51,675 nt of DNA from a virus, in IMG/VR virus record IMGVR_UViG_3300010160_000062, positions 1 through 51,675 of that record, one strand, 5' to 3'. Shown here in pieces: positions 1 to 51,675 of the stretch (within the stretch, counting starts at the first letter, position 1; every line of letters begins with the position of its first letter). The translations under genes were made by a program, and so were the position numbers. The notes under the pieces were generated by a model. The model did not search any database. It was not told the DNA's origin and saw only the letters and a list, made by a program, of their open reading frames with translations.

Positions 1-189
1 GCCACAGATAGCGAAAATGTGGGCGTGTATATTCAAGCCATCCACGGTTGCTGTGAGAATCGTGGCATTATGGCACACTCTAGTCTAACACAGACCACTG
101 TGCTCAAAGGTGCGTTTACAACTGACGCAGGAACAAAGAAAGAATTCTTTGATAATATCAAACTACAACAGGACTTTGCCCCAAGATGA
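1..189 (+). CDS. folE: GTP cyclohydrolase I, C-terminal fragment (cut by window edge)
   Basis: The frame is open from base 1 to TGA at 187-189 and gives 62 residues with no start in the window. The order of conserved blocks matches the C-terminus of bacterial FolE: a NVGVYIQAIHGCC block, then ENRGI, then TQTTVLKGAF, then a KKEFFDNI tail. In E. coli FolE the corresponding stretch is NVAVSIDAVHYC..RGI..TTTTSLGGLF..NTRHEFL. The Cys in the HGCC block lies at the position of a zinc ligand of the family. FolE converts GTP to dihydroneopterin triphosphate, the first step toward both folate and 7-deazaguanines. With queE three genes downstream in the same operon, the 7-deazaguanine (preQ0) route is the likelier role. 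The stop overlaps the next start as ATGA. Identification rests on the C-terminal third only. Confidence 0.8.
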   Translation, partial: ATDSENVGVYIQAIHGCCENRGIMAHSSLTQTTVLKGAFTTDAGTKKEFFDNIKLQQDFAPR

Positions 190-401
190 CCACAGCTAAA
201 GACTTAACAGATCAACTAATTAACCGTGCTAAAAATTTACAAGAGTTTATTGTAGAAAGAGATTTTGATTGTATTCCAGCAGGTGTAGTTAAATTTAATA
301 TCCAGCACACAGTTGGACATCCAGCTAGAATTTTTGTGCCTGCTCTTACACAACAAGAAGCAGAAACTATGGTAGATGAATGGTTTGAGGAAGAAGTATG
401 A
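186..401 (+). CDS. hypothetical protein, 71 aa
   Basis: Small protein of unknown function. The start ATG overlaps the folE stop (ATGA), so it is probably translationally coupled. The N-terminal 25 residues look helical and amphipathic (KDLTDQLINRAKNLQEFI). A middle segment has beta-strand character (VVKFNIQHTV), and the C-terminus is strongly acidic (DEWFEEEV). No cysteines, signal peptide or membrane segment are visible. It overlaps the next gene by 4 nt. Codon use and spacing look like its neighbours, so it is probably a real operon gene, but I recognise no family. Confidence 0.7.
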   Translation: MTTAKDLTDQLINRAKNLQEFIVERDFDCIPAGVVKFNIQHTVGHPARIFVPALTQQEAETMVDEWFEEEV

Positions 402-709
402 AGTGGTTTAAACGAATGATAATCAATTGGGTGCGTGAAGATTGGGAAAAAGCTAGCCAGCCTCAGCAGGACGATTGTTACCCAAGTACTAAGATGAGCC
501 GTGGCAACAGTATTAGTGGTCGTGCTTCTATTGATAGCGAACCTATGCTTCAGTTTAAAGTATACAGTGCAGTAGGTGGTAAAATTGTAGAGTTTAGTCG
601 GTATGATCGTAAAAATGACAGACACGATCATCAAGTTTATATTGTTGGCAAAGATGAAGACTTTGGCGAAAAGATTGCTAAAATTTCAACACTAGAGGTT
701 TTACGATGA
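398..709 (+). CDS. hypothetical protein, 103 aa
   Basis: Unknown small protein, coupled to both neighbours by ATGA overlaps. It begins with a basic, Trp-rich segment (MKWFKRMIINWVREDWEKA) that could be an amphipathic helix. After about residue 48 follows a stretch with alternating hydrophobic residues that looks like a small beta domain (LQFKVYSAVGGKIVEFSRYD, then HQVYIVGKDEDF). The C-terminus (GEKIAKISTLEVLR) looks helical. I recognise a general similarity to uncharacterised small proteins of marine T4-like phages but cannot confirm it here. No catalytic motif is visible. Confidence 0.7.
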   Translation: MKWFKRMIINWVREDWEKASQPQQDDCYPSTKMSRGNSISGRASIDSEPMLQFKVYSAVGGKIVEFSRYDRKNDRHDHQVYIVGKDEDFGEKIAKISTLEVLR

Positions 710-1095
710 ATGCACAATTACCAGCAGAAGGCATTTTAAAACACAACGATTGGGGCGACTCAAAAGTTTATCGTGTCACATGTGAATGCGGTAGTAGTGA
801 ATGCGATCATAATGTATGGGTAGAAGCAGACGACACCGGCGTTGAAGTAACTATCTATACCACAAGCAGAACTAATTTTTGGACTCAAACACGATGGTAT
901 CATATTTGGACTTTGCTTACCAAAGGTTACATTGATACACAATCGACTATTTGTTTGAAACGACAAGGTGCGCTTAACTATGCAGAAACTTTAAAAAGTG
1001 CAATAGAAGATGTTGAAGCTTTTCGTAAAGATAGACAAGGCAAGGAAGAACGTGCTACAATAACAAAAATAGCAAATGAACAGGATTGCGTATGA
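706..1095 (+). CDS. hypothetical protein with Cys/His cluster, 129 aa
   Basis: Unknown protein. Residues 25-36 carry a compact C-x-C-x4-C-x-H arrangement (the segment reads CECGSSECDHNVW), which could bind one zinc ion or just stabilise a turn. The middle is Trp- and Tyr-rich with an apparent helix (WYHIWTLLTKGYI), and the C-terminal 40 residues are a charged helix (YAETLKSAIEDVEAFRKDRQ). It overlaps its upstream and downstream neighbours by 4 nt each (ATGA at 1092-1095), so it belongs to the folE-queE operon. Nothing in it indicates a step of that pathway. Confidence 0.7.
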   Translation: MNAQLPAEGILKHNDWGDSKVYRVTCECGSSECDHNVWVEADDTGVEVTIYTTSRTNFWTQTRWYHIWTLLTKGYIDTQSTICLKRQGALNYAETLKSAIEDVEAFRKDRQGKEERATITKIANEQDCV

Positions 1096-1955
1096 GTAAG
1101 ATCAAGATAGCAGAATTATTTTATAGTATACAAGGCGAAGGACGTTACATGGGTGTACCGTCTATTTTCTTACGTACATTTGGCTGTAACTTCAAGTGTT
1201 CTGGGTTTGGTATGCCACGTGGTGAATCTAGTCACGAAGCAACAGACATTGCGGCCACACATACAATGATTACGCCGTTTGCAAAGTATGAAGACTTGCC
1301 ATTAGTTAGTACAGGCTGTGACAGCTATGCCAGTTGGCATCCAGACTTTAAAGATTTGTCGCCAATGCTAACAAGCGAAGCAATTGCAGATCGCATTTGT
1401 GAAATTCTTCCGCAGGATCACTGGAAGGATGAACACTTGGTTATTACAGGAGGTGAGCCCTTGTTAGGTTGGCAACGTGCTTATCCGGAGTTGTTGGATC
1501 ATCCTAAAATGGCCGGCCTAAAAGAAATTACATTTGAAACAAACGGTACTCAAAAACTAACAGAAGAGTTTAAAGAATATCTAGTAAAATGGCAAATGCC
1601 CAATATGGAGTTTGCCAGAGAAGTTACATTTAGTGTAAGTGCTAAACTACCGTGTAGCGGTGAAAAGTGGGAAGAAGCTATTCTTCCAGAAGTAGTTTGT
1701 GAATACGAAGATTTTGGCACAGCGTATTTAAAATTTGTTGTTGCTACTGAGCAAGACTTTGCAGATGCAGAATGTGCTATTGCCGCATATCGTAAAGCAG
1801 GATTTAAAGGACACGTTTATCTTATGCCAGTAGGCGGTGTAGAAAGTGTTTATGCATTAAACAATCGTGCAGTAGCTATTATGGCAATGAACGCAGGCTT
1901 ACGTTATAGTGATCGCTTACAAGTGCCGTTATTTAAAAATGAGTGGGGAACTTGA
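1092..1955 (+). CDS. queE: 7-carboxy-7-deazaguanine synthase-like radical SAM protein (QueE), variant with interrupted Cys motif
   Basis: QueE converts 6-carboxytetrahydropterin to 7-carboxy-7-deazaguanine, the ring-forming radical-SAM step of the preQ0 pathway. The N-terminus AELFYSIQGEGRYMGVPSIF is the QueE signature. GCNFKC supplies Cys32 and Cys36 of the iron-sulfur motif. The third cysteine, normally two residues later in CxxCDS/T, appears to be Cys76 in TGCDSYASW, after a 39-residue insertion. ITGGEPL (118-124) is the SAM-binding GGEP motif. I chose ATG at 1092 (287 aa), which overlaps the previous stop as ATGA, over an in-frame TTG two codons upstream. The length is somewhat above that of short bacterial QueE, as the insertion explains. 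With folE upstream it suggests that the phage makes a 7-deazaguanine base, for its own DNA or for tRNA queuosine. No transferase (DpdA/TGT) lies in this window. Confidence 0.87.
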   Translation: MSKIKIAELFYSIQGEGRYMGVPSIFLRTFGCNFKCSGFGMPRGESSHEATDIAATHTMITPFAKYEDLPLVSTGCDSYASWHPDFKDLSPMLTSEAIADRICEILPQDHWKDEHLVITGGEPLLGWQRAYPELLDHPKMAGLKEITFETNGTQKLTEEFKEYLVKWQMPNMEFAREVTFSVSAKLPCSGEKWEEAILPEVVCEYEDFGTAYLKFVVATEQDFADAECAIAAYRKAGFKGHVYLMPVGGVESVYALNNRAVAIMAMNAGLRYSDRLQVPLFKNEWGT

Positions 1956-2362
1956 TGAAACATATCATTAGAAAGATGTTTGGTATTGATAAGATACTTG
2001 CAGAAAAAGAACAAGCTCAATTAGAAACAACCAAAGCCAAAGCAGAAGAAGCACAAGCTAAATCAACTCCAAAAGAACGTGCAACTGCCAAAGGTGAACC
2101 CTGGGTTGCTGTATTGGATACTAAAGTGAACAAAGACAACATTCGACACGGTTTCTTTGAGCTTGACTGGAATAACGAATTTGTTGTACAATTAAAGCAA
2201 GCCGGTTACGGCTTTGACGGAGACCCAGACGAAGAGATTGTGGATCGGTGGTTTAGAGACTTAGCAAGAAACATGCTAACTGACGAAGGACTTGACCCAA
2301 CTCGTAGTGCTGGTTTTGTTAATGTAAACAAGTTAGGAAACGGCAAAGCCGAAATTGAATGA
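1955..2362 (+). CDS. hypothetical protein, 135 aa
   Basis: Unknown. The ATG at 1955 shares one base with the queE stop (TGATG) and is preferred over a GTG four codons upstream. Residues 1-45 form a basic, Ala/Glu/Lys-rich segment likely to be a long helix or coiled coil (KAKAEEAQAK). From about residue 48 follows a compact conserved-looking domain with PWVAVLDTKVNKDNIRHGFF, then ELDWNNEFV, then GDPDEEIVDRWFRDLARNM. It has the acidic, Trp-containing character typical of small T4-like accessory proteins. It overlaps the exonuclease gene by 4 nt, which suggests co-translation but does not reveal function. Confidence 0.72.
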   Translation: MKHIIRKMFGIDKILAEKEQAQLETTKAKAEEAQAKSTPKERATAKGEPWVAVLDTKVNKDNIRHGFFELDWNNEFVVQLKQAGYGFDGDPDEEIVDRWFRDLARNMLTDEGLDPTRSAGFVNVNKLGNGKAEIE

Positions 2363-3345
2363 CACATATTATAGTTGATACTGCTAACACATTTTTTCGT
2401 GCTAGACACGTGGTGCAAGGTAGTGCTGATATTAAACTCGGCATGGCGTTTCACATTACCCTTAACAGTATTAAAAAAGCATGGCAAGATTTTGGTGGCA
2501 CTCACGTAGTGTTCTGCCTCGAAGGTCGTTCGTGGCGTAAGGATTTTTACGAGCCTTATAAACGTAATCGACAACAAACTCGTGCGGCTATGACCCAAAA
2601 AGAACAAGATGAAGATAAATTGTTCTGGGAAGCATTTGATGAGTTCAAAACATTCATTACAGAAAAGACCAATGCTACTGTAATGCAACATCCTAATTTA
2701 GAAGCTGACGATTTGATTGCAGGTTGGATACAGAGTCATCCAGATGCAAAGCACGTTATCATTAGCACAGACGGTGACTTTGCACAATTAGTAAGTCCCA
2801 CTGTTAGTCAATATAACGGTGTAGGTGATTTACATATCACACACGAAGGCATCTTTGATGCCAAAGGCAAACCCGTTAAAGACAAAAAGACAGGCGAAGC
2901 AAAGCCAGCACAAGATCCAGAATGGATGCTGTTCGAAAAATGTATGCGTGGTGATACCAGTGATAATGTCTTCTCGGCATATCCAGGTGTGCGTACTAAA
3001 GGTTCTAAAAACAAAGTTGGTCTGCTTGAAGCGTTCGAAGATCGTAAAAGCCGCGGATTTTCTTGGAACAATCTCATGCTTCAGAGATGGGTTGACCACA
3101 ATGGAACCGAACATCGTGTGCTAGAAGATTATCAACGTAATGTACAATTATGCGACTTAACAGCACAACCAGAAGAAATTAAAGTTAAAATTAAAGAAAC
3201 AATACAAGCTAATGCAGTACCTAAAAGTGTAGATCAAGTAGGTATCCGTATGCTTAAATTCTGCAATGCATGGGACATGAAAAAGATTGCAGACAATATA
3301 CAATCGTATGCTGAACCGTTCCAAGCCAAATACAAGGAAAACTAA
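2359..3345 (+). CDS. rnh: FEN-family 5'-3' exonuclease / RNase H (T4 Rnh-type)
   Basis: A structure-specific 5' nuclease that would remove RNA primers and flaps during phage lagging-strand synthesis. The PIN-like fold is marked by HIIVDTANTFFRAR at the N-terminus (Asp7 metal ligand). The second acidic cluster is LEADDLIAGW (114-123), the third STDGDFAQL (136-144), and MRGDTSDNV (196-204) begins the helix-hairpin-helix region that binds DNA. At 328 aa it is close to T4 RNase H (305 aa). All expected acidic metal-binding clusters appear present, so it is probably active. It starts inside the previous gene (ATGA). Its place in an early operon with folE, queE and thyX fits a replication and nucleotide supply function. 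The distinction between RNase H and general 5'-3' exonuclease cannot be made by eye. Confidence 0.9.
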   Translation: MTHIIVDTANTFFRARHVVQGSADIKLGMAFHITLNSIKKAWQDFGGTHVVFCLEGRSWRKDFYEPYKRNRQQTRAAMTQKEQDEDKLFWEAFDEFKTFITEKTNATVMQHPNLEADDLIAGWIQSHPDAKHVIISTDGDFAQLVSPTVSQYNGVGDLHITHEGIFDAKGKPVKDKKTGEAKPAQDPEWMLFEKCMRGDTSDNVFSAYPGVRTKGSKNKVGLLEAFEDRKSRGFSWNNLMLQRWVDHNGTEHRVLEDYQRNVQLCDLTAQPEEIKVKIKETIQANAVPKSVDQVGIRMLKFCNAWDMKKIADNIQSYAEPFQAKYKEN

Positions 3346-3346
3346 C

Positions 3347-3520
3347 ATGAAATGCCTAACTTGTAATGAAGAAGTTAAAATTAATTGCGATTGGCAACAA
3401 GGTCGATGCCCGCATAGTCCGCCAATGCTAACAGCATATCATTTTAGATATCTTAATTTGTGGCAGTCAATTAAAAATTTCTTTACAAAAGATGACTGTA
3501 ACTGCGGACACAAACATTAA
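3347..3520 (+). CDS. small Cys-rich protein, possible zinc ribbon, 57 aa
   Basis: It begins one base after the exonuclease stop; a longer in-frame reading from 3287 would lie inside that gene and is unlikely. The sequence opens with MKCLTCNEEVKINC, continues to GRCPHSPP and ends with DDCNCGHKH. Cysteines therefore occur as C-x2-C, two singles, and C-x-C plus His, enough for one or two zinc sites. The middle is aromatic (AYHFRYLNLWQSIKNFF). The function is unknown; such mini-proteins in T4-like genomes often bind host or phage polymerases, but nothing here shows that. The stop overlaps the next start (TAATG). Confidence 0.68.
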   Translation: MKCLTCNEEVKINCDWQQGRCPHSPPMLTAYHFRYLNLWQSIKNFFTKDDCNCGHKH

Positions 3521-4062
3521 TGACTATTTGTTCCTACAAGGAAACATGTCCTAATAAGACAAATAACTGTGAGACAATAACTATGACAGAAATATATGCA
3601 AAACCAATTGTAGATGGAAAATTTTGGATTGTTGAAAAAGACGGAACTAAAATTGCTACTCTACATAAAAAAGAAAACAATAAATTTGTTTTAAGTAGCA
3701 CAGCCGGCGAAGTAATGTTCAATAAAAAAGACGAACTTACTAAGCAGTTTGGTAAAGATTTTTTCTTAACAAGTAAAAAAATTAAAGTTACTGGATTAGA
3801 CGAAAACGAATGTCATGGATTTAGTACCAGTGTTAAGCCATACAATGCCATGTATGATGTAAGACGTAAATTACCATTGTTTACCAAAAGCAATGCTAGT
3901 AAAAGTTTATATTGTGCAGGGTATTACGTGATTAAATTTAACAAAGGATGGGTCAAAAGTTTCTGTCCAAAAGTAATTACATTAGAACGTAATCCTTACA
4001 AAGGTCCGTTTAAAACTGAATTTGAAATGAAACAGGTACTTGCCAATGCAAAATCCGATTAA
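3520..4062 (+). CDS. hypothetical protein, 180 aa
   Basis: Unknown protein with a predicted alpha/beta character. The ATG at 3520 overlaps the upstream stop (TAATG). A second in-frame ATG at 3583 begins MTEIYAKPIVDGKFWIVEKD, which reads like a natural N-terminus. If that is the true start, the Cys-rich leader (C at residues 4, 10 and 17) is not translated. The body has a WIVEKDGTKIATL hairpin, a HGFSTSVKPYNAMYDVR segment and a C-terminal YYVIKFNKGWVKSFCP segment, all beta-like and basic. No catalytic motif is visible. I recognise the general pattern from marine T4-like phages, without known function. Confidence 0.75.
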   Translation: MTICSYKETCPNKTNNCETITMTEIYAKPIVDGKFWIVEKDGTKIATLHKKENNKFVLSSTAGEVMFNKKDELTKQFGKDFFLTSKKIKVTGLDENECHGFSTSVKPYNAMYDVRRKLPLFTKSNASKSLYCAGYYVIKFNKGWVKSFCPKVITLERNPYKGPFKTEFEMKQVLANAKSD

Positions 4063-4291
4063 TCTAACTCCAGTTACACAGTTTGTTCATTTGGTAAAAG
4101 CGGCTGAGTTAAGCCAAAGTAAAGAAGTTAAAATGACTATCCAACAAGCAAGGTTACTCAATCTTGCCCTTACGGAACTATTAGATAAAATAAACCAGGA
4201 TTACGAGTCAATGTATAACACTTTAAAGCGGAGTGTGGACTCCGAACCCGTAAGTGTAAGCATGGATGGTGGTGGTTTTTCAAACAAATAA
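4046..4291 (+). CDS. hypothetical protein, 81 aa
   Basis: Unknown small protein that starts 17 nt inside the preceding gene. ATG at 4046 is preferred over a TTG two codons upstream. The core is a helical segment (TQFVHLVKAAELSQS, then IQQARLLNLALTELLDKIN) followed by an acidic tail ending in DGGGFSNK. The amphipathic spacing of leucines suggests a helical bundle or oligomer. The pattern VTQFVHLVKAAELSQ with QQARLLNLAL looks familiar from uncharacterised T4-like phage proteins. It is the last gene of the first operon segment; a 37-bp gap with a hairpin follows. Confidence 0.75.
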   Translation: MQNPINLTPVTQFVHLVKAAELSQSKEVKMTIQQARLLNLALTELLDKINQDYESMYNTLKRSVDSEPVSVSMDGGGFSNK

Positions 4292-4293
4292 TA

Positions 4294-4301
4294 GATAAAT
4301 A
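4294..4301 (+). promoter_or_regulatory. candidate late promoter element GATAAATA
   Basis: GATAAATA lies in the short gap before the gene at 4329, with its TAAATA core 27 nt upstream of the start codon. This resembles the TAAATA elements in front of the minus-strand structural genes but is the only plus-strand example of that geometry. It may be chance in an AT-rich gap. Confidence 0.3.
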
Positions 4302-4302
4302 T

Positions 4303-4327
4303 ATGCGTACATTACTTGGATACGCAT
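4303..4327 (+). promoter_or_regulatory. inverted repeat directly before a start codon
   Basis: ATGCGTA (4303-4309) and TACGCAT (4321-4327) form a perfect 7-bp inverted repeat with an 11-nt loop. The right arm ends one base before the ATG at 4329. In mRNA this hairpin would sit where a ribosome binding site is expected, and no Shine-Dalgarno sequence is visible otherwise. It could limit translation of the downstream gene, act as an operator, or mark an RNA-processing site. There is no T-run after it, so it is not an intrinsic terminator. Confidence 0.5.
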
Positions 4328-4328
4328 T

Positions 4329-4613
4329 ATGTCAAGACCTAAGCCAAAAATACTGTTAGAAACAACTAACAAAAAAACTTATAAATCTGAACAGATTTTA
4401 GAAGCTGAAGCCATCTGGGCTGTGTTTTATAAAAACGAACCGTTCAATTTAAAAAGTTTTAATAGCCTAACAAGTTACCCAGGACCCAAGTATAAGAAAG
4501 TTTCTTTTAGCAATCCTGGACATGCACACAATCTAGCCAAAAAATTAAATCTAACATTTGGAACAAAAGACTTTCAAGTTGTTAAATTGACTCAAGGCAC
4601 CATAGTGGTATGA
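4329..4613 (+). CDS. hypothetical protein, 94 aa
   Basis: Unknown basic protein. Notable segments are [11 protein letters not shown] at the N-terminus, a helix with [16 protein letters not shown], the motif [20 protein letters not shown] (residues about 49-68) and a C-terminal [14 protein letters not shown] strand. The [15 protein letters not shown] block looks conserved-type, and I recall similar uncharacterised proteins in marine T4-like phages. It is preceded by a hairpin and a possible late promoter element, so its expression may differ from the upstream genes. It overlaps the next gene by 4 nt. Confidence 0.75.
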
Positions 4614-5020
4614 TCCATCGCAACGCCCTAACTAAGATTTTTCTACAGCAATGGGGTAAAAGCACAGACGATGCCAATTTTAAATTGTTCAATCGAACAT
4701 GGTGGCAAAGTAATAGGATTGGGAAAGATACATCTTTTAGATTAACCGATGCTGGTTACGAGTTCTTAATTAAAGAATTGGATTTGAGAGAATACGAAAT
4801 TCCATTTACCGAACCAATTGAACTAAGTCCACAAACCATTGTATTTTTAGAGCGTTACATAGACTGCCCGTATTATCTTACCAATATGTCAATCACTGTA
4901 TTTTCTGAAAGGAAAAGTTTTGAGCTAATGTTGTTTTCGGACGACATTAGAAAATTTGGTTTGGTAAAGGCCATGAACGAACGCCAAAAAGAATTAGAAC
5001 TTTTGGAGAAAAAGACTTAG
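4610..5020 (+). CDS. hypothetical protein, 136 aa
   Basis: Unknown protein, translationally coupled to the previous gene (ATGA). Residues 1-60 contain aromatic segments ([13 protein letters not shown], then [17 protein letters not shown]) that resemble a small winged-helix-like layout, but this is only an impression. A later segment (RYIDCPYYL, then [19 protein letters not shown]) ends in a charged helix ([14 protein letters not shown]). It is the last gene before a strong promoter at 5038. A short T-run (5022-5028) follows the stop without a convincing GC stem. Confidence 0.72.
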
Positions 5021-5037
5021 GTTTTTTTAAAATCTCG

Positions 5038-5066
5038 TTGACACAATGGCCTTTCCTGTGTATAAT
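5038..5066 (+). promoter_or_regulatory. perfect sigma70-type promoter for the moxR-like gene
   Basis: TTGACA (5038-5043) is followed after exactly 17 bp by TATAAT (5061-5066), an exact match to the vegetative -35/-10 consensus. Transcription would begin near 5073 and leave a leader of about 40 nt to the ATG at 5115. A TAGGA ribosome site lies at 5105-5109. Recognition would be by the host housekeeping holoenzyme, so this gene can be expressed before any phage sigma factor. Confidence 0.88.
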
Positions 5067-5114
5067 ACATACATAGACAGTTAATTTCAACCCGCAACTT
5101 AAGATAGGAAATAT

Positions 5115-6218
5115 ATGAGCGAGATTAATAGCCGCACAGTCGGCCCAAAAGGTGCAAAAAAGTCCCTGCGTAAGGCTTTTAAAAACAAACGTCCAATTTT
5201 CCTATGGGGTCCTCCCGGAATTGGCAAGTCCGATATTATCAAGCAACTGGGTGAAGAACTTGAAGCCCATGTAATCGATGTGCGTTTGTCATTGTGGGAA
5301 CCTACTGACATTAAAGGTATCCCATATTTTGACTCTAATACAAGCAAAATGGTTTGGGCTCCTCCTAGCGAATTGCCAGATGCAGAAATGGCAAGTAAGC
5401 ACAAGACTATTATTTTGTTCATGGACGAAATGAACAGTGCCGCACCTAGCGTACAGGCCGCGGCCTATCAGCTAATTTTGAATCGCCGTGTTGGTACTTA
5501 CTCGTTGCCAGACAATGTTGTTATGGTAGCGGCAGGTAATCGTGAAACTGACAAAGGTGTTACATTCCGTATGCCTGCTCCGTTGGCTAACCGATTTGTT
5601 CACTTGGAAATGACTGTTGAGTGGGAAGACTATTTTGAGTGGGCTACTGAGAACAAAGTACACAAGGACGTAGTTGGTTTCTTGTCTTTCTCTAAGAAAG
5701 ACTTGTACGACTTTGATCCAAAATCTAGTTCACGTGCATTTGCTACACCACGTAGCTGGTCTTTTGTTTCCGAGTTGTTGCACGATGACGACACCGATGC
5801 AGATACATTGACTGATTTGGTATCCGGTTCAGTTGGTGAAGGTCTTGCTGTTAAGTTTATGGCTCACCGTAAACACTCTAGCAAAATGCCTAACCCTACA
5901 GACATTTTGAACGGTACTGTTAAGAAAATGGACTCAAAAGAGATTTCAGCAATGTACTCTTTAACTGTGTCCCTGTGCTACGAACTTAAAGATGCTTGCG
6001 ACAAGAAAGCCAAAGATTGGAACAAACAAGTTAATAACTTCTTCCAATTTATCATGGATAATTTCGAAACAGAGTTGGTTATTATGGGCACAAAGATTGC
6101 ATTGAGTACTTACAAATTGCCGTTGGATCCCGACGAGATTACCTGTTTTGATGCGTTTCACGCTAAGTTTGGCAAGTACATTGCGGCGGCTACTGAAAAA
6201 GAAGATCGTCGCAAGTAA
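5115..6218 (+). CDS. MoxR-type AAA+ ATPase
   Basis: An ATP-driven remodelling protein. Walker A is GPPGIGKS (32-39), Walker B is IILFMDE (99-105), sensor 1 is AAGN (139-142), and an arginine that could serve as finger lies in PLANRF (156-161). The C-terminal part (about 170-367) is helical and matches no specialised domain I know. MoxR ATPases usually act with a VWA-domain partner as chaperone-like pairs that insert cofactors or remodel protein complexes. The next gene encodes exactly such a partner with both VWA and metallopeptidase motifs. The gene has its own perfect host-type promoter and a clear ribosome site, so early or constant expression is likely. The substrate is unknown; replication, capsid maturation or a host complex are all possible. 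Confidence 0.88.
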   Translation: MSEINSRTVGPKGAKKSLRKAFKNKRPIFLWGPPGIGKSDIIKQLGEELEAHVIDVRLSLWEPTDIKGIPYFDSNTSKMVWAPPSELPDAEMASKHKTIILFMDEMNSAAPSVQAAAYQLILNRRVGTYSLPDNVVMVAAGNRETDKGVTFRMPAPLANRFVHLEMTVEWEDYFEWATENKVHKDVVGFLSFSKKDLYDFDPKSSSRAFATPRSWSFVSELLHDDDTDADTLTDLVSGSVGEGLAVKFMAHRKHSSKMPNPTDILNGTVKKMDSKEISAMYSLTVSLCYELKDACDKKAKDWNKQVNNFFQFIMDNFETELVIMGTKIALSTYKLPLDPDEITCFDAFHAKFGKYIAAATEKEDRRK

Positions 6219-6234
6219 TTCGGTTTAAGGGCAT

Positions 6235-6263
6235 TTGACACCTCCTTCGGGAGGTGTTATACT
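6235..6263 (+). promoter_or_regulatory. sigma70-type promoter for the VWA/metallopeptidase gene
   Basis: TTGACA (6235-6240) and TATACT (6258-6263) are separated by exactly 17 bp. The predicted start is near 6270, with AAGGAG about 20 nt downstream as ribosome site for ATG 6292. The whole spacer is one arm, loop and second arm of an inverted repeat. The promoter therefore combines near-consensus elements with an unusual structure. Confidence 0.85.
6238..6257 (+). promoter_or_regulatory. 8-bp hairpin with TTCG loop inside the promoter spacer
   Basis: ACACCTCC (6238-6245), loop TTCG (6246-6249), GGAGGTGT (6250-6257): a perfect 8-bp stem closed as C(UUCG)G, one of the most stable RNA tetraloops. 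It starts 20 nt after the ATPase stop codon and ends at the base before the -10 element of the next promoter. There is no T-run, so it is not a standard intrinsic terminator. It could stabilise the 3' end of the upstream transcript or be a DNA operator. Confidence 0.8.
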
Positions 6264-6291
6264 ATATACATAGTAACAGTTAAGGAGCATT

Positions 6292-7476
6292 ATGTCACAC
6301 GCAGATCCAATTATTGATAAAATTATCGTAGCCCGTGTTAGCTTGCTTTTAAAGCATCCGTTTTTTGGCAACATGGCTACCCGTTTGAAAATTCAAGAAG
6401 GCACAGAGTGGATGGGCACTGCCGCAACAGACGGACGCACTATCTTTTTTAATCGTGAATTTTTTGAACCTCTATCAGTTAAGCAGGTTGAGTTTGTAAT
6501 TGCACACGAAATTTTGCACAACGTTTTTGATCACATGGGACGTAGAGAAGGCCGTGATCCAAAAATATTTAACATTGCCGCAGACTATTGTGTAAACGGA
6601 CAATTGGTGCGAGACCATATTGGTGATCATAAAATTGAAGGTATTAAAATCTTCCATGAACCCAAATACTACGGCATGGGTGCTGAAGAAGTTTACGACA
6701 AGATTTATGATGAGATGGACGAAGAGGAATTAAATGCTCTTGGTCAATTGTTAGATGATCATATTGACTGGGGAGAAAACGGCAAAGACGGACAGCCTGG
6801 CTATAGCAAAGAAGAACTTAAACAAATTCGTGACGAGATTCGAGAAGCTACTATTGCGGCGGCTCAAGCGGCGGGTGCAGGTAATACTCCTGCAAGTATC
6901 CAAAGAATGATTAAAGATTTCACTGAGCCAAAAATGAACTGGCGTGAAATTATTCGTCAGCAAATTCAAAGTACAATTAAAAACGACTATTCGTTTATGC
7001 GTCCAAATCGAAAAGGCTGGCACATGAGTGCAATTTTGCCAGGTACTAATTACGATGAGACTATTGACATTTGTGTAGGTATTGACATGTCAGGTTCAAT
7101 TGGTGACGAGCAAGCAAAAGATTTCTTAACAGAAATTAAAGGCATTATGCAAGAGTACAAAGATTTTAAAGTTAAAGTCTGGTGCTTCGATACCAAAGTA
7201 TATAACGAACAAGACTACGACGGTTACTGCATGGACGAGTTTGATGAATATGAAGTAATGGGCGGTGGCGGTACAGAGTTTGATGCCAACTGGGAATATA
7301 TGAAAGAACATAATATTAACCCTAAAAAGTTTATTATGTTTACAGACGGTTATCCTTGGGGCAGTTGGGGTGATGAAAATTACTGCGATACAGTATTCAT
7401 TATCCACGGTAATAACACTATTGTTCCCCCGTGGGGCGAATATGCTTATTACGAAGGTGTTAAGGAAACTGCATGA
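6292..7476 (+). CDS. VWA-domain protein with zinc metallopeptidase motif (DUF2201-like), MoxR partner
   Basis: The protein has two parts. The N-terminal half carries HEILHNVFDH (72-81), an HExxH zinc-peptidase motif with another His five residues on. A helical, acidic linker follows (about 130-190). The C-terminal half is a VWA-like fold with a MIDAS signature DMSGSIG (265-271), a GGGGTEFD segment and a FTDG strand end. This layout matches the DUF2201 putative metallopeptidase plus VWA-like family, commonly encoded beside MoxR ATPases. The upstream gene is that ATPase, so the two probably form an ATPase/adaptor complex. The zinc motif and MIDAS both look intact. It has its own promoter at 6235 and overlaps the next gene as ATGA. 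The substrate is unknown. Confidence 0.87.
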   Translation: MSHADPIIDKIIVARVSLLLKHPFFGNMATRLKIQEGTEWMGTAATDGRTIFFNREFFEPLSVKQVEFVIAHEILHNVFDHMGRREGRDPKIFNIAADYCVNGQLVRDHIGDHKIEGIKIFHEPKYYGMGAEEVYDKIYDEMDEEELNALGQLLDDHIDWGENGKDGQPGYSKEELKQIRDEIREATIAAAQAAGAGNTPASIQRMIKDFTEPKMNWREIIRQQIQSTIKNDYSFMRPNRKGWHMSAILPGTNYDETIDICVGIDMSGSIGDEQAKDFLTEIKGIMQEYKDFKVKVWCFDTKVYNEQDYDGYCMDEFDEYEVMGGGGTEFDANWEYMKEHNINPKKFIMFTDGYPWGSWGDENYCDTVFIIHGNNTIVPPWGEYAYYEGVKETA

Positions 7477-7760
7477 GTTTAAAAAATGGCAAGCCCAATC
7501 CTTTAAATTATTTCAATTTACGCAGGGTTGAGTTTGCCTGTCCGCATTTCAAGTATACTTCCATAGAAAAGTACAACCCAACCTTAGTCAGATCTGTAGA
7601 CTCTTGGATCAAAAAGAATTTAAATAATAGGTATTATGTTGGGCAGGGCATATCATTAGACAATACCAATACAATAGTGTATGTTACACGTATTGGTTTT
7701 GAGAGTGAAAAAGAATTAAGTTTTTTCACGATTGCTTGTCCATATTTACATATACGATAA
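7473..7760 (+). CDS. hypothetical protein, 95 aa
   Basis: Unknown small basic protein, coupled to the VWA gene (ATGA). It contains the beta-like segments RRVEFACPHFKYTSI and TNTIVYVTRIGFESEKELSFF, with a helix SVDSWIKKNLNN between them. Two Cys-Pro pairs (ACPHF and ACPYL) are notable but too far apart to imply a metal site. The adjacency suggests a possible connection with the MoxR/VWA pair, which is only inference. A 30-bp gap with an isolated TATAAT (7762-7767) and a good AAGGAG follows. Confidence 0.7.
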   Translation: MSLKNGKPNPLNYFNLRRVEFACPHFKYTSIEKYNPTLVRSVDSWIKKNLNNRYYVGQGISLDNTNTIVYVTRIGFESEKELSFFTIACPYLHIR

Positions 7761-7790
7761 CTATAATACGTACTTAACAAAGGAGATACG

Positions 7791-8036
7791 ATGACCGATC
7801 CAGTACAAACTACGGCAACCGCGCCAGAAGCAGAAGCCGCACAAAACCCAGAATTGACTGTTAACGATTTAAATGCAATGAAAGTTATCATTGATATTGC
7901 CAGTTCACGTGGCGCATTTAAGCCTAACGAAATGGTAGCTGTAGGACAAACTTACACCAAATTGACAACATTTTTAGAATCTGTTGCTCAACAACAATCA
8001 GCTCAACAATCAGCGGCACCAACAACAGGAGCTTAA
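7791..8036 (+). CDS. hypothetical protein, 81 aa
   Basis: Small acidic protein with low-complexity ends: the first 25 residues are Thr/Ala/Glu-rich and the last 15 are Gln/Ala/Ser-rich. The centre (LTVNDLNAMKVIIDIASSRG, then FKPNEMVAVGQTYTKLTTFL) is predicted helical and looks like the functional core. I recall uncharacterised proteins of marine T4-like phages with the same DLN..IIDIAS.RGAFK layout. AAGGAG at 7780-7785 gives a strong ribosome site 5 nt before ATG. The gene starts a run of three more genes ending in thyX. Confidence 0.75.
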   Translation: MTDPVQTTATAPEAEAAQNPELTVNDLNAMKVIIDIASSRGAFKPNEMVAVGQTYTKLTTFLESVAQQQSAQQSAAPTTGA

Positions 8037-8037
8037 T

Positions 8038-8646
8038 ATGGCCCAAGAACTTAAACACGTTGGTAGAGTCAAATCTACCAACAAAAAATGCTTAGTAGCA
8101 TACAGAACATTGCCCGGAGAGTCTGCTAGTTGCTTAATTATTCCTACAGAAAATTTGCCTGATATCTATCACGATGCCATTATTAATCTAGTAGAAAGCA
8201 ATGCCGGGCAAACTGCTTATGAATTTGCCGAAGCATTGGATCGCACACAATTTCCAGACGGAAGTCGTATGTTGCCTGCGTTACATTCAACAGGTCGTTT
8301 GGTTAAACTTGCAACCAAAGATGTTGAAATGACTCCAACCACCAGCGTTTCAATCATGCTCAGCGAACTCAATCAGATCATCGCTGAACAACGCGGAGTA
8401 GCTGTGGACGATTTAGCACTGACTAGCCCTAACGCTAAACCTGAAGAAAAAATTCAAGTTCAGCAAGGTGAAGGATTAAAAACAACATCTGCATCAGTTA
8501 ATGAAACAGAAATTACTCCTACATCGTTCGATAATGCAGACAGTGAAGCTAAATTTTATCGTAGTCAAGCAGATAAACTTTCCAAGCAAGCCGCTGAAAT
8601 GCGTCGGAAAGCAGAGGAATTGGCGCCGACCAAAAAGAAAGTGTAA
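8038..8646 (+). CDS. conserved T4-like hypothetical protein, 202 aa
   Basis: The start ATG at 8038 lies one base after the previous stop; a longer frame from 7984 would run inside that gene and is rejected. Residues 1-130 form a compact domain with VGRVKSTNKKCLVAYRTLPG, then CLIIPTENLPDIYHDAIINL, then VESNAGQTAYEFAEAL. Residues 135-165 are a low-complexity linker. Residues 170-202 form a charged helix (AKFYRSQADKLSKQAAEMRR) ending in lysines, a likely coiled coil or nucleic-acid contact. I recognise this pattern from marine T4-like phages as an uncharacterised conserved protein. No enzymatic motif is visible. Confidence 0.8.
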   Translation: MAQELKHVGRVKSTNKKCLVAYRTLPGESASCLIIPTENLPDIYHDAIINLVESNAGQTAYEFAEALDRTQFPDGSRMLPALHSTGRLVKLATKDVEMTPTTSVSIMLSELNQIIAEQRGVAVDDLALTSPNAKPEEKIQVQQGEGLKTTSASVNETEITPTSFDNADSEAKFYRSQADKLSKQAAEMRRKAEELAPTKKKV

Positions 8647-8966
8647 TGACCAAAACGGGAAGAATTCTTCCCAAGGATGTCATAGAACATTGGCCAGAAG
8701 TATTCGGAGAAGTACATTTAAATGTGTTACCATTACGGTATCTTCATACAGTATTGGTCACATTTAAAGATGGCAAAACTTGGGAAATACGCATCACCGC
8801 AACGGTAAAACGCAATGGTTGGCCGGCCTTTGAAAAGAATCTTAGTGAACTATTTAAAAGTTATGAAGACAATATAGATAATGTAGACTTTAAACTTGAC
8901 ACTAAACTTGTTCGAAGAGATATAGAAAAAAGCACTCAAAAATTCCTTAAGAAAAAGAAGTTATAA
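8646..8966 (+). CDS. hypothetical protein, 106 aa
   Basis: Unknown basic protein, overlapping the previous stop by one base (TAATG). The N-terminus RILPKDVIEHWPEVFGEVHL and the beta-type segment LNVLPLRYLHTVLVTFKDGK look conserved. A WEIRITATVKRNGWPAFEKN segment follows, and the C-terminus is very Lys-rich (KFLKKKKL). The composition suggests nucleic-acid contact but this is not demonstrated. It precedes thyX by 3 bp. Confidence 0.73.
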   Translation: MTKTGRILPKDVIEHWPEVFGEVHLNVLPLRYLHTVLVTFKDGKTWEIRITATVKRNGWPAFEKNLSELFKSYEDNIDNVDFKLDTKLVRRDIEKSTQKFLKKKKL

Positions 8967-8969
8967 ATA

Positions 8970-9635
8970 ATGAATGTTCGACTACTTAGTTACTCCCAAC
9001 CCACAGAAGAATTTGAAAACCTTGGCATTGCAGATGCACAGGAACTCATTGCGTATTGCGCCCGTGTCAGCAATCCAAGCAACCAACTTAACACTGACAC
9101 ATCAGAAAAGCTCATCAGATACTTGGTCAAACACCAACACTGGAGCCCACTTGAAATGGTCAGTGCCTGTATTGAAATCACTACCACCAGAGACATTGCC
9201 CGGCAAATTTTGCGACACAGAAGTTTTAGCTTCCAAGAGTTCAGTCAGCGATATGCTGACCCTACTAAAGACCTGTCGTTTGTATGTAGAGAAGCACGAT
9301 TGCAAGACGATAAAAACAGACAAAACAGTATCCCAGTCGACGATCAACTGTTACAAAATGAATGGTACAGAGCTCAACAAAGAGTTATCTATGCCGCTAA
9401 ACGAGAATACGAATGGGCTATTGCTAACGGCATAGCAAAGGAACAAGCCCGAGCTGTTCTACCGGAAGGGCTTACTGAAAGTCGCTTATATATGAATGGT
9501 ACACTACGTAGTTGGATTCATTTTATTGAATTGCGCAGTGCTAACGGTACCCAGAAAGAGCATCAAGAAGTTGCAGTTGCTTGTGCTAAAGTAATTGCTG
9601 AAATCTTTCCAATGGCTAAAGAGTTGGTTACTTAA
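8970..9635 (+). CDS. thyX: flavin-dependent thymidylate synthase ThyX
   Basis: Makes dTMP from dUMP using FAD, NADPH and methylenetetrahydrofolate. The ThyX signature RHR-x7-SQR is present at 82-94 (RHRSFSFQEFSQR), with HWSPLEMVSACIEI upstream and LPEGLTESRLYMNG plus RSWIHFIELR downstream, all typical of the family. The 221-aa length is normal. With RNase H and FolE/QueE upstream it forms an early nucleotide and replication block. It is the last plus-strand gene here. Its 3' end overlaps that of the converging minus-strand gene by 8 bp, leaving no room for a terminator. Confidence in both family and activity is high. Confidence 0.95.
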   Translation: MNVRLLSYSQPTEEFENLGIADAQELIAYCARVSNPSNQLNTDTSEKLIRYLVKHQHWSPLEMVSACIEITTTRDIARQILRHRSFSFQEFSQRYADPTKDLSFVCREARLQDDKNRQNSIPVDDQLLQNEWYRAQQRVIYAAKREYEWAIANGIAKEQARAVLPEGLTESRLYMNGTLRSWIHFIELRSANGTQKEHQEVAVACAKVIAEIFPMAKELVT

Positions 9636-10695
9636 AAGTTTCTGGCGGAAATGTTTTAATGTGCTGTTCAAACTCTCCTGCTAACCAATCATAGTCATTT
9701 ATCTTAGATAACATCTCAGGATTATCTTTATAAGCAGTTCCAAACCATTTTCCCGCACTCGCACCGCTCTTGGCGTATTCGCTATATTCTGCTCCTGTGC
9801 TTTCATTGAGCCATGCAGATAAACGGTTTTCAGTTTCAATATCGTTTTGTCCTACAATAATTCTACTGCTTAGTTTTACGCACTCTCTAAAAGCACTTCT
9901 CCAAGTGCTTAGTGGATCTGTATTAAATGCAGTGATATTTGAAACATGTGGCATTGATTTAAATTTACTGCTTATACTAGTAGTCATATCTGTACTTGAT
10001 AAATCCATATCTAGTGTTAGTTGACGAGGCAATAATTTTACGCCGCCGTATCCGTATTCTAAATTATTAATAGGGTTTTGACTTTTCCAGACATGTACTA
10101 TATCAAGCTCTTCATTAGTTAACAGCATATTAAAGTCAAAAGTTGGCACTACTTTAGCATCAGCATCTATTACCCAGAACATTGCTGACGAAACTGTTTC
10201 TGCGGCTTGTCTATGTGCATTGTGAATACCTTTTACACCGTCTACTCGATAGACTAAATTGTAAACAGCTAACTTGGTTAATTCTATAAAATTCTTGTTT
10301 GCAAACGTTTCGTGAAAGGAAATAAACACTACATCATAAGGCACTGTATAACTAGCTATCTGTGTATGTTCTTTCTTATTAATAAACAATCGAGAATCTA
10401 ATTCATCATCTGTTATTTCTAAATGTTTAGGAAAAATAAAAATACTTGTTTTACTCCAGTTATCACCATTTGGAAATACATGTACATAGTCCGATTCCCA
10501 CTCTGATACTTTGTAATCAAAATTAAAATTTATTGCAGGTACTACATCTGAAAATATAACCCAGAAGAATTTAGTAAAAGCTCTGCGCTTGGCCTCTGAA
10601 AAACTAGTAACACTTTTGGCCAGTGGAAAACGTTCTTTTAAGATAGAAAAATGTTTATTGTTAAGATTGGAAGAGATATAAAATATATCGTACAT
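9628..10695 (-). CDS. tandem glycosyltransferase-like protein with one degenerate domain, 355 aa
   Basis: Two copies of the same GT-A-like module lie in tandem. Copy 2 (about 121-240) has YDVVFISFHETFANKNF, then AAETVSSAMFWVIDADAKVV, with the DAD (177-179) acting as a likely metal- and sugar-nucleotide-binding DxD. Copy 1 (about 2-75) has YDIFYISSNLNNKHF, then AFTKFFWVIFSDVVP: the same frame of residues, but the first Asp is replaced (FSD). The C-terminal 120 residues (AFRECVKLSS, RLSAWL, DYDWLAGEF) match the C-terminus of the neighbouring 296-aa protein. Expected role: transfer of sugars to a virion protein or surface glycan. It overlaps the upstream gene by one base (TAATG) and ends head-on against thyX. 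Confidence 0.72.
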   Translation of the reverse strand: MYDIFYISSNLNNKHFSILKERFPLAKSVTSFSEAKRRAFTKFFWVIFSDVVPAINFNFDYKVSEWESDYVHVFPNGDNWSKTSIFIFPKHLEITDDELDSRLFINKKEHTQIASYTVPYDVVFISFHETFANKNFIELTKLAVYNLVYRVDGVKGIHNAHRQAAETVSSAMFWVIDADAKVVPTFDFNMLLTNEELDIVHVWKSQNPINNLEYGYGGVKLLPRQLTLDMDLSSTDMTTSISSKFKSMPHVSNITAFNTDPLSTWRSAFRECVKLSSRIIVGQNDIETENRLSAWLNESTGAEYSEYAKSGASAGKWFGTAYKDNPEMLSKINDYDWLAGEFEQHIKTFPPETFK

Positions 10696-11585
10696 TATCG
10701 TTTTCTAATAATTCTAGGACTGTTGCTATATACTGTTTTAAAGAATTTACTGCCGGCTGGATCCAAATTGGCAATTTCTAATTTGCATTTATCCCTAAGT
10801 TCTTTACCGTAAAAATTGATTTGATTTGTTTTTTCTTCTTCTGTAGCATTTTCATAATGCTCAGTCCAGTAAGTAGTTAACCATTCAAAGTCACGCACAT
10901 TAGCATAATCCCATTTGGTACAATTAGTTAAGGCAGCGCCTTCTCTTGCACCTAGTATACTGTAGATTCCGTTTTCTACATCAGCACCTACACTAGACCA
11001 TACCAATAGTCTATGATAGTTTTGCCACCATATAGTAGATAAGTCCGTTACTTTTGCACCCTGGTCCAACGACATCTTTACACCTTCGCGAAACCCTGCT
11101 CTCCATGCTTGAAAAGGAGTTGCGTTAGTAAAGCTCTCACTATAGTTTTCGTTAAACTGATAATATTTGTCATCAAAACAGAATTCTACCAATCCCTTTG
11201 CATCTGTTGGATCACTGTTTTCATGCGTTTTCATCTCGTTTACAAATTTACGTGTCCATAATTTAAGTCCACCGTTGCCGTACATAAGTCCGTTAACATG
11301 AACTTTTCCGCACCAACTAAACACATGCTCTGGAGTAAGACCTAACTTTTTTATATCTATTTCAATTTCGAGAAATTTAGGATCTACAATATTATCAGCA
11401 TCCACAGTAACAAAATATTCTGTTTCACTTAGGGCGGCGCAGGCTTTGTGTGCGGCATCGCTGCCTTTAACTCCATGCACACGTTTGGCCCAGGGCACCT
11501 TGTTACACAAATCTGCATAATTTTTTTCTGCGTTAGGTTCATCATAACTTAAAAATATAATATCCTGTTCTATAATTTTAATCAT
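10695..11585 (-). CDS. GT-A-fold glycosyltransferase (GT2-like), 296 aa
   Basis: The N-terminal domain begins QDIIFLSYDEPNAEKNYADL, then HGVKGSDAAHKACAALSETE, then YFVTVDADNIVDPKFLE. DADNIV (about 59-64) is the DxD motif on the usual strand end, and the preceding helix with HKA is the typical GT-A substrate helix. The C-terminal domain includes YGNGGLKLW, GFREGVKMS and VRDFEWLTTYW and is shared with the downstream tandem protein, so the two are paralogues. No membrane segment is visible, so it is probably a soluble cytoplasmic enzyme. Donor and acceptor are unknown. It overlaps the upstream gene by 8 nt and belongs to the operon started at 14255. Confidence 0.78.
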   Translation of the reverse strand: MIKIIEQDIIFLSYDEPNAEKNYADLCNKVPWAKRVHGVKGSDAAHKACAALSETEYFVTVDADNIVDPKFLEIEIDIKKLGLTPEHVFSWCGKVHVNGLMYGNGGLKLWTRKFVNEMKTHENSDPTDAKGLVEFCFDDKYYQFNENYSESFTNATPFQAWRAGFREGVKMSLDQGAKVTDLSTIWWQNYHRLLVWSSVGADVENGIYSILGAREGAALTNCTKWDYANVRDFEWLTTYWTEHYENATEEEKTNQINFYGKELRDKCKLEIANLDPAGSKFFKTVYSNSPRIIRKR

Positions 11586-12189
11586 TTATTTTCAATCCGT
11601 AAGAGTCAAAGAATCTTTTTGTTGATATTGAAATAATATCAATTTGGGATTCAAATTTACTTTCAAAACTGTATACAAGTTTTCCAGCTTTTAATATGTC
11701 GTGCAATTTAATATAAACTGTTCTAATTAAAAAATCAAAATCAGTCTCTAACATAAAAAAGAATACCAAGGTGCTGTCGTACTTTGCACCATCCAGCGAT
11801 TCTCTCCCCAGATCTGTAACATAAAATGTCCACTGTTTTTGAGTGTTATCCCATTCAATGATAAACTCGGTGGTATCACTAACTGCATTTTTTACCCATT
11901 CTAGAGATTTATTTTTAAAACTAAATTCGCTGTATACCTGTTTAGTTATTAATTTATATTCTATGTTTCCATCTAACTTGATTGAACGATCAATTAAACA
12001 ATCTCTAAATAGAGTCTTTCCACTTACTAGATCTGCGTGATCGTCTTTAGTAATTTTAGCATAGTGAGTAAGAGCAGGATTTGGATCATTAGTAACTGAA
12101 AGCAAAGATTCAGTTATTGGATCAAAATAAGCATAATATTCGTGAACTATATCACCTGGGTCGTTGAATATCTTTTTAGTTCGAGCCAC
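11578..12189 (-). CDS. hypothetical protein in glycosyltransferase island, 203 aa
   Basis: Unknown. The first half looks beta-rich (IVHEYYAYFDPITESLLSVT, then HYAKITKDDHADLVSGK), the middle has FIIEWDNTQKQWTFYVTD, and the C-terminal 60 residues look helical (LIRTVYIKLHDILKAGKLVY). No DxD, Cys cluster or signal peptide is seen. It overlaps the glycosyltransferase genes on both sides (14 nt upstream, 8 nt downstream). It is therefore certainly expressed with them and may be a partner or an acceptor protein, but this is inference from position. Confidence 0.7.
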   Translation of the reverse strand: MARTKKIFNDPGDIVHEYYAYFDPITESLLSVTNDPNPALTHYAKITKDDHADLVSGKTLFRDCLIDRSIKLDGNIEYKLITKQVYSEFSFKNKSLEWVKNAVSDTTEFIIEWDNTQKQWTFYVTDLGRESLDGAKYDSTLVFFFMLETDFDFLIRTVYIKLHDILKAGKLVYSFESKFESQIDIISISTKRFFDSYGLKIND

Positions 12190-13021
12190 TTGCCAACTCC
12201 TCTAAACGTAAAATTAACTCTGGAGTAACAAAGTTTTTTTCTATATAATGAAATAGCTTACTTTGTTTTATATTGCCTACAACTAAATCACCCTTTGTAT
12301 TTAAAACAGCAGTAACAGTGTCTTGCCAACTATTACACGGATGATCCCATAATTGTAAATGAGGTTTCATATGAATAAACTCTAACGGACTGTGATTATC
12401 AAAAACTTGATCATGGCACATTAACAGTTCTATAGATACTGCGGTAGCTAAATCTAAACTACATATATTTTGATATTCGTTTGGTGCAAATTTATCCCAA
12501 CACCATTCCCAGTTGTTACAAACAAATTCAAGTGTTTTATAAAACTCGTGTGCAAGTTGTGATTTTTTAAAATAATGTAACGCTATATAAGGCTCGCTAA
12601 GTTTATTAGCAATAAATGTTTTTCTATGAAATGTATCTTGTACAGTTTCTAATTTATAATTTTTTATTCGAGAACAAAATTTTAAATCGTAGTTAGAGCA
12701 ATATTCCCACCATGTGGTAATATCTTCTAATAATAACATATCCGAATCAAGAACTATAGTTTCATCATACGGTGTAACATGATATAGTTTCCATCTATGC
12801 TCAGTTGCATAACGACTTTCAGATGTGTTTTCTGACCAAGGTGTTGGTATTATTTTGTCAAATACATCTTTGTACTTTTCAGGAATATCATTGGTAGTAA
12901 CAAGGGAAATTCCTGTTACAGATTTTTGACTATATTTTATACTCAGAGCTAGTGCATAAGCCTGTGATATATAATCCACAGTATCTGTATTTTGTGCAAA
13001 GATTAAAAATCCTTTAGACAC
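12176..13021 (-). CDS. GT8-like glycosyltransferase, 281 aa (GTG start)
   Basis: Glycogenin/LgtC-like layout: FLIFAQNTDTVDYISQA at the N-terminus, then the metal-binding strand ETIVLDSDMLLLEDI with a DSD motif. A second half follows with FIHMKPHLQLWDHPCNSW, which carries the late His commonly seen in GT8 enzymes. The frame is open upstream to 13036. GTG at 13019-13021, with GGAGGG just upstream, gives MSKGFLIFAQN, which aligns residue for residue with MTRGAVIFAQN of the upstream paralogue and yields the same 281-aa length, so I chose it. It overlaps the previous gene by 8 nt. It probably adds a hexose to a phage or host glycan; the acceptor is unknown. Confidence 0.75.
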   Translation of the reverse strand: MSKGFLIFAQNTDTVDYISQAYALALSIKYSQKSVTGISLVTTNDIPEKYKDVFDKIIPTPWSENTSESRYATEHRWKLYHVTPYDETIVLDSDMLLLEDITTWWEYCSNYDLKFCSRIKNYKLETVQDTFHRKTFIANKLSEPYIALHYFKKSQLAHEFYKTLEFVCNNWEWCWDKFAPNEYQNICSLDLATAVSIELLMCHDQVFDNHSPLEFIHMKPHLQLWDHPCNSWQDTVTAVLNTKGDLVVGNIKQSKLFHYIEKNFVTPELILRLEELASGSN

Positions 13022-13859
13022 CCAACCCTCCGTCAATAAATCTGCATAAACTGGATTTATTCATTACATGCACATCAAGTGCTTGTGTTTTTACTAGAGT
13101 ATACTCTCCGAGATAATCTTGTTTTTCAATTAAAAATTTCATTTTGTCATTTGTGATATCTATTAACAAATCCTTGTCAGTTATGAACGTCATTTTTCCA
13201 GGAAGATCTATTGCAAAACCTCCGTTAGTTTTACCGTTCATAATATGTATGGCAATACTAAATGCATAGTCATTTCGATAGGTGTTAGCACTGATGCCGT
13301 AAAGATTTCTAAAATAAGTCCAATTAGATTTGATATATGCAACTAGGTCAAAAAATGCTTCTGTAATACTGTTCTTTTGAAAAATAAATGCAGTGGCCCA
13401 ATAAAAAGGTATACTCCACTGACTAACACGTTCAAATTCTAGTGTTGAGCGCCAACCTGATAGATCCATGCTGTTACGATAAATTTGAAAATCGTAGTCG
13501 CTGTCAAATGCTGGTTTTAAAACATTGGAGTTAATAATATAATCGCTATCAATTACAAGTGTTGTATCATACGGCGTAAGGTTATAAATTTTATCTCTTG
13601 TAAAGTTCTTCCACTCAACTGTTTTATTAAATAATGCACCGTCATTAAAATTCTTGAATTGTGTTCCTGAAAACTCAATACTTATTACCTTATCAAATCC
13701 GTGATTGGGATATGATTCTTGTAACCAGTTTTCACTATCTGTAATAATAGATACTGGAATATCTAGATATTTTTTTATTCGAGTGGCAGCAAATACTGCC
13801 ATTTTTGTATAATCTAAACTGGCATTGTTTTGTGCAAAAATTACAGCGCCACGTGTCAT
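13014..13859 (-). CDS. GT8-like glycosyltransferase, 281 aa
   Basis: Paralogue of the next gene in the operon. RGAVIFAQNNASLDYTKMAV starts the Rossmann-like half. DTTLVIDSDYIINSNVLKP provides the DSD motif (about 103-105). WRSTLEFERVSQWSIPFYWA and NDYAFSIAIHIMNG lie in the acceptor half, and ALDVHVMNKSSL is the C-terminal His segment. No membrane anchor is visible. The protein overlaps its neighbours by 4 and 8 nt. Two adjacent GT8-like and two GT2-like proteins suggest stepwise assembly of an oligosaccharide, perhaps on virion fibres whose genes lie directly upstream, or alteration of the host surface. Confidence 0.75.
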   Translation of the reverse strand: MTRGAVIFAQNNASLDYTKMAVFAATRIKKYLDIPVSIITDSENWLQESYPNHGFDKVISIEFSGTQFKNFNDGALFNKTVEWKNFTRDKIYNLTPYDTTLVIDSDYIINSNVLKPAFDSDYDFQIYRNSMDLSGWRSTLEFERVSQWSIPFYWATAFIFQKNSITEAFFDLVAYIKSNWTYFRNLYGISANTYRNDYAFSIAIHIMNGKTNGGFAIDLPGKMTFITDKDLLIDITNDKMKFLIEKQDYLGEYTLVKTQALDVHVMNKSSLCRFIDGGLGV

Positions 13860-14206
13860 AGTTCAACTATATCAGCAATCTTTCTTTTGCTTTTTAGGTT
13901 GGCGTATTTGGCCGCATATTCGTTCGTTGCTTCAAAATAAACTGCTATAATAGAATCAAAAAATTCCTGTACATTAGAAATAATAACAGGGTAATTATTA
14001 GCATCAACAAATGCCACATCAGTGGTTTGTCCCAAATCTATTATAGATTTAGTAAGATTAATTAGCTCAGGAGTAACTTGAAAGGTAGCACCATTGATAT
14101 AGTGTACTAATTTTTGATTATATTCTTCTAATATTATTCGCCTTTGATTTGATAAAGTTGCCATGTAATTGGCAACTGCAAAGGCTTTTTCAATTCTTTC
14201 ATCCAT
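13856..14206 (-). CDS. hypothetical protein, 116 aa, first gene of glycosyltransferase operon
   Basis: Helical protein: KAFAVANYMATLSNQRRIIL with EEYNQKLVHYINGATFQV at the N-terminus, then LINLTKSIIDLG, then FFDSIIAVYFEATNEYAAKY and a basic end (LKSKRKIADIVEL). I recall similar uncharacterised proteins beside fibre genes of marine T4-like phages. It is directly behind the perfect sigma70-type promoter at 14227-14255, with a GGAG ribosome site, so it leads the operon. The function is unknown; a structural or chaperone-like partner is possible. Confidence 0.75.
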   Translation of the reverse strand: MDERIEKAFAVANYMATLSNQRRIILEEYNQKLVHYINGATFQVTPELINLTKSIIDLGQTTDVAFVDANNYPVIISNVQEFFDSIIAVYFEATNEYAAKYANLKSKRKIADIVEL

Positions 14207-14226
14207 AGATAACTCCGTAATGTACT

Positions 14227-14255
14227 ATTATACACTACAGTAATTATCTTGTCAA
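14227..14255 (-). promoter_or_regulatory. perfect sigma70-type promoter for the glycosyltransferase operon
   Basis: Read on the minus strand, TTGACA (14255-14250) is followed after exactly 17 bp by TATAAT (14232-14227). It lies in the 60-bp gap between the structural gene ending at 14267 and the operon start at 14206, and transcription would start near 14220. Unlike all the surrounding structural genes, this operon therefore has a host-type and not a late-type promoter. Confidence 0.88.
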
Positions 14256-14266
14256 GAATTTAGAAG

Positions 14267-15241
14267 TTAATAAAGTGAACTTGCGTTTACATTCATGCTA
14301 GATAACAAACTACCACTTGGTATCTGGTCACCAGTCATTGCCACTTGGCCGGCTCCGCTAGCATACTTGATCTGGGTGGTGCTGGTAATAATTCCACTAA
14401 CATCCTCGTCAACTCCAAAGCCGCCGGGGGCATTTAAGTCTTCAAACTGGATATCGAATGTAATTGAAAAGGCTCCCCCAACATTGGACAAATTAGCCCA
14501 TATTGTTATTCTATTTGGAGCATAAGTAGATGCGTCTTTTTGATAGATTTTTTGAAATGTACTAGTTAGCTGGCGCATACCTATAGCAGATCCAGTTCCC
14601 GGTGCATCTGATGGACTTTCATTAGATGTACTGTTATGATTCATTACTACTGTGCTCATTTTGCTACAAGCACTTTGCCAAGAAAAATTCTTTGTTGTGG
14701 CACCGTAACTACCTGGCATATTTGAACTAAATTTGATTTGGCCACCAGAGTTAAAAAAGTATTCCATATTGTAACGGCCGGTCCAATTAAGAAAAACTCG
14801 ATGTCTTAAAACAGCACGTCCCGATGCTCCCCAAGTTATGCCTGTGGAATTGTTAACTGACCACGCGGATTGAGTTGAATAACCGGAATCAAATAGCTTA
14901 GGATTTACTGCAATGGTATTTGCCATAGTCAAGTAAGTATTGTAATCGGCAGCGGCAATAACTGTAGTTGTTGTGGGCGTCATTAAATTTCCGTTAACCG
15001 AACTTTGATGATTATAGCACTTTAATAAATCTGTGCGCAAGCCAAGCCACTGGGTAGTTGTAATTTTTGTACTGGTTGCAGGAATAGTAAGACGACTGCT
15101 AGTCATTGCTTGCCCGTAAGCAATTGTTGACACTGAACTAGTGAGATCTACTGGAGCAGGTCCGGCCAAGATGGGTTGTACAATATCATAAATTGCATTA
15201 TATTCTGAAGCATTAACTTTTCCGCCTGCTGAGACCGCCAT
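14267..15241 (-). CDS. putative virion structural protein, 324 aa
   Basis: Low-charge, Ser/Thr/Gly/Asn-rich sequence without enzyme motifs, typical of phage structural proteins. The N-terminal third is helical (VNASEYNAIYDIVQPILAG). The centre is beta-rich and aromatic (FLNWTGRYNMEYFFNSGGQI), followed by RITIWANLSNVGGAFSITFD and a flexible end. The ITFDIQFEDLNAP segment is similar in style to the C-terminal domain of the 965-aa fibre. It has its own late-type element upstream at 15264-15271. It might be a fibre accessory or neck protein; I cannot decide which. Confidence 0.7.
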   Translation of the reverse strand: MAVSAGGKVNASEYNAIYDIVQPILAGPAPVDLTSSVSTIAYGQAMTSSRLTIPATSTKITTTQWLGLRTDLLKCYNHQSSVNGNLMTPTTTTVIAAADYNTYLTMANTIAVNPKLFDSGYSTQSAWSVNNSTGITWGASGRAVLRHRVFLNWTGRYNMEYFFNSGGQIKFSSNMPGSYGATTKNFSWQSACSKMSTVVMNHNSTSNESPSDAPGTGSAIGMRQLTSTFQKIYQKDASTYAPNRITIWANLSNVGGAFSITFDIQFEDLNAPGGFGVDEDVSGIITSTTQIKYASGAGQVAMTGDQIPSGSLLSSMNVNASSLY

Positions 15242-15263
15242 AATTTATTCCTTTAACCTAGTG

Positions 15264-15271
15264 TATTTACC
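15264..15271 (-). promoter_or_regulatory. late promoter element (GGTAAATA)
   Basis: Minus-strand GGTAAATAC with its TAAATA core 23 nt upstream of the start codon at 15241. It shares core and spacing with five other minus-strand structural genes and is a weaker match to T4 TATAAATA. Confidence 0.55.
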
Positions 15272-15272
15272 A

Positions 15273-17300
15273 TTATAGTATCACACATTCTACAAGTTTG
15301 ACATTTACATCAGCATTTGACTCTAGTGCAACAGCAAATACGTCAGAAGTGTTGCTGGTTGCAGACTGTGCAGTACCGTTTGGGCCTGCAACCAAACGTT
15401 GTCCTTTTATAATCGGGCCAGTTACCTTAACAGGAACTCGTCCTTTTAGTGCAACGGCCGTGCCATTTTCAAGATCTGTGTTCATCAAGTATGCTGGATT
15501 TGCACTAACTGGGCCAATAGCTAGAGAACCAACCCAACATTGAGTAACTTCTTTTTCGCCGCCTATAGCAAGTACTGTACCAACTTCATACTCTGCATCT
15601 GCAAGGTATTTCTCAGCCAAGTCAGCATAATTAGCGGCTGTTGCTGTGCCGTGGAAAACAGTTGCATACATATCTCCAGCTACAACTAAGCTACGTGCTG
15701 GAGTAAATTGTCCTGTATAAACACCGTTATTAGTTATGTTAATATAGCCGTCGCCACCGTGATAAAAACCAGTGTCCAAAGAGGTATCAGCACTAAACGT
15801 GATGCTGGGTTGTGTTACTGAACCTGTGCCTACTATTAATCTTCCTGTTGATGTATTTACATTTCCAGTAAATGTTTTTGTGGCTGCATCAAAACATGTT
15901 GTTGTATCTGTTGCACGAATGTTTCCTGTATGAATACCTGCTGTATTTCCAGTTACTGCTCCAGTTAAACTTCCTGTAAATGTGGTAGAATATATGTTAC
16001 TAAACGCATTATTAGATTGTCCAATATCTCCAGTTCCTGTTGTTCCTGTTTTTGTAATTGAACTTAAACTAACTGCATTTGCAACAATATTTGCACTAGC
16101 ATCTCTAGCAACTATTGTGCTAGCTACCGCAGTTGCATTAGCACTGACATAACTACTTCCATAGAGTAATTTATCAGATTTTTCTGCAACACCATTCATA
16201 AATGTTACACTGATATGTCCACTAGTATCTCTAGCAACTATCGATCCTGCACCTGTTAAATTTGTTACACTGGCTGCAACATACACTCCGTTTGAATTCA
16301 ATGTATCTGCTTTTTGAGCTGTTGAATAAACATAACTGGCATAGATGTTATTCCATAACAAACCGGTTGATCCCAAATTACTTGCTAATGTTACTCCTGG
16401 AAGAACATCAGAATTTAACAGTTGCATTGGTGTAACTGTAACACTCGAAGCATTAGTTGTTTGGAATTTAGTTGCAGTATTATTAATCTGATTTAAGATT
16501 GTTGGAGTTGTTGCTCCATCATTAAATATCTTAAGTTTAGGAATTGGATTACCAACAGTAAAGCCAACATCTCCAAAATTTACTAACGCATTAAAAGATG
16601 CATTACCTGCTTGGATATAAGAACCAGCTGTTAGACCACCTAGTTTGTCGGCATTTGTGGCTGTACCATAAAATCTATGACTGCTAGTAGTAACACCTGG
16701 TTGTGTATTATTGGTTGTATTAACCAAAGTAACGCCCTGACGTACATAAGTAAAACCTGAAATAGCGTTAGCAGTATTATCTAATAAGAAATCTGGATCT
16801 GAACTAACAGTAAACACAACGTTGCCATTATTAATAGCTTGAATAATAGCATGAGTTCCGCCTAGCGAATCTCTAACGCTGACACTTTGCATTTGTGTGG
16901 TGCCTGCGCCTGCAACTCCTTGCGGTCCTATTAATGTAAATGATGTTCCGTTCCATGAAAACAACTGTTTATTAGTTGTATCAAACCAAAAATCTCCAAC
17001 CGTCAGTCCAGTGGGCGCAGATGCACCTACTTCAGCGCCGCCAGTAGTTCTAAATTTAGTACCATCGTAGAATTTTATTTTATTGTTTCCACTATCGTAC
17101 CAAATTTGGCCGCTTAACGGATTTGGTGGCTGGGTAGTGTTAGCAAAATTCTCTAGTAAGTACACAAAATTCTCATTTTGTGCTTGACCGTATCCTGCAT
17201 AACTTTTACCAATTAACTTGATGTCGAGAGAAGTGTCGATCGTTCCATCAGTTACCGTAGTTATTGCCTGACCGTTGTATCTGGTGATTAAATATGACAT
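15273..17300 (-). CDS. tail fibre protein with C-terminal Peptidase_G2-like domain, 675 aa
   Basis: The N-terminal ~110 residues (GKSYAGYGQAQNENFVYLLE, PLSGQIWYDS, IKFYDGTKF) form the docking domain shared with three more fibres in this locus. The middle is Ser/Thr/Asn-rich beta material with repeated ATNADKLGG, STAQKADTL and IVARDTSG segments. The end (about 555-675) reads ADLAEKYLADAEYEVGTVLA, then AVALKGRVPVKVTGP, then IKGQRLVAGPNG. This matches the Peptidase_G2 type of domain, known in phage appendages as an intramolecular chaperone that may release itself after trimer folding. The expected role is a trimeric receptor-binding or side fibre. It has its own late element at 17322-17329. Confidence 0.82.
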   Translation of the reverse strand: MSYLITRYNGQAITTVTDGTIDTSLDIKLIGKSYAGYGQAQNENFVYLLENFANTTQPPNPLSGQIWYDSGNNKIKFYDGTKFRTTGGAEVGASAPTGLTVGDFWFDTTNKQLFSWNGTSFTLIGPQGVAGAGTTQMQSVSVRDSLGGTHAIIQAINNGNVVFTVSSDPDFLLDNTANAISGFTYVRQGVTLVNTTNNTQPGVTTSSHRFYGTATNADKLGGLTAGSYIQAGNASFNALVNFGDVGFTVGNPIPKLKIFNDGATTPTILNQINNTATKFQTTNASSVTVTPMQLLNSDVLPGVTLASNLGSTGLLWNNIYASYVYSTAQKADTLNSNGVYVAASVTNLTGAGSIVARDTSGHISVTFMNGVAEKSDKLLYGSSYVSANATAVASTIVARDASANIVANAVSLSSITKTGTTGTGDIGQSNNAFSNIYSTTFTGSLTGAVTGNTAGIHTGNIRATDTTTCFDAATKTFTGNVNTSTGRLIVGTGSVTQPSITFSADTSLDTGFYHGGDGYINITNNGVYTGQFTPARSLVVAGDMYATVFHGTATAANYADLAEKYLADAEYEVGTVLAIGGEKEVTQCWVGSLAIGPVSANPAYLMNTDLENGTAVALKGRVPVKVTGPIIKGQRLVAGPNGTAQSATSNTSDVFAVALESNADVNVKLVECVIL

Positions 17301-17321
17301 CTCTATAGTTCCTTGTTTTAG

Positions 17322-17329
17322 TATTTATT
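17322..17329 (-). promoter_or_regulatory. late promoter element (AATAAATA)
   Basis: Minus-strand GAATAAATACT in the 35-bp gap between two genes, with its core 22 nt upstream of the start at 17300. One base differs from the T4 late promoter TATAAATA, and the same octamer occurs before three further genes. Confidence 0.7.
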
Positions 17330-17335
17330 CTCTTA

Positions 17336-17998
17336 TTACTGCTGGCTTGCAACCCAAGTGGCCAGTTTAGCTAATCCTTCGTCATCATACCCATACAATT
17401 CAGGGTAAAGACTGATCCAAATGTGCGAAAGTTCAGGCACAATTGCTTTAAATCGCAAAGTTGCTCTACCACGATTTTCTAATTTAAATGTAACTGATGC
17501 TCCGTTGGTAACAGATGTTTTGTATTCTGATGAATTTCCGTTGTTTATACTGATAGGAAACTCAAGTTTGTTCATGTTTTTAATCTGAATTTCAGTAATA
17601 TCAGGCCATACTTTTCCATCCTGATCTACAATTTTAGGAACTAGAGTAATTAAATTGTCAACACCAACAATTGCATTACGTTTATCATCAAGATATGTAT
17701 TAGGTCCAAAATCAACTAAAACTTTTCTAAGTTTGATAGTGTTTTGCTCCGTCCAAAAAACCAACTGTCCTGGATTAACAATGCTTTCAGCAATATCATC
17801 GTACATTGCTTTACTAATGGCACCAAGATAATGAGATGCAATATTTGTATCAGCATGTACTACATCCTCAAATGATGCTATTGAACCAAACAAGCCGTTG
17901 ATTAATCTGTTTACAGTAGAATATGTAATAGAATACAGTTTATCTTCTGTCCATCCAGTTGTTATTGTAGTAATACTGTCGTTTGTTGTAGTTGTCAT
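17336..17998 (-). CDS. putative virion structural protein, 220 aa
   Basis: Unknown protein between fibre genes. The N-terminus (TTTTNDSITTITTGWTEDKL) is Thr-rich and flexible, followed by a helical part (SITYSTVNRLINGLFGSIAS, then HYLGAISKAMYDDIAESIV). From about residue 100 a beta-rich domain follows (LITLVPKIVDQDGKVWPDIT, then FKLENRGRATLRFKAIVPEL), which resembles an immunoglobulin-like or jelly-roll strand pattern. It starts inside the upstream U32-like gene (ATGA) and so is co-translated with it, which makes a partner role worth considering. No catalytic residues are apparent. Confidence 0.65.
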   Translation of the reverse strand: MTTTTNDSITTITTGWTEDKLYSITYSTVNRLINGLFGSIASFEDVVHADTNIASHYLGAISKAMYDDIAESIVNPGQLVFWTEQNTIKLRKVLVDFGPNTYLDDKRNAIVGVDNLITLVPKIVDQDGKVWPDITEIQIKNMNKLEFPISINNGNSSEYKTSVTNGASVTFKLENRGRATLRFKAIVPELSHIWISLYPELYGYDDEGLAKLATWVASQQ

Positions 17999-18996
17999 GC
18001 CATAACCCTTGTTGTCATTTTATCGTATATTTTGTCGCAATGATTGCATTCTGTTCCGCACACTGTTTTACAATTGTTAGTTAGTTCATTAAATCCCAAT
18101 TCAGTTATTTCGTTAACCAAAACGTTTGTTAAAAATGTATCACCGGTTGTACTTAACAAATCTCCAAATTTAATATTCCCGCTTTTCTTTTGATACGCAT
18201 CGATGACTCTGAACCACCTATTGATAGGAAATCCACGTCCTGCAATTTTTATTGTATCAACTAACCCATCAAATTTAGATGTATCGTTTGGTAATGTAAA
18301 TGCCGTTTTAAGCCACTCTGCAGGATTACTTTTAAAATAATTAACACACCCTAATTTAGTGTGTACATTATCTGTAATCTCTCTGTTGTCTTGAAACTTA
18401 ATTTGACTTATAATTAAATCATCCCATTGTTTCCATTTACAATCTACAATACAACCTTCGTTAACTAGCATGGTAATTTTAATTCCGTGCTGATTTCCGT
18501 AAGTTCTCATTTTTTTAAGAGTATCTAAGTCTCTATTTAAACTACGGTCAACAATGATACTAGTAATGCCCAACACTTCATGCATGAAAATAAAATCTTT
18601 TAATGTACGAACTAAATTGTTTACGCTGTTTTTTACTTCCAGGGCGGGTTTATGTATTTGAAAATCTTTAGTGATTCCAGCTCTTAACAAATATGTATTG
18701 TTTAATGTGACCATATCAACATCTAAATCTTTAACATGATCTATAAGTTCAGGAATCTTTTCGTAAAATTCGTTGGAGTATAAACTAGGGTTTACAAGAT
18801 AATGAAGTTTAATTCCATATTTTTCTCTAATAGCATATAATTCGTCAAACATTTCTGTTCCGTTGTATATGCTTCTTGCACTACCAAATTTATTGTCGCT
18901 AAAATACACGTCTGAGATACTTGCGGTATCTAAACCAGATAATGCTTCAAGCATACCCTGAGTATATGGAATACTAAATTTATGGGCTGTATACAT
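17995..18996 (-). CDS. peptidase U32-like TIM-barrel protein with cysteine cluster, 333 aa
   Basis: The order of motifs follows the U32 (collagenase-like) family: SDVYFSDNKFGSARS near the start; FDELYAIREKYGIKLHYLVN; DVDMVTLNNTYLLRAG; GITSIIVDRSLNRDLDTLKK; ITMLVNEGCIVDCKW in place of the family's FVHGALC..SG.C; and DTIKIAGRGFPINRWFRV in place of the LKI.GR block. Cysteines at 182, 186 and 217 occupy the region that binds a [4Fe-4S] cluster in UbiU/UbiV-type members. A second cluster closes the protein (309, 313, 317, 320). Known U32 proteins act in oxygen-independent hydroxylation of ubiquinone precursors or of RNA, and some are called proteases. It overlaps the upstream fibre gene by 17 nt and the downstream gene by 4 nt, so it is expressed late with fibres. 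Family assignment is by eye; substrate unknown. Confidence 0.6.
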   Translation of the reverse strand: MYTAHKFSIPYTQGMLEALSGLDTASISDVYFSDNKFGSARSIYNGTEMFDELYAIREKYGIKLHYLVNPSLYSNEFYEKIPELIDHVKDLDVDMVTLNNTYLLRAGITKDFQIHKPALEVKNSVNNLVRTLKDFIFMHEVLGITSIIVDRSLNRDLDTLKKMRTYGNQHGIKITMLVNEGCIVDCKWKQWDDLIISQIKFQDNREITDNVHTKLGCVNYFKSNPAEWLKTAFTLPNDTSKFDGLVDTIKIAGRGFPINRWFRVIDAYQKKSGNIKFGDLLSTTGDTFLTNVLVNEITELGFNELTNNCKTVCGTECNHCDKIYDKMTTRVMA

Positions 18997-21877
18997 TGTT
19001 TATTCTGCTTCCAATTCCAATCCAACCTGCTTGGATGTTTGTTCCATGGTACCAGTGGTCGCCTGATCCAATAGTTAGTGTTATATTAAATCTTCCCCAA
19101 TATGGACTATTGCTATCAGCAGTGTACGGTGTTACAGCCACTGACCAAGTTTGTTGTCCCATATTGTAATATACAATTCGATTATCAGTAATTCTAGTAA
19201 GACTTGCGCCAATATTAAGATCGTAATTGCCTTTCCAAGTTAAATCGGCAGGATTATTACTTAATCCTAAAAATCCACCAAGGTCCACAACAAGTATCAC
19301 TGATCCAGTAGCGCCACCCACATAAGTTGTTGCACTAGTTCTGTTATAAGATGTTGAACTACTCCAGCCTCCACCTACTTCGGCTCCAACATATCCCGAT
19401 GTATATCCGCTACCTGAACTTGAACTTAGATTCATATCAATAGTACCAACAATAGTTTTCACAATATTTTGCAATTGTACTTGCGGACTTGCTGTGGGAG
19501 CAGGTATTGATGGTTTGTTTGATAAATCATTATAACTACCAGTTGACGCAACTGTAGCCAATGTTGTTCCAAAGTTTGTATCAGTAAGAATTTTTGCCCA
19601 CGGGCTCCAAGTATTTCCAACATCCCTACGACTGCGAATATAATTGTCAGCATGTGAACCAGTTGAGCCACTCCAACCTATTAATAGTTCTCCACCGCCG
19701 GCACCGCCCAGTGTAATTAAATTACCGTAAGTTGTAGGATAACCGTTATTATAAACACTACGTAACGTTAATGCTTGTGATGGTTCTGCTGTGCCGTTTG
19801 TTTCTGCTGAAATTGTACCACTGTTTGTTATATACGCTGATGATCCAGAAGCATTACCAGTTAAACTACCAGTAAATGTTGGAGCAGTCACTGAACCATT
19901 TAGTGATAGCCCGCCACCTGGTCGAAATTGTCCAGAATACTGTCCATTGTTAGATATGTTAATATATCCATCGCCGCCCCAATAAAATCCAGTATCAATA
20001 GCACCATCGTTGTAGAAAGCAATACTTGGGCTGGATGCAGTTCCATTAGATAAAAATATCCTACCGTTTTGTGCATAAACTGACCCAGTTAAATCCCCAG
20101 TCACATTACCTACACTAGGACCAGTATGTGTTCCAGCAGTGTTACCTGTTACGTTACCTACTGTAGGACCAGTATGTGTTCCAGAAGTGTTGCCAGTTAC
20201 ATTACCAGTTACATTACCAGTTACATTACCAGTTACATTACCTCCAACATTACCAGTGTGAAATCCAACTGTATTGCCGGTTACATTACCAGTCACATTA
20301 CCTAATAGATTACCTGCAAAATAATTTGTTGCTGTATGGATCGTACCAGTCACATTACCAGTTACATTACCAGTTACATTACCACCAACATTGCCTGTAT
20401 GAAATCCTGTAGTATTACCAGTTACATTACCAGTCACATTACCTACTACAGCTCCAGTATGTGTTCCGGTAGTGTTGCCAGTTACATTGCCGTTTACGTT
20501 CCCAGTGTGTACTCCAAAAGTATTTCCGGTCACATCTCCAGTTACATTACCTAATACAGCACCAGTGTGCTGTCCTGATGAATTTCCAGATAGATTTCCA
20601 GTTACATTTCCCACTACAGGGCCAGAGTGAGTTCCAACACTAGCACCTACTATATTAATATTCCAAGCAGTTGTGTTGTTATCGTTAAAAACAAAATTAA
20701 TAGGTTTTCCGTTTACATTGTACCACTCAACAAAATTAGCAACATTGGCTACACTTGCTAAATCAGCCTGGGCGGCTTGAGTAGCAAAATCAGCATTTAT
20801 TGCGCTGTCTGCTTTGCCAATAAATTTACGACCTCTAACATCTGAGTTAACATCTCTTGCAACAATAGTATTAGATGCAGATGCAGTAGTGGCAGTAACA
20901 TATGTCCCTCCAAGACTTAACGAATCTGCTTTTTGTGCCGTAGAATAAACGTAGCCTGCATATAAATTCCTAAATGCTAGGACACTAGATCCAAGATCAG
21001 TAGTTGAATTTGTTCCAGGTAAAATATTATTGTTTAACAACGTTAATGGTGTGTTTGTTACACTTCCAGTTGTTGTTTGGAAAAACATATTACTGCCTGT
21101 GACATTCTTAATAGTAGGAATATTTGTTACGCTATTAAAAATACTTAATGTTGTTCCAATACGTAATCCATCATCGACAATTTTTACAACTGTAGGAAAT
21201 TCAGGATTAGAAATTGGTGCGTAAAAGGAAGGTAAGTTAGTTCCTAATTGGTCTGCATTAGTTGCAGTACCGTTATATTTCATAGTAGAATTAACTGTTA
21301 TTCCTTTATAAATTGTTGGAAAACCAGTTATAGCGACGCTTGGACTAAAATCAGCATCGTTGCTTACTGCAAAAATAATATTACCGTTGGAATAGCCAAA
21401 TTGTACTGGGTGAAAGTTGTTTACAGTGTCTTTAATTTTAACACTATGCATTTGTGTTTGACCGTAACCGTATACAGATTCAGGGCCAACTAGTGTGTAA
21501 CTTGCACCGTTAAATATTTTTAATTGATCAGTTACTTGATCATACCACATGTCACCAGCGGTAACTGTGCTAGGAGTTGTTTGATTTGTGTTTGTTGTGA
21601 CATTGTTAACTGCTAAGGATTTCCAGTTAGTACCATCGTACACGTTAATTTTTAACACACCCGCAGTTGCATTATACCATAGTTGTCCGTCTAACGGTTT
21701 TGTTGGAGGGGATGTTTTACTAAAATTATCCAATAAAAACATAAAATTTTCATTTTGTTTTTCTCCATAGCCAGCATAATTTTTACCAATTAAAGTAATA
21801 TCGGTCACTGTGTTAATAGTGCCATCAGGCACTATTGCTATTTGATCTCCGTTAAATCTGTTTATGGTATATGACAT
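18980..21877 (-). CDS. large tail fibre protein with GNVT repeats, 965 aa
   Basis: The N-terminal docking domain (GKNYAGYGEKQNENFMFLLD, PLDGQLWYN) is shared with three neighbours. Residues about 413-595 are a low-complexity shaft built from G-N-V-T units interrupted by G-x-H-T-G steps, almost certainly a repetitive beta-structure. A segment TGFYWGGDGYINISNNGQYS is shared with the 675-aa fibre. Then a knob-like module with NYIRSRRDVGNTWSPWAKIL is followed by a Ser/Gly/Tyr-rich C-terminal domain (about 810-965), likely the receptor-contacting tip. At nearly 1,000 residues this would be the longest fibre of the set. A late element lies at 21900-21907, and its 3' end overlaps the U32-like gene. 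Confidence 0.82.
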   Translation of the reverse strand: MSYTINRFNGDQIAIVPDGTINTVTDITLIGKNYAGYGEKQNENFMFLLDNFSKTSPPTKPLDGQLWYNATAGVLKINVYDGTNWKSLAVNNVTTNTNQTTPSTVTAGDMWYDQVTDQLKIFNGASYTLVGPESVYGYGQTQMHSVKIKDTVNNFHPVQFGYSNGNIIFAVSNDADFSPSVAITGFPTIYKGITVNSTMKYNGTATNADQLGTNLPSFYAPISNPEFPTVVKIVDDGLRIGTTLSIFNSVTNIPTIKNVTGSNMFFQTTTGSVTNTPLTLLNNNILPGTNSTTDLGSSVLAFRNLYAGYVYSTAQKADSLSLGGTYVTATTASASNTIVARDVNSDVRGRKFIGKADSAINADFATQAAQADLASVANVANFVEWYNVNGKPINFVFNDNNTTAWNINIVGASVGTHSGPVVGNVTGNLSGNSSGQHTGAVLGNVTGDVTGNTFGVHTGNVNGNVTGNTTGTHTGAVVGNVTGNVTGNTTGFHTGNVGGNVTGNVTGNVTGTIHTATNYFAGNLLGNVTGNVTGNTVGFHTGNVGGNVTGNVTGNVTGNVTGNTSGTHTGPTVGNVTGNTAGTHTGPSVGNVTGDLTGSVYAQNGRIFLSNGTASSPSIAFYNDGAIDTGFYWGGDGYINISNNGQYSGQFRPGGGLSLNGSVTAPTFTGSLTGNASGSSAYITNSGTISAETNGTAEPSQALTLRSVYNNGYPTTYGNLITLGGAGGGELLIGWSGSTGSHADNYIRSRRDVGNTWSPWAKILTDTNFGTTLATVASTGSYNDLSNKPSIPAPTASPQVQLQNIVKTIVGTIDMNLSSSSGSGYTSGYVGAEVGGGWSSSTSYNRTSATTYVGGATGSVILVVDLGGFLGLSNNPADLTWKGNYDLNIGASLTRITDNRIVYYNMGQQTWSVAVTPYTADSNSPYWGRFNITLTIGSGDHWYHGTNIQAGWIGIGSRINNVYSP
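20095..20640 (-). repeat. 12-bp tandem repeat region encoding GNVT units
   Basis: On the plus strand the unit CCAGTTACATTA is repeated perfectly four times at 20193-20240 and three times (first copy with one change) at 20346-20381, with many diverged copies across the region. On the coding strand it reads Gly-Asn-Val-Thr. The 12-bp length keeps the frame whenever copies are gained or lost. Confidence 0.9.
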
Positions 21878-21899
21878 ATCGCTCTCTTTTAGTGTTCAA

Positions 21900-21907
21900 T
21901 ATTTATT
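21900..21907 (-). promoter_or_regulatory. late promoter element (AATAAATA)
   Basis: Minus-strand CAATAAATATT, core 23 nt upstream of the start at 21877, in a 32-bp intergenic gap. Same octamer as at 17322, 45098 and 50824. Confidence 0.7.
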
Positions 21908-21909
21908 GC

Positions 21910-23556
21910 TTATAGATTTGCTTGCCAGGTCCATGTTCCTGATTGCAAAGCAAACTGTCTTATCGAAGAATCATCTGTTACAAAAACTCTAACTATTGAA
22001 GTATTTAAATGTTCAGTATTAGGAAATATTTTAGACAAAAAATCTGCGGCAATTTGTGTATTTGATCTTGCGCCAATAGTTAACGAAATTGCTAACGGAA
22101 TTGTCTTAACTAAGGTATCTACATAGTCTTTATTAGTAGCATCGGTAGGGTTAACTGGTGTTGCTAGATTAATAATTGTTGAGTTACTAACATTAACTGA
22201 CCCAGTTCCTTTGGGATCCAAGGTAACATCGCCGTTTGGATTAACAGCATTAATGTAGCTAATAGTATTTCCAGAGACACCAATATTTGATACTTGAAGT
22301 GATGTCAGTGTTCCTATGCTGGTTAAGCCGGGCGCAGATATAATACCTGTTCCTAATGTGTTGTTTGAAATTACATCAAATCCGTTTATCTTGAAAGTTT
22401 TTCCGCTGACTAAATTTATATGTTCTGAACTTGTCCAACAAGATGTAGAATTTATCCAATTAAATGTTTTGTCGGTAGTGCCTTTTAAAGTGATGCCACC
22501 ACCGTCCGCAGTTGTGTTTGTTGGACTAGCAATTGCTCCTAATTCAATATTTTTATCGTCAACAGTAAGAACAGTGGAATTTACAGTGGTAGTTGTTCCT
22601 TCAACTGTTAAATCTCCTCTAATACGTGCATTGCCGTTAACATCCAAAGTAGATGTTGGAGAATCTGTATAGATTCCAAAATTTTGAGTTGATGCATTTA
22701 TGTGTAATGGATATTGTACTCCACCACTGCTAAGAAGTTGTATTTGAAAATTTTGATTAGTGGCATTTGATTTAACTTTAAACAGTGAAGAAGTAACATT
22801 TATTTCAGTGTTGGCGTTGGGTCCTAGTATCAAAGGTGTAAGATTCTGAATTGACAATGTGCCAGTAGATTGAGAACTGTCAGTTGTTGACACAAAGGAT
22901 TCTGGAGTTTTTAAAGTACCGTCGGCAGCTATTAAATTTTGAGCTTGGGATGCAGTAACATTAAATGCCATTCCGGATAACGATGTTGCTGTAAAACCAA
23001 CCTTGATTGTTCCAGAAATTCCAGCTATTGGATTTTTAGGTGTAAATGTATCTTTACTAAAAATACCCAACAATGTTTGAGCAACAAACAAATATACAAT
23101 AGTATGCTGTATTTCGTTTGAATCTAAAATGTTCTCAACTGTAAATCCAGTAATACCTTGATCAGCAGTATACAATGGTCCTGCTAATATTGTTGTTAGT
23201 CCGTCATTAAAATATAATTGTTGACGTACTGGATCGATCCATAAATCTCCAGATGTAATTCCACTCGGTGTAGTTGATGAAACAATTGTACCGCCACTTA
23301 CTACAAACTGTGCTCCATTATAGACCTTAAGCCGATTTTCAGTAGTATCAAACCATAACTGCCCTTTAAGTGGATAATTAGGTTGAGAAGAATTAGAAAA
23401 GTTTTCTAACAATTTAACAAAATTATCGTTAATAAAAACTCCAAACCCAGTTGAATTTTTGCCTATTAATGTTAAATCTGTAGATAACTGATCTATCGAT
23501 CCATCCACTACACTAGTTAACGACGAGCCGTCTGATTTAAATATTGTATAACTCAT
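21910..23556 (-). CDS. tail fibre or baseplate-associated structural protein, 548 aa
   Basis: Third member of the fibre family. The shared N-terminal domain is clear (GKNSTGFGVFINDNFVKLLE, PLKGQLWFD, RLKVYNGAQF). The middle contains STLDVNGNARIRGDLTVEGT and TVLTVDDKNIELG, a layout often found in structural proteins of cyanophage-type myoviruses. A region with GTGSVNVSNSTIINL, then NPTDATNKDYVDTLVKTIPL resembles the end of a fibre shaft before a trimerisation part. The C-terminus (RQFALQSGTWTWQANL) is short, so this fibre seems to lack a separate receptor tip. It overlaps the upstream gene by one base. Confidence 0.8.
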   Translation of the reverse strand: MSYTIFKSDGSSLTSVVDGSIDQLSTDLTLIGKNSTGFGVFINDNFVKLLENFSNSSQPNYPLKGQLWFDTTENRLKVYNGAQFVVSGGTIVSSTTPSGITSGDLWIDPVRQQLYFNDGLTTILAGPLYTADQGITGFTVENILDSNEIQHTIVYLFVAQTLLGIFSKDTFTPKNPIAGISGTIKVGFTATSLSGMAFNVTASQAQNLIAADGTLKTPESFVSTTDSSQSTGTLSIQNLTPLILGPNANTEINVTSSLFKVKSNATNQNFQIQLLSSGGVQYPLHINASTQNFGIYTDSPTSTLDVNGNARIRGDLTVEGTTTTVNSTVLTVDDKNIELGAIASPTNTTADGGGITLKGTTDKTFNWINSTSCWTSSEHINLVSGKTFKINGFDVISNNTLGTGIISAPGLTSIGTLTSLQVSNIGVSGNTISYINAVNPNGDVTLDPKGTGSVNVSNSTIINLATPVNPTDATNKDYVDTLVKTIPLAISLTIGARSNTQIAADFLSKIFPNTEHLNTSIVRVFVTDDSSIRQFALQSGTWTWQANL

Positions 23557-25712
23557 TATATGACCCCAGTAAAGATAATGTAATTAATAGTTTGATATGG
23601 ATTCATAATGCCAACTGGCTGACCGGTTGTAGATGAAATTACACTGCCACTATTTGGTAATCCTGATCCTGTACTGGAAGCTGGAAGTCCTAGTCCTGCA
23701 ATCGCATTTGGATCTGAACCAGCATTTGGTATTCCGGCAGCATAGTATTGAGCACTAGCACTGCTAAGATTATGTTTGTGGTCTGGAATATTTGATATCG
23801 CAAGTGTTACTTGTTGTACTCCGGTTCCTGATCCAACTAAATCTGCTGTAACATCCGTTACCCTGTCAGCTGGGCCACCGCCGGCATCGACTAACGTCCC
23901 TGAGCCATCTTTATATGGAACTGTTAAATTATTATCCATATTATCGCGGCCTAACGGAAATCTTCCTCGTAGATCAGGAAGTGCAAAAGAACTCTGGCCG
24001 TTTAACAATGATGCCGCTTTGTAAGTGTATCCTATTATTGCAAACAATGTGGGATAAACGGAAATTCGAACTTCGCTACCATCGCATAGTAAATAACCTG
24101 TTGGAACTATAGTTCCTGCAAATGGCATAATAACGCCCGGAGGAACGGTGGCCACATGATTAAGCAATGTTTGCTTAGTCATGTTTAATAATCCAGTACC
24201 AGGTCTAAATACTAAAAGTTCATCTGTTAAATTAGAATCAGTTGCCGACGGTTTGTTGGTAATTAAGTTTGAACTAATAGTGGTTGAAAATATTGCAGTA
24301 CCGTTTGCACTTTGTCCGTCAAAACTAACAATGTTACTAAGAACGTCACCTATCATACTAAATGCTGTTGGGCTGGATAACTTAGCGGCAGCACCGTTTA
24401 CACTACCTGCAAGTGATCCAGTAAAAGAACCATTAAATGTTCCTACGAAGTTTTGAGCATATATATTTCTAAATTTTCTTGTAGCACTGCCAATATCGTA
24501 TAGCCCATCTGCTGAGTCTGTGCCTGGCAACATAACTGCCCCAGCACTAGGATTGCCACTTATTAAATTATTAACTAAAATATTTCCGTAAGCAGAAACT
24601 GTTCCGCCAAAATTGGAATTTAAAGAAACAGTTAGGCCGCCGCGTGTTTTAATACTGCCAGTTACACTACTATAAGCAGTTGATGGAGTGTATACAGAAT
24701 TTGTTGTTCCTGTAACATCTAAACCTGTACTTACTGTAATTAAACCAGAAACATCTAAAGTAGAAACAGGAGACGTATTGTTTGGGCCGATTCCCACTTT
24801 ACCGGTTGCATCTAAATAGATAACTGATTGTGTTACTCCGCTGTTGTTTAAACTAAAATTGATACTGTTACCACTATTTTTAGAATAAAATACAGTTGAG
24901 TTGCCACTAGTTCCTATGTTAAAACTTAAATCACTGCCAACACTGATGCCGCCGTTTGATCGAACACTTAACGGAAAATTAGTAACACTAGATGCATCAG
25001 ATCTTAAAAAATTTGCAGAAGAAATTACATTAGTTCCAATTAGTAATCCATCCGACGATGTTGCTGTTCCGTGAAATCTTGACAAATTTCCAGCTGTTGC
25101 ATTATCAATCTGACTTAGATTTACACCCTGGTTTATTGTTGTAAATCCTTGAATTGATAATTTAGGCGTAAATGTATCTTTACTAATAATTGAAATAGGA
25201 TAACTTGTTCCGGATATTGCCGCGGATGCATACAAACTAATTACGCTGTGTGTAATATTATTGGTGTCTATAATACTTTCAACAACAGGGCCTGTTAACG
25301 ATCCCTGTGCAAATTGTGGACCCACTAACAACCAATTAGATCCTGAAAACAAGTATAATTGACTATTTGCAGTGTCTACCCACAGATCTCCTTGCAAACT
25401 GTTAGCAACTGCCGGAGCACTTGATGCTTTTTTTAACGATCCTGAATTATTCCAAATTGTGCCATCGTATACTTTAAGTGTACTTACACTTGTATCATAC
25501 CATAGCTGTCCTTGTACAGGATTATTAGGTGCTGTACTGTTTGCAAAATTTTCCAACAAATGTAAAAAATCATTAGCAATAATAGAACCATAACCTGCAT
25601 AGTTACGTCCTACAAATGTTAAACTAGTTTGATTATTAAGACTTTGATCTTGAACAGTTAATGGCTGTTTTGCAGGATTATTTGATTCTGTAAAAGTAAC
25701 TTGATAAGTCAT
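23556..25712 (-). CDS. short tail fibre-like protein with phage tail collar domain (gp12-like), 718 aa
   Basis: The N-terminal docking domain is of the shared type (GRNYAGYGSIIANDFLHLLE, PVQGQLWYD). A beta-rich shaft follows. From about residue 520 comes a phage tail collar domain (PF07484 type): VPPGVIMPFAGTIVPTGYLL, CDGSEVRISVYPTLFAIIGY, then FALPDLRGRFPLGRDN. The end carries SNIPDHKHNL and PYQTINYIIF. In T4 gp12 this layout forms the trimeric short fibre whose His residues hold a zinc ion and which locks the phage to the host surface. T4 gp12 has 527 residues, so this one is longer in the shaft. The start lies 3 bp after the upstream stop. Confidence 0.85.
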   Translation of the reverse strand: MTYQVTFTESNNPAKQPLTVQDQSLNNQTSLTFVGRNYAGYGSIIANDFLHLLENFANSTAPNNPVQGQLWYDTSVSTLKVYDGTIWNNSGSLKKASSAPAVANSLQGDLWVDTANSQLYLFSGSNWLLVGPQFAQGSLTGPVVESIIDTNNITHSVISLYASAAISGTSYPISIISKDTFTPKLSIQGFTTINQGVNLSQIDNATAGNLSRFHGTATSSDGLLIGTNVISSANFLRSDASSVTNFPLSVRSNGGISVGSDLSFNIGTSGNSTVFYSKNSGNSINFSLNNSGVTQSVIYLDATGKVGIGPNNTSPVSTLDVSGLITVSTGLDVTGTTNSVYTPSTAYSSVTGSIKTRGGLTVSLNSNFGGTVSAYGNILVNNLISGNPSAGAVMLPGTDSADGLYDIGSATRKFRNIYAQNFVGTFNGSFTGSLAGSVNGAAAKLSSPTAFSMIGDVLSNIVSFDGQSANGTAIFSTTISSNLITNKPSATDSNLTDELLVFRPGTGLLNMTKQTLLNHVATVPPGVIMPFAGTIVPTGYLLCDGSEVRISVYPTLFAIIGYTYKAASLLNGQSSFALPDLRGRFPLGRDNMDNNLTVPYKDGSGTLVDAGGGPADRVTDVTADLVGSGTGVQQVTLAISNIPDHKHNLSSASAQYYAAGIPNAGSDPNAIAGLGLPASSTGSGLPNSGSVISSTTGQPVGIMNPYQTINYIIFTGVI

Positions 25713-25715
25713 TGT

Positions 25716-26324
25716 TTACACTCCCACTAAGCCAGTTAGACTTTGTATACGCACTGTGTAATCTATCTGAATCAGACGATTTAGACTTTTTAACACAGGA
25801 TGAAAAATAACATGTGTTAATAATAATGTTGACCCGTCTGACTTATAACTTTGTAAACCAAGCTCATCAAATACAAAAGTACTTTCAGTATTTGTTGCAG
25901 TGTCGAATGCACTTTGGTCGCTAGGTTCGCCGTAATCTAAAAGACAAGTAACAAAAATATCAGTGTAATTGGTGCCAGTCACATGACGACTTTCAATAAA
26001 GTTTCGCGTTGGATCGGTATTTGTACTTGAATTATTATTAACAACTTTGACATATGTTTCGTTGTAAAGACTAGCATTTGTACCACTGCTGTTTGGTGTT
26101 AAATAGGTGATAATACCTGTTGGATCAATAGCTGTTCCGCCATTGCCAAATGCCATCTTGTAGATAAAGCCTTGGCCACTGTTAGCCATACTTTCTGCTA
26201 GGGCAATACTGATATTTTCGTAGTGAATTGCGTTGCGTTTATCAATATAAATTTCAGCGGAAACAGGATCATAAATTTTAATATGACCCTCTATATGAAT
26301 TCCAGTTGCGTCTTTAGTCTGCAT
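25716..26324 (-). CDS. putative baseplate/fibre-locus structural protein, 202 aa
   Basis: Unknown protein directly downstream of the giant wedge gene. Distinct segments are VSAEIYIDKRNAIHYENISI, FIYKMAFGNGGTAIDPTGII, TYLTPNSSGTNASLYNETYV and the C-terminal VIFHPVLKSLNRLIQIDYTV. The KMAFGNGGT/DPTG part looks like a conserved loop of a virion protein. I recall similar uncharacterised proteins near baseplate genes of marine T4-like phages. It has its own late-type element at 26345-26352 and a 3-bp gap to the collar fibre gene, so it may help connect fibres to the baseplate. Confidence 0.7.
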   Translation of the reverse strand: MQTKDATGIHIEGHIKIYDPVSAEIYIDKRNAIHYENISIALAESMANSGQGFIYKMAFGNGGTAIDPTGIITYLTPNSSGTNASLYNETYVKVVNNNSSTNTDPTRNFIESRHVTGTNYTDIFVTCLLDYGEPSDQSAFDTATNTESTFVFDELGLQSYKSDGSTLLLTHVIFHPVLKSLNRLIQIDYTVRIQSLTGLVGV

Positions 26325-26344
26325 ATCAATCTCTCTTTATCTTA

Positions 26345-26352
26345 TATTTAGC
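26345..26352 (-). promoter_or_regulatory. late promoter element (GCTAAATA)
   Basis: Minus-strand GCTAAATATAAG with its TAAATA core 21 nt upstream of the start at 26324, in the 55-bp gap after the giant gene. It keeps the core but not the preceding AA of the stronger sites. Confidence 0.5.
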
Positions 26353-26379
26353 TAGTTTCATTATCTGCTATTTTAATCA

Positions 26380-29300
26380 TTAGTTCTTGTAGTCAGAATA
26401 CCAAATACCAGGGCTTGCTCTTAGAAATTCTGCAATTTTGCTAGTATCGTTCTGTATGTTAACTGTATTATCCCAAGCAATACCAGTTCGTTTGACAACA
26501 GTAACCTGAGTTCCTGAGTTTAATAAATTAGTTAATCTTATTTGATTATTTGTTCCGTTTACTGAAAAATCTGCATCAAGCTGTACATCTCCTTCAGGGC
26601 TGTAAGGGCTATTATTTACATTGTGTACTTTGTACGGACTCTTTTTCAAACGTATGTTTCCAATAAAGAATTTCCAGTTAGCAGAGTCTATACTAAACAC
26701 TGTTGAACTGACATGATTTGCTATACATCTGTAAGTATAAGTCCCTACATTCACAATTGTTCCAATGGTGTAACTTGTAGAAGGAGTCCAAGTAGTTCCT
26801 TGATCATAGCCGCCAACAAACACTTCAATATCGTCCGATTGACCAAAATTTGCAGGAATTGTACTTGAATACCCGGCACTATAAGACCAAGTAGTGTTAG
26901 ATTTTGTTGGAGTAAACGACAAATCTATAAAGTTGGTGCCGTCCGACAATATTTGTTCAGTAATTGAAATTTCAGTATACGGAACAGTTTCTGACGGGCC
27001 AATATCTTGAACAAATGTTCCTTCTCTGTTTAAAGAATAAGCGCCTGTTCCTAACGTTCCTCTACGTAATTTTCCTAAGATATTTCCTTGTTTAGAAAAA
27101 TATTCAATCCTCTCTCCTCGTATTTCAATTACGCCTGGGCGATTTAAAGTAGGATTAGGTATATCAAAGTTATCTGCATTAGTGAGTACAATAGATAGAT
27201 CGTTTAATTTTAAATCCTGAGCAAGTGTTGTTCGCTTACTTAAACTTAGTCGTTTAAAATGTACACGATTCAGCATGTCTTTAAATTGCATATATGCAAT
27301 GCCAGATGTTAATACATTACTGCTAAAAGTAATCAAAGTTATTTTATCTGTAGAACTAGGTATAGTTGCTAGTTGAATAGTTTCTTTATCATCGTTTAAT
27401 TTGTAATCAATACTAGGAACTAATAATGTTGTATTTCTTATAACCCATATATAGTTGTCATCAACTACAGGCCTATCTAGTTTTATAGTTCCATTAGATA
27501 TAGATGTATATTCATAAAACTCAATTGTGCCAGGTGTTAATTCAAAATTAGATGTAACACTAACTGAAGTTCTCTCAATATCCAATATATTATGATTATA
27601 TGAACTAACAACCTCAACAATAGTGGCTAATGGATATACTGTTCCAAAAGTTATAGTTTTTAATGTGGGATTGTAAGAATAACCGCTTGAAGATGCTACA
27701 CTAACTACTAATTCTTTTCCTGAATATAGTGTGTATACAGATTGGTTAATTTTAATTTTAATACCACTCAAATCTATAGTATAGTCAGATCCTAAATTTA
27801 ATTTTACGCCGTCAGCAAAAATATTTATTTGGTCAACTGCTACAGAATAAGGTAATATCTTTTTAGAATCAAGTATGTAATTTAATCGATTATTTCCAAT
27901 TCTGAAATAACTGTTATTAGGTGCTGGAAGAATATTCTGTCCAGCTCTTACAATCATGTTTGACTCGTTTGGAGGTTTGTTTCCAACTGAAAATACTAGA
28001 GGATAAGTTGTGCTTACACCATCTATTGCAATTCTTTCTGTTTTAGTTACTGAAAAAGTTTGTTGATTACCGTTAACAATAGTAAAATTAATTAAAGAAT
28101 TTACAGGAGGAATTATTCCAAATCGCAATCCAACAGCATTAGCAAACTCATAGGTACTGTCAGTTTTGAATAATTCAGGAGTATAAATTTCCCCATCAAT
28201 ATAAACCAAAGTTGTTAAAGAATCTTGCCAAGGTGCTTTTGTTATAAACTCGCGAGTAGCACCATCACCAATAAAATAGTCAAGGTCAAGGATATTTGAA
28301 CCGTTAAATCCCATGTTAAAAATTGTAACTAGCTGGCCAGTAGTAGGTGTTACTTTTAAACTAACTGTTTTATTTTTATAATCAAATGTATAATCATCGT
28401 CAAGAGATTTTATATTGTTTCCAACTTTTACAATAATTGCTGTATTGCTATTGGGATAGATAGGTAAAGTAAAATCTTTTGTTACTCCGTTACTAATAAA
28501 ATTACTAATTTTAATATTAGACGAACCCGACTGTGGTCTATCAAATACTTTGATAGCAACTGAATCTACCACTTGTCCTGGCACGACTTCTTCAGGCGCT
28601 GGGCTACTGGTTGGTGTCACAAACCCGTCACCATCTACTAAGATATCGTCTGCGGCCAAGCCTGTAGCAGTACTGTACGCAAGATCTCCACCTTTGATAG
28701 AAGTATCATAATCGTTTTCTGAAGGAGCAACTGATCCATCACTAGTGCTCTTACGTAAAATAAACGCATCTCCTGATGCAACCACAAACGTATTTGGAAT
28801 TGTAAATGTGGCAGAAGTTCCGTTTGCAACTGGAGTAGTTAAAATTGCAGTTGTATTTGTTTGGCCTGACGTTCCGTAAGCAGGATCGTCCAATCTAGTT
28901 GGATTAATTTTACCGGTAATCTTAAGAACAACTCCAGACGTTAACGGATTAGTTAGTGACAATGTTCCGTTGGCATTGATAATTACATCATTTGGTTCTA
29001 TCAATGTTCTAGTAGCTGTGATGTTTGTGTTATTTGGTATATTTGCATATAACACTTTGTTAATGCTGATAGTTGTGCTATTGATAATTCCTGTAATTAC
29101 TGTGTCATATGTAAAAGTAGATACTGTAGCACAAGCCAACACATCGCCAACATATAAAATTGCGGTGTTGTTAACAGTCAATTTAGTACTACCAGCATAG
29201 TTGTACGAAAATATCAAAGTTCCCGATGGGGTGCTGTCTGGTGCGGCATTTAATAACACTGTAGTAGAATCAATGATTGCTGTTACTGTTCGAGTTCTTG

Positions 29301-32300
29301 GGAAACCAGTTCCCTGAACCGCCATACCAATCACTATACCAGTTGTGGTTGAAACTTTTAATGTAGTATCATAACTACCAGTCAATGATGTAACAGATAT
29401 ACCAGAAGTAGTTACTGTAGTTATTGTAGTTGCGATTGGTGCGTTTGCAAGAATATTATAAGTAAACTCTGTTAATATCCCATTTAATGTGTATGTATCA
29501 ACATTGTTTTTTATATGATAAATGTTAATTGCTGTGCCTGCTGCCGGAATATACGGCATTGTGAACGAATATGTGTTTGCGTCCACTGTTACAAAAAAAT
29601 CATCAAATGTAGGATCAAAGTTATCCCATTTATCTTGAAAGAATGGAGACGAATCCCATCCAGCTAACACATTAAATCCAAGGCCATTAACAACAACTCC
29701 GCCGTAATCAATTCCGGTCATTAATTGACTTAAATCTCTACCTAGCTGACCAACTCCTGGAGTATAATAATACTGAATTCTATCTGGCGCATTTAAAACC
29801 GTTTCGTCTATGTTATACTCAATAACAACCGTTGCATTGTTAGAAGGAGCATAGCCTACTGCAAATGTTATTTGTCCGTAATAAGAAGTAAATCCTTTTG
29901 TAGTTGATGTTATGGTTTTTAATTTATAGTTTTCTCGTAGCACAGGAACGTTGTTCACGGTAACTCTAGATTTTCCAATACGAATATCTGGAGCCCATTT
30001 TAAATTAAATTGTAAAGTATTACCGTTACCTGTATATGTTTCAACTTGTTCGATCTGTGTTACATAATTTGTTTGCGTTGTTCTATCAAATTTAATTCCA
30101 ATATGGGCAGTTCTTACAACACTGTTTCCAATTATTGCAATTGCTTTTGCCTGTTTACCGGTAACAGAATAACCGCCGTCGATGGTAATTATAGGAGCTT
30201 GTAAATACCCAGTTCCCGGAGTTAACAATATAATCCTATTAACTTTTCCATTAGTAAAAAATGCCCTAGCTGTTGCACCTGTGCCTGTTGGGCTAGCAAT
30301 AGTTACTGTTGGTTCCAAATAGTATCCAGAGCCAGCATCGACGATAACTATTTCAGTAATACTAAATCCACTATTATCTAGCCAAAATTTCCAAGGATAA
30401 TTTTGTATACTTGCGTTGTCTGATTGGATAACTCCGTTGTTTACTGTAACATTAATTAATTCAATATTTCCAGTAGTACTGTTATAAATTGGTTGTAGAT
30501 CAAAATCAGTTATTGGTAGTTGCGCAGTATCTAATCCGTCATAGTTACTAACATATTCTCTAATTTTAGTTTTGTAAGGTTTTACTTCATTTACGTAATC
30601 TTCAAAATTAGATAAATTATCAACAGGATAATTTACTGGCTGATCAAGCATACCTATGTTGTGTTGAGCTTTTACAAAACTGGTTTTAAAAATCCAATCT
30701 ACATATAATTGTTCGCTAAACACATATCGAACGCTTTCAAAAAATAAATCTAAATAATTTTGTTTTAATTCGTTAATAAAGATTTTATTTTTAATTACAT
30801 TTAAAATAGTTTTTAATTCAACACTAGCAACAACGTCAAACGAATCGCCGTCGTATATGTTTGAATCATAACCCACATTGGTACCAGTAAATTGATACAA
30901 AGATGGGCTTAACTGAATTGTGCCGTTTTCTATTCCAACAACTTGATAAGATTCAGTCCAGTCAACACTGGTTGAATTATTATATTTTTCTAAGAGCAAC
31001 CAGCCGCCGTTATTAGCAATTCTTATTTTAACAATATCTCCAATAGCAGAATTGATTGAATTTAAATTAACAAATGTATCAACTGCATAATCCGGGCTTA
31101 CAAACTGATTAAAACCAGTTGCGTACCAGTTGGCATATTCCCAATATTGTCTTACATCGTAACTTTGTGTTAATGTGCGTGACCAAACTTTGTATATATT
31201 ATCGTAAGAATATATACTCCAATGATTAGACGCTTGTGTATCACTGTGTACTAACACAGAATAATTTCTAACTGATAATTTAGTTGTATGGCCGTATCCT
31301 TCACCTTGTGATGTTATAGTCACTCCTGTAACTTGTCCAAGCGTGTTTATAATTGTTTTAATTTCAGCGCCAATTCCTGCACCAGAAATTTTCACAAAAG
31401 GCGCAACTAGATAACCTTTGCCGCTTACAGTAATAAGAACATCTACTATCTTACCGTCAACAATAACTGGGGTCAAACTTGGCGGAATAAAACCAGTTAT
31501 GTTTGCATATTCTAATTCTAAATCAGTATCCAATACAGTATCATATAAACCATAAACAATATTTGGTTCTTCATCAAACGAATCTAAATCAGAAATATCA
31601 CTATTTTCTGCAATTTGTTCTGTAATAAATAATCGATTTGCAGTTTCAACAAATTGTTTAAGTGCTTCAAATCGATTTACAAACATGCTTTGTCTTGGTC
31701 TATTTTCAATACCGTATTTTAATTTAGTAGGCAAAGACATATCAGGGACTAATAATCCTTTGCTGTCTGTACCGCTCAAACTATCAAACCATTTTTGTTC
31801 TATAGTGTTTGGAATATTAGTTGTAGGATCGTTGCTAATTAATTTGTACTGATTGTGAATATTTTGATCAGTAATTCCTGTAGTCCAGTATTCAATGGAC
31901 AATACAACATCTCTGTCATTTAGATAAGGTTTAACATTTGTAAGACTAAAAGAATTTAGTCCTGTTAATGCAAGATAACTATATCCTTGTCCTCGTGGAT
32001 TGGAAATTAAACTAGAAACATTTGACGCTGAAATTTTTCTTCCTATAACATCAGGAATAACTTTTTTGTTCTTAACCCAAAAATAATATTTGTTTTTAAA
32101 AGTTTTACTAATTTTGTCGTAAATTTGTTTTGTAGCATATACTGTATCTCCATACAAAGACTGACCGCTAATATCCAAAGTGATACCAGCTGGAGTATCT
32201 GCCTGGGCGTCCCATTTGCTTGGCAATAAGTTAGTTTCAACCCATTCGTAAATATCAATAGTTGATCCGGTTGCTAGTGTATTCCATGTGCTGTTTCGAT

Positions 32301-35300
32301 AAACTAAATTAGCATCGTAACTATTAATAAATTTGGCGTTTCGCAAATCCCACCATAGTGTACCTACTTGAATTTCTCCCCAAGTACTCGACTCGTCAAC
32401 ATTAACTTGTGATGTTCCTATTGAATAAGTTGCAGGGTCATAAAATGTTTTATATTTTATTTCTTCTTCTGCAGGTCCTGCAATTTTACCCTGTAAAGGA
32501 TCAATTGTATCAAGGTAAGTAATTAACTTTCCAGTAACTTTATTATATAAGAAGGCTGATTTAATTTTAGTAATATCCGGAACCGCTACTTGTGTCGAAT
32601 TAACACTCCAGCTATATTTTTCAGGTAATTTTCCATAATTATATACAGTACCAGAATTAGATACTGTACTAGTATTAGTAAACGGTGCCCCCACAAATAT
32701 CTGATTATTTCCTACAGCAAATCCAATCCCGTATCCATCATTTTGTGAGGTAGTAGTTAGTAGTGTTTCACTCCAGACCCATTTAGAATTGTACCTGTCA
32801 TATACATCAATTTTTCCGCTATCTACATTTCGTATTCTAAAAAAGGTAGAAATTTTATCAAAAGTTGTTTTGCTATCATCAAATGAAGTACTTAGGTATA
32901 TGTCTCCAGCTTGACTGTATATTACTAAAGTTTTGTCATTGTCCATAAACGATAACTTTGATCCAAATCTTCCAGACGATTCTGGAAGATGAGGAATAAT
33001 ATCCTGGTACTTAGTATATTGGCCGCTTGATTGTAAGGCATATACGTCAACTTCCCCTGTTTGGTTAATTGTGGATACTGTAGAAAAATCATCGCTAACT
33101 GCAAAATAATTACCAGATGGAGTGATACTAATACTTTGTCCAAATGTAATACTGGTTCCTGTAACCGTTTGCGTTAACGTTGGTAATTCGCTAGAGTTGT
33201 TATAAACATAAACTTTTCCAATTGTATTTCCACTCGAAGCACTTACTAATAATTTACTAAAATCATCGCTAATTGCCACCGAACTTGCATAATTGTTTCC
33301 AGTTGCGCCGCCCGCTAGTGAAAACTGGTTATCATATGCCCAGTCAGTTGTTACAAAGTTTAAGATTCCGTCTGGAGTACTTGTGGGATTTCCGCTTAAT
33401 AATAAAGTTGTTTCACTAACAATTAATATAACATATTGAGTTCCAGAAAATCCAGTGCCTTGCACAAACATACCTTCTCTAATTCCCTGAGTAGATGTTA
33501 CTACTATTGTAGAATTAGAACTACCGACTGGATTATATGCAGAACTTGCCTCAATTGAATTTATATAATTTAATCTATAAACCTTTCCTCGATTATTGTC
33601 GTAGCCAGTTGCGCCTATTAGTAAACTGTTGTTACCAAACACTAACGAAGAACCAAAGTGCTCGCCAGATGCTGCCTGAGGACTAATAATGGATGTTGTA
33701 AAATTGTAATTATTATTAGAATCCTTTTTATATATTGAAATTGCACCTTGTTCTGATAAAGCTGAATTAGTTCCGCCAAGGTTAACCGGAATGTATGATA
33801 TTTTTTTCCAAGACGAAATACCAACACCAGATACTGTATTAACAGCAGTGATTGATACAGAATCGATAGTTACAATTAAATCGTGAAGTACATTTTGGCC
33901 GCCAATACTGGATCCTAATATCTTAATCTTATCGCCAATTAAATATCCAGAGCCGCCAACTTGCCTTGCAATTGTGTAACCAGTTAATGTTGGAGTAACA
34001 TTGAACGTTGCTCCAGTTCCTAATATTACTTCTGCAGGCAACGACAAATAATTTTGTGTAGGTGTTGTTCCAATTGCAGATACTGTAGTAATAGATTGTT
34101 CAATGACTCCAGTTACTGTGATTATAATATCGTTCACTGTGTCAACGCCGCCTACCGCAGTTCCAAGTATTTTTAATTTGTTACCAACCTTGTAACCAGC
34201 GCCGCCTGAAATTATCTTAACTGTAAAAGATCCTCCAGTTACAACCACTGTAAATCGAGCACCCTGTCCAACAGTTAATGTTGTTCCTGATACACTATTG
34301 TAAATTGCCTGAAGTGGATTATCTACTTGATAATATTTTGAATTACTATAAACGATACTTGCTTCTGAGTAAGAAATACCTTGAACATAATTTCCAATAA
34401 ATTTTGTTGCGGCATAACTTGCGTTAGGAGATCCAACTGCCATCCATGTTTTATCATTGGAAAATGCAATAACAGTTGAATGCACATTTGTGGGATTCAA
34501 ATTTATGCTTAACACTGGGATTGAAAATCCTGATCCGGTGCCGCCAATTGTTGCTGGGTCAACAGATAAATTATTTCCAGGTTGATATCCTGAGCCAGAT
34601 TGATTTAAAATAACATTGACAATTTTTCCATTTTTAACAGTAAGATCAGCAGTTGCTCCTGTACCACTGCCGCCCGTTAATGGAATATCGCTGTATGTTG
34701 AAGTACTGGCAGTTGGAGTATAGCCAAAACCCGCAGTGTTTACAATCGTGGCAGCAAAGTTTGAACCAGTTCCTCCAATATTAACAGACGCGGTTGATAA
34801 CACCTCGCCGGATATGTACTGATTATTTACAGAAACCAATATTAAACTAAAAACTGACCCGTTTCTAACAGTAATGTTAGCAACTGCTCCTGACCCGGTT
34901 CCGCCTGTTAACGGAACAGATGTATATAATTCTGTTCCAACCGCAGGAGAATAACCAGTCCCTGGACTTGTTAGTGTTAATGTTGATTCTATACTTGTAA
35001 CATTTAATGCGGCAACAGCTCCATACTGAAAACCTGTACTAATATTAGCAGATATTTGCGGGCTTTGAATTAATTGCTGTTTGGCCCAGGCTGGTATAAC
35101 TCCAGGTTTAATATAAGTTGTTATTTTACCATCAGTTGTACTTAGAGCCGCAATGTCACCTTGTTTAGTAACTGCTAAAGTTCTACCATAGTTTGATTTT
35201 ACTCTAGGATACTGATCTGTTAAGGCAGTTTGATTATAAATTGGATTATATTTCCACGAGGCCCACTTGTTAGTTCCGTCGTTATCAACCCATATTAGCT

Positions 35301-38300
35301 CATCTAATTTTAATTTATCTGGTAATGTTGTATCTAACACATCTAAAGAAGATACTCTTTGAGTAGTTAACACTGAAATTTTAATAGAACCTAATTCATT
35401 AAAAGGATTTTGCCATCCTGCAACATCTTTTATTACAATAAAAGAATTTAATTCTACAGATTGTATTTTATAAAATCCGTTAATTTTAGTTGTTTGTGTA
35501 ATTCCAATATAGGATCCTGCTTCAAAATTCACAAAATCGCTTAACTGAATAGTTAATTTTTTGCTAGGAGAATCGTAGGTTACGCTAGTAACAACCAAAT
35601 TAATATCAGAAATTCTATAAACATTCCAGGAATTCTTTTCAAAAGAACACCACACGTAATCTCCATTAGAAAAGTCTGATGGGTTATAGCCTACAATATC
35701 TTCTATTGATTTTAAACTAAGTGCAACATCGCCCGAATTAACATATCCTGCACTTCTTAGTAACGGTTTATAAGTTAACGTGTCAGGCCATGGCGTAGAA
35801 TCATAATTATCAGGTTTTAAATAGACATCCCCAGGTGCTACTTGTATTAAAAATGAATTAAGGTCTTTATTTTTTTCATTAACTAATACATACTGCTGAG
35901 GATTACTTCTAATACTAGTTTCATCTAGAATAAATTCAATTTGTTGGAATGCTGTACTAGCACCGTATTGTCCCACACGAATTGCCCACTCTTCGTAAAA
36001 CTTTAAACTTTCTTTATTATCAGAACTTAACACATCAAATAATTTATTAAGAACATTTTGAGTTCCTTTTTCTCTAATCATTCCTTGATAAAACTTAAAT
36101 TCGCTAACATCATCTTGAATAATATTGCTTAGATATTCTCTCTTTTGATAACCAATTATATGTTGACCTACTTTTTGATGTTGTAAATCAAAGCTATCAG
36201 AATCCAAACTATAAAAGTCTTCAAACTGTGTTGCAGAATTAGTCCAGTTAGGTAAAATCTTTTGTTCTGGTTTCTTTGATAATTGTGTCCAGCTGGCCCT
36301 GTTAAATTCAGTTGTTCCCGGTAGTTTAGAATTTGCACTGTAATAGAAACTTTGATAAACTACTATATCTCCAAGATTGTAATCTTGCCATTGTTGCCAG
36401 TTTTGAATATTAGCTTGGTCAAATATAAATCCTGGAATATCTAAACTGCCGTTCCAATTGTTAGTAATATAGCCAGATACATTAATTCTTTCTTGTCTGT
36501 ATCCGCTAGCTGGGCTGTAAATAACATCATTAAAGATAGTGGTATTATTGATAACAACAACATGTTCGTATTGAACTAGGTAAAAACTTGCACAAAAAAT
36601 TCCATCAGCTGTCTTAGGGCTATATGAAATTAAATTATCTGCTCTATAAGAATTTAAATCGGCTGATGGTAATGTTGTGCCATCAACTTTAAATATTTCG
36701 TAAGAGTTAAAACGATTATCAATGTCTTCTACTACTGATAAATCAGCAACAAAAGAAATTTCTCCGGCGCTAGGGCTTAGACTAATAACACTACTTCCGT
36801 AATTATTTAAACTTTCAAGTTTAACATAATCATCAAAATCAAAAGCTGATAGCGGCGGAAGATTTCTAGCGGCGCTGTAATAGTCGCCGTTGTATCTTAC
36901 TATTGTTCCGTAACTGTATTCTTTACCTGGTACCCACTCAGACCATTTATCTTGTCCTGAGCTCCAATTCTGTGTGGACCAGAACATAAATTCTTTAGCA
37001 CTAGTTTCCCAATTAGAAACTAGTCCTAAATTAGTATTGAACTCATTAAATACAAATCCTTGATCCTGTAACCATTCACCGTATCCTGTTAAAAAGTCAA
37101 CAACTTCTTGAACAGAGCCTAATACTTTTCCGTATGGTACTATTACAGTATTAGTTCTATCCCACAACTTTCTTAGAATAGCGTCAGCACCGCCGTTAAT
37201 AGGCAATGCTGTAAGTTTAGTAAATTGTTTTAAATCAAATGTAGTTTCGGATATAGTTAAAAACTTTGATTGATAAAATTCTCCGTTGTATTTTACAATA
37301 GACCCAACTGCATATTGTTGGCCTGGTGTCCAAACTGTGAACCCTTCTGAAATTCCGCCAATATTAATTTTACTGCCTGATTGCAAATATGTATATGTAT
37401 TAAAATACGGAGTTGTTTGACTATACCCGTTGATTTGATATCCTGTTTGCAATTTAGTTATAATTACACCGCTATAGGATAATTTTTTAATAGGATTAGA
37501 TTTATTTAAAACAATATCATAATCTTCTGCTGGAATAAAAACACTACCGGTACTGGAAGGAGTTTTACTGTCTAATAATAATTTAAATTGATCTTTATTA
37601 GTAAATGCGCCCACTCTGTAGCTAAGTTGAACGTCCATAGTGGTTAATGCTGTTTTATAGGAAGTATATGCTTTTAAATTGTTATTAAAAACATAACTTA
37701 GTATAGACTGAACAAGATAATTAACTAACCCTGAAGTTTGTACACGAGTCTCTGTTTCATAAGTGCTTGGCAAAACAATATCTTTTGGTCTAATTCTCAA
37801 TTGAGTATCAGTGTAAATAAGTTGGCCTGCAACGTTTCTAGATATACGAGATCTGTCTAGCAATATTCCAAATGTTTTTGATGGTGCCAACAACATTAAT
37901 GTTGACATTATACTAAATGGATAATGGCTACTACGCCTCCACGCTGACTCTACAGGCCCAACGTCTCCAAATACATAATCGGCATAGGATGAATTAGTAG
38001 GTACTCCACGAGCAAGTCCTGATTGTATTGGACTAATTATATTTCCAAATTCATCTACAGGTATACGATTAATTAAAAAAGGTTTAGCATACTTTGTTGA
38101 TTTAATTGCGGGTCTTCCGGGTTCACGGATCAACCCGTCTGAAATGTCTTGCCACATGACTCGATTATCACTTGTATACGGTGCTGGACCGTATAAAGAT
38201 TGCCACCAGGCTGGTTCTAGACTAAACCCTAACATTTCCCACGGACAGATATTTGGGCGATCTGTATCTAACAACCAACGATATACACCACGCCAATATC

Positions 38301-41300
38301 CTGGCAATCCTGTATCATTAGGAGCAGAAAATCTAGTATAGTTATAGTCTTTGGTCAGCGGGGTTGCATAGTCGTTTCCAACTAATTTTGCCCATTTATA
38401 AAAATTAGAAGAAAGCACGTTATTAAATTCTTCTCTACTATAAGGATTGATTCTATTGTAACTAGGCATTACATCATTTACATCGTAGATAGTTACATCA
38501 TATTCAACTTTAATATTATTAAAAATTCTTTTTTCTAATTCTAAAATTATATTATCTCGGTAATCACCATATGATAAAATTAAACTTCCATCGTGACCTT
38601 GTATCATTAATCTTGGAGATGCAAAAGTAGTATCTAGAAAAATTTTAGGTTCATACTTTGGCCATATGCCTAACTTACTTGGAGTTTCTGGAACAAAAGA
38701 CCCGTCAGTATTTTCGTATTCGTATGTGGTAATGGTATCGCCATTTGCTACAACTACATATGATGTAAGTTCAACAAACCCTTGGCTGTTAAATGTGTAG
38801 TCTTTTCCGTGAATTAACTGAGTGCCATTTAAATAAACTCCCACAGCTTTATTTGATAGATTAGATAAACTAAAAACTGTAGTTAAAGGATATGTTAATA
38901 TTCTATAATCTTCAACAATAAAATCTGTTTTTAAATTTGCTCCGTACGGAACCATATCACTAAAATAATACGGGCTAGTGTTTGGTTTATTTCTGTTAAG
39001 TTTTTCTAAAATTAGGTCTACAAGAGAAACTGGATCTCCATCAACACCTATGTTGCTAGCAGTGTCAATGAATGCTCTTTTAAATGCGTTATAATCGTCT
39101 CTTGCTTGATCAACTGCTTTAATTACATTATTATCTTCTGAAGTGATATGATACAAACTTAAACTTAAAGGCCCGCTATGTTGTACAAACTTTGTTCCGT
39201 ACGCAGTAACATTTCCTAAATCTCGTAAATTTCCAACGCCTGGAAATACTCCTGAAAAAATAGTTAAATTATCTACTATTGAATTTACATGGTCTAATAC
39301 TTCACCCAACGTAAAATTTCCAATCTCATCGTTTAAGGGATTATTTTGTAAATTAACTGGTAATTCATAAAACCCGTTTGAGTTAATTGGTTGAGCCGCA
39401 AATGCCTTAATTGTTAAAACATCGTCTACAGTTATATCAGATATTAATACAACTTTTTTATACACAGGTGTATCGATAATAGACCATAGTGTTGGTGATA
39501 GACGTTTTCCGTTTACATAAACTTTAACTATTAAATCTGTAAGATTATCAATATTGTCAAAAATATCAATTTCAAAATTATTTGTTTTGTTAGAATTCTT
39601 ATATATTCTAACAGCGGCCTGTATGTTAGTAACTGAACTAGTTTTCCAACCGTTTACAAAAACATATTCGCCAGAGTAATTATGTGTCAATAGATAACCA
39701 ACATCTATATTTTTAGAAACAACAGATAAATCTTGTTTATATTCAAAACTGTCTGATCCTAAATCAAAGTTAAAGACAATATCTCCAATATTACTCACAT
39801 TCTTGTAAGTTAATGGAAATCCTAAAACTTTGTCTGAGATACCAGTTCCTTTTTTGTAAGAAAATAACGATGTTCCAGTAAAAGTTGACCCCTGGTACAC
39901 CGAGGTATCTCCAAAACTTACACCGTCTTTGTCATACACATCAAATTGAGGATTTTGATTAGTATTAATTTTTTGCTGAGATTTTTTCCAAGTAGTACCA
40001 TCAAACCAATAAGATAAACTTTGATTTTTAATACCATTCTTAACCAAAACTGATTGGTGTGCAATAGGTGCTGAAATTTCTACCAAGTGTATTTGTTTAG
40101 TGCTAGTAGCAAGATGTTGCAATTGCAAAAAGTCAACACGGTAAATTTTATTGTTTACCAGTGGATCAGCATCTGCGGTAAACAAAATTGTTTGTCCCTG
40201 AGATAATGCAACACCATCTACACTATAACCAGCCGATCCTTCGATTGTTGAAAAAATATCATTAGTAAACGTATCAATTAAATTAACATCAGGGCCTGCA
40301 AGTGTTCCAAAATTAAATAATTTCAAATCTGCTTGGAATTCAATAATAGGCCTAGTTGCGCGAGCTAGCTGATCTATATTAGTAACAGTTTTGTTGTAAG
40401 ATGCAGTTAATGAAATAACGTCTTTGTGAAACCATCGATTATAACGTGACCACGGATTTCGGTCTCTACTTGCTCGATTGATCACAACATAATCTAATAC
40501 ACTGGCATAGCCCGTGGCATCACTGAACGGTCCATTATCAAAAGGTGTTGCATCAAATTTAATTGCTTCTGATGTTGTGTACGGCCCTATAATTTCTAAT
40601 ATGCTTTCAGGAATTAGTTTTATAGCAGAGCCTACGCCTTCAACATAGAATTGTCCAGTAGCATATAGTTCAGGTTCTACTCGACCACCAAATCGAACTT
40701 TCATTCCGTTACTCAACGGAATTGTTTCATTTACAAAATATGTTTTTTTACCTAAAATGTCTTTTTCAACATTGATATACGTGTTCTCATCAATGTCTTG
40801 GATTTGAAACACGCCACCTACATCTATATCTGCTTCGCTTTGATAATATAGTATGCTTGGAGAATCTAATGGGACTTTAAAAGTTATTGTTCCATTTTCA
40901 ACAGCATAGTTGTCAATGTCGTTATTAGTATATCTATTAAATTTTCCTACACTACGCACTAACTTAATTGAAAAAGGATGGGCAGGACTAGTGATTTCAA
41001 ACTTATATGTTTGTCCCCTATACAGCGTTATTAGAGGATCCCGTGTTAATCCGTCTGGAGTAAAAATGTATTGGTAGTCTGCTCCAATTTCTTGCAATTC
41101 CACAGTATATGTGCTGGTAACTTCTTGTTTTTGGCCAAAAATTTCTATTGAATCTGGACCATATGGTAGCCAGTAGTAGCTTTGAAAATTAACAAACTTA
41201 TCCCAGTCAATGTGTGGGTCCCAAGAATAAAATTCTTGACTATTGATACGTGCATGGTTAATTGTGTTTGCCCCAAACACATTAAGCTGATTAACATAGT

Positions 41301-41595
41301 CAATGTAGTCTTTAAAGAATACAATATTGTCAAGAGAGTCTTTAATAACTACTCCGGGTTCTAATTGATAATCTTGTTTAGATTTTTCAGGAGAAGCAAC
41401 AAATATATCAGATGCAACTGATGCTTTAGAATTTTGGTGGCCAATATAACCATTAACTTTATCTACTGTTCCTGGCTGAAATAGCTGGTCAATAGTGGCT
41501 TGTAAAAACTTTTTATTTGCTGGTGTTTGATAAAAACCAGGTAATAGATTTGCACTAAGGCCGGTTTTTCCAACTGGGTTGGTTTTTTTAACCAT
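26380..41595 (-). CDS. giant modular baseplate-wedge-locus protein, 5,071 aa
   Basis: An uninterrupted 15.2-kb frame, about 0.55 MDa of protein, starting inside the gp6-like gene (8-nt overlap) at the place where T4 has gp7, gp8 and gp10. Residues about 130-150 (WDKFVNFQSYYWLPYGPDSI) and about 1110-1245 (NICPWEMLGFSLEPAWWQSL, SDYGPAP-type loops, FGDVGPVESAWRRSSHYPFS) resemble blocks found in large structural proteins of aquatic T4-like phages. CBM5/12-like modules occur near 1422, 1554, 1733 and 4936 (W..G..Y..G.IV.Y.G..Y). A region at about 2380-2975 shows FG-GAP-like propeller blades. Nine G-x-G-Y repeats lie between about 2215 and 3800. The C-terminus (about 4820-5071) has GVIEIRGERIEYFSKQGN and ends SPGIWYSDYKN. 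It likely forms the peripheral baseplate and holds fibres; enzymatic activity is not evident. Confidence 0.82.
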   Translation of the reverse strand: MVKKTNPVGKTGLSANLLPGFYQTPANKKFLQATIDQLFQPGTVDKVNGYIGHQNSKASVASDIFVASPEKSKQDYQLEPGVVIKDSLDNIVFFKDYIDYVNQLNVFGANTINHARINSQEFYSWDPHIDWDKFVNFQSYYWLPYGPDSIEIFGQKQEVTSTYTVELQEIGADYQYIFTPDGLTRDPLITLYRGQTYKFEITSPAHPFSIKLVRSVGKFNRYTNNDIDNYAVENGTITFKVPLDSPSILYYQSEADIDVGGVFQIQDIDENTYINVEKDILGKKTYFVNETIPLSNGMKVRFGGRVEPELYATGQFYVEGVGSAIKLIPESILEIIGPYTTSEAIKFDATPFDNGPFSDATGYASVLDYVVINRASRDRNPWSRYNRWFHKDVISLTASYNKTVTNIDQLARATRPIIEFQADLKLFNFGTLAGPDVNLIDTFTNDIFSTIEGSAGYSVDGVALSQGQTILFTADADPLVNNKIYRVDFLQLQHLATSTKQIHLVEISAPIAHQSVLVKNGIKNQSLSYWFDGTTWKKSQQKINTNQNPQFDVYDKDGVSFGDTSVYQGSTFTGTSLFSYKKGTGISDKVLGFPLTYKNVSNIGDIVFNFDLGSDSFEYKQDLSVVSKNIDVGYLLTHNYSGEYVFVNGWKTSSVTNIQAAVRIYKNSNKTNNFEIDIFDNIDNLTDLIVKVYVNGKRLSPTLWSIIDTPVYKKVVLISDITVDDVLTIKAFAAQPINSNGFYELPVNLQNNPLNDEIGNFTLGEVLDHVNSIVDNLTIFSGVFPGVGNLRDLGNVTAYGTKFVQHSGPLSLSLYHITSEDNNVIKAVDQARDDYNAFKRAFIDTASNIGVDGDPVSLVDLILEKLNRNKPNTSPYYFSDMVPYGANLKTDFIVEDYRILTYPLTTVFSLSNLSNKAVGVYLNGTQLIHGKDYTFNSQGFVELTSYVVVANGDTITTYEYENTDGSFVPETPSKLGIWPKYEPKIFLDTTFASPRLMIQGHDGSLILSYGDYRDNIILELEKRIFNNIKVEYDVTIYDVNDVMPSYNRINPYSREEFNNVLSSNFYKWAKLVGNDYATPLTKDYNYTRFSAPNDTGLPGYWRGVYRWLLDTDRPNICPWEMLGFSLEPAWWQSLYGPAPYTSDNRVMWQDISDGLIREPGRPAIKSTKYAKPFLINRIPVDEFGNIISPIQSGLARGVPTNSSYADYVFGDVGPVESAWRRSSHYPFSIMSTLMLLAPSKTFGILLDRSRISRNVAGQLIYTDTQLRIRPKDIVLPSTYETETRVQTSGLVNYLVQSILSYVFNNNLKAYTSYKTALTTMDVQLSYRVGAFTNKDQFKLLLDSKTPSSTGSVFIPAEDYDIVLNKSNPIKKLSYSGVIITKLQTGYQINGYSQTTPYFNTYTYLQSGSKINIGGISEGFTVWTPGQQYAVGSIVKYNGEFYQSKFLTISETTFDLKQFTKLTALPINGGADAILRKLWDRTNTVIVPYGKVLGSVQEVVDFLTGYGEWLQDQGFVFNEFNTNLGLVSNWETSAKEFMFWSTQNWSSGQDKWSEWVPGKEYSYGTIVRYNGDYYSAARNLPPLSAFDFDDYVKLESLNNYGSSVISLSPSAGEISFVADLSVVEDIDNRFNSYEIFKVDGTTLPSADLNSYRADNLISYSPKTADGIFCASFYLVQYEHVVVINNTTIFNDVIYSPASGYRQERINVSGYITNNWNGSLDIPGFIFDQANIQNWQQWQDYNLGDIVVYQSFYYSANSKLPGTTEFNRASWTQLSKKPEQKILPNWTNSATQFEDFYSLDSDSFDLQHQKVGQHIIGYQKREYLSNIIQDDVSEFKFYQGMIREKGTQNVLNKLFDVLSSDNKESLKFYEEWAIRVGQYGASTAFQQIEFILDETSIRSNPQQYVLVNEKNKDLNSFLIQVAPGDVYLKPDNYDSTPWPDTLTYKPLLRSAGYVNSGDVALSLKSIEDIVGYNPSDFSNGDYVWCSFEKNSWNVYRISDINLVVTSVTYDSPSKKLTIQLSDFVNFEAGSYIGITQTTKINGFYKIQSVELNSFIVIKDVAGWQNPFNELGSIKISVLTTQRVSSLDVLDTTLPDKLKLDELIWVDNDGTNKWASWKYNPIYNQTALTDQYPRVKSNYGRTLAVTKQGDIAALSTTDGKITTYIKPGVIPAWAKQQLIQSPQISANISTGFQYGAVAALNVTSIESTLTLTSPGTGYSPAVGTELYTSVPLTGGTGSGAVANITVRNGSVFSLILVSVNNQYISGEVLSTASVNIGGTGSNFAATIVNTAGFGYTPTASTSTYSDIPLTGGSGTGATADLTVKNGKIVNVILNQSGSGYQPGNNLSVDPATIGGTGSGFSIPVLSINLNPTNVHSTVIAFSNDKTWMAVGSPNASYAATKFIGNYVQGISYSEASIVYSNSKYYQVDNPLQAIYNSVSGTTLTVGQGARFTVVVTGGSFTVKIISGGAGYKVGNKLKILGTAVGGVDTVNDIIITVTGVIEQSITTVSAIGTTPTQNYLSLPAEVILGTGATFNVTPTLTGYTIARQVGGSGYLIGDKIKILGSSIGGQNVLHDLIVTIDSVSITAVNTVSGVGISSWKKISYIPVNLGGTNSALSEQGAISIYKKDSNNNYNFTTSIISPQAASGEHFGSSLVFGNNSLLIGATGYDNNRGKVYRLNYINSIEASSAYNPVGSSNSTIVVTSTQGIREGMFVQGTGFSGTQYVILIVSETTLLLSGNPTSTPDGILNFVTTDWAYDNQFSLAGGATGNNYASSVAISDDFSKLLVSASSGNTIGKVYVYNNSSELPTLTQTVTGTSITFGQSISITPSGNYFAVSDDFSTVSTINQTGEVDVYALQSSGQYTKYQDIIPHLPESSGRFGSKLSFMDNDKTLVIYSQAGDIYLSTSFDDSKTTFDKISTFFRIRNVDSGKIDVYDRYNSKWVWSETLLTTTSQNDGYGIGFAVGNNQIFVGAPFTNTSTVSNSGTVYNYGKLPEKYSWSVNSTQVAVPDITKIKSAFLYNKVTGKLITYLDTIDPLQGKIAGPAEEEIKYKTFYDPATYSIGTSQVNVDESSTWGEIQVGTLWWDLRNAKFINSYDANLVYRNSTWNTLATGSTIDIYEWVETNLLPSKWDAQADTPAGITLDISGQSLYGDTVYATKQIYDKISKTFKNKYYFWVKNKKVIPDVIGRKISASNVSSLISNPRGQGYSYLALTGLNSFSLTNVKPYLNDRDVVLSIEYWTTGITDQNIHNQYKLISNDPTTNIPNTIEQKWFDSLSGTDSKGLLVPDMSLPTKLKYGIENRPRQSMFVNRFEALKQFVETANRLFITEQIAENSDISDLDSFDEEPNIVYGLYDTVLDTDLELEYANITGFIPPSLTPVIVDGKIVDVLITVSGKGYLVAPFVKISGAGIGAEIKTIINTLGQVTGVTITSQGEGYGHTTKLSVRNYSVLVHSDTQASNHWSIYSYDNIYKVWSRTLTQSYDVRQYWEYANWYATGFNQFVSPDYAVDTFVNLNSINSAIGDIVKIRIANNGGWLLLEKYNNSTSVDWTESYQVVGIENGTIQLSPSLYQFTGTNVGYDSNIYDGDSFDVVASVELKTILNVIKNKIFINELKQNYLDLFFESVRYVFSEQLYVDWIFKTSFVKAQHNIGMLDQPVNYPVDNLSNFEDYVNEVKPYKTKIREYVSNYDGLDTAQLPITDFDLQPIYNSTTGNIELINVTVNNGVIQSDNASIQNYPWKFWLDNSGFSITEIVIVDAGSGYYLEPTVTIASPTGTGATARAFFTNGKVNRIILLTPGTGYLQAPIITIDGGYSVTGKQAKAIAIIGNSVVRTAHIGIKFDRTTQTNYVTQIEQVETYTGNGNTLQFNLKWAPDIRIGKSRVTVNNVPVLRENYKLKTITSTTKGFTSYYGQITFAVGYAPSNNATVVIEYNIDETVLNAPDRIQYYYTPGVGQLGRDLSQLMTGIDYGGVVVNGLGFNVLAGWDSSPFFQDKWDNFDPTFDDFFVTVDANTYSFTMPYIPAAGTAINIYHIKNNVDTYTLNGILTEFTYNILANAPIATTITTVTTSGISVTSLTGSYDTTLKVSTTTGIVIGMAVQGTGFPRTRTVTAIIDSTTVLLNAAPDSTPSGTLIFSYNYAGSTKLTVNNTAILYVGDVLACATVSTFTYDTVITGIINSTTISINKVLYANIPNNTNITATRTLIEPNDVIINANGTLSLTNPLTSGVVLKITGKINPTRLDDPAYGTSGQTNTTAILTTPVANGTSATFTIPNTFVVASGDAFILRKSTSDGSVAPSENDYDTSIKGGDLAYSTATGLAADDILVDGDGFVTPTSSPAPEEVVPGQVVDSVAIKVFDRPQSGSSNIKISNFISNGVTKDFTLPIYPNSNTAIIVKVGNNIKSLDDDYTFDYKNKTVSLKVTPTTGQLVTIFNMGFNGSNILDLDYFIGDGATREFITKAPWQDSLTTLVYIDGEIYTPELFKTDSTYEFANAVGLRFGIIPPVNSLINFTIVNGNQQTFSVTKTERIAIDGVSTTYPLVFSVGNKPPNESNMIVRAGQNILPAPNNSYFRIGNNRLNYILDSKKILPYSVAVDQINIFADGVKLNLGSDYTIDLSGIKIKINQSVYTLYSGKELVVSVASSSGYSYNPTLKTITFGTVYPLATIVEVVSSYNHNILDIERTSVSVTSNFELTPGTIEFYEYTSISNGTIKLDRPVVDDNYIWVIRNTTLLVPSIDYKLNDDKETIQLATIPSSTDKITLITFSSNVLTSGIAYMQFKDMLNRVHFKRLSLSKRTTLAQDLKLNDLSIVLTNADNFDIPNPTLNRPGVIEIRGERIEYFSKQGNILGKLRRGTLGTGAYSLNREGTFVQDIGPSETVPYTEISITEQILSDGTNFIDLSFTPTKSNTTWSYSAGYSSTIPANFGQSDDIEVFVGGYDQGTTWTPSTSYTIGTIVNVGTYTYRCIANHVSSTVFSIDSANWKFFIGNIRLKKSPYKVHNVNNSPYSPEGDVQLDADFSVNGTNNQIRLTNLLNSGTQVTVVKRTGIAWDNTVNIQNDTSKIAEFLRASPGIWYSDYKN

Positions 41596-44500
41596 TGTTT
41601 ACTCCATTAGTTGCACTAGTAATGTTTTGTGAAGATGTAACAGATGCTAATGCATTTCCAGTAACAGTTTTAAGATTACCTGATGTGAATCCTGATACAA
41701 TTATTATATCGTCAGATGTACAGCAACTTAAAAATATTTGGTCGCTAGGGCATTGTATCTCAAACAAACTACCAAAGTATTGATTTTCTTGTTTTGGAAC
41801 GATAACAAAATTTGTAATATCTGGTGATAACTGACTCATTATGTATGTTGACAGCTCTGTGAAATAAAATGTGTCGCCAAAATTCCAATTGTCTAACGCA
41901 AAGAACTGATTAATTGCCGTTAATATTCTTGATATAATATCTGAATTAGAAACTGTTGAGTCAACATTTTTAATTACATTAAATGTTGCTTGTAAACTTG
42001 CTTCGGCAGCACTTCCAAATAATAATTTATAATTTATTGGATGATAAATGATTTCATCAGATATAGATTTAATTAAATTTAAATTGGGACCTAATAAGCT
42101 ATCTAATTCGTTAGAGCTAGGAGGTAACGGCTTTGTAATATTTGCACCTTGCAGCCACTGCCTAAATTTAGTATCATAATTAGATGTTAGTACATATACA
42201 TCAATTATATTGCTTGCACCCGGATCAATCCTGCTGTCATAATCGGCACTGTGTACATATTGAAATCTTAGATTATCTCGACCAATATAAACTTTGTAGT
42301 CGAGAGTTGGATTTAGCTCACCGGTACTTAGATATAATTTTTTAACAATATTTGTATCTTTAAAATAAAAATATTGGCCGTCAGCATATTGTGTTAACGA
42401 ACCAATTGCGCTTTGTGTGGTTAAAATAATTACAGGCCCAGTTATAGGATTATTAGTTACATATTTGTAATCTTCCTGTCCTTGACTAATTAGATATCTC
42501 TTAAGAACAATATATGTTGGTATTGCTGATATATCTGATCCAGGATATACAATATCTAAAAATAATTGAGGGTTATCAACCACTCCGTTGTTATCTAGAT
42601 CCGCAAAAGATACTAATATTTTTTTAGAATCAATGTATCCATCCAAACCGGTATAGGGAGCTATAATGTCCCATTTTAAATCAGTAGTAAACGATTTTGT
42701 ATCTGACGGTAATGTATTGATGTTTAAAATTTTTATTTCATCTTTAATTACAGAACTTGAAACAATATCATAAATCTTTGTATCAGCATCTACGTAGAAA
42801 TTAAGTTGTTTATCGCTTTCAAAAACATATCTTAAAAAACGTGACGTAGTAGTGTAAAACTGATTATTAGTTGTAAACAAGATTAACCAACTAGAATCTT
42901 TTTGTGAATTAGTAACATCGCCTTGATTGCCTAGTGTAAATGCACTGGATGTATTTAAATTAGATTCAAATATAATTTTCCAAGACTGTGTTCCAGCGTC
43001 GTATCTTAATCCAAATGGTTGATTTGAAAATATTAAATCAATCATTGTGGCTCTTGTTGTGGCATCAATAGTTCTAGTAAATTTTGGAATTAATTGTCCA
43101 ATTACAGGATATACACCATTAGTAGTATCAAAAGTTTGATTAACAACAATTGGTCCAAGGCCTGTTGACAATGTACCAGTACCTGCGGCCGTGCCGTCAT
43201 CCGCTACTGAAATAATTTCAACCCATACGTATGACTTAGCACCTTTACTGTTTATGTTTCCAGTTTTAATAATATTATTATTAAGTGTATCAAAATATTG
43301 TGTTGTTGTATCAGGTACTACAAATTTAACTAGCGAACCTGGAGTTAAAAATCTTAAATCTGTTGCTGAATAAGAACCAACTTTATAAGGTGTAGAATTG
43401 TTACTTGCACCAATATAACCACTTGAACTATTACTATCAGTAGTCACATTGTACCATATAATTTCTAAACTAACTGTAAGATAATTTATAAAATTACTAT
43501 AGTAGAAATTTCTTAAATTAGTAGCATTTAAAATTTTATAAATATCTCCGTAAATAATCCCTTCAATATCTGTCTGAGTTAGATAGGTAAAGTTAGATGA
43601 ATAAGAGTAATTTTCTCTATACAAGACACCATCGTCTGCGAATAAATTTGTACTGCTATACTTTCCGGTTGGATCTGTTAAGTCAAAATATCTACTAATA
43701 CCACTACTTGTTCTGTTAATAGCTTTTACTTTTGCAACTTGGGTAGATGCCGATAACGGGCTAATGTTATAATCTTCGCCAGTAATCATTCTATTTTGTG
43801 TATAATATGTCTGAGGTGCATTAGATTTAACGCTTTCATTAGTCTCAGTTATTGCCGAATTAGATGAAGAAGTAGTAAGACTTAAATTAATAGATAGCGT
43901 TTCATTTTTACCTTGTGCTGAAACATACGGAATATTAACGCTGACATTTCGTATATCCGTTGGATTAATTGTATAAGTTAAATTATTACTAGACCTATAA
44001 TAAACTCTAAAATTTCCAACAGGTAAGTTTCCAAATATGCCGTCACTGAATTGCAATGCTATTGAATCTCCTGCGCGAGTCGCTACGCTATAAATGTTTT
44101 TAATCTTATTGCTTAAACTATTATAGATAATATTATTTCCAGTAGTGCTTGGCACTTGAGTCCATAACTCTGATTCGTTTCCGTTTTGATCCAAACTATA
44201 CAACCACACATCTGTATTATTAATATTTTGTGTATCAACATTAATTGACTGATTTTTACTAGGTTGATTAATTACAAATGTACCCTGATTTAAACTGCCT
44301 TGCGTAAAATTAAAGAAAAATCCTGTGCCAGCGGAACTAGATCCGTAGCCGTCATCTTTAAAAATACATGCAGGACTATTTCCAACTTTAGGTGCTTCTT
44401 CGTATATAACAGTTTTATTTTTAAATGTTGTGCTGGTAATTTCAAAATTCATTAGACGACCAGCAACTGTTTTAGAAAATGCATACACTGGAAGTGCGCT

Positions 44501-45079
44501 ACCTGTACCATTAAATCTATATTGACTTGTTGGTGTGCCATAAATTTCGGCAGAATCGCTAGGATTTCCAAACTGTTGTGTTGTAGGCATTGCGGCATTT
44601 ACTACTTTAATAAACTGATCATACCAATTGGCATTGCTAGGGTCATTCCATGTAATATACTGACCGGCTAAATTTCGTCCGTTACTGTCAATAACACTTT
44701 CAGTAGTACTAATAGTTGTAAATTTTAAAAGTCCAGTGCTAGCAGTATTCCTGTTAGCATTATAACTAACTAATCGTGCTAGGCGTAACACACTGTCACG
44801 ACGCTCTGCTAATTCTAAGAAGTTCTCACGAGCATTCAAATCAACACGGAACGCAATACTTTGACCAATGTAGGCAATTAAGTCAATAAGTGCTAGATAT
44901 TCAGAACTTTCAATATAATCATTAAAATCTTCTGGGAAATTTGTACGGATATAATCTATCATTGTCCGACGCAAATTATCAAAGTCATAGCTTTGAAAGT
45001 CTGCGTTTTTAAAAGATTGATAAATTTTCTTCCAATCTTCAGAAACTAACAGGTTGTTTTGTCTATCTGTTGAGCTCAT
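41588..45079 (-). CDS. 6: baseplate wedge protein gp6-like, 1,163 aa
   Basis: In T4, gp6 dimers form the inner iris of the baseplate that opens on contraction. The N-terminal 150 residues match that family: IYQSFKNADFQSYDFDNLRR, MIDYIRTNFPEDFNDYIESS, YLALIDLIAYIGQSIAFRVD, LNARENFLELAERRDSVLRL. The rest is a long beta-rich body with FSDGIFGNLPVGNFRVYYR, the baseplate-J-like core. The C-terminal helical region reads IISRILTAINQFFALDNWNF, then FTELSTYIMSQLSPDITNFV. It is much longer than T4 gp6 (660 aa); the extra length lies in the middle. A late element at 45098-45105 drives it, and the stop overlaps the start of the giant gene. The position after gp25 confirms the assignment. Confidence 0.9.
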   Translation of the reverse strand: MSSTDRQNNLLVSEDWKKIYQSFKNADFQSYDFDNLRRTMIDYIRTNFPEDFNDYIESSEYLALIDLIAYIGQSIAFRVDLNARENFLELAERRDSVLRLARLVSYNANRNTASTGLLKFTTISTTESVIDSNGRNLAGQYITWNDPSNANWYDQFIKVVNAAMPTTQQFGNPSDSAEIYGTPTSQYRFNGTGSALPVYAFSKTVAGRLMNFEITSTTFKNKTVIYEEAPKVGNSPACIFKDDGYGSSSAGTGFFFNFTQGSLNQGTFVINQPSKNQSINVDTQNINNTDVWLYSLDQNGNESELWTQVPSTTGNNIIYNSLSNKIKNIYSVATRAGDSIALQFSDGIFGNLPVGNFRVYYRSSNNLTYTINPTDIRNVSVNIPYVSAQGKNETLSINLSLTTSSSNSAITETNESVKSNAPQTYYTQNRMITGEDYNISPLSASTQVAKVKAINRTSSGISRYFDLTDPTGKYSSTNLFADDGVLYRENYSYSSNFTYLTQTDIEGIIYGDIYKILNATNLRNFYYSNFINYLTVSLEIIWYNVTTDSNSSSGYIGASNNSTPYKVGSYSATDLRFLTPGSLVKFVVPDTTTQYFDTLNNNIIKTGNINSKGAKSYVWVEIISVADDGTAAGTGTLSTGLGPIVVNQTFDTTNGVYPVIGQLIPKFTRTIDATTRATMIDLIFSNQPFGLRYDAGTQSWKIIFESNLNTSSAFTLGNQGDVTNSQKDSSWLILFTTNNQFYTTTSRFLRYVFESDKQLNFYVDADTKIYDIVSSSVIKDEIKILNINTLPSDTKSFTTDLKWDIIAPYTGLDGYIDSKKILVSFADLDNNGVVDNPQLFLDIVYPGSDISAIPTYIVLKRYLISQGQEDYKYVTNNPITGPVIILTTQSAIGSLTQYADGQYFYFKDTNIVKKLYLSTGELNPTLDYKVYIGRDNLRFQYVHSADYDSRIDPGASNIIDVYVLTSNYDTKFRQWLQGANITKPLPPSSNELDSLLGPNLNLIKSISDEIIYHPINYKLLFGSAAEASLQATFNVIKNVDSTVSNSDIISRILTAINQFFALDNWNFGDTFYFTELSTYIMSQLSPDITNFVIVPKQENQYFGSLFEIQCPSDQIFLSCCTSDDIIIVSGFTSGNLKTVTGNALASVTSSQNITSATNGVNNG

Positions 45080-45097
45080 AATATTTCCTAGTATCAG

Positions 45098-45105
45098 TAT
45101 TTATT
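45098..45105 (-). promoter_or_regulatory. late promoter element (AATAAATA)
   Basis: Minus-strand CAATAAATACT in the 50-bp gap between the gp25-like and gp6-like genes, with its core 19 nt upstream of the start at 45079. It separates the wedge genes 6 and giant from the upstream hub operon. Confidence 0.72.
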
Positions 45106-45129
45106 GATTAAAATTATATGCATACATTA

Positions 45130-45564
45130 TTATGCAGTGAGTAGTCCATTGGCTTGATCAAACTTCAACTGTAGGCTCTGTTGAATATTATAGGGAACAT
45201 ACTTTAATGTACATTGTATTTCTAAGCCTGTATCGTAAGGTGTTACTAATACGTTTCCTGCTTGTACTCGAGGGTCGTGGTTGAGTATTTCATTAACATT
45301 TTGTACAATAAGGTTTTTTAGTTGTTCAGTTAACGGCTCAAACAACAGGTCCCAAATGATGGTTCCAAAACGAGGTTGCATCAATCTTTCGCCTTGTCTT
45401 ATGTGAAAATGATTCAGCAAATCTTGTTTAATTAATTCAAAGTCATAAAGCACAAAGTTTTCTGAAGAGGTGTTAACTGTGCTGAACCCTCTATATTTTC
45501 GAGATGCGTTTTCAGTAACTAGCGGTTTTGCTGGTATGGTTGTTTTATTGTAAATTGTTGTCAT
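45130..45564 (-). CDS. 25: baseplate wedge protein gp25-like, 144 aa
   Basis: GPW/gp25 family protein that joins wedge to sheath and starts sheath polymerisation. The hallmark FHIRQGERLMQPRFGTIIWD (about 73-92) contains the conserved GER and FG residues. LLFEPLTEQLKNLIVQNVNE and DPRVQAGNVLVTPYD follow in the family order, and a final beta-strand pair (GLEIQCTLKYVPYN) closes the fold. T4 gp25 has 132 residues. The start codon overlaps the gp5-like stop by one base (TAATG). Gene order gp5-gp25-gp6 is typical of T4-like phages of aquatic bacteria. Confidence 0.92.
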   Translation of the reverse strand: MTTIYNKTTIPAKPLVTENASRKYRGFSTVNTSSENFVLYDFELIKQDLLNHFHIRQGERLMQPRFGTIIWDLLFEPLTEQLKNLIVQNVNEILNHDPRVQAGNVLVTPYDTGLEIQCTLKYVPYNIQQSLQLKFDQANGLLTA

Positions 45565-47240
45565 TATTGCTCCTCATCCTCAGGCGGAGCCTGACGGTCA
45601 AATGTGTCTAATGGTGTAGAGTAAGTTTTATATAAGTTGGGTGTTGCTATTGCACTGCCTGCTTCTCTATCAGTCATTTCTGGTTTAAAGTTTACTGGAT
45701 CCAGATTCTCATGGTGCGGCCACGGCTCGTGCGTTGGTATACGCAACATAATACTTTCTGGTAATGTTCCATCCGCTTCGTCTGGATTTTCAAATGTTGA
45801 TAATGGTTCTGGTGGAGTTGCGGCAGTTGCAGTGCCAGCGGCGCCAGCAATACCTGAGTTGAAATTAATATTTCCGCCATCAATTGCTGTGTTTGCCGCA
45901 CTGATCGTAAAGTCGCCTGAACTAGATACTACACTTGCTCCACTCACATTGAGATTAAGATCTGCTCCAGTTGTTATGTTGACAGCGTCACCGGTTGTGA
46001 TATCCAACGTAGCTTCAAAGGATTGAGCTACTGCGCCTGTAACTGTTTCATCTTTTGTTCCGTCAACTTGAATTGAAACATTTCCGTTTACAATGCAAAT
46101 TTTATCCATGCCCACTTCTGTCTGATGGCGTTCAGCAACTTTTAAATTAAAATTACGTCCTACTTCTATATTAAAATCTCTATCAGCATAAAAATTAAAA
46201 TCTTGTTTTGTATGCACACTAATACTGTCTTCGGCATAGATATCTATTTTTCCATCACTACTTAATTCAATCCAACTAGTGCCTCTAGCATTACCTATGT
46301 AGATTAAATCTTCAGTGTTGTGCAATAGTATTTGATGGCCAGTTCTTGTTCGCAAACGAATAAGCTCATTATGGGGTAAGTCTGGTTGTCCGTCTGTTTC
46401 GCCATCTTCTAAGTTAGCATACTCAGGCGGGCCTTCAGATGCTGTAGTTTTACGCAACCATTTATCATCGCCGTCGTCCATGACAAATGTAGACCCGCCT
46501 AGTCGACTAACAAATGCGTTAGGAATTTTCCATTCTGATTTTCCAATAGGAGCTTGCTTGGCGCCAGGGCGTCTATCAACCGGGCCCGGTGTACTAATAC
46601 CAAACACCATACTAGGTATTTCTCTACGAGCACTGCTTGTAGTAATTCCTCTACTGTCATCAAACACCAATCCTTGTTCAATTAAAATATCAGCAAATGG
46701 GTGCGTTGGCTTGTATGCATTTGTAGGATTTACACTAATCTGACCAGCGTCTTCGCCGGATTTATCTGCTTTTTTATTATACTCTGCAACAGGAACTCTT
46801 CCAAGATTTCCTGCATTATCTGCTTCAGGATCTTCAACTACTTTTTGTGTTGCGGCAATTCCTGGCACCATAAAGTTTGCGGCTTCATCCATAATACAAC
46901 CAATCCAGTAGCCGTCTTTAGGATTAGAATCAACAAATATAACCATGACCCTAGTGCCCACATCAGGCGGAACCATCCACATGCCGTAACTTTTTTGTGT
47001 TTCGTTATAATCATCAGGACTTATGCCAACTGCGCTTTCTGGAGTAACTCCGTAGAACGGACTCATATATTTTACACGATGCAAAGAACTTTCTGAAGGT
47101 GTATTTCCCGAACCTGTTCTCAATAATTCAACCTGTAGTTGACCCATATAAGTTTTGTCAAGATGGCTTACTACCCTAGCAATATACGGGCCTGGAGAGG
47201 ATAACTTAGGTTCTGACGAAATTTGATTAGTATCGCTCAT
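45564..47240 (-). CDS. 5: baseplate hub / spike protein gp5-like, without lysozyme domain, 558 aa
   Basis: The N-terminal OB-fold domain is clear: GPYIARVVSHLDKTYMGQLQ, VKYMSPFYGVTPE, MWMVPPDVGTRVMVIFVDSN, PKDGYWIGCIMDE (to about 115). The central part has FGISTPGPVDRRPGAKQAPI and HNELIRLRTRTGHQILLHNT, as in VgrG/gp5 spike proteins. Residues about 310-430 are a repetitive beta-prism (VEVGRN-type turns, DFNFYADRDFNIEVGRNFNL). The C-terminus (LRIPTHEPWPHHENLDP) is characteristic of marine T4-like gp5. T4 gp5 carries a lysozyme between OB-fold and prism; no such domain or catalytic pattern is seen here, so cell-wall digestion must be supplied by another protein. It overlaps the hub gene by 4 nt. 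Confidence 0.88.
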   Translation of the reverse strand: MSDTNQISSEPKLSSPGPYIARVVSHLDKTYMGQLQVELLRTGSGNTPSESSLHRVKYMSPFYGVTPESAVGISPDDYNETQKSYGMWMVPPDVGTRVMVIFVDSNPKDGYWIGCIMDEAANFMVPGIAATQKVVEDPEADNAGNLGRVPVAEYNKKADKSGEDAGQISVNPTNAYKPTHPFADILIEQGLVFDDSRGITTSSARREIPSMVFGISTPGPVDRRPGAKQAPIGKSEWKIPNAFVSRLGGSTFVMDDGDDKWLRKTTASEGPPEYANLEDGETDGQPDLPHNELIRLRTRTGHQILLHNTEDLIYIGNARGTSWIELSSDGKIDIYAEDSISVHTKQDFNFYADRDFNIEVGRNFNLKVAERHQTEVGMDKICIVNGNVSIQVDGTKDETVTGAVAQSFEATLDITTGDAVNITTGADLNLNVSGASVVSSSGDFTISAANTAIDGGNINFNSGIAGAAGTATAATPPEPLSTFENPDEADGTLPESIMLRIPTHEPWPHHENLDPVNFKPEMTDREAGSAIATPNLYKTYSTPLDTFDRQAPPEDEEQ

Positions 47241-49495
47241 TCGTATCCTCCAGATGTGTCGCTTGGGACTTTTTCTTCATTTTTTGTATTAAAGATTTTT
47301 TCAGGAGGATCATCAAATAATTTTTCTTGTTGGGGTCTTCTAAAACCTGTTAATACTTGTTTAAACACTCCTCCAGAAAATTTACTAGCAACAGAATTAA
47401 CACAATACAATCCGCTGTAGGCCAGCACAGGAGCTGATTTGCTGCCGGCGCCCATTGCATATAATCCAGTAGTTTGATTAATGTCTATAGGAGATCTGAA
47501 ATTAATCATGATATCCACTTCTCCATTTTGGTGATTCATAGTGCCATCACTATTGAGATTTTTATATTCAGTTTCTTGTGCAGTAAAATTACCAGTTCCG
47601 CTTTGTTGAATAAAATAAGGATCACCTATAATTTCTAAATTCAAGTCATACAAGTCCGTCGATGTTGTTAATGCATCTTGGAATAATTTGGCAGCACGTT
47701 GTTGTTGAGATTCTTGACCGCCACCGCCTTGCTTGTCTGAACTGGTTGAAGTTCCTGTATATTTTACAATAGTAGGCATTGCACCTGGTTGTTTTGATGG
47801 TTTATTTCCATCAGGCAACGGACTTACATTGGCTTCTGGTTCGTTGATCGATGATGTTGCACCGCCTTGAACTTTATCCGCAGTTCGTTGTAGTGAATCA
47901 GCACCCATAATAACAGAAAATCCATTATTAATAGTGATATCAAATCGTAAAACATCCACGTTTTTTCCAGTAAAAATATAATTGTATTCTTTAACTGCTT
48001 GTTTTTTTAAATTATCATAGCCCGGGGCTTTTACGTTAGGCGGTGTCATTCTACTTGCATGAACACTGTATGGCACCACACGATAAACAATTAATTTAGG
48101 TTTTGTGCCTGTGCTTTCCATGTTTTCACTAGAAGAAATATTGTATACTTGGCAATCAATTCTCCACCATCCTCTGTAACCTTCATCGCTTAAATTTGCA
48201 GGATCCAGTGCCTCTTTAGCATAGTCACTTAATAGCAGTACTTGATTAATAGCTGTAGGTATGCTTGTGTCTTGTGTGAAACGCATTTCACTTTCTTTAA
48301 TATCAATACCTGCTTTGTTTCTGTTGAAGCGTCCAGTTTTGTCATAAAGAACATTGTCTTTACCTGTTGTAGGATCACCTCTGCGGTCTGCATCAAAACC
48401 TAAACTTGCTCTACCAAGTGCATTACAAGCATCTGATTGTTGAATCAATGTTTGATTAAGTGTACTTCTAGAAACACCAAGAGACCCAAATAAATCGTTT
48501 AACTTGTCTGCTGATACACTTGAAGAAATAGTGGCACTTGATTTTTCTTCGTTATTAGTTGATCCGGCTGCTGGCGTTGCTTGTGAGGATGGATCGACTG
48601 GAAATAATATCAAATACTCGTCTGCTATTTTAATAGTACCTGCGGTCACTAGTTCCTGAGATCTACGATTCAGAGCGGCTTGTAAACTATTAGAACCAGT
48701 TTGTAAAATTTCTTGTACTGATGTTCCGCTGGTTGCAACGTCTTTCTTAAACAAAGCATTAACATCCAATGTTGCCGCTTGATTGTATGGCATTGCTTCG
48801 CAAGTATACACACTGCCTGCTTCTGTAACTTTCATGCTAAGATTAGTAAATGCAAAAGGAATACGTCGACTGCAACCTTTAATAATATCCATCTGACCGT
48901 TTTCTTTATTGCCTCTAAAATCTATAGTTAAAATAAACGGTGCTTCTCTCCAATTATCATGTCCTAGTTTTTGTGCAATTGTTTGACACGCAATAATAAA
49001 CATTCCCATACTGTATGGTTCTGTTATAGTAAAAGACATGTTAGTAACGTTTGTATTTCCTAATCCTGGCAAAAATCCTATTAGGCTTTTCATTTCTAAA
49101 TTGTCTATATAAAAATCAAACTTACCATAGATAGTGTCTACTCGATTGGAAGGATCTATGTTGGCATTCTTAGCAATCAATGGAAACTTCTTTCCTGCTT
49201 GATATGTGGTGTCTGGATGATTAAGTTCATAGTCTGTGAGACAACCAATGCCCAGCACATAGTCGTAACTAGCATAATTAAACAGGGGATTTTTTAAAGG
49301 AAGTTTAAGACCTGTTGTCTTAAATGGTGCAGTAAGAGATCCAAGCAATCCAGTAATGCCATCTCCTAGCGATCCTAAACCTAGAGCACCAAGTGCCGCT
49401 ACAGGACCTTTAGAAATAAATGACACTGCTGATTTTGCGGCATTGACCGCAGTAGTTGCAGAATTTATTGCACCACTAATATTAGTAGGAAACAT
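47237..49495 (-). CDS. putative baseplate hub protein, 752 aa
   Basis: Structural protein in the hub operon between gp53-like and gp5-like genes. The N-terminus is Ala/Gly-rich and probably helical or membrane-like (VAALGALGLGSLGDGITGLL). From residue 65 a folded domain begins (PLFNYASYDYVLGIGCLTDY), followed by FDFYIDNLEMKSLIGFLPGL and FTITEPYSMGMFIIACQTIA. A C-terminal part (about 430-752) contains GWWRIDCQVYNISSSENMES, VKEYNYIFTGKNVDVLRFDI and FQDALTTSTDLYDLNLEIIG. The last tail is rich in Lys and Glu. By position it could replace T4 gp27 or gp26/gp28, and the two-domain layout fits a tube-like hub ring, but I cannot show this. It is one base from the gp53-like stop. Confidence 0.7.
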   Translation of the reverse strand: MFPTNISGAINSATTAVNAAKSAVSFISKGPVAALGALGLGSLGDGITGLLGSLTAPFKTTGLKLPLKNPLFNYASYDYVLGIGCLTDYELNHPDTTYQAGKKFPLIAKNANIDPSNRVDTIYGKFDFYIDNLEMKSLIGFLPGLGNTNVTNMSFTITEPYSMGMFIIACQTIAQKLGHDNWREAPFILTIDFRGNKENGQMDIIKGCSRRIPFAFTNLSMKVTEAGSVYTCEAMPYNQAATLDVNALFKKDVATSGTSVQEILQTGSNSLQAALNRRSQELVTAGTIKIADEYLILFPVDPSSQATPAAGSTNNEEKSSATISSSVSADKLNDLFGSLGVSRSTLNQTLIQQSDACNALGRASLGFDADRRGDPTTGKDNVLYDKTGRFNRNKAGIDIKESEMRFTQDTSIPTAINQVLLLSDYAKEALDPANLSDEGYRGWWRIDCQVYNISSSENMESTGTKPKLIVYRVVPYSVHASRMTPPNVKAPGYDNLKKQAVKEYNYIFTGKNVDVLRFDITINNGFSVIMGADSLQRTADKVQGGATSSINEPEANVSPLPDGNKPSKQPGAMPTIVKYTGTSTSSDKQGGGGQESQQQRAAKLFQDALTTSTDLYDLNLEIIGDPYFIQQSGTGNFTAQETEYKNLNSDGTMNHQNGEVDIMINFRSPIDINQTTGLYAMGAGSKSAPVLAYSGLYCVNSVASKFSGGVFKQVLTGFRRPQQEKLFDDPPEKIFNTKNEEKVPSDTSGGYE

Positions 49496-49496
49496 A

Positions 49497-49796
49497 TTAT
49501 AATCCCAATACTGATTTTAAACCGCTACTCTTTGGAATATAAATTTTTGTACCCGGTACAAAATCTAAAATAGGATCTTGTAACACATCTAAATTACGTT
49601 GAATAAAAACCCACCATAGTCCTGGCTCGCCATACAAGTCATACGCAAGTAAGTCTGGACGGTACATGTATTGTGATTGAATCGAGTACAGGAAGTCGTC
49701 TGGTTCTGCACTTACTGGTCGAATAGACAGCGTATCTAGATAATTATTACGTGTTTGTGTTATAAAATACGGACTTGTATTCAAATATGTTGCCAT
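49497..49796 (-). CDS. 53: baseplate wedge protein gp53-like, 99 aa
   Basis: The end of the protein carries the gp53 signature: QSQYMYRPDLLAYDLYGEPG, LWWVFIQRNLDVLQDPILDF, PGTKIYIPKSS (a LysM-like segment). The ATG at 49796 gives MATYLNTSPYFITQTRNNYL and follows the upstream stop after one base; a longer frame from 49841 would overlap the previous gene and has no ribosome site. T4 gp53 has 196 residues, so this is a short version. In T4 gp53 closes the contact between neighbouring wedges and the hub. Order and neighbours support the call. Confidence 0.88.
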   Translation of the reverse strand: MATYLNTSPYFITQTRNNYLDTLSIRPVSAEPDDFLYSIQSQYMYRPDLLAYDLYGEPGLWWVFIQRNLDVLQDPILDFVPGTKIYIPKSSGLKSVLGL

Positions 49797-49797
49797 G

Positions 49798-50799
49798 TTA
49801 TACCCATCCAAAAGAATTATTAAGGTAGCCGCCGGCAACAAATCTATCTAAGCTAAAGTTACGTACAGAATTCCTACTGTAGATTGGTTGTAGTTTAATT
49901 ACAAATTCACTCTTAGTTGGCACATGACTAACTCCACCGCTAGCTGTTCCACCAATACCAAATGTTCCTAGCAATCCTGCCACTTGCCCAACACCACCTG
50001 CAATGTTACTTACCGCATCTGTGATACCAGATAGCCCAGGAATGGAGCCACCCAGTGCACCACCCACTGCACCTGCAAGACCGCCAATGCCTTCTGCTAT
50101 GCCTTCAACTTCGCCAGCGGCGCTTCCAACAACATTGACTCCAATATAATCGCAATCTTTATTCAATGTTGTTGAAAAACTTGTGACCACACATGGGACA
50201 TTTTTAAAAACATAGTTACCATATCCATTCAAGAAAATAATTTGTGGAGGGTTGCCTGCCTTCGGATCATTTCCTGTGAACATTTTGGTAAGACTACGTA
50301 AATAATGCACGGCGGCAATCCAGTACAATCCTTGTGTTGGGTCTTCTACGTTCATCGGAGCTGTGATACTAATCTCACCCGGGTCACTATTTTGATAAGC
50401 TCTGAATGTGTAGTTTGAGTGCGTAGTTTGTATTGGGTTATATGTAGCTTTACTAGACATACTAATTACTGGAGTGTACGGAAAAATTAAACCACCTGCA
50501 TCTTTTAGAGGCGCAAGAACTGGGCTTGTTCTAAAACTACTCCAGTTAGCAAGGCTAAGTCTAACCCGCCAGTCATTAGAGTTTGCGTCGCCGCCAAAAC
50601 TGGCAACTGCACTTAACAAATCGCCCACTGCTTCGCCAGCGGAAGGTAAGTCTATTGCTCGCAACGCACTTAACACATCGCCGTCTTCAAACCCTTTGCT
50701 TATAGCGTCGCCTAATTTACTTGCTGTGTTAATTGCGCCTCCCACTGCTCCAATTGCATTTTGGGCGGCGCCTAACGTTGATATTAAATTTACAGCCAT
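49798..50799 (-). CDS. baseplate tail-tube initiator/cap protein, gp48/gp54-like, 333 aa
   Basis: Residues about 75-220 match the tube-initiator type of T4 gp48/gp54: WRVRLSLANWSSF, IFPYTPVISMSSKATYNPIQ, THSNYTFRAYQNSDPGEISI, PTQGLYWIAAVHYLRSLTKM, NPPQIIFLNGYGNYVFKNVP and LNKDCDYIGVNVVG. The N-terminus (1-70) and a segment at 225-285 are Ala/Gly-rich and may be flexible helices. The C-terminus returns to a strand (EFVIKLQPIYSRNSVRNFSL). In T4 gp54 starts tube polymerisation and gp48 caps the hub. Which one this represents is uncertain. It is the first gene of the baseplate operon and has a late element at 50824-50831. Confidence 0.8.
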   Translation of the reverse strand: MAVNLISTLGAAQNAIGAVGGAINTASKLGDAISKGFEDGDVLSALRAIDLPSAGEAVGDLLSAVASFGGDANSNDWRVRLSLANWSSFRTSPVLAPLKDAGGLIFPYTPVISMSSKATYNPIQTTHSNYTFRAYQNSDPGEISITAPMNVEDPTQGLYWIAAVHYLRSLTKMFTGNDPKAGNPPQIIFLNGYGNYVFKNVPCVVTSFSTTLNKDCDYIGVNVVGSAAGEVEGIAEGIGGLAGAVGGALGGSIPGLSGITDAVSNIAGGVGQVAGLLGTFGIGGTASGGVSHVPTKSEFVIKLQPIYSRNSVRNFSLDRFVAGGYLNNSFGWV

Positions 50800-50823
50800 A
50801 AAATAGTTTTCCTTTTGATACTC

Positions 50824-50831
50824 TATTTATT
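50824..50831 (-). promoter_or_regulatory. late promoter element (AATAAATA) of the baseplate operon
   Basis: Minus-strand AAATAAATAGA with its core 25 nt upstream of the start at 50799. Its last base touches the -35 hexamer of the divergent promoter at 50831-50859, so the two promoters cannot be bound fully independently. Confidence 0.72.
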
Positions 50832-50859
50832 TGACTTTAATAAGTGCGTAGTTTATAAT
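50831..50859 (+). promoter_or_regulatory. sigma70-type promoter for the late sigma factor gene
   Basis: TTGACT (50831-50836) and TATAAT (50854-50859) are separated by 17 bp. The start would be near 50866, leaving a leader of about 15 nt with GGAGA (50869-50873) as ribosome site. The host polymerase can therefore make the phage sigma factor before late genes are on. Confidence 0.82.
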
Positions 50860-50880
50860 ATAACATCCGGAGAATGATTA

Positions 50881-51675
50881 ATGACATTAATACCAAGAGC
50901 ACCCAAGGTTAATTACCTAAACAACAAAGACATGTTGTTAGAAATACACAGAAGCAAGACATCATATTGCAGTTTTATCAAACCCGAATATCATCAATAC
51001 GATTTAATTGTACCAAGTACTGATAAAATTAATATTCGAACTGTTGCAGAAGCCAAGCGCAATCAGGCCAAACGGCAAGGGGATGCTGAATACCAGCGCA
51101 GAAAAGCCGCTGGAGAAAAAGTTAAACAAGCAGACTGCGAAGTAGACTACAAGAAAATAGCCAAAACCGACATAGTGTTTAGGGTAATGTCTTATGATCA
51201 TATTCCGTTAAACGGCATTAGGAAAAAGAATCCTAAAACACTTGCTGACCACCGAGACAAAGTAAATTTTCCTCCGTTTCAGCATTGGAAGTTTGACGAA
51301 GAAGGCACATTAGTGTGTGTTGGAAAAAGTCATTGGAAGGGAGATTTAGACACAGGACACTTTGATAAGGATGCGGGCCAAATTACTCCAACTTTAGCAC
51401 GAATGATGTTAAAATTATGTGAGAGGTATGCTACTCGCGGCAACGTTCGTGGCTACACATACAATGACGAAATGAAAGGTCAGGCTATTTTGCAACTAAC
51501 ACAGATTGGATTACAATTTGACGAAAGCAAATCGGACAATCCGTTTGCCTATTTTACTGCGGCTGTTACCAACAGCTTTGTTCGTGTTATTAATATTGAA
51601 AAACGTAATCAAAATATACGAGATGACATTTTAGAAATTAACGGCATGAATCCTAGTTACAGTAGAACTGGGGCA
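50881..51675 (+). CDS. 55: late transcription sigma factor gp55-like, 5' part (cut by window end)
   Basis: Open for 265 codons up to the window end. The N-terminus NYLNNKDMLLEIHRSK parallels T4 gp55 (YNYVNNKELLQAIIDWK). From about residue 168 it continues like gp55: ITPTLARMMLKLCERYATRG, YTYNDEMKGQAILQLTQIGL, QFDESKSDNPFAYFTAAVTN, SFVRVINIEKRNQNIRDDIL. This is a reduced sigma70 region 2, with the aromatic FAYFTA helix that in T4 recognises the late -10 element TATAAATA. Between these parts lie about 130 residues not found in T4 gp55 (185 aa in all), with a charged helical piece (EAKRNQAKRQGDAEYQRRKA) and a Trp/His-rich piece (PPFQHWKFDEEG, then GKSHWKGDLDTGHF). The start has a clear GGAGA site and a host-type promoter. 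Confidence 0.85.
   Translation, partial: MTLIPRAPKVNYLNNKDMLLEIHRSKTSYCSFIKPEYHQYDLIVPSTDKINIRTVAEAKRNQAKRQGDAEYQRRKAAGEKVKQADCEVDYKKIAKTDIVFRVMSYDHIPLNGIRKKNPKTLADHRDKVNFPPFQHWKFDEEGTLVCVGKSHWKGDLDTGHFDKDAGQITPTLARMMLKLCERYATRGNVRGYTYNDEMKGQAILQLTQIGLQFDESKSDNPFAYFTAAVTNSFVRVINIEKRNQNIRDDILEINGMNPSYSRTGA

Follow-up and report, generated by a model that had tools for sequence, protein, structure and literature searches.

What is a protein of the U32 superfamily doing inside the tail-fibre locus of a phage? Tail fibres determine host choice, and U32 enzymes have, to our knowledge, hitherto been linked to RNA bases and quinones. We addressed this question in the window, a 51,675-base fragment (GC 36 percent) of an uncultured tailed phage from a lake, held as an IMG/VR record. 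A first-pass annotation had read the open frame at 17995-18996 as a U32-like, possibly Fe-S protein that is translated together with its neighbours; the coordinates are correct, and the gene lies on the minus strand, which that annotation left unstated. The locus contains the following features.

18980..21877, minus strand: tail-fibre protein, 965 aa (PHROG tail fibre, E=8.4e-17)
18983..19480, minus strand: C-terminal tip domain of the 965-aa fibre, ending HWYHGTNIQAGWIGIGSRINNVYSP, kept across the window family in the fibre gene that precedes U32
17995..18996, minus strand: U32-superfamily protein, 333 aa, seven-cysteine subfamily (profile searches, alignments, structure model)
17336..17998, minus strand: h220, beta-rich partner protein, 220 aa, directly after U32
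15273..17300, minus strand: fibre gene following h220, 675 aa (PHROG tail fibre families)
9628..13859, minus strand: glycosyltransferase-like gene block, optional (weak glycogenin-like match at 12176-13036, E=0.02; DxD-like motifs in the rest)

The end of the fibre gene overlaps the start of U32 by 17 bp, and the U32 stop overlaps the h220 start by 4 bp (ATGA). These two overlaps make translational coupling of the three genes probable, as had been proposed for the fibre and 220-aa genes on first pass. The fibre tip domain is common to the U32-upstream fibres of the window family, with a faint resemblance only in the contigs L023 and L033. No RNA- or quinone-related genes were recognised near the window U32. 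Within the downstream block, a search with 10695-11585 gave no match, and the genes other than 12176-13036 may be glycosyltransferase-like, judging by DxD-like motifs alone; the block as a unit is present in some relatives and missing from others, and lies outside the core fibre-U32-h220 module. At the far end of the window, 1086-1955 encodes a QueE-like radical SAM protein (PHROG 2076, 2.6e-49), a hint of 7-deazaguanine chemistry that may concern the phage DNA.

That the product of 17995-18996 belongs to the U32 superfamily is near certain. A single-sequence Pfam scan returned Peptidase_U32 (PF01136) at 15.7 bits (E=0.0095); the HMM search proposed on first pass thus did find the family, only marginally, and because the score falls below the curated cut-off of 22.4 it would not by itself justify the name. 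NCBIfam gave chance-level matches only, and sequence searches of the PDB gave nothing useful. The protein matched PHROG families of phage U32 proteins at 1.5e-5 and 2.4e-5, and hhalign comparison of a ten-relative alignment with six Straboviridae U32 proteins yielded E=7e-13 across 313 columns; it scored 94 bits, and column-shuffled controls did not exceed 25. The same alignment scored 49.8 against E. coli UbiU/TrhP/RlhA/UbiV (shuffled profiles at most 20.3), and a wider phage alignment reached E=1e-10 over 223 columns against E. coli U32 proteins. An AlphaFold2 model (pTM 0.82) predicted a TIM barrel, the fold anticipated by the first-pass annotation from motifs; its best match among all PDB chains was the U32 structure 5d88 (E=1.6e-6), which points to a barrel of U32 type, and its best match among viral models was an Escherichia phage 'Peptidase'. 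We use 'U32 peptidase' as a family name only and do not argue for proteolysis.

The motifs quoted on first pass and the seven cysteines (Cys182, 186, 217, 309, 313, 317 and 320) are found at the positions given there, and all seven are invariant in ten relatives. We define here a seven-cysteine U32 subfamily by N-E-x-C-X3-C, a central Cys and a C-terminal CX3CX2-3CX2C; the window protein carries this pattern, the Straboviridae proteins show a longer first spacing, and the seven cysteines are kept in 30/30 members, phage and bacterial, Desulfobacterota included. The sites discussed below are as follows.

18472..18474, minus strand: Thr175 codon, at the position of TrhP E162 / RlhA E161
18439..18453, minus strand: Cys182-Cys186 codons in VNEGCIVDC, aligning with TrhP C170 and C177
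18346..18348, minus strand: Cys217 codon, aligned with TrhP C193 / UbiU C193 (33-row alignment)
18037..18072, minus strand: C-terminal CX3CX3CX2C, Cys309/313/317/320

Mutants revealed C170 and C177 of TrhP to be essential, and TrhP E162 (RlhA E161) is likewise essential (PMC6599085); the [4Fe-4S] cluster of UbiU is ligated by C169, C176, C193 and C232 (PMC6747719). Cys182, 186 and 217 align with TrhP C170, C177 and C193, so that the first three stand at UbiU/TrhP ligand positions, as the first-pass annotation had suggested; the window protein has no counterpart of the fourth canonical ligand (TrhP C197), and three of UbiU's four ligands (C169, C176, C193) were aligned in the 33-row alignment, with C232 unmatched. 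The spacing is CX3CX30C and departs from CX6CX15CX3/4C, the cysteine motif of U32 Fe-S hydroxylases (PMC6747719). Judged by its sequence, the protein is not classed with the UbiU/TrhP/RlhA hydroxylase subfamilies. The four extra C-terminal cysteines noticed on first pass proved to be present in 30/30 members and absent in the three E. coli enzymes compared (UbiU, TrhP, RlhA), making this motif subfamily-specific relative to them. An Fe-S cluster in the window protein is likely, and the cysteine pattern suggests one cluster in the barrel, whose fourth ligand is open or comes from the C-terminus, and perhaps a second cluster.

The position of the TrhP Glu is occupied by Thr175 in the window protein and by Thr in all 10 clade rows; elsewhere it is Ser (cyanophages) or Glu (Straboviridae, L090, L091 and most bacterial members). 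Because the essential Glu is Thr, the clade does not have the signature of a TrhP/RlhA-type pyrimidine hydroxylase, and its substrate or chemistry has probably changed relative to those enzymes. One MAFFT run produced an alternative register, with C182/C186 on TrhP C193/C197 and C217 on UbiU C232; we set it aside for the register in which both hhalign and the 33-row alignment place C182 on C169, and the latter also C186 on C176 and C217 on C193. Since the register varies by alignment, we regard the assignment of individual ligands as provisional. Model confidence is low around the cysteines (pLDDT <50 at residues 182-205 and 313-315). Exceptions to the K..GR motif and the seven cysteines are rare across the clade.

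We then compared the gene order and selection of the module among relatives. Eighteen close-relative contigs have the order fibre, U32, h220 wherever the contig extends that far, and relatives show the order fibre-U32-h220-fibre. A wider search recovered 34 clade contigs, 33 of which were testable in that sequence remained downstream of U32; an h220-family gene followed U32 in 33/33, directly in 32 (overlap of at most 8 nt or a 1-nt gap) and after an intervening radical SAM gene in one (L125/L115). This constant partnership goes beyond the first-pass annotation and includes the 543-kb phage L118, whose partner is an h220 homologue (hhalign E=8e-21). The partners in L104 and L115 scored 35 and 43 against h220 (shuffled sequences at most 20 and 18), and a reverse search with h220 returned only contigs that also hold U32 or end before it. 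The neighbourhoods of clade U32 genes consist of structural, mostly fibre genes. The model of h220 itself has pTM 0.81 and pLDDT 89.5. Searches with this protein gave nothing in Pfam, no convincing hit in PHROG, no homologue among phage records and no significant fold match. The radical SAM gene of L115 (1047-2039; PF04055, 5.7e-18) encodes C-terminal cysteines, and its insertion suggests a multi-enzyme modification locus.

The dN/dS of U32 between the window and relatives was 0.035-0.085, lower than or similar to that of ThyX in the same phages (0.066-0.145), and that of h220 was 0.15-0.26; synonymous sites were near saturation in several of these pairs. The low values mark strong purifying selection and indicate that the U32 gene is functional.

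In a tree of 33 rows, the window clade was supported at 98/98, the phage contigs L090, L091 and L092 grouped with Desulfobacterota proteins, the cyanophages S-RIM12, S-RIM2 and S-ShM2 stood on a separate branch, and the Straboviridae stood on another. Three branches of the tree, namely the window clade, the L090-L092 group and the cyanophages, are thus separate, and in each the gene lies close to fibre or tail genes. At least three recruitments of U32 by phages are likely on this tree, and not proven, because its deep branches are resolved only in part. In L090, fibre-like genes with a PHROG match common to the window's fibres flank the U32-partner pair on both sides; in L091 and L092, whose neighbours have no PHROG match, the fibre link is judged solely by size and position. 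The partners in L090-L092 had no detectable relation to h220, with real scores no better than shuffled ones, so we make no case for a single partner family common to all; a scan for further members of this group found only those three. The U32 genes of S-RIM12 and S-RIM2 share their region with annotated tail-fibre genes, and that of S-ShM2 is not adjacent to an annotated fibre gene. The search of related phages proposed on first pass shows the arrangement of U32 with fibre genes recurring across lineages, and makes the link to fibres much stronger than that annotation could know.

In S-RIM12, the U32 region (phrog_1458; L119:9085-11165) makes up the N-terminal portion of a larger protein whose C-terminus is weakly methyltransferase-like. 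The next gene, annotated as a tail fibre protein, overlaps it by 4 bp and has a weak match (E=0.0016) to 2OG-Fe(II) oxygenases, another hydroxylase type.

Among known systems, the Straboviridae 'peptidase U32' (RB69 ORF050c type, phrog_5757) resembles the window protein in a near full-length family match and all seven cysteines; a phage U32 protein was already annotated as RB69 ORF050c (PMC1524935). It differs in its longer Cys loop, its retained Glu, the absence of an h220 match in phage records, and its setting in a DNA-arabinosylation cluster, flanked by sugar-phosphate genes and a thymidylate-synthase homologue, with chorismate mutase nearby. The cyanophage proteins (phrog_1458/phrog_36869) have the seven cysteines of the window protein, and those of S-RIM12 and S-RIM2 its tail-fibre surroundings, but they are longer, with a weakly methyltransferase-like C-terminal region and Ser in place of Glu, and the S-RIM12 protein has the oxygenase-like neighbour. 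TrhP (YegQ) and RlhA (YdcP), which carry out prephenate-dependent RNA hydroxylation, share with it the U32 barrel and three aligned cysteines, two of which are essential; they lack the C-terminal four-cysteine motif, whereas the window protein lacks the Glu (Thr), the fourth canonical cysteine and the RNA context. UbiU/UbiV, O2-independent ubiquinone hydroxylases with [4Fe-4S] clusters, likewise have the barrel in common, with three of four UbiU ligands, but they form a U32-U32 pair, whereas the window U32 has an unrelated, beta-rich partner and no counterpart of UbiU C232. Standalone U32 proteins of Desulfobacterota (L070, L071, L078-L081, L088) have the seven cysteines and a similar length, and differ in being bacterial and in keeping the Glu in most cases.

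The Straboviridae loci bear on the possible oxidant. Chorismate mutase produces prephenate, and Pfam CM_2 scored above its cut-off next to U32 in four loci; a profile built from those four detected chorismate mutase next to or near U32 in 14/17 Straboviridae loci (L027-L032, L059-L069; a few are duplicate genomes), where it is often annotated merely as a hypothetical protein. Prephenate is required by TrhP and RlhA (PMC6599085) and supplies the oxygen when ubiquinone is made anaerobically (review PMC11574389); we read the chorismate mutase beside U32 as support for prephenate-fed oxidation in the family. PMC13390438 gives arabinosylated 5-hydroxycytosine as known or likely in these Straboviridae and attributes synthesis of 5-hydroxy-dCMP to the thymidylate-synthase homologue; given that attribution, we did not adopt U32 as the maker of the DNA 5-hydroxyl. 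The U32-chorismate mutase pairing nevertheless offers a testable clue to the supply of the 5-hydroxycytosine/arabinose pathway. Neither chorismate mutase nor a thymidylate-synthase homologue was found in nine window-family contigs, which are fragments; with no chorismate mutase seen in them, prephenate in the window family would need a host source.

The reading we favour, to which we give about an even chance, is that the window U32 is an Fe-S enzyme that oxidises the fibre, h220 or an attached sugar without O2, probably by hydroxylation. Its TIM barrel would probably bind one catalytic [4Fe-4S] cluster through Cys182/186/217 and an open or C-terminal ligand, and the C-terminal CX3CX3CX2C might carry a second cluster. 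Translated together with the tail fibre and its dedicated partner h220, the enzyme would oxidise, by family analogy through prephenate-fed hydroxylation, a virion component whose synthesis coincides with its own in time and place, namely the fibre tip, h220, or a sugar carried by either of them. We infer the fibre as a target from its location, which is no proof of substrate, and Thr175 in place of the essential Glu across the clade counts against this reading, as the chemistry may differ. The recurrence beside tail genes in very different viruses suggests a chemical finishing step of the part that grips the host. More tentatively, and with the balance of our judgement against it, several phage lineages may have independently recruited the seven-cysteine Fe-S U32 for O2-independent oxidation of the fibre tip or a fibre-associated protein, a new form of virion maturation. 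We know of no established case of oxidative Fe-S enzymatic finishing of fibres. A literature search on U32, phages and tail fibres, with most subscription journals outside its coverage, returned no relevant report, and the literature searched held no description of a recurrent fibre-associated module with a dedicated partner or of a seven-cysteine, Glu-less form. If the favoured reading is true, gene sequence alone is insufficient to read fibre chemistry, and the range of U32 enzymes extends to proteins or glycans.

The oxidised substrate could instead be a nucleotide sugar or glycan, later attached to the fibre with the help of the downstream glycosyltransferase-like genes. Straboviridae homologues do lie among sugar-phosphate isomerase and NTP-transferase genes, and a gene that looks by sequence like a UDP-glucose epimerase begins within the U32 stop in one Desulfobacteraceae genome; six relatives (L004, L005, L008, L009, L010, L013), however, have U32 and h220 without glycosyltransferase-like genes there, and we consider this reading unlikely. 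A non-enzymatic role, in which the protein binds Fe-S or zinc and serves as a chaperone in the assembly of the fibre tip and h220, would explain the obligate partner, the fibre context and the loss of the catalytic Glu, but appears quite unlikely for a protein that retains seven cysteines and the K..GR motif across its clade and is under purifying selection equal to that on ThyX or stronger.

Roles in nucleic acid modification seem less probable still. The window U32 is of one family with the Straboviridae proteins across 313 columns, their copy lies close to a thymidylate-synthase homologue, they presumably act in the 5-hydroxycytosine/arabinose pathway, and the window phage encodes the QueE-like protein; a part in DNA or nucleotide modification is nonetheless very unlikely, given a gene that sits in a structural operon, the replacement of the Straboviridae Glu by Thr, and the nine fragmentary contigs without either pathway neighbour. 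Hydroxylation of host tRNA or rRNA in the manner of TrhP or RlhA, to which distant similarity and the alignment of both essential cysteines would point, earns the least credence, because the essential Glu is Thr in the clade; the missing equivalent of the fourth cysteine, the fibre-locus position and the exclusive protein partner stand against it as well. The first-pass suggestion of a late enzyme acting on host RNA or quinones thus finds little favour, the same residues and the lack of any recognised RNA or quinone gene nearby speaking against both.

Three further observations concern the surroundings of these genes. In L071 (Desulfobacteraceae; 4991-7068), the seven-cysteine U32 gene overlaps a UDP-glucose 4-epimerase-like gene by 4 bp, which may be a second hint of sugar metabolism. 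Fibre-like genes near U32 in L023 (14429-17128) and L033 (14412-17225) encode long collagen-like Gly-X-Y repeats. In the window, one uninterrupted frame (26380-41595) encodes 5071 aa amid the structural genes, with weak matches to FG-GAP and the carbohydrate-binding module CBM_5_12.
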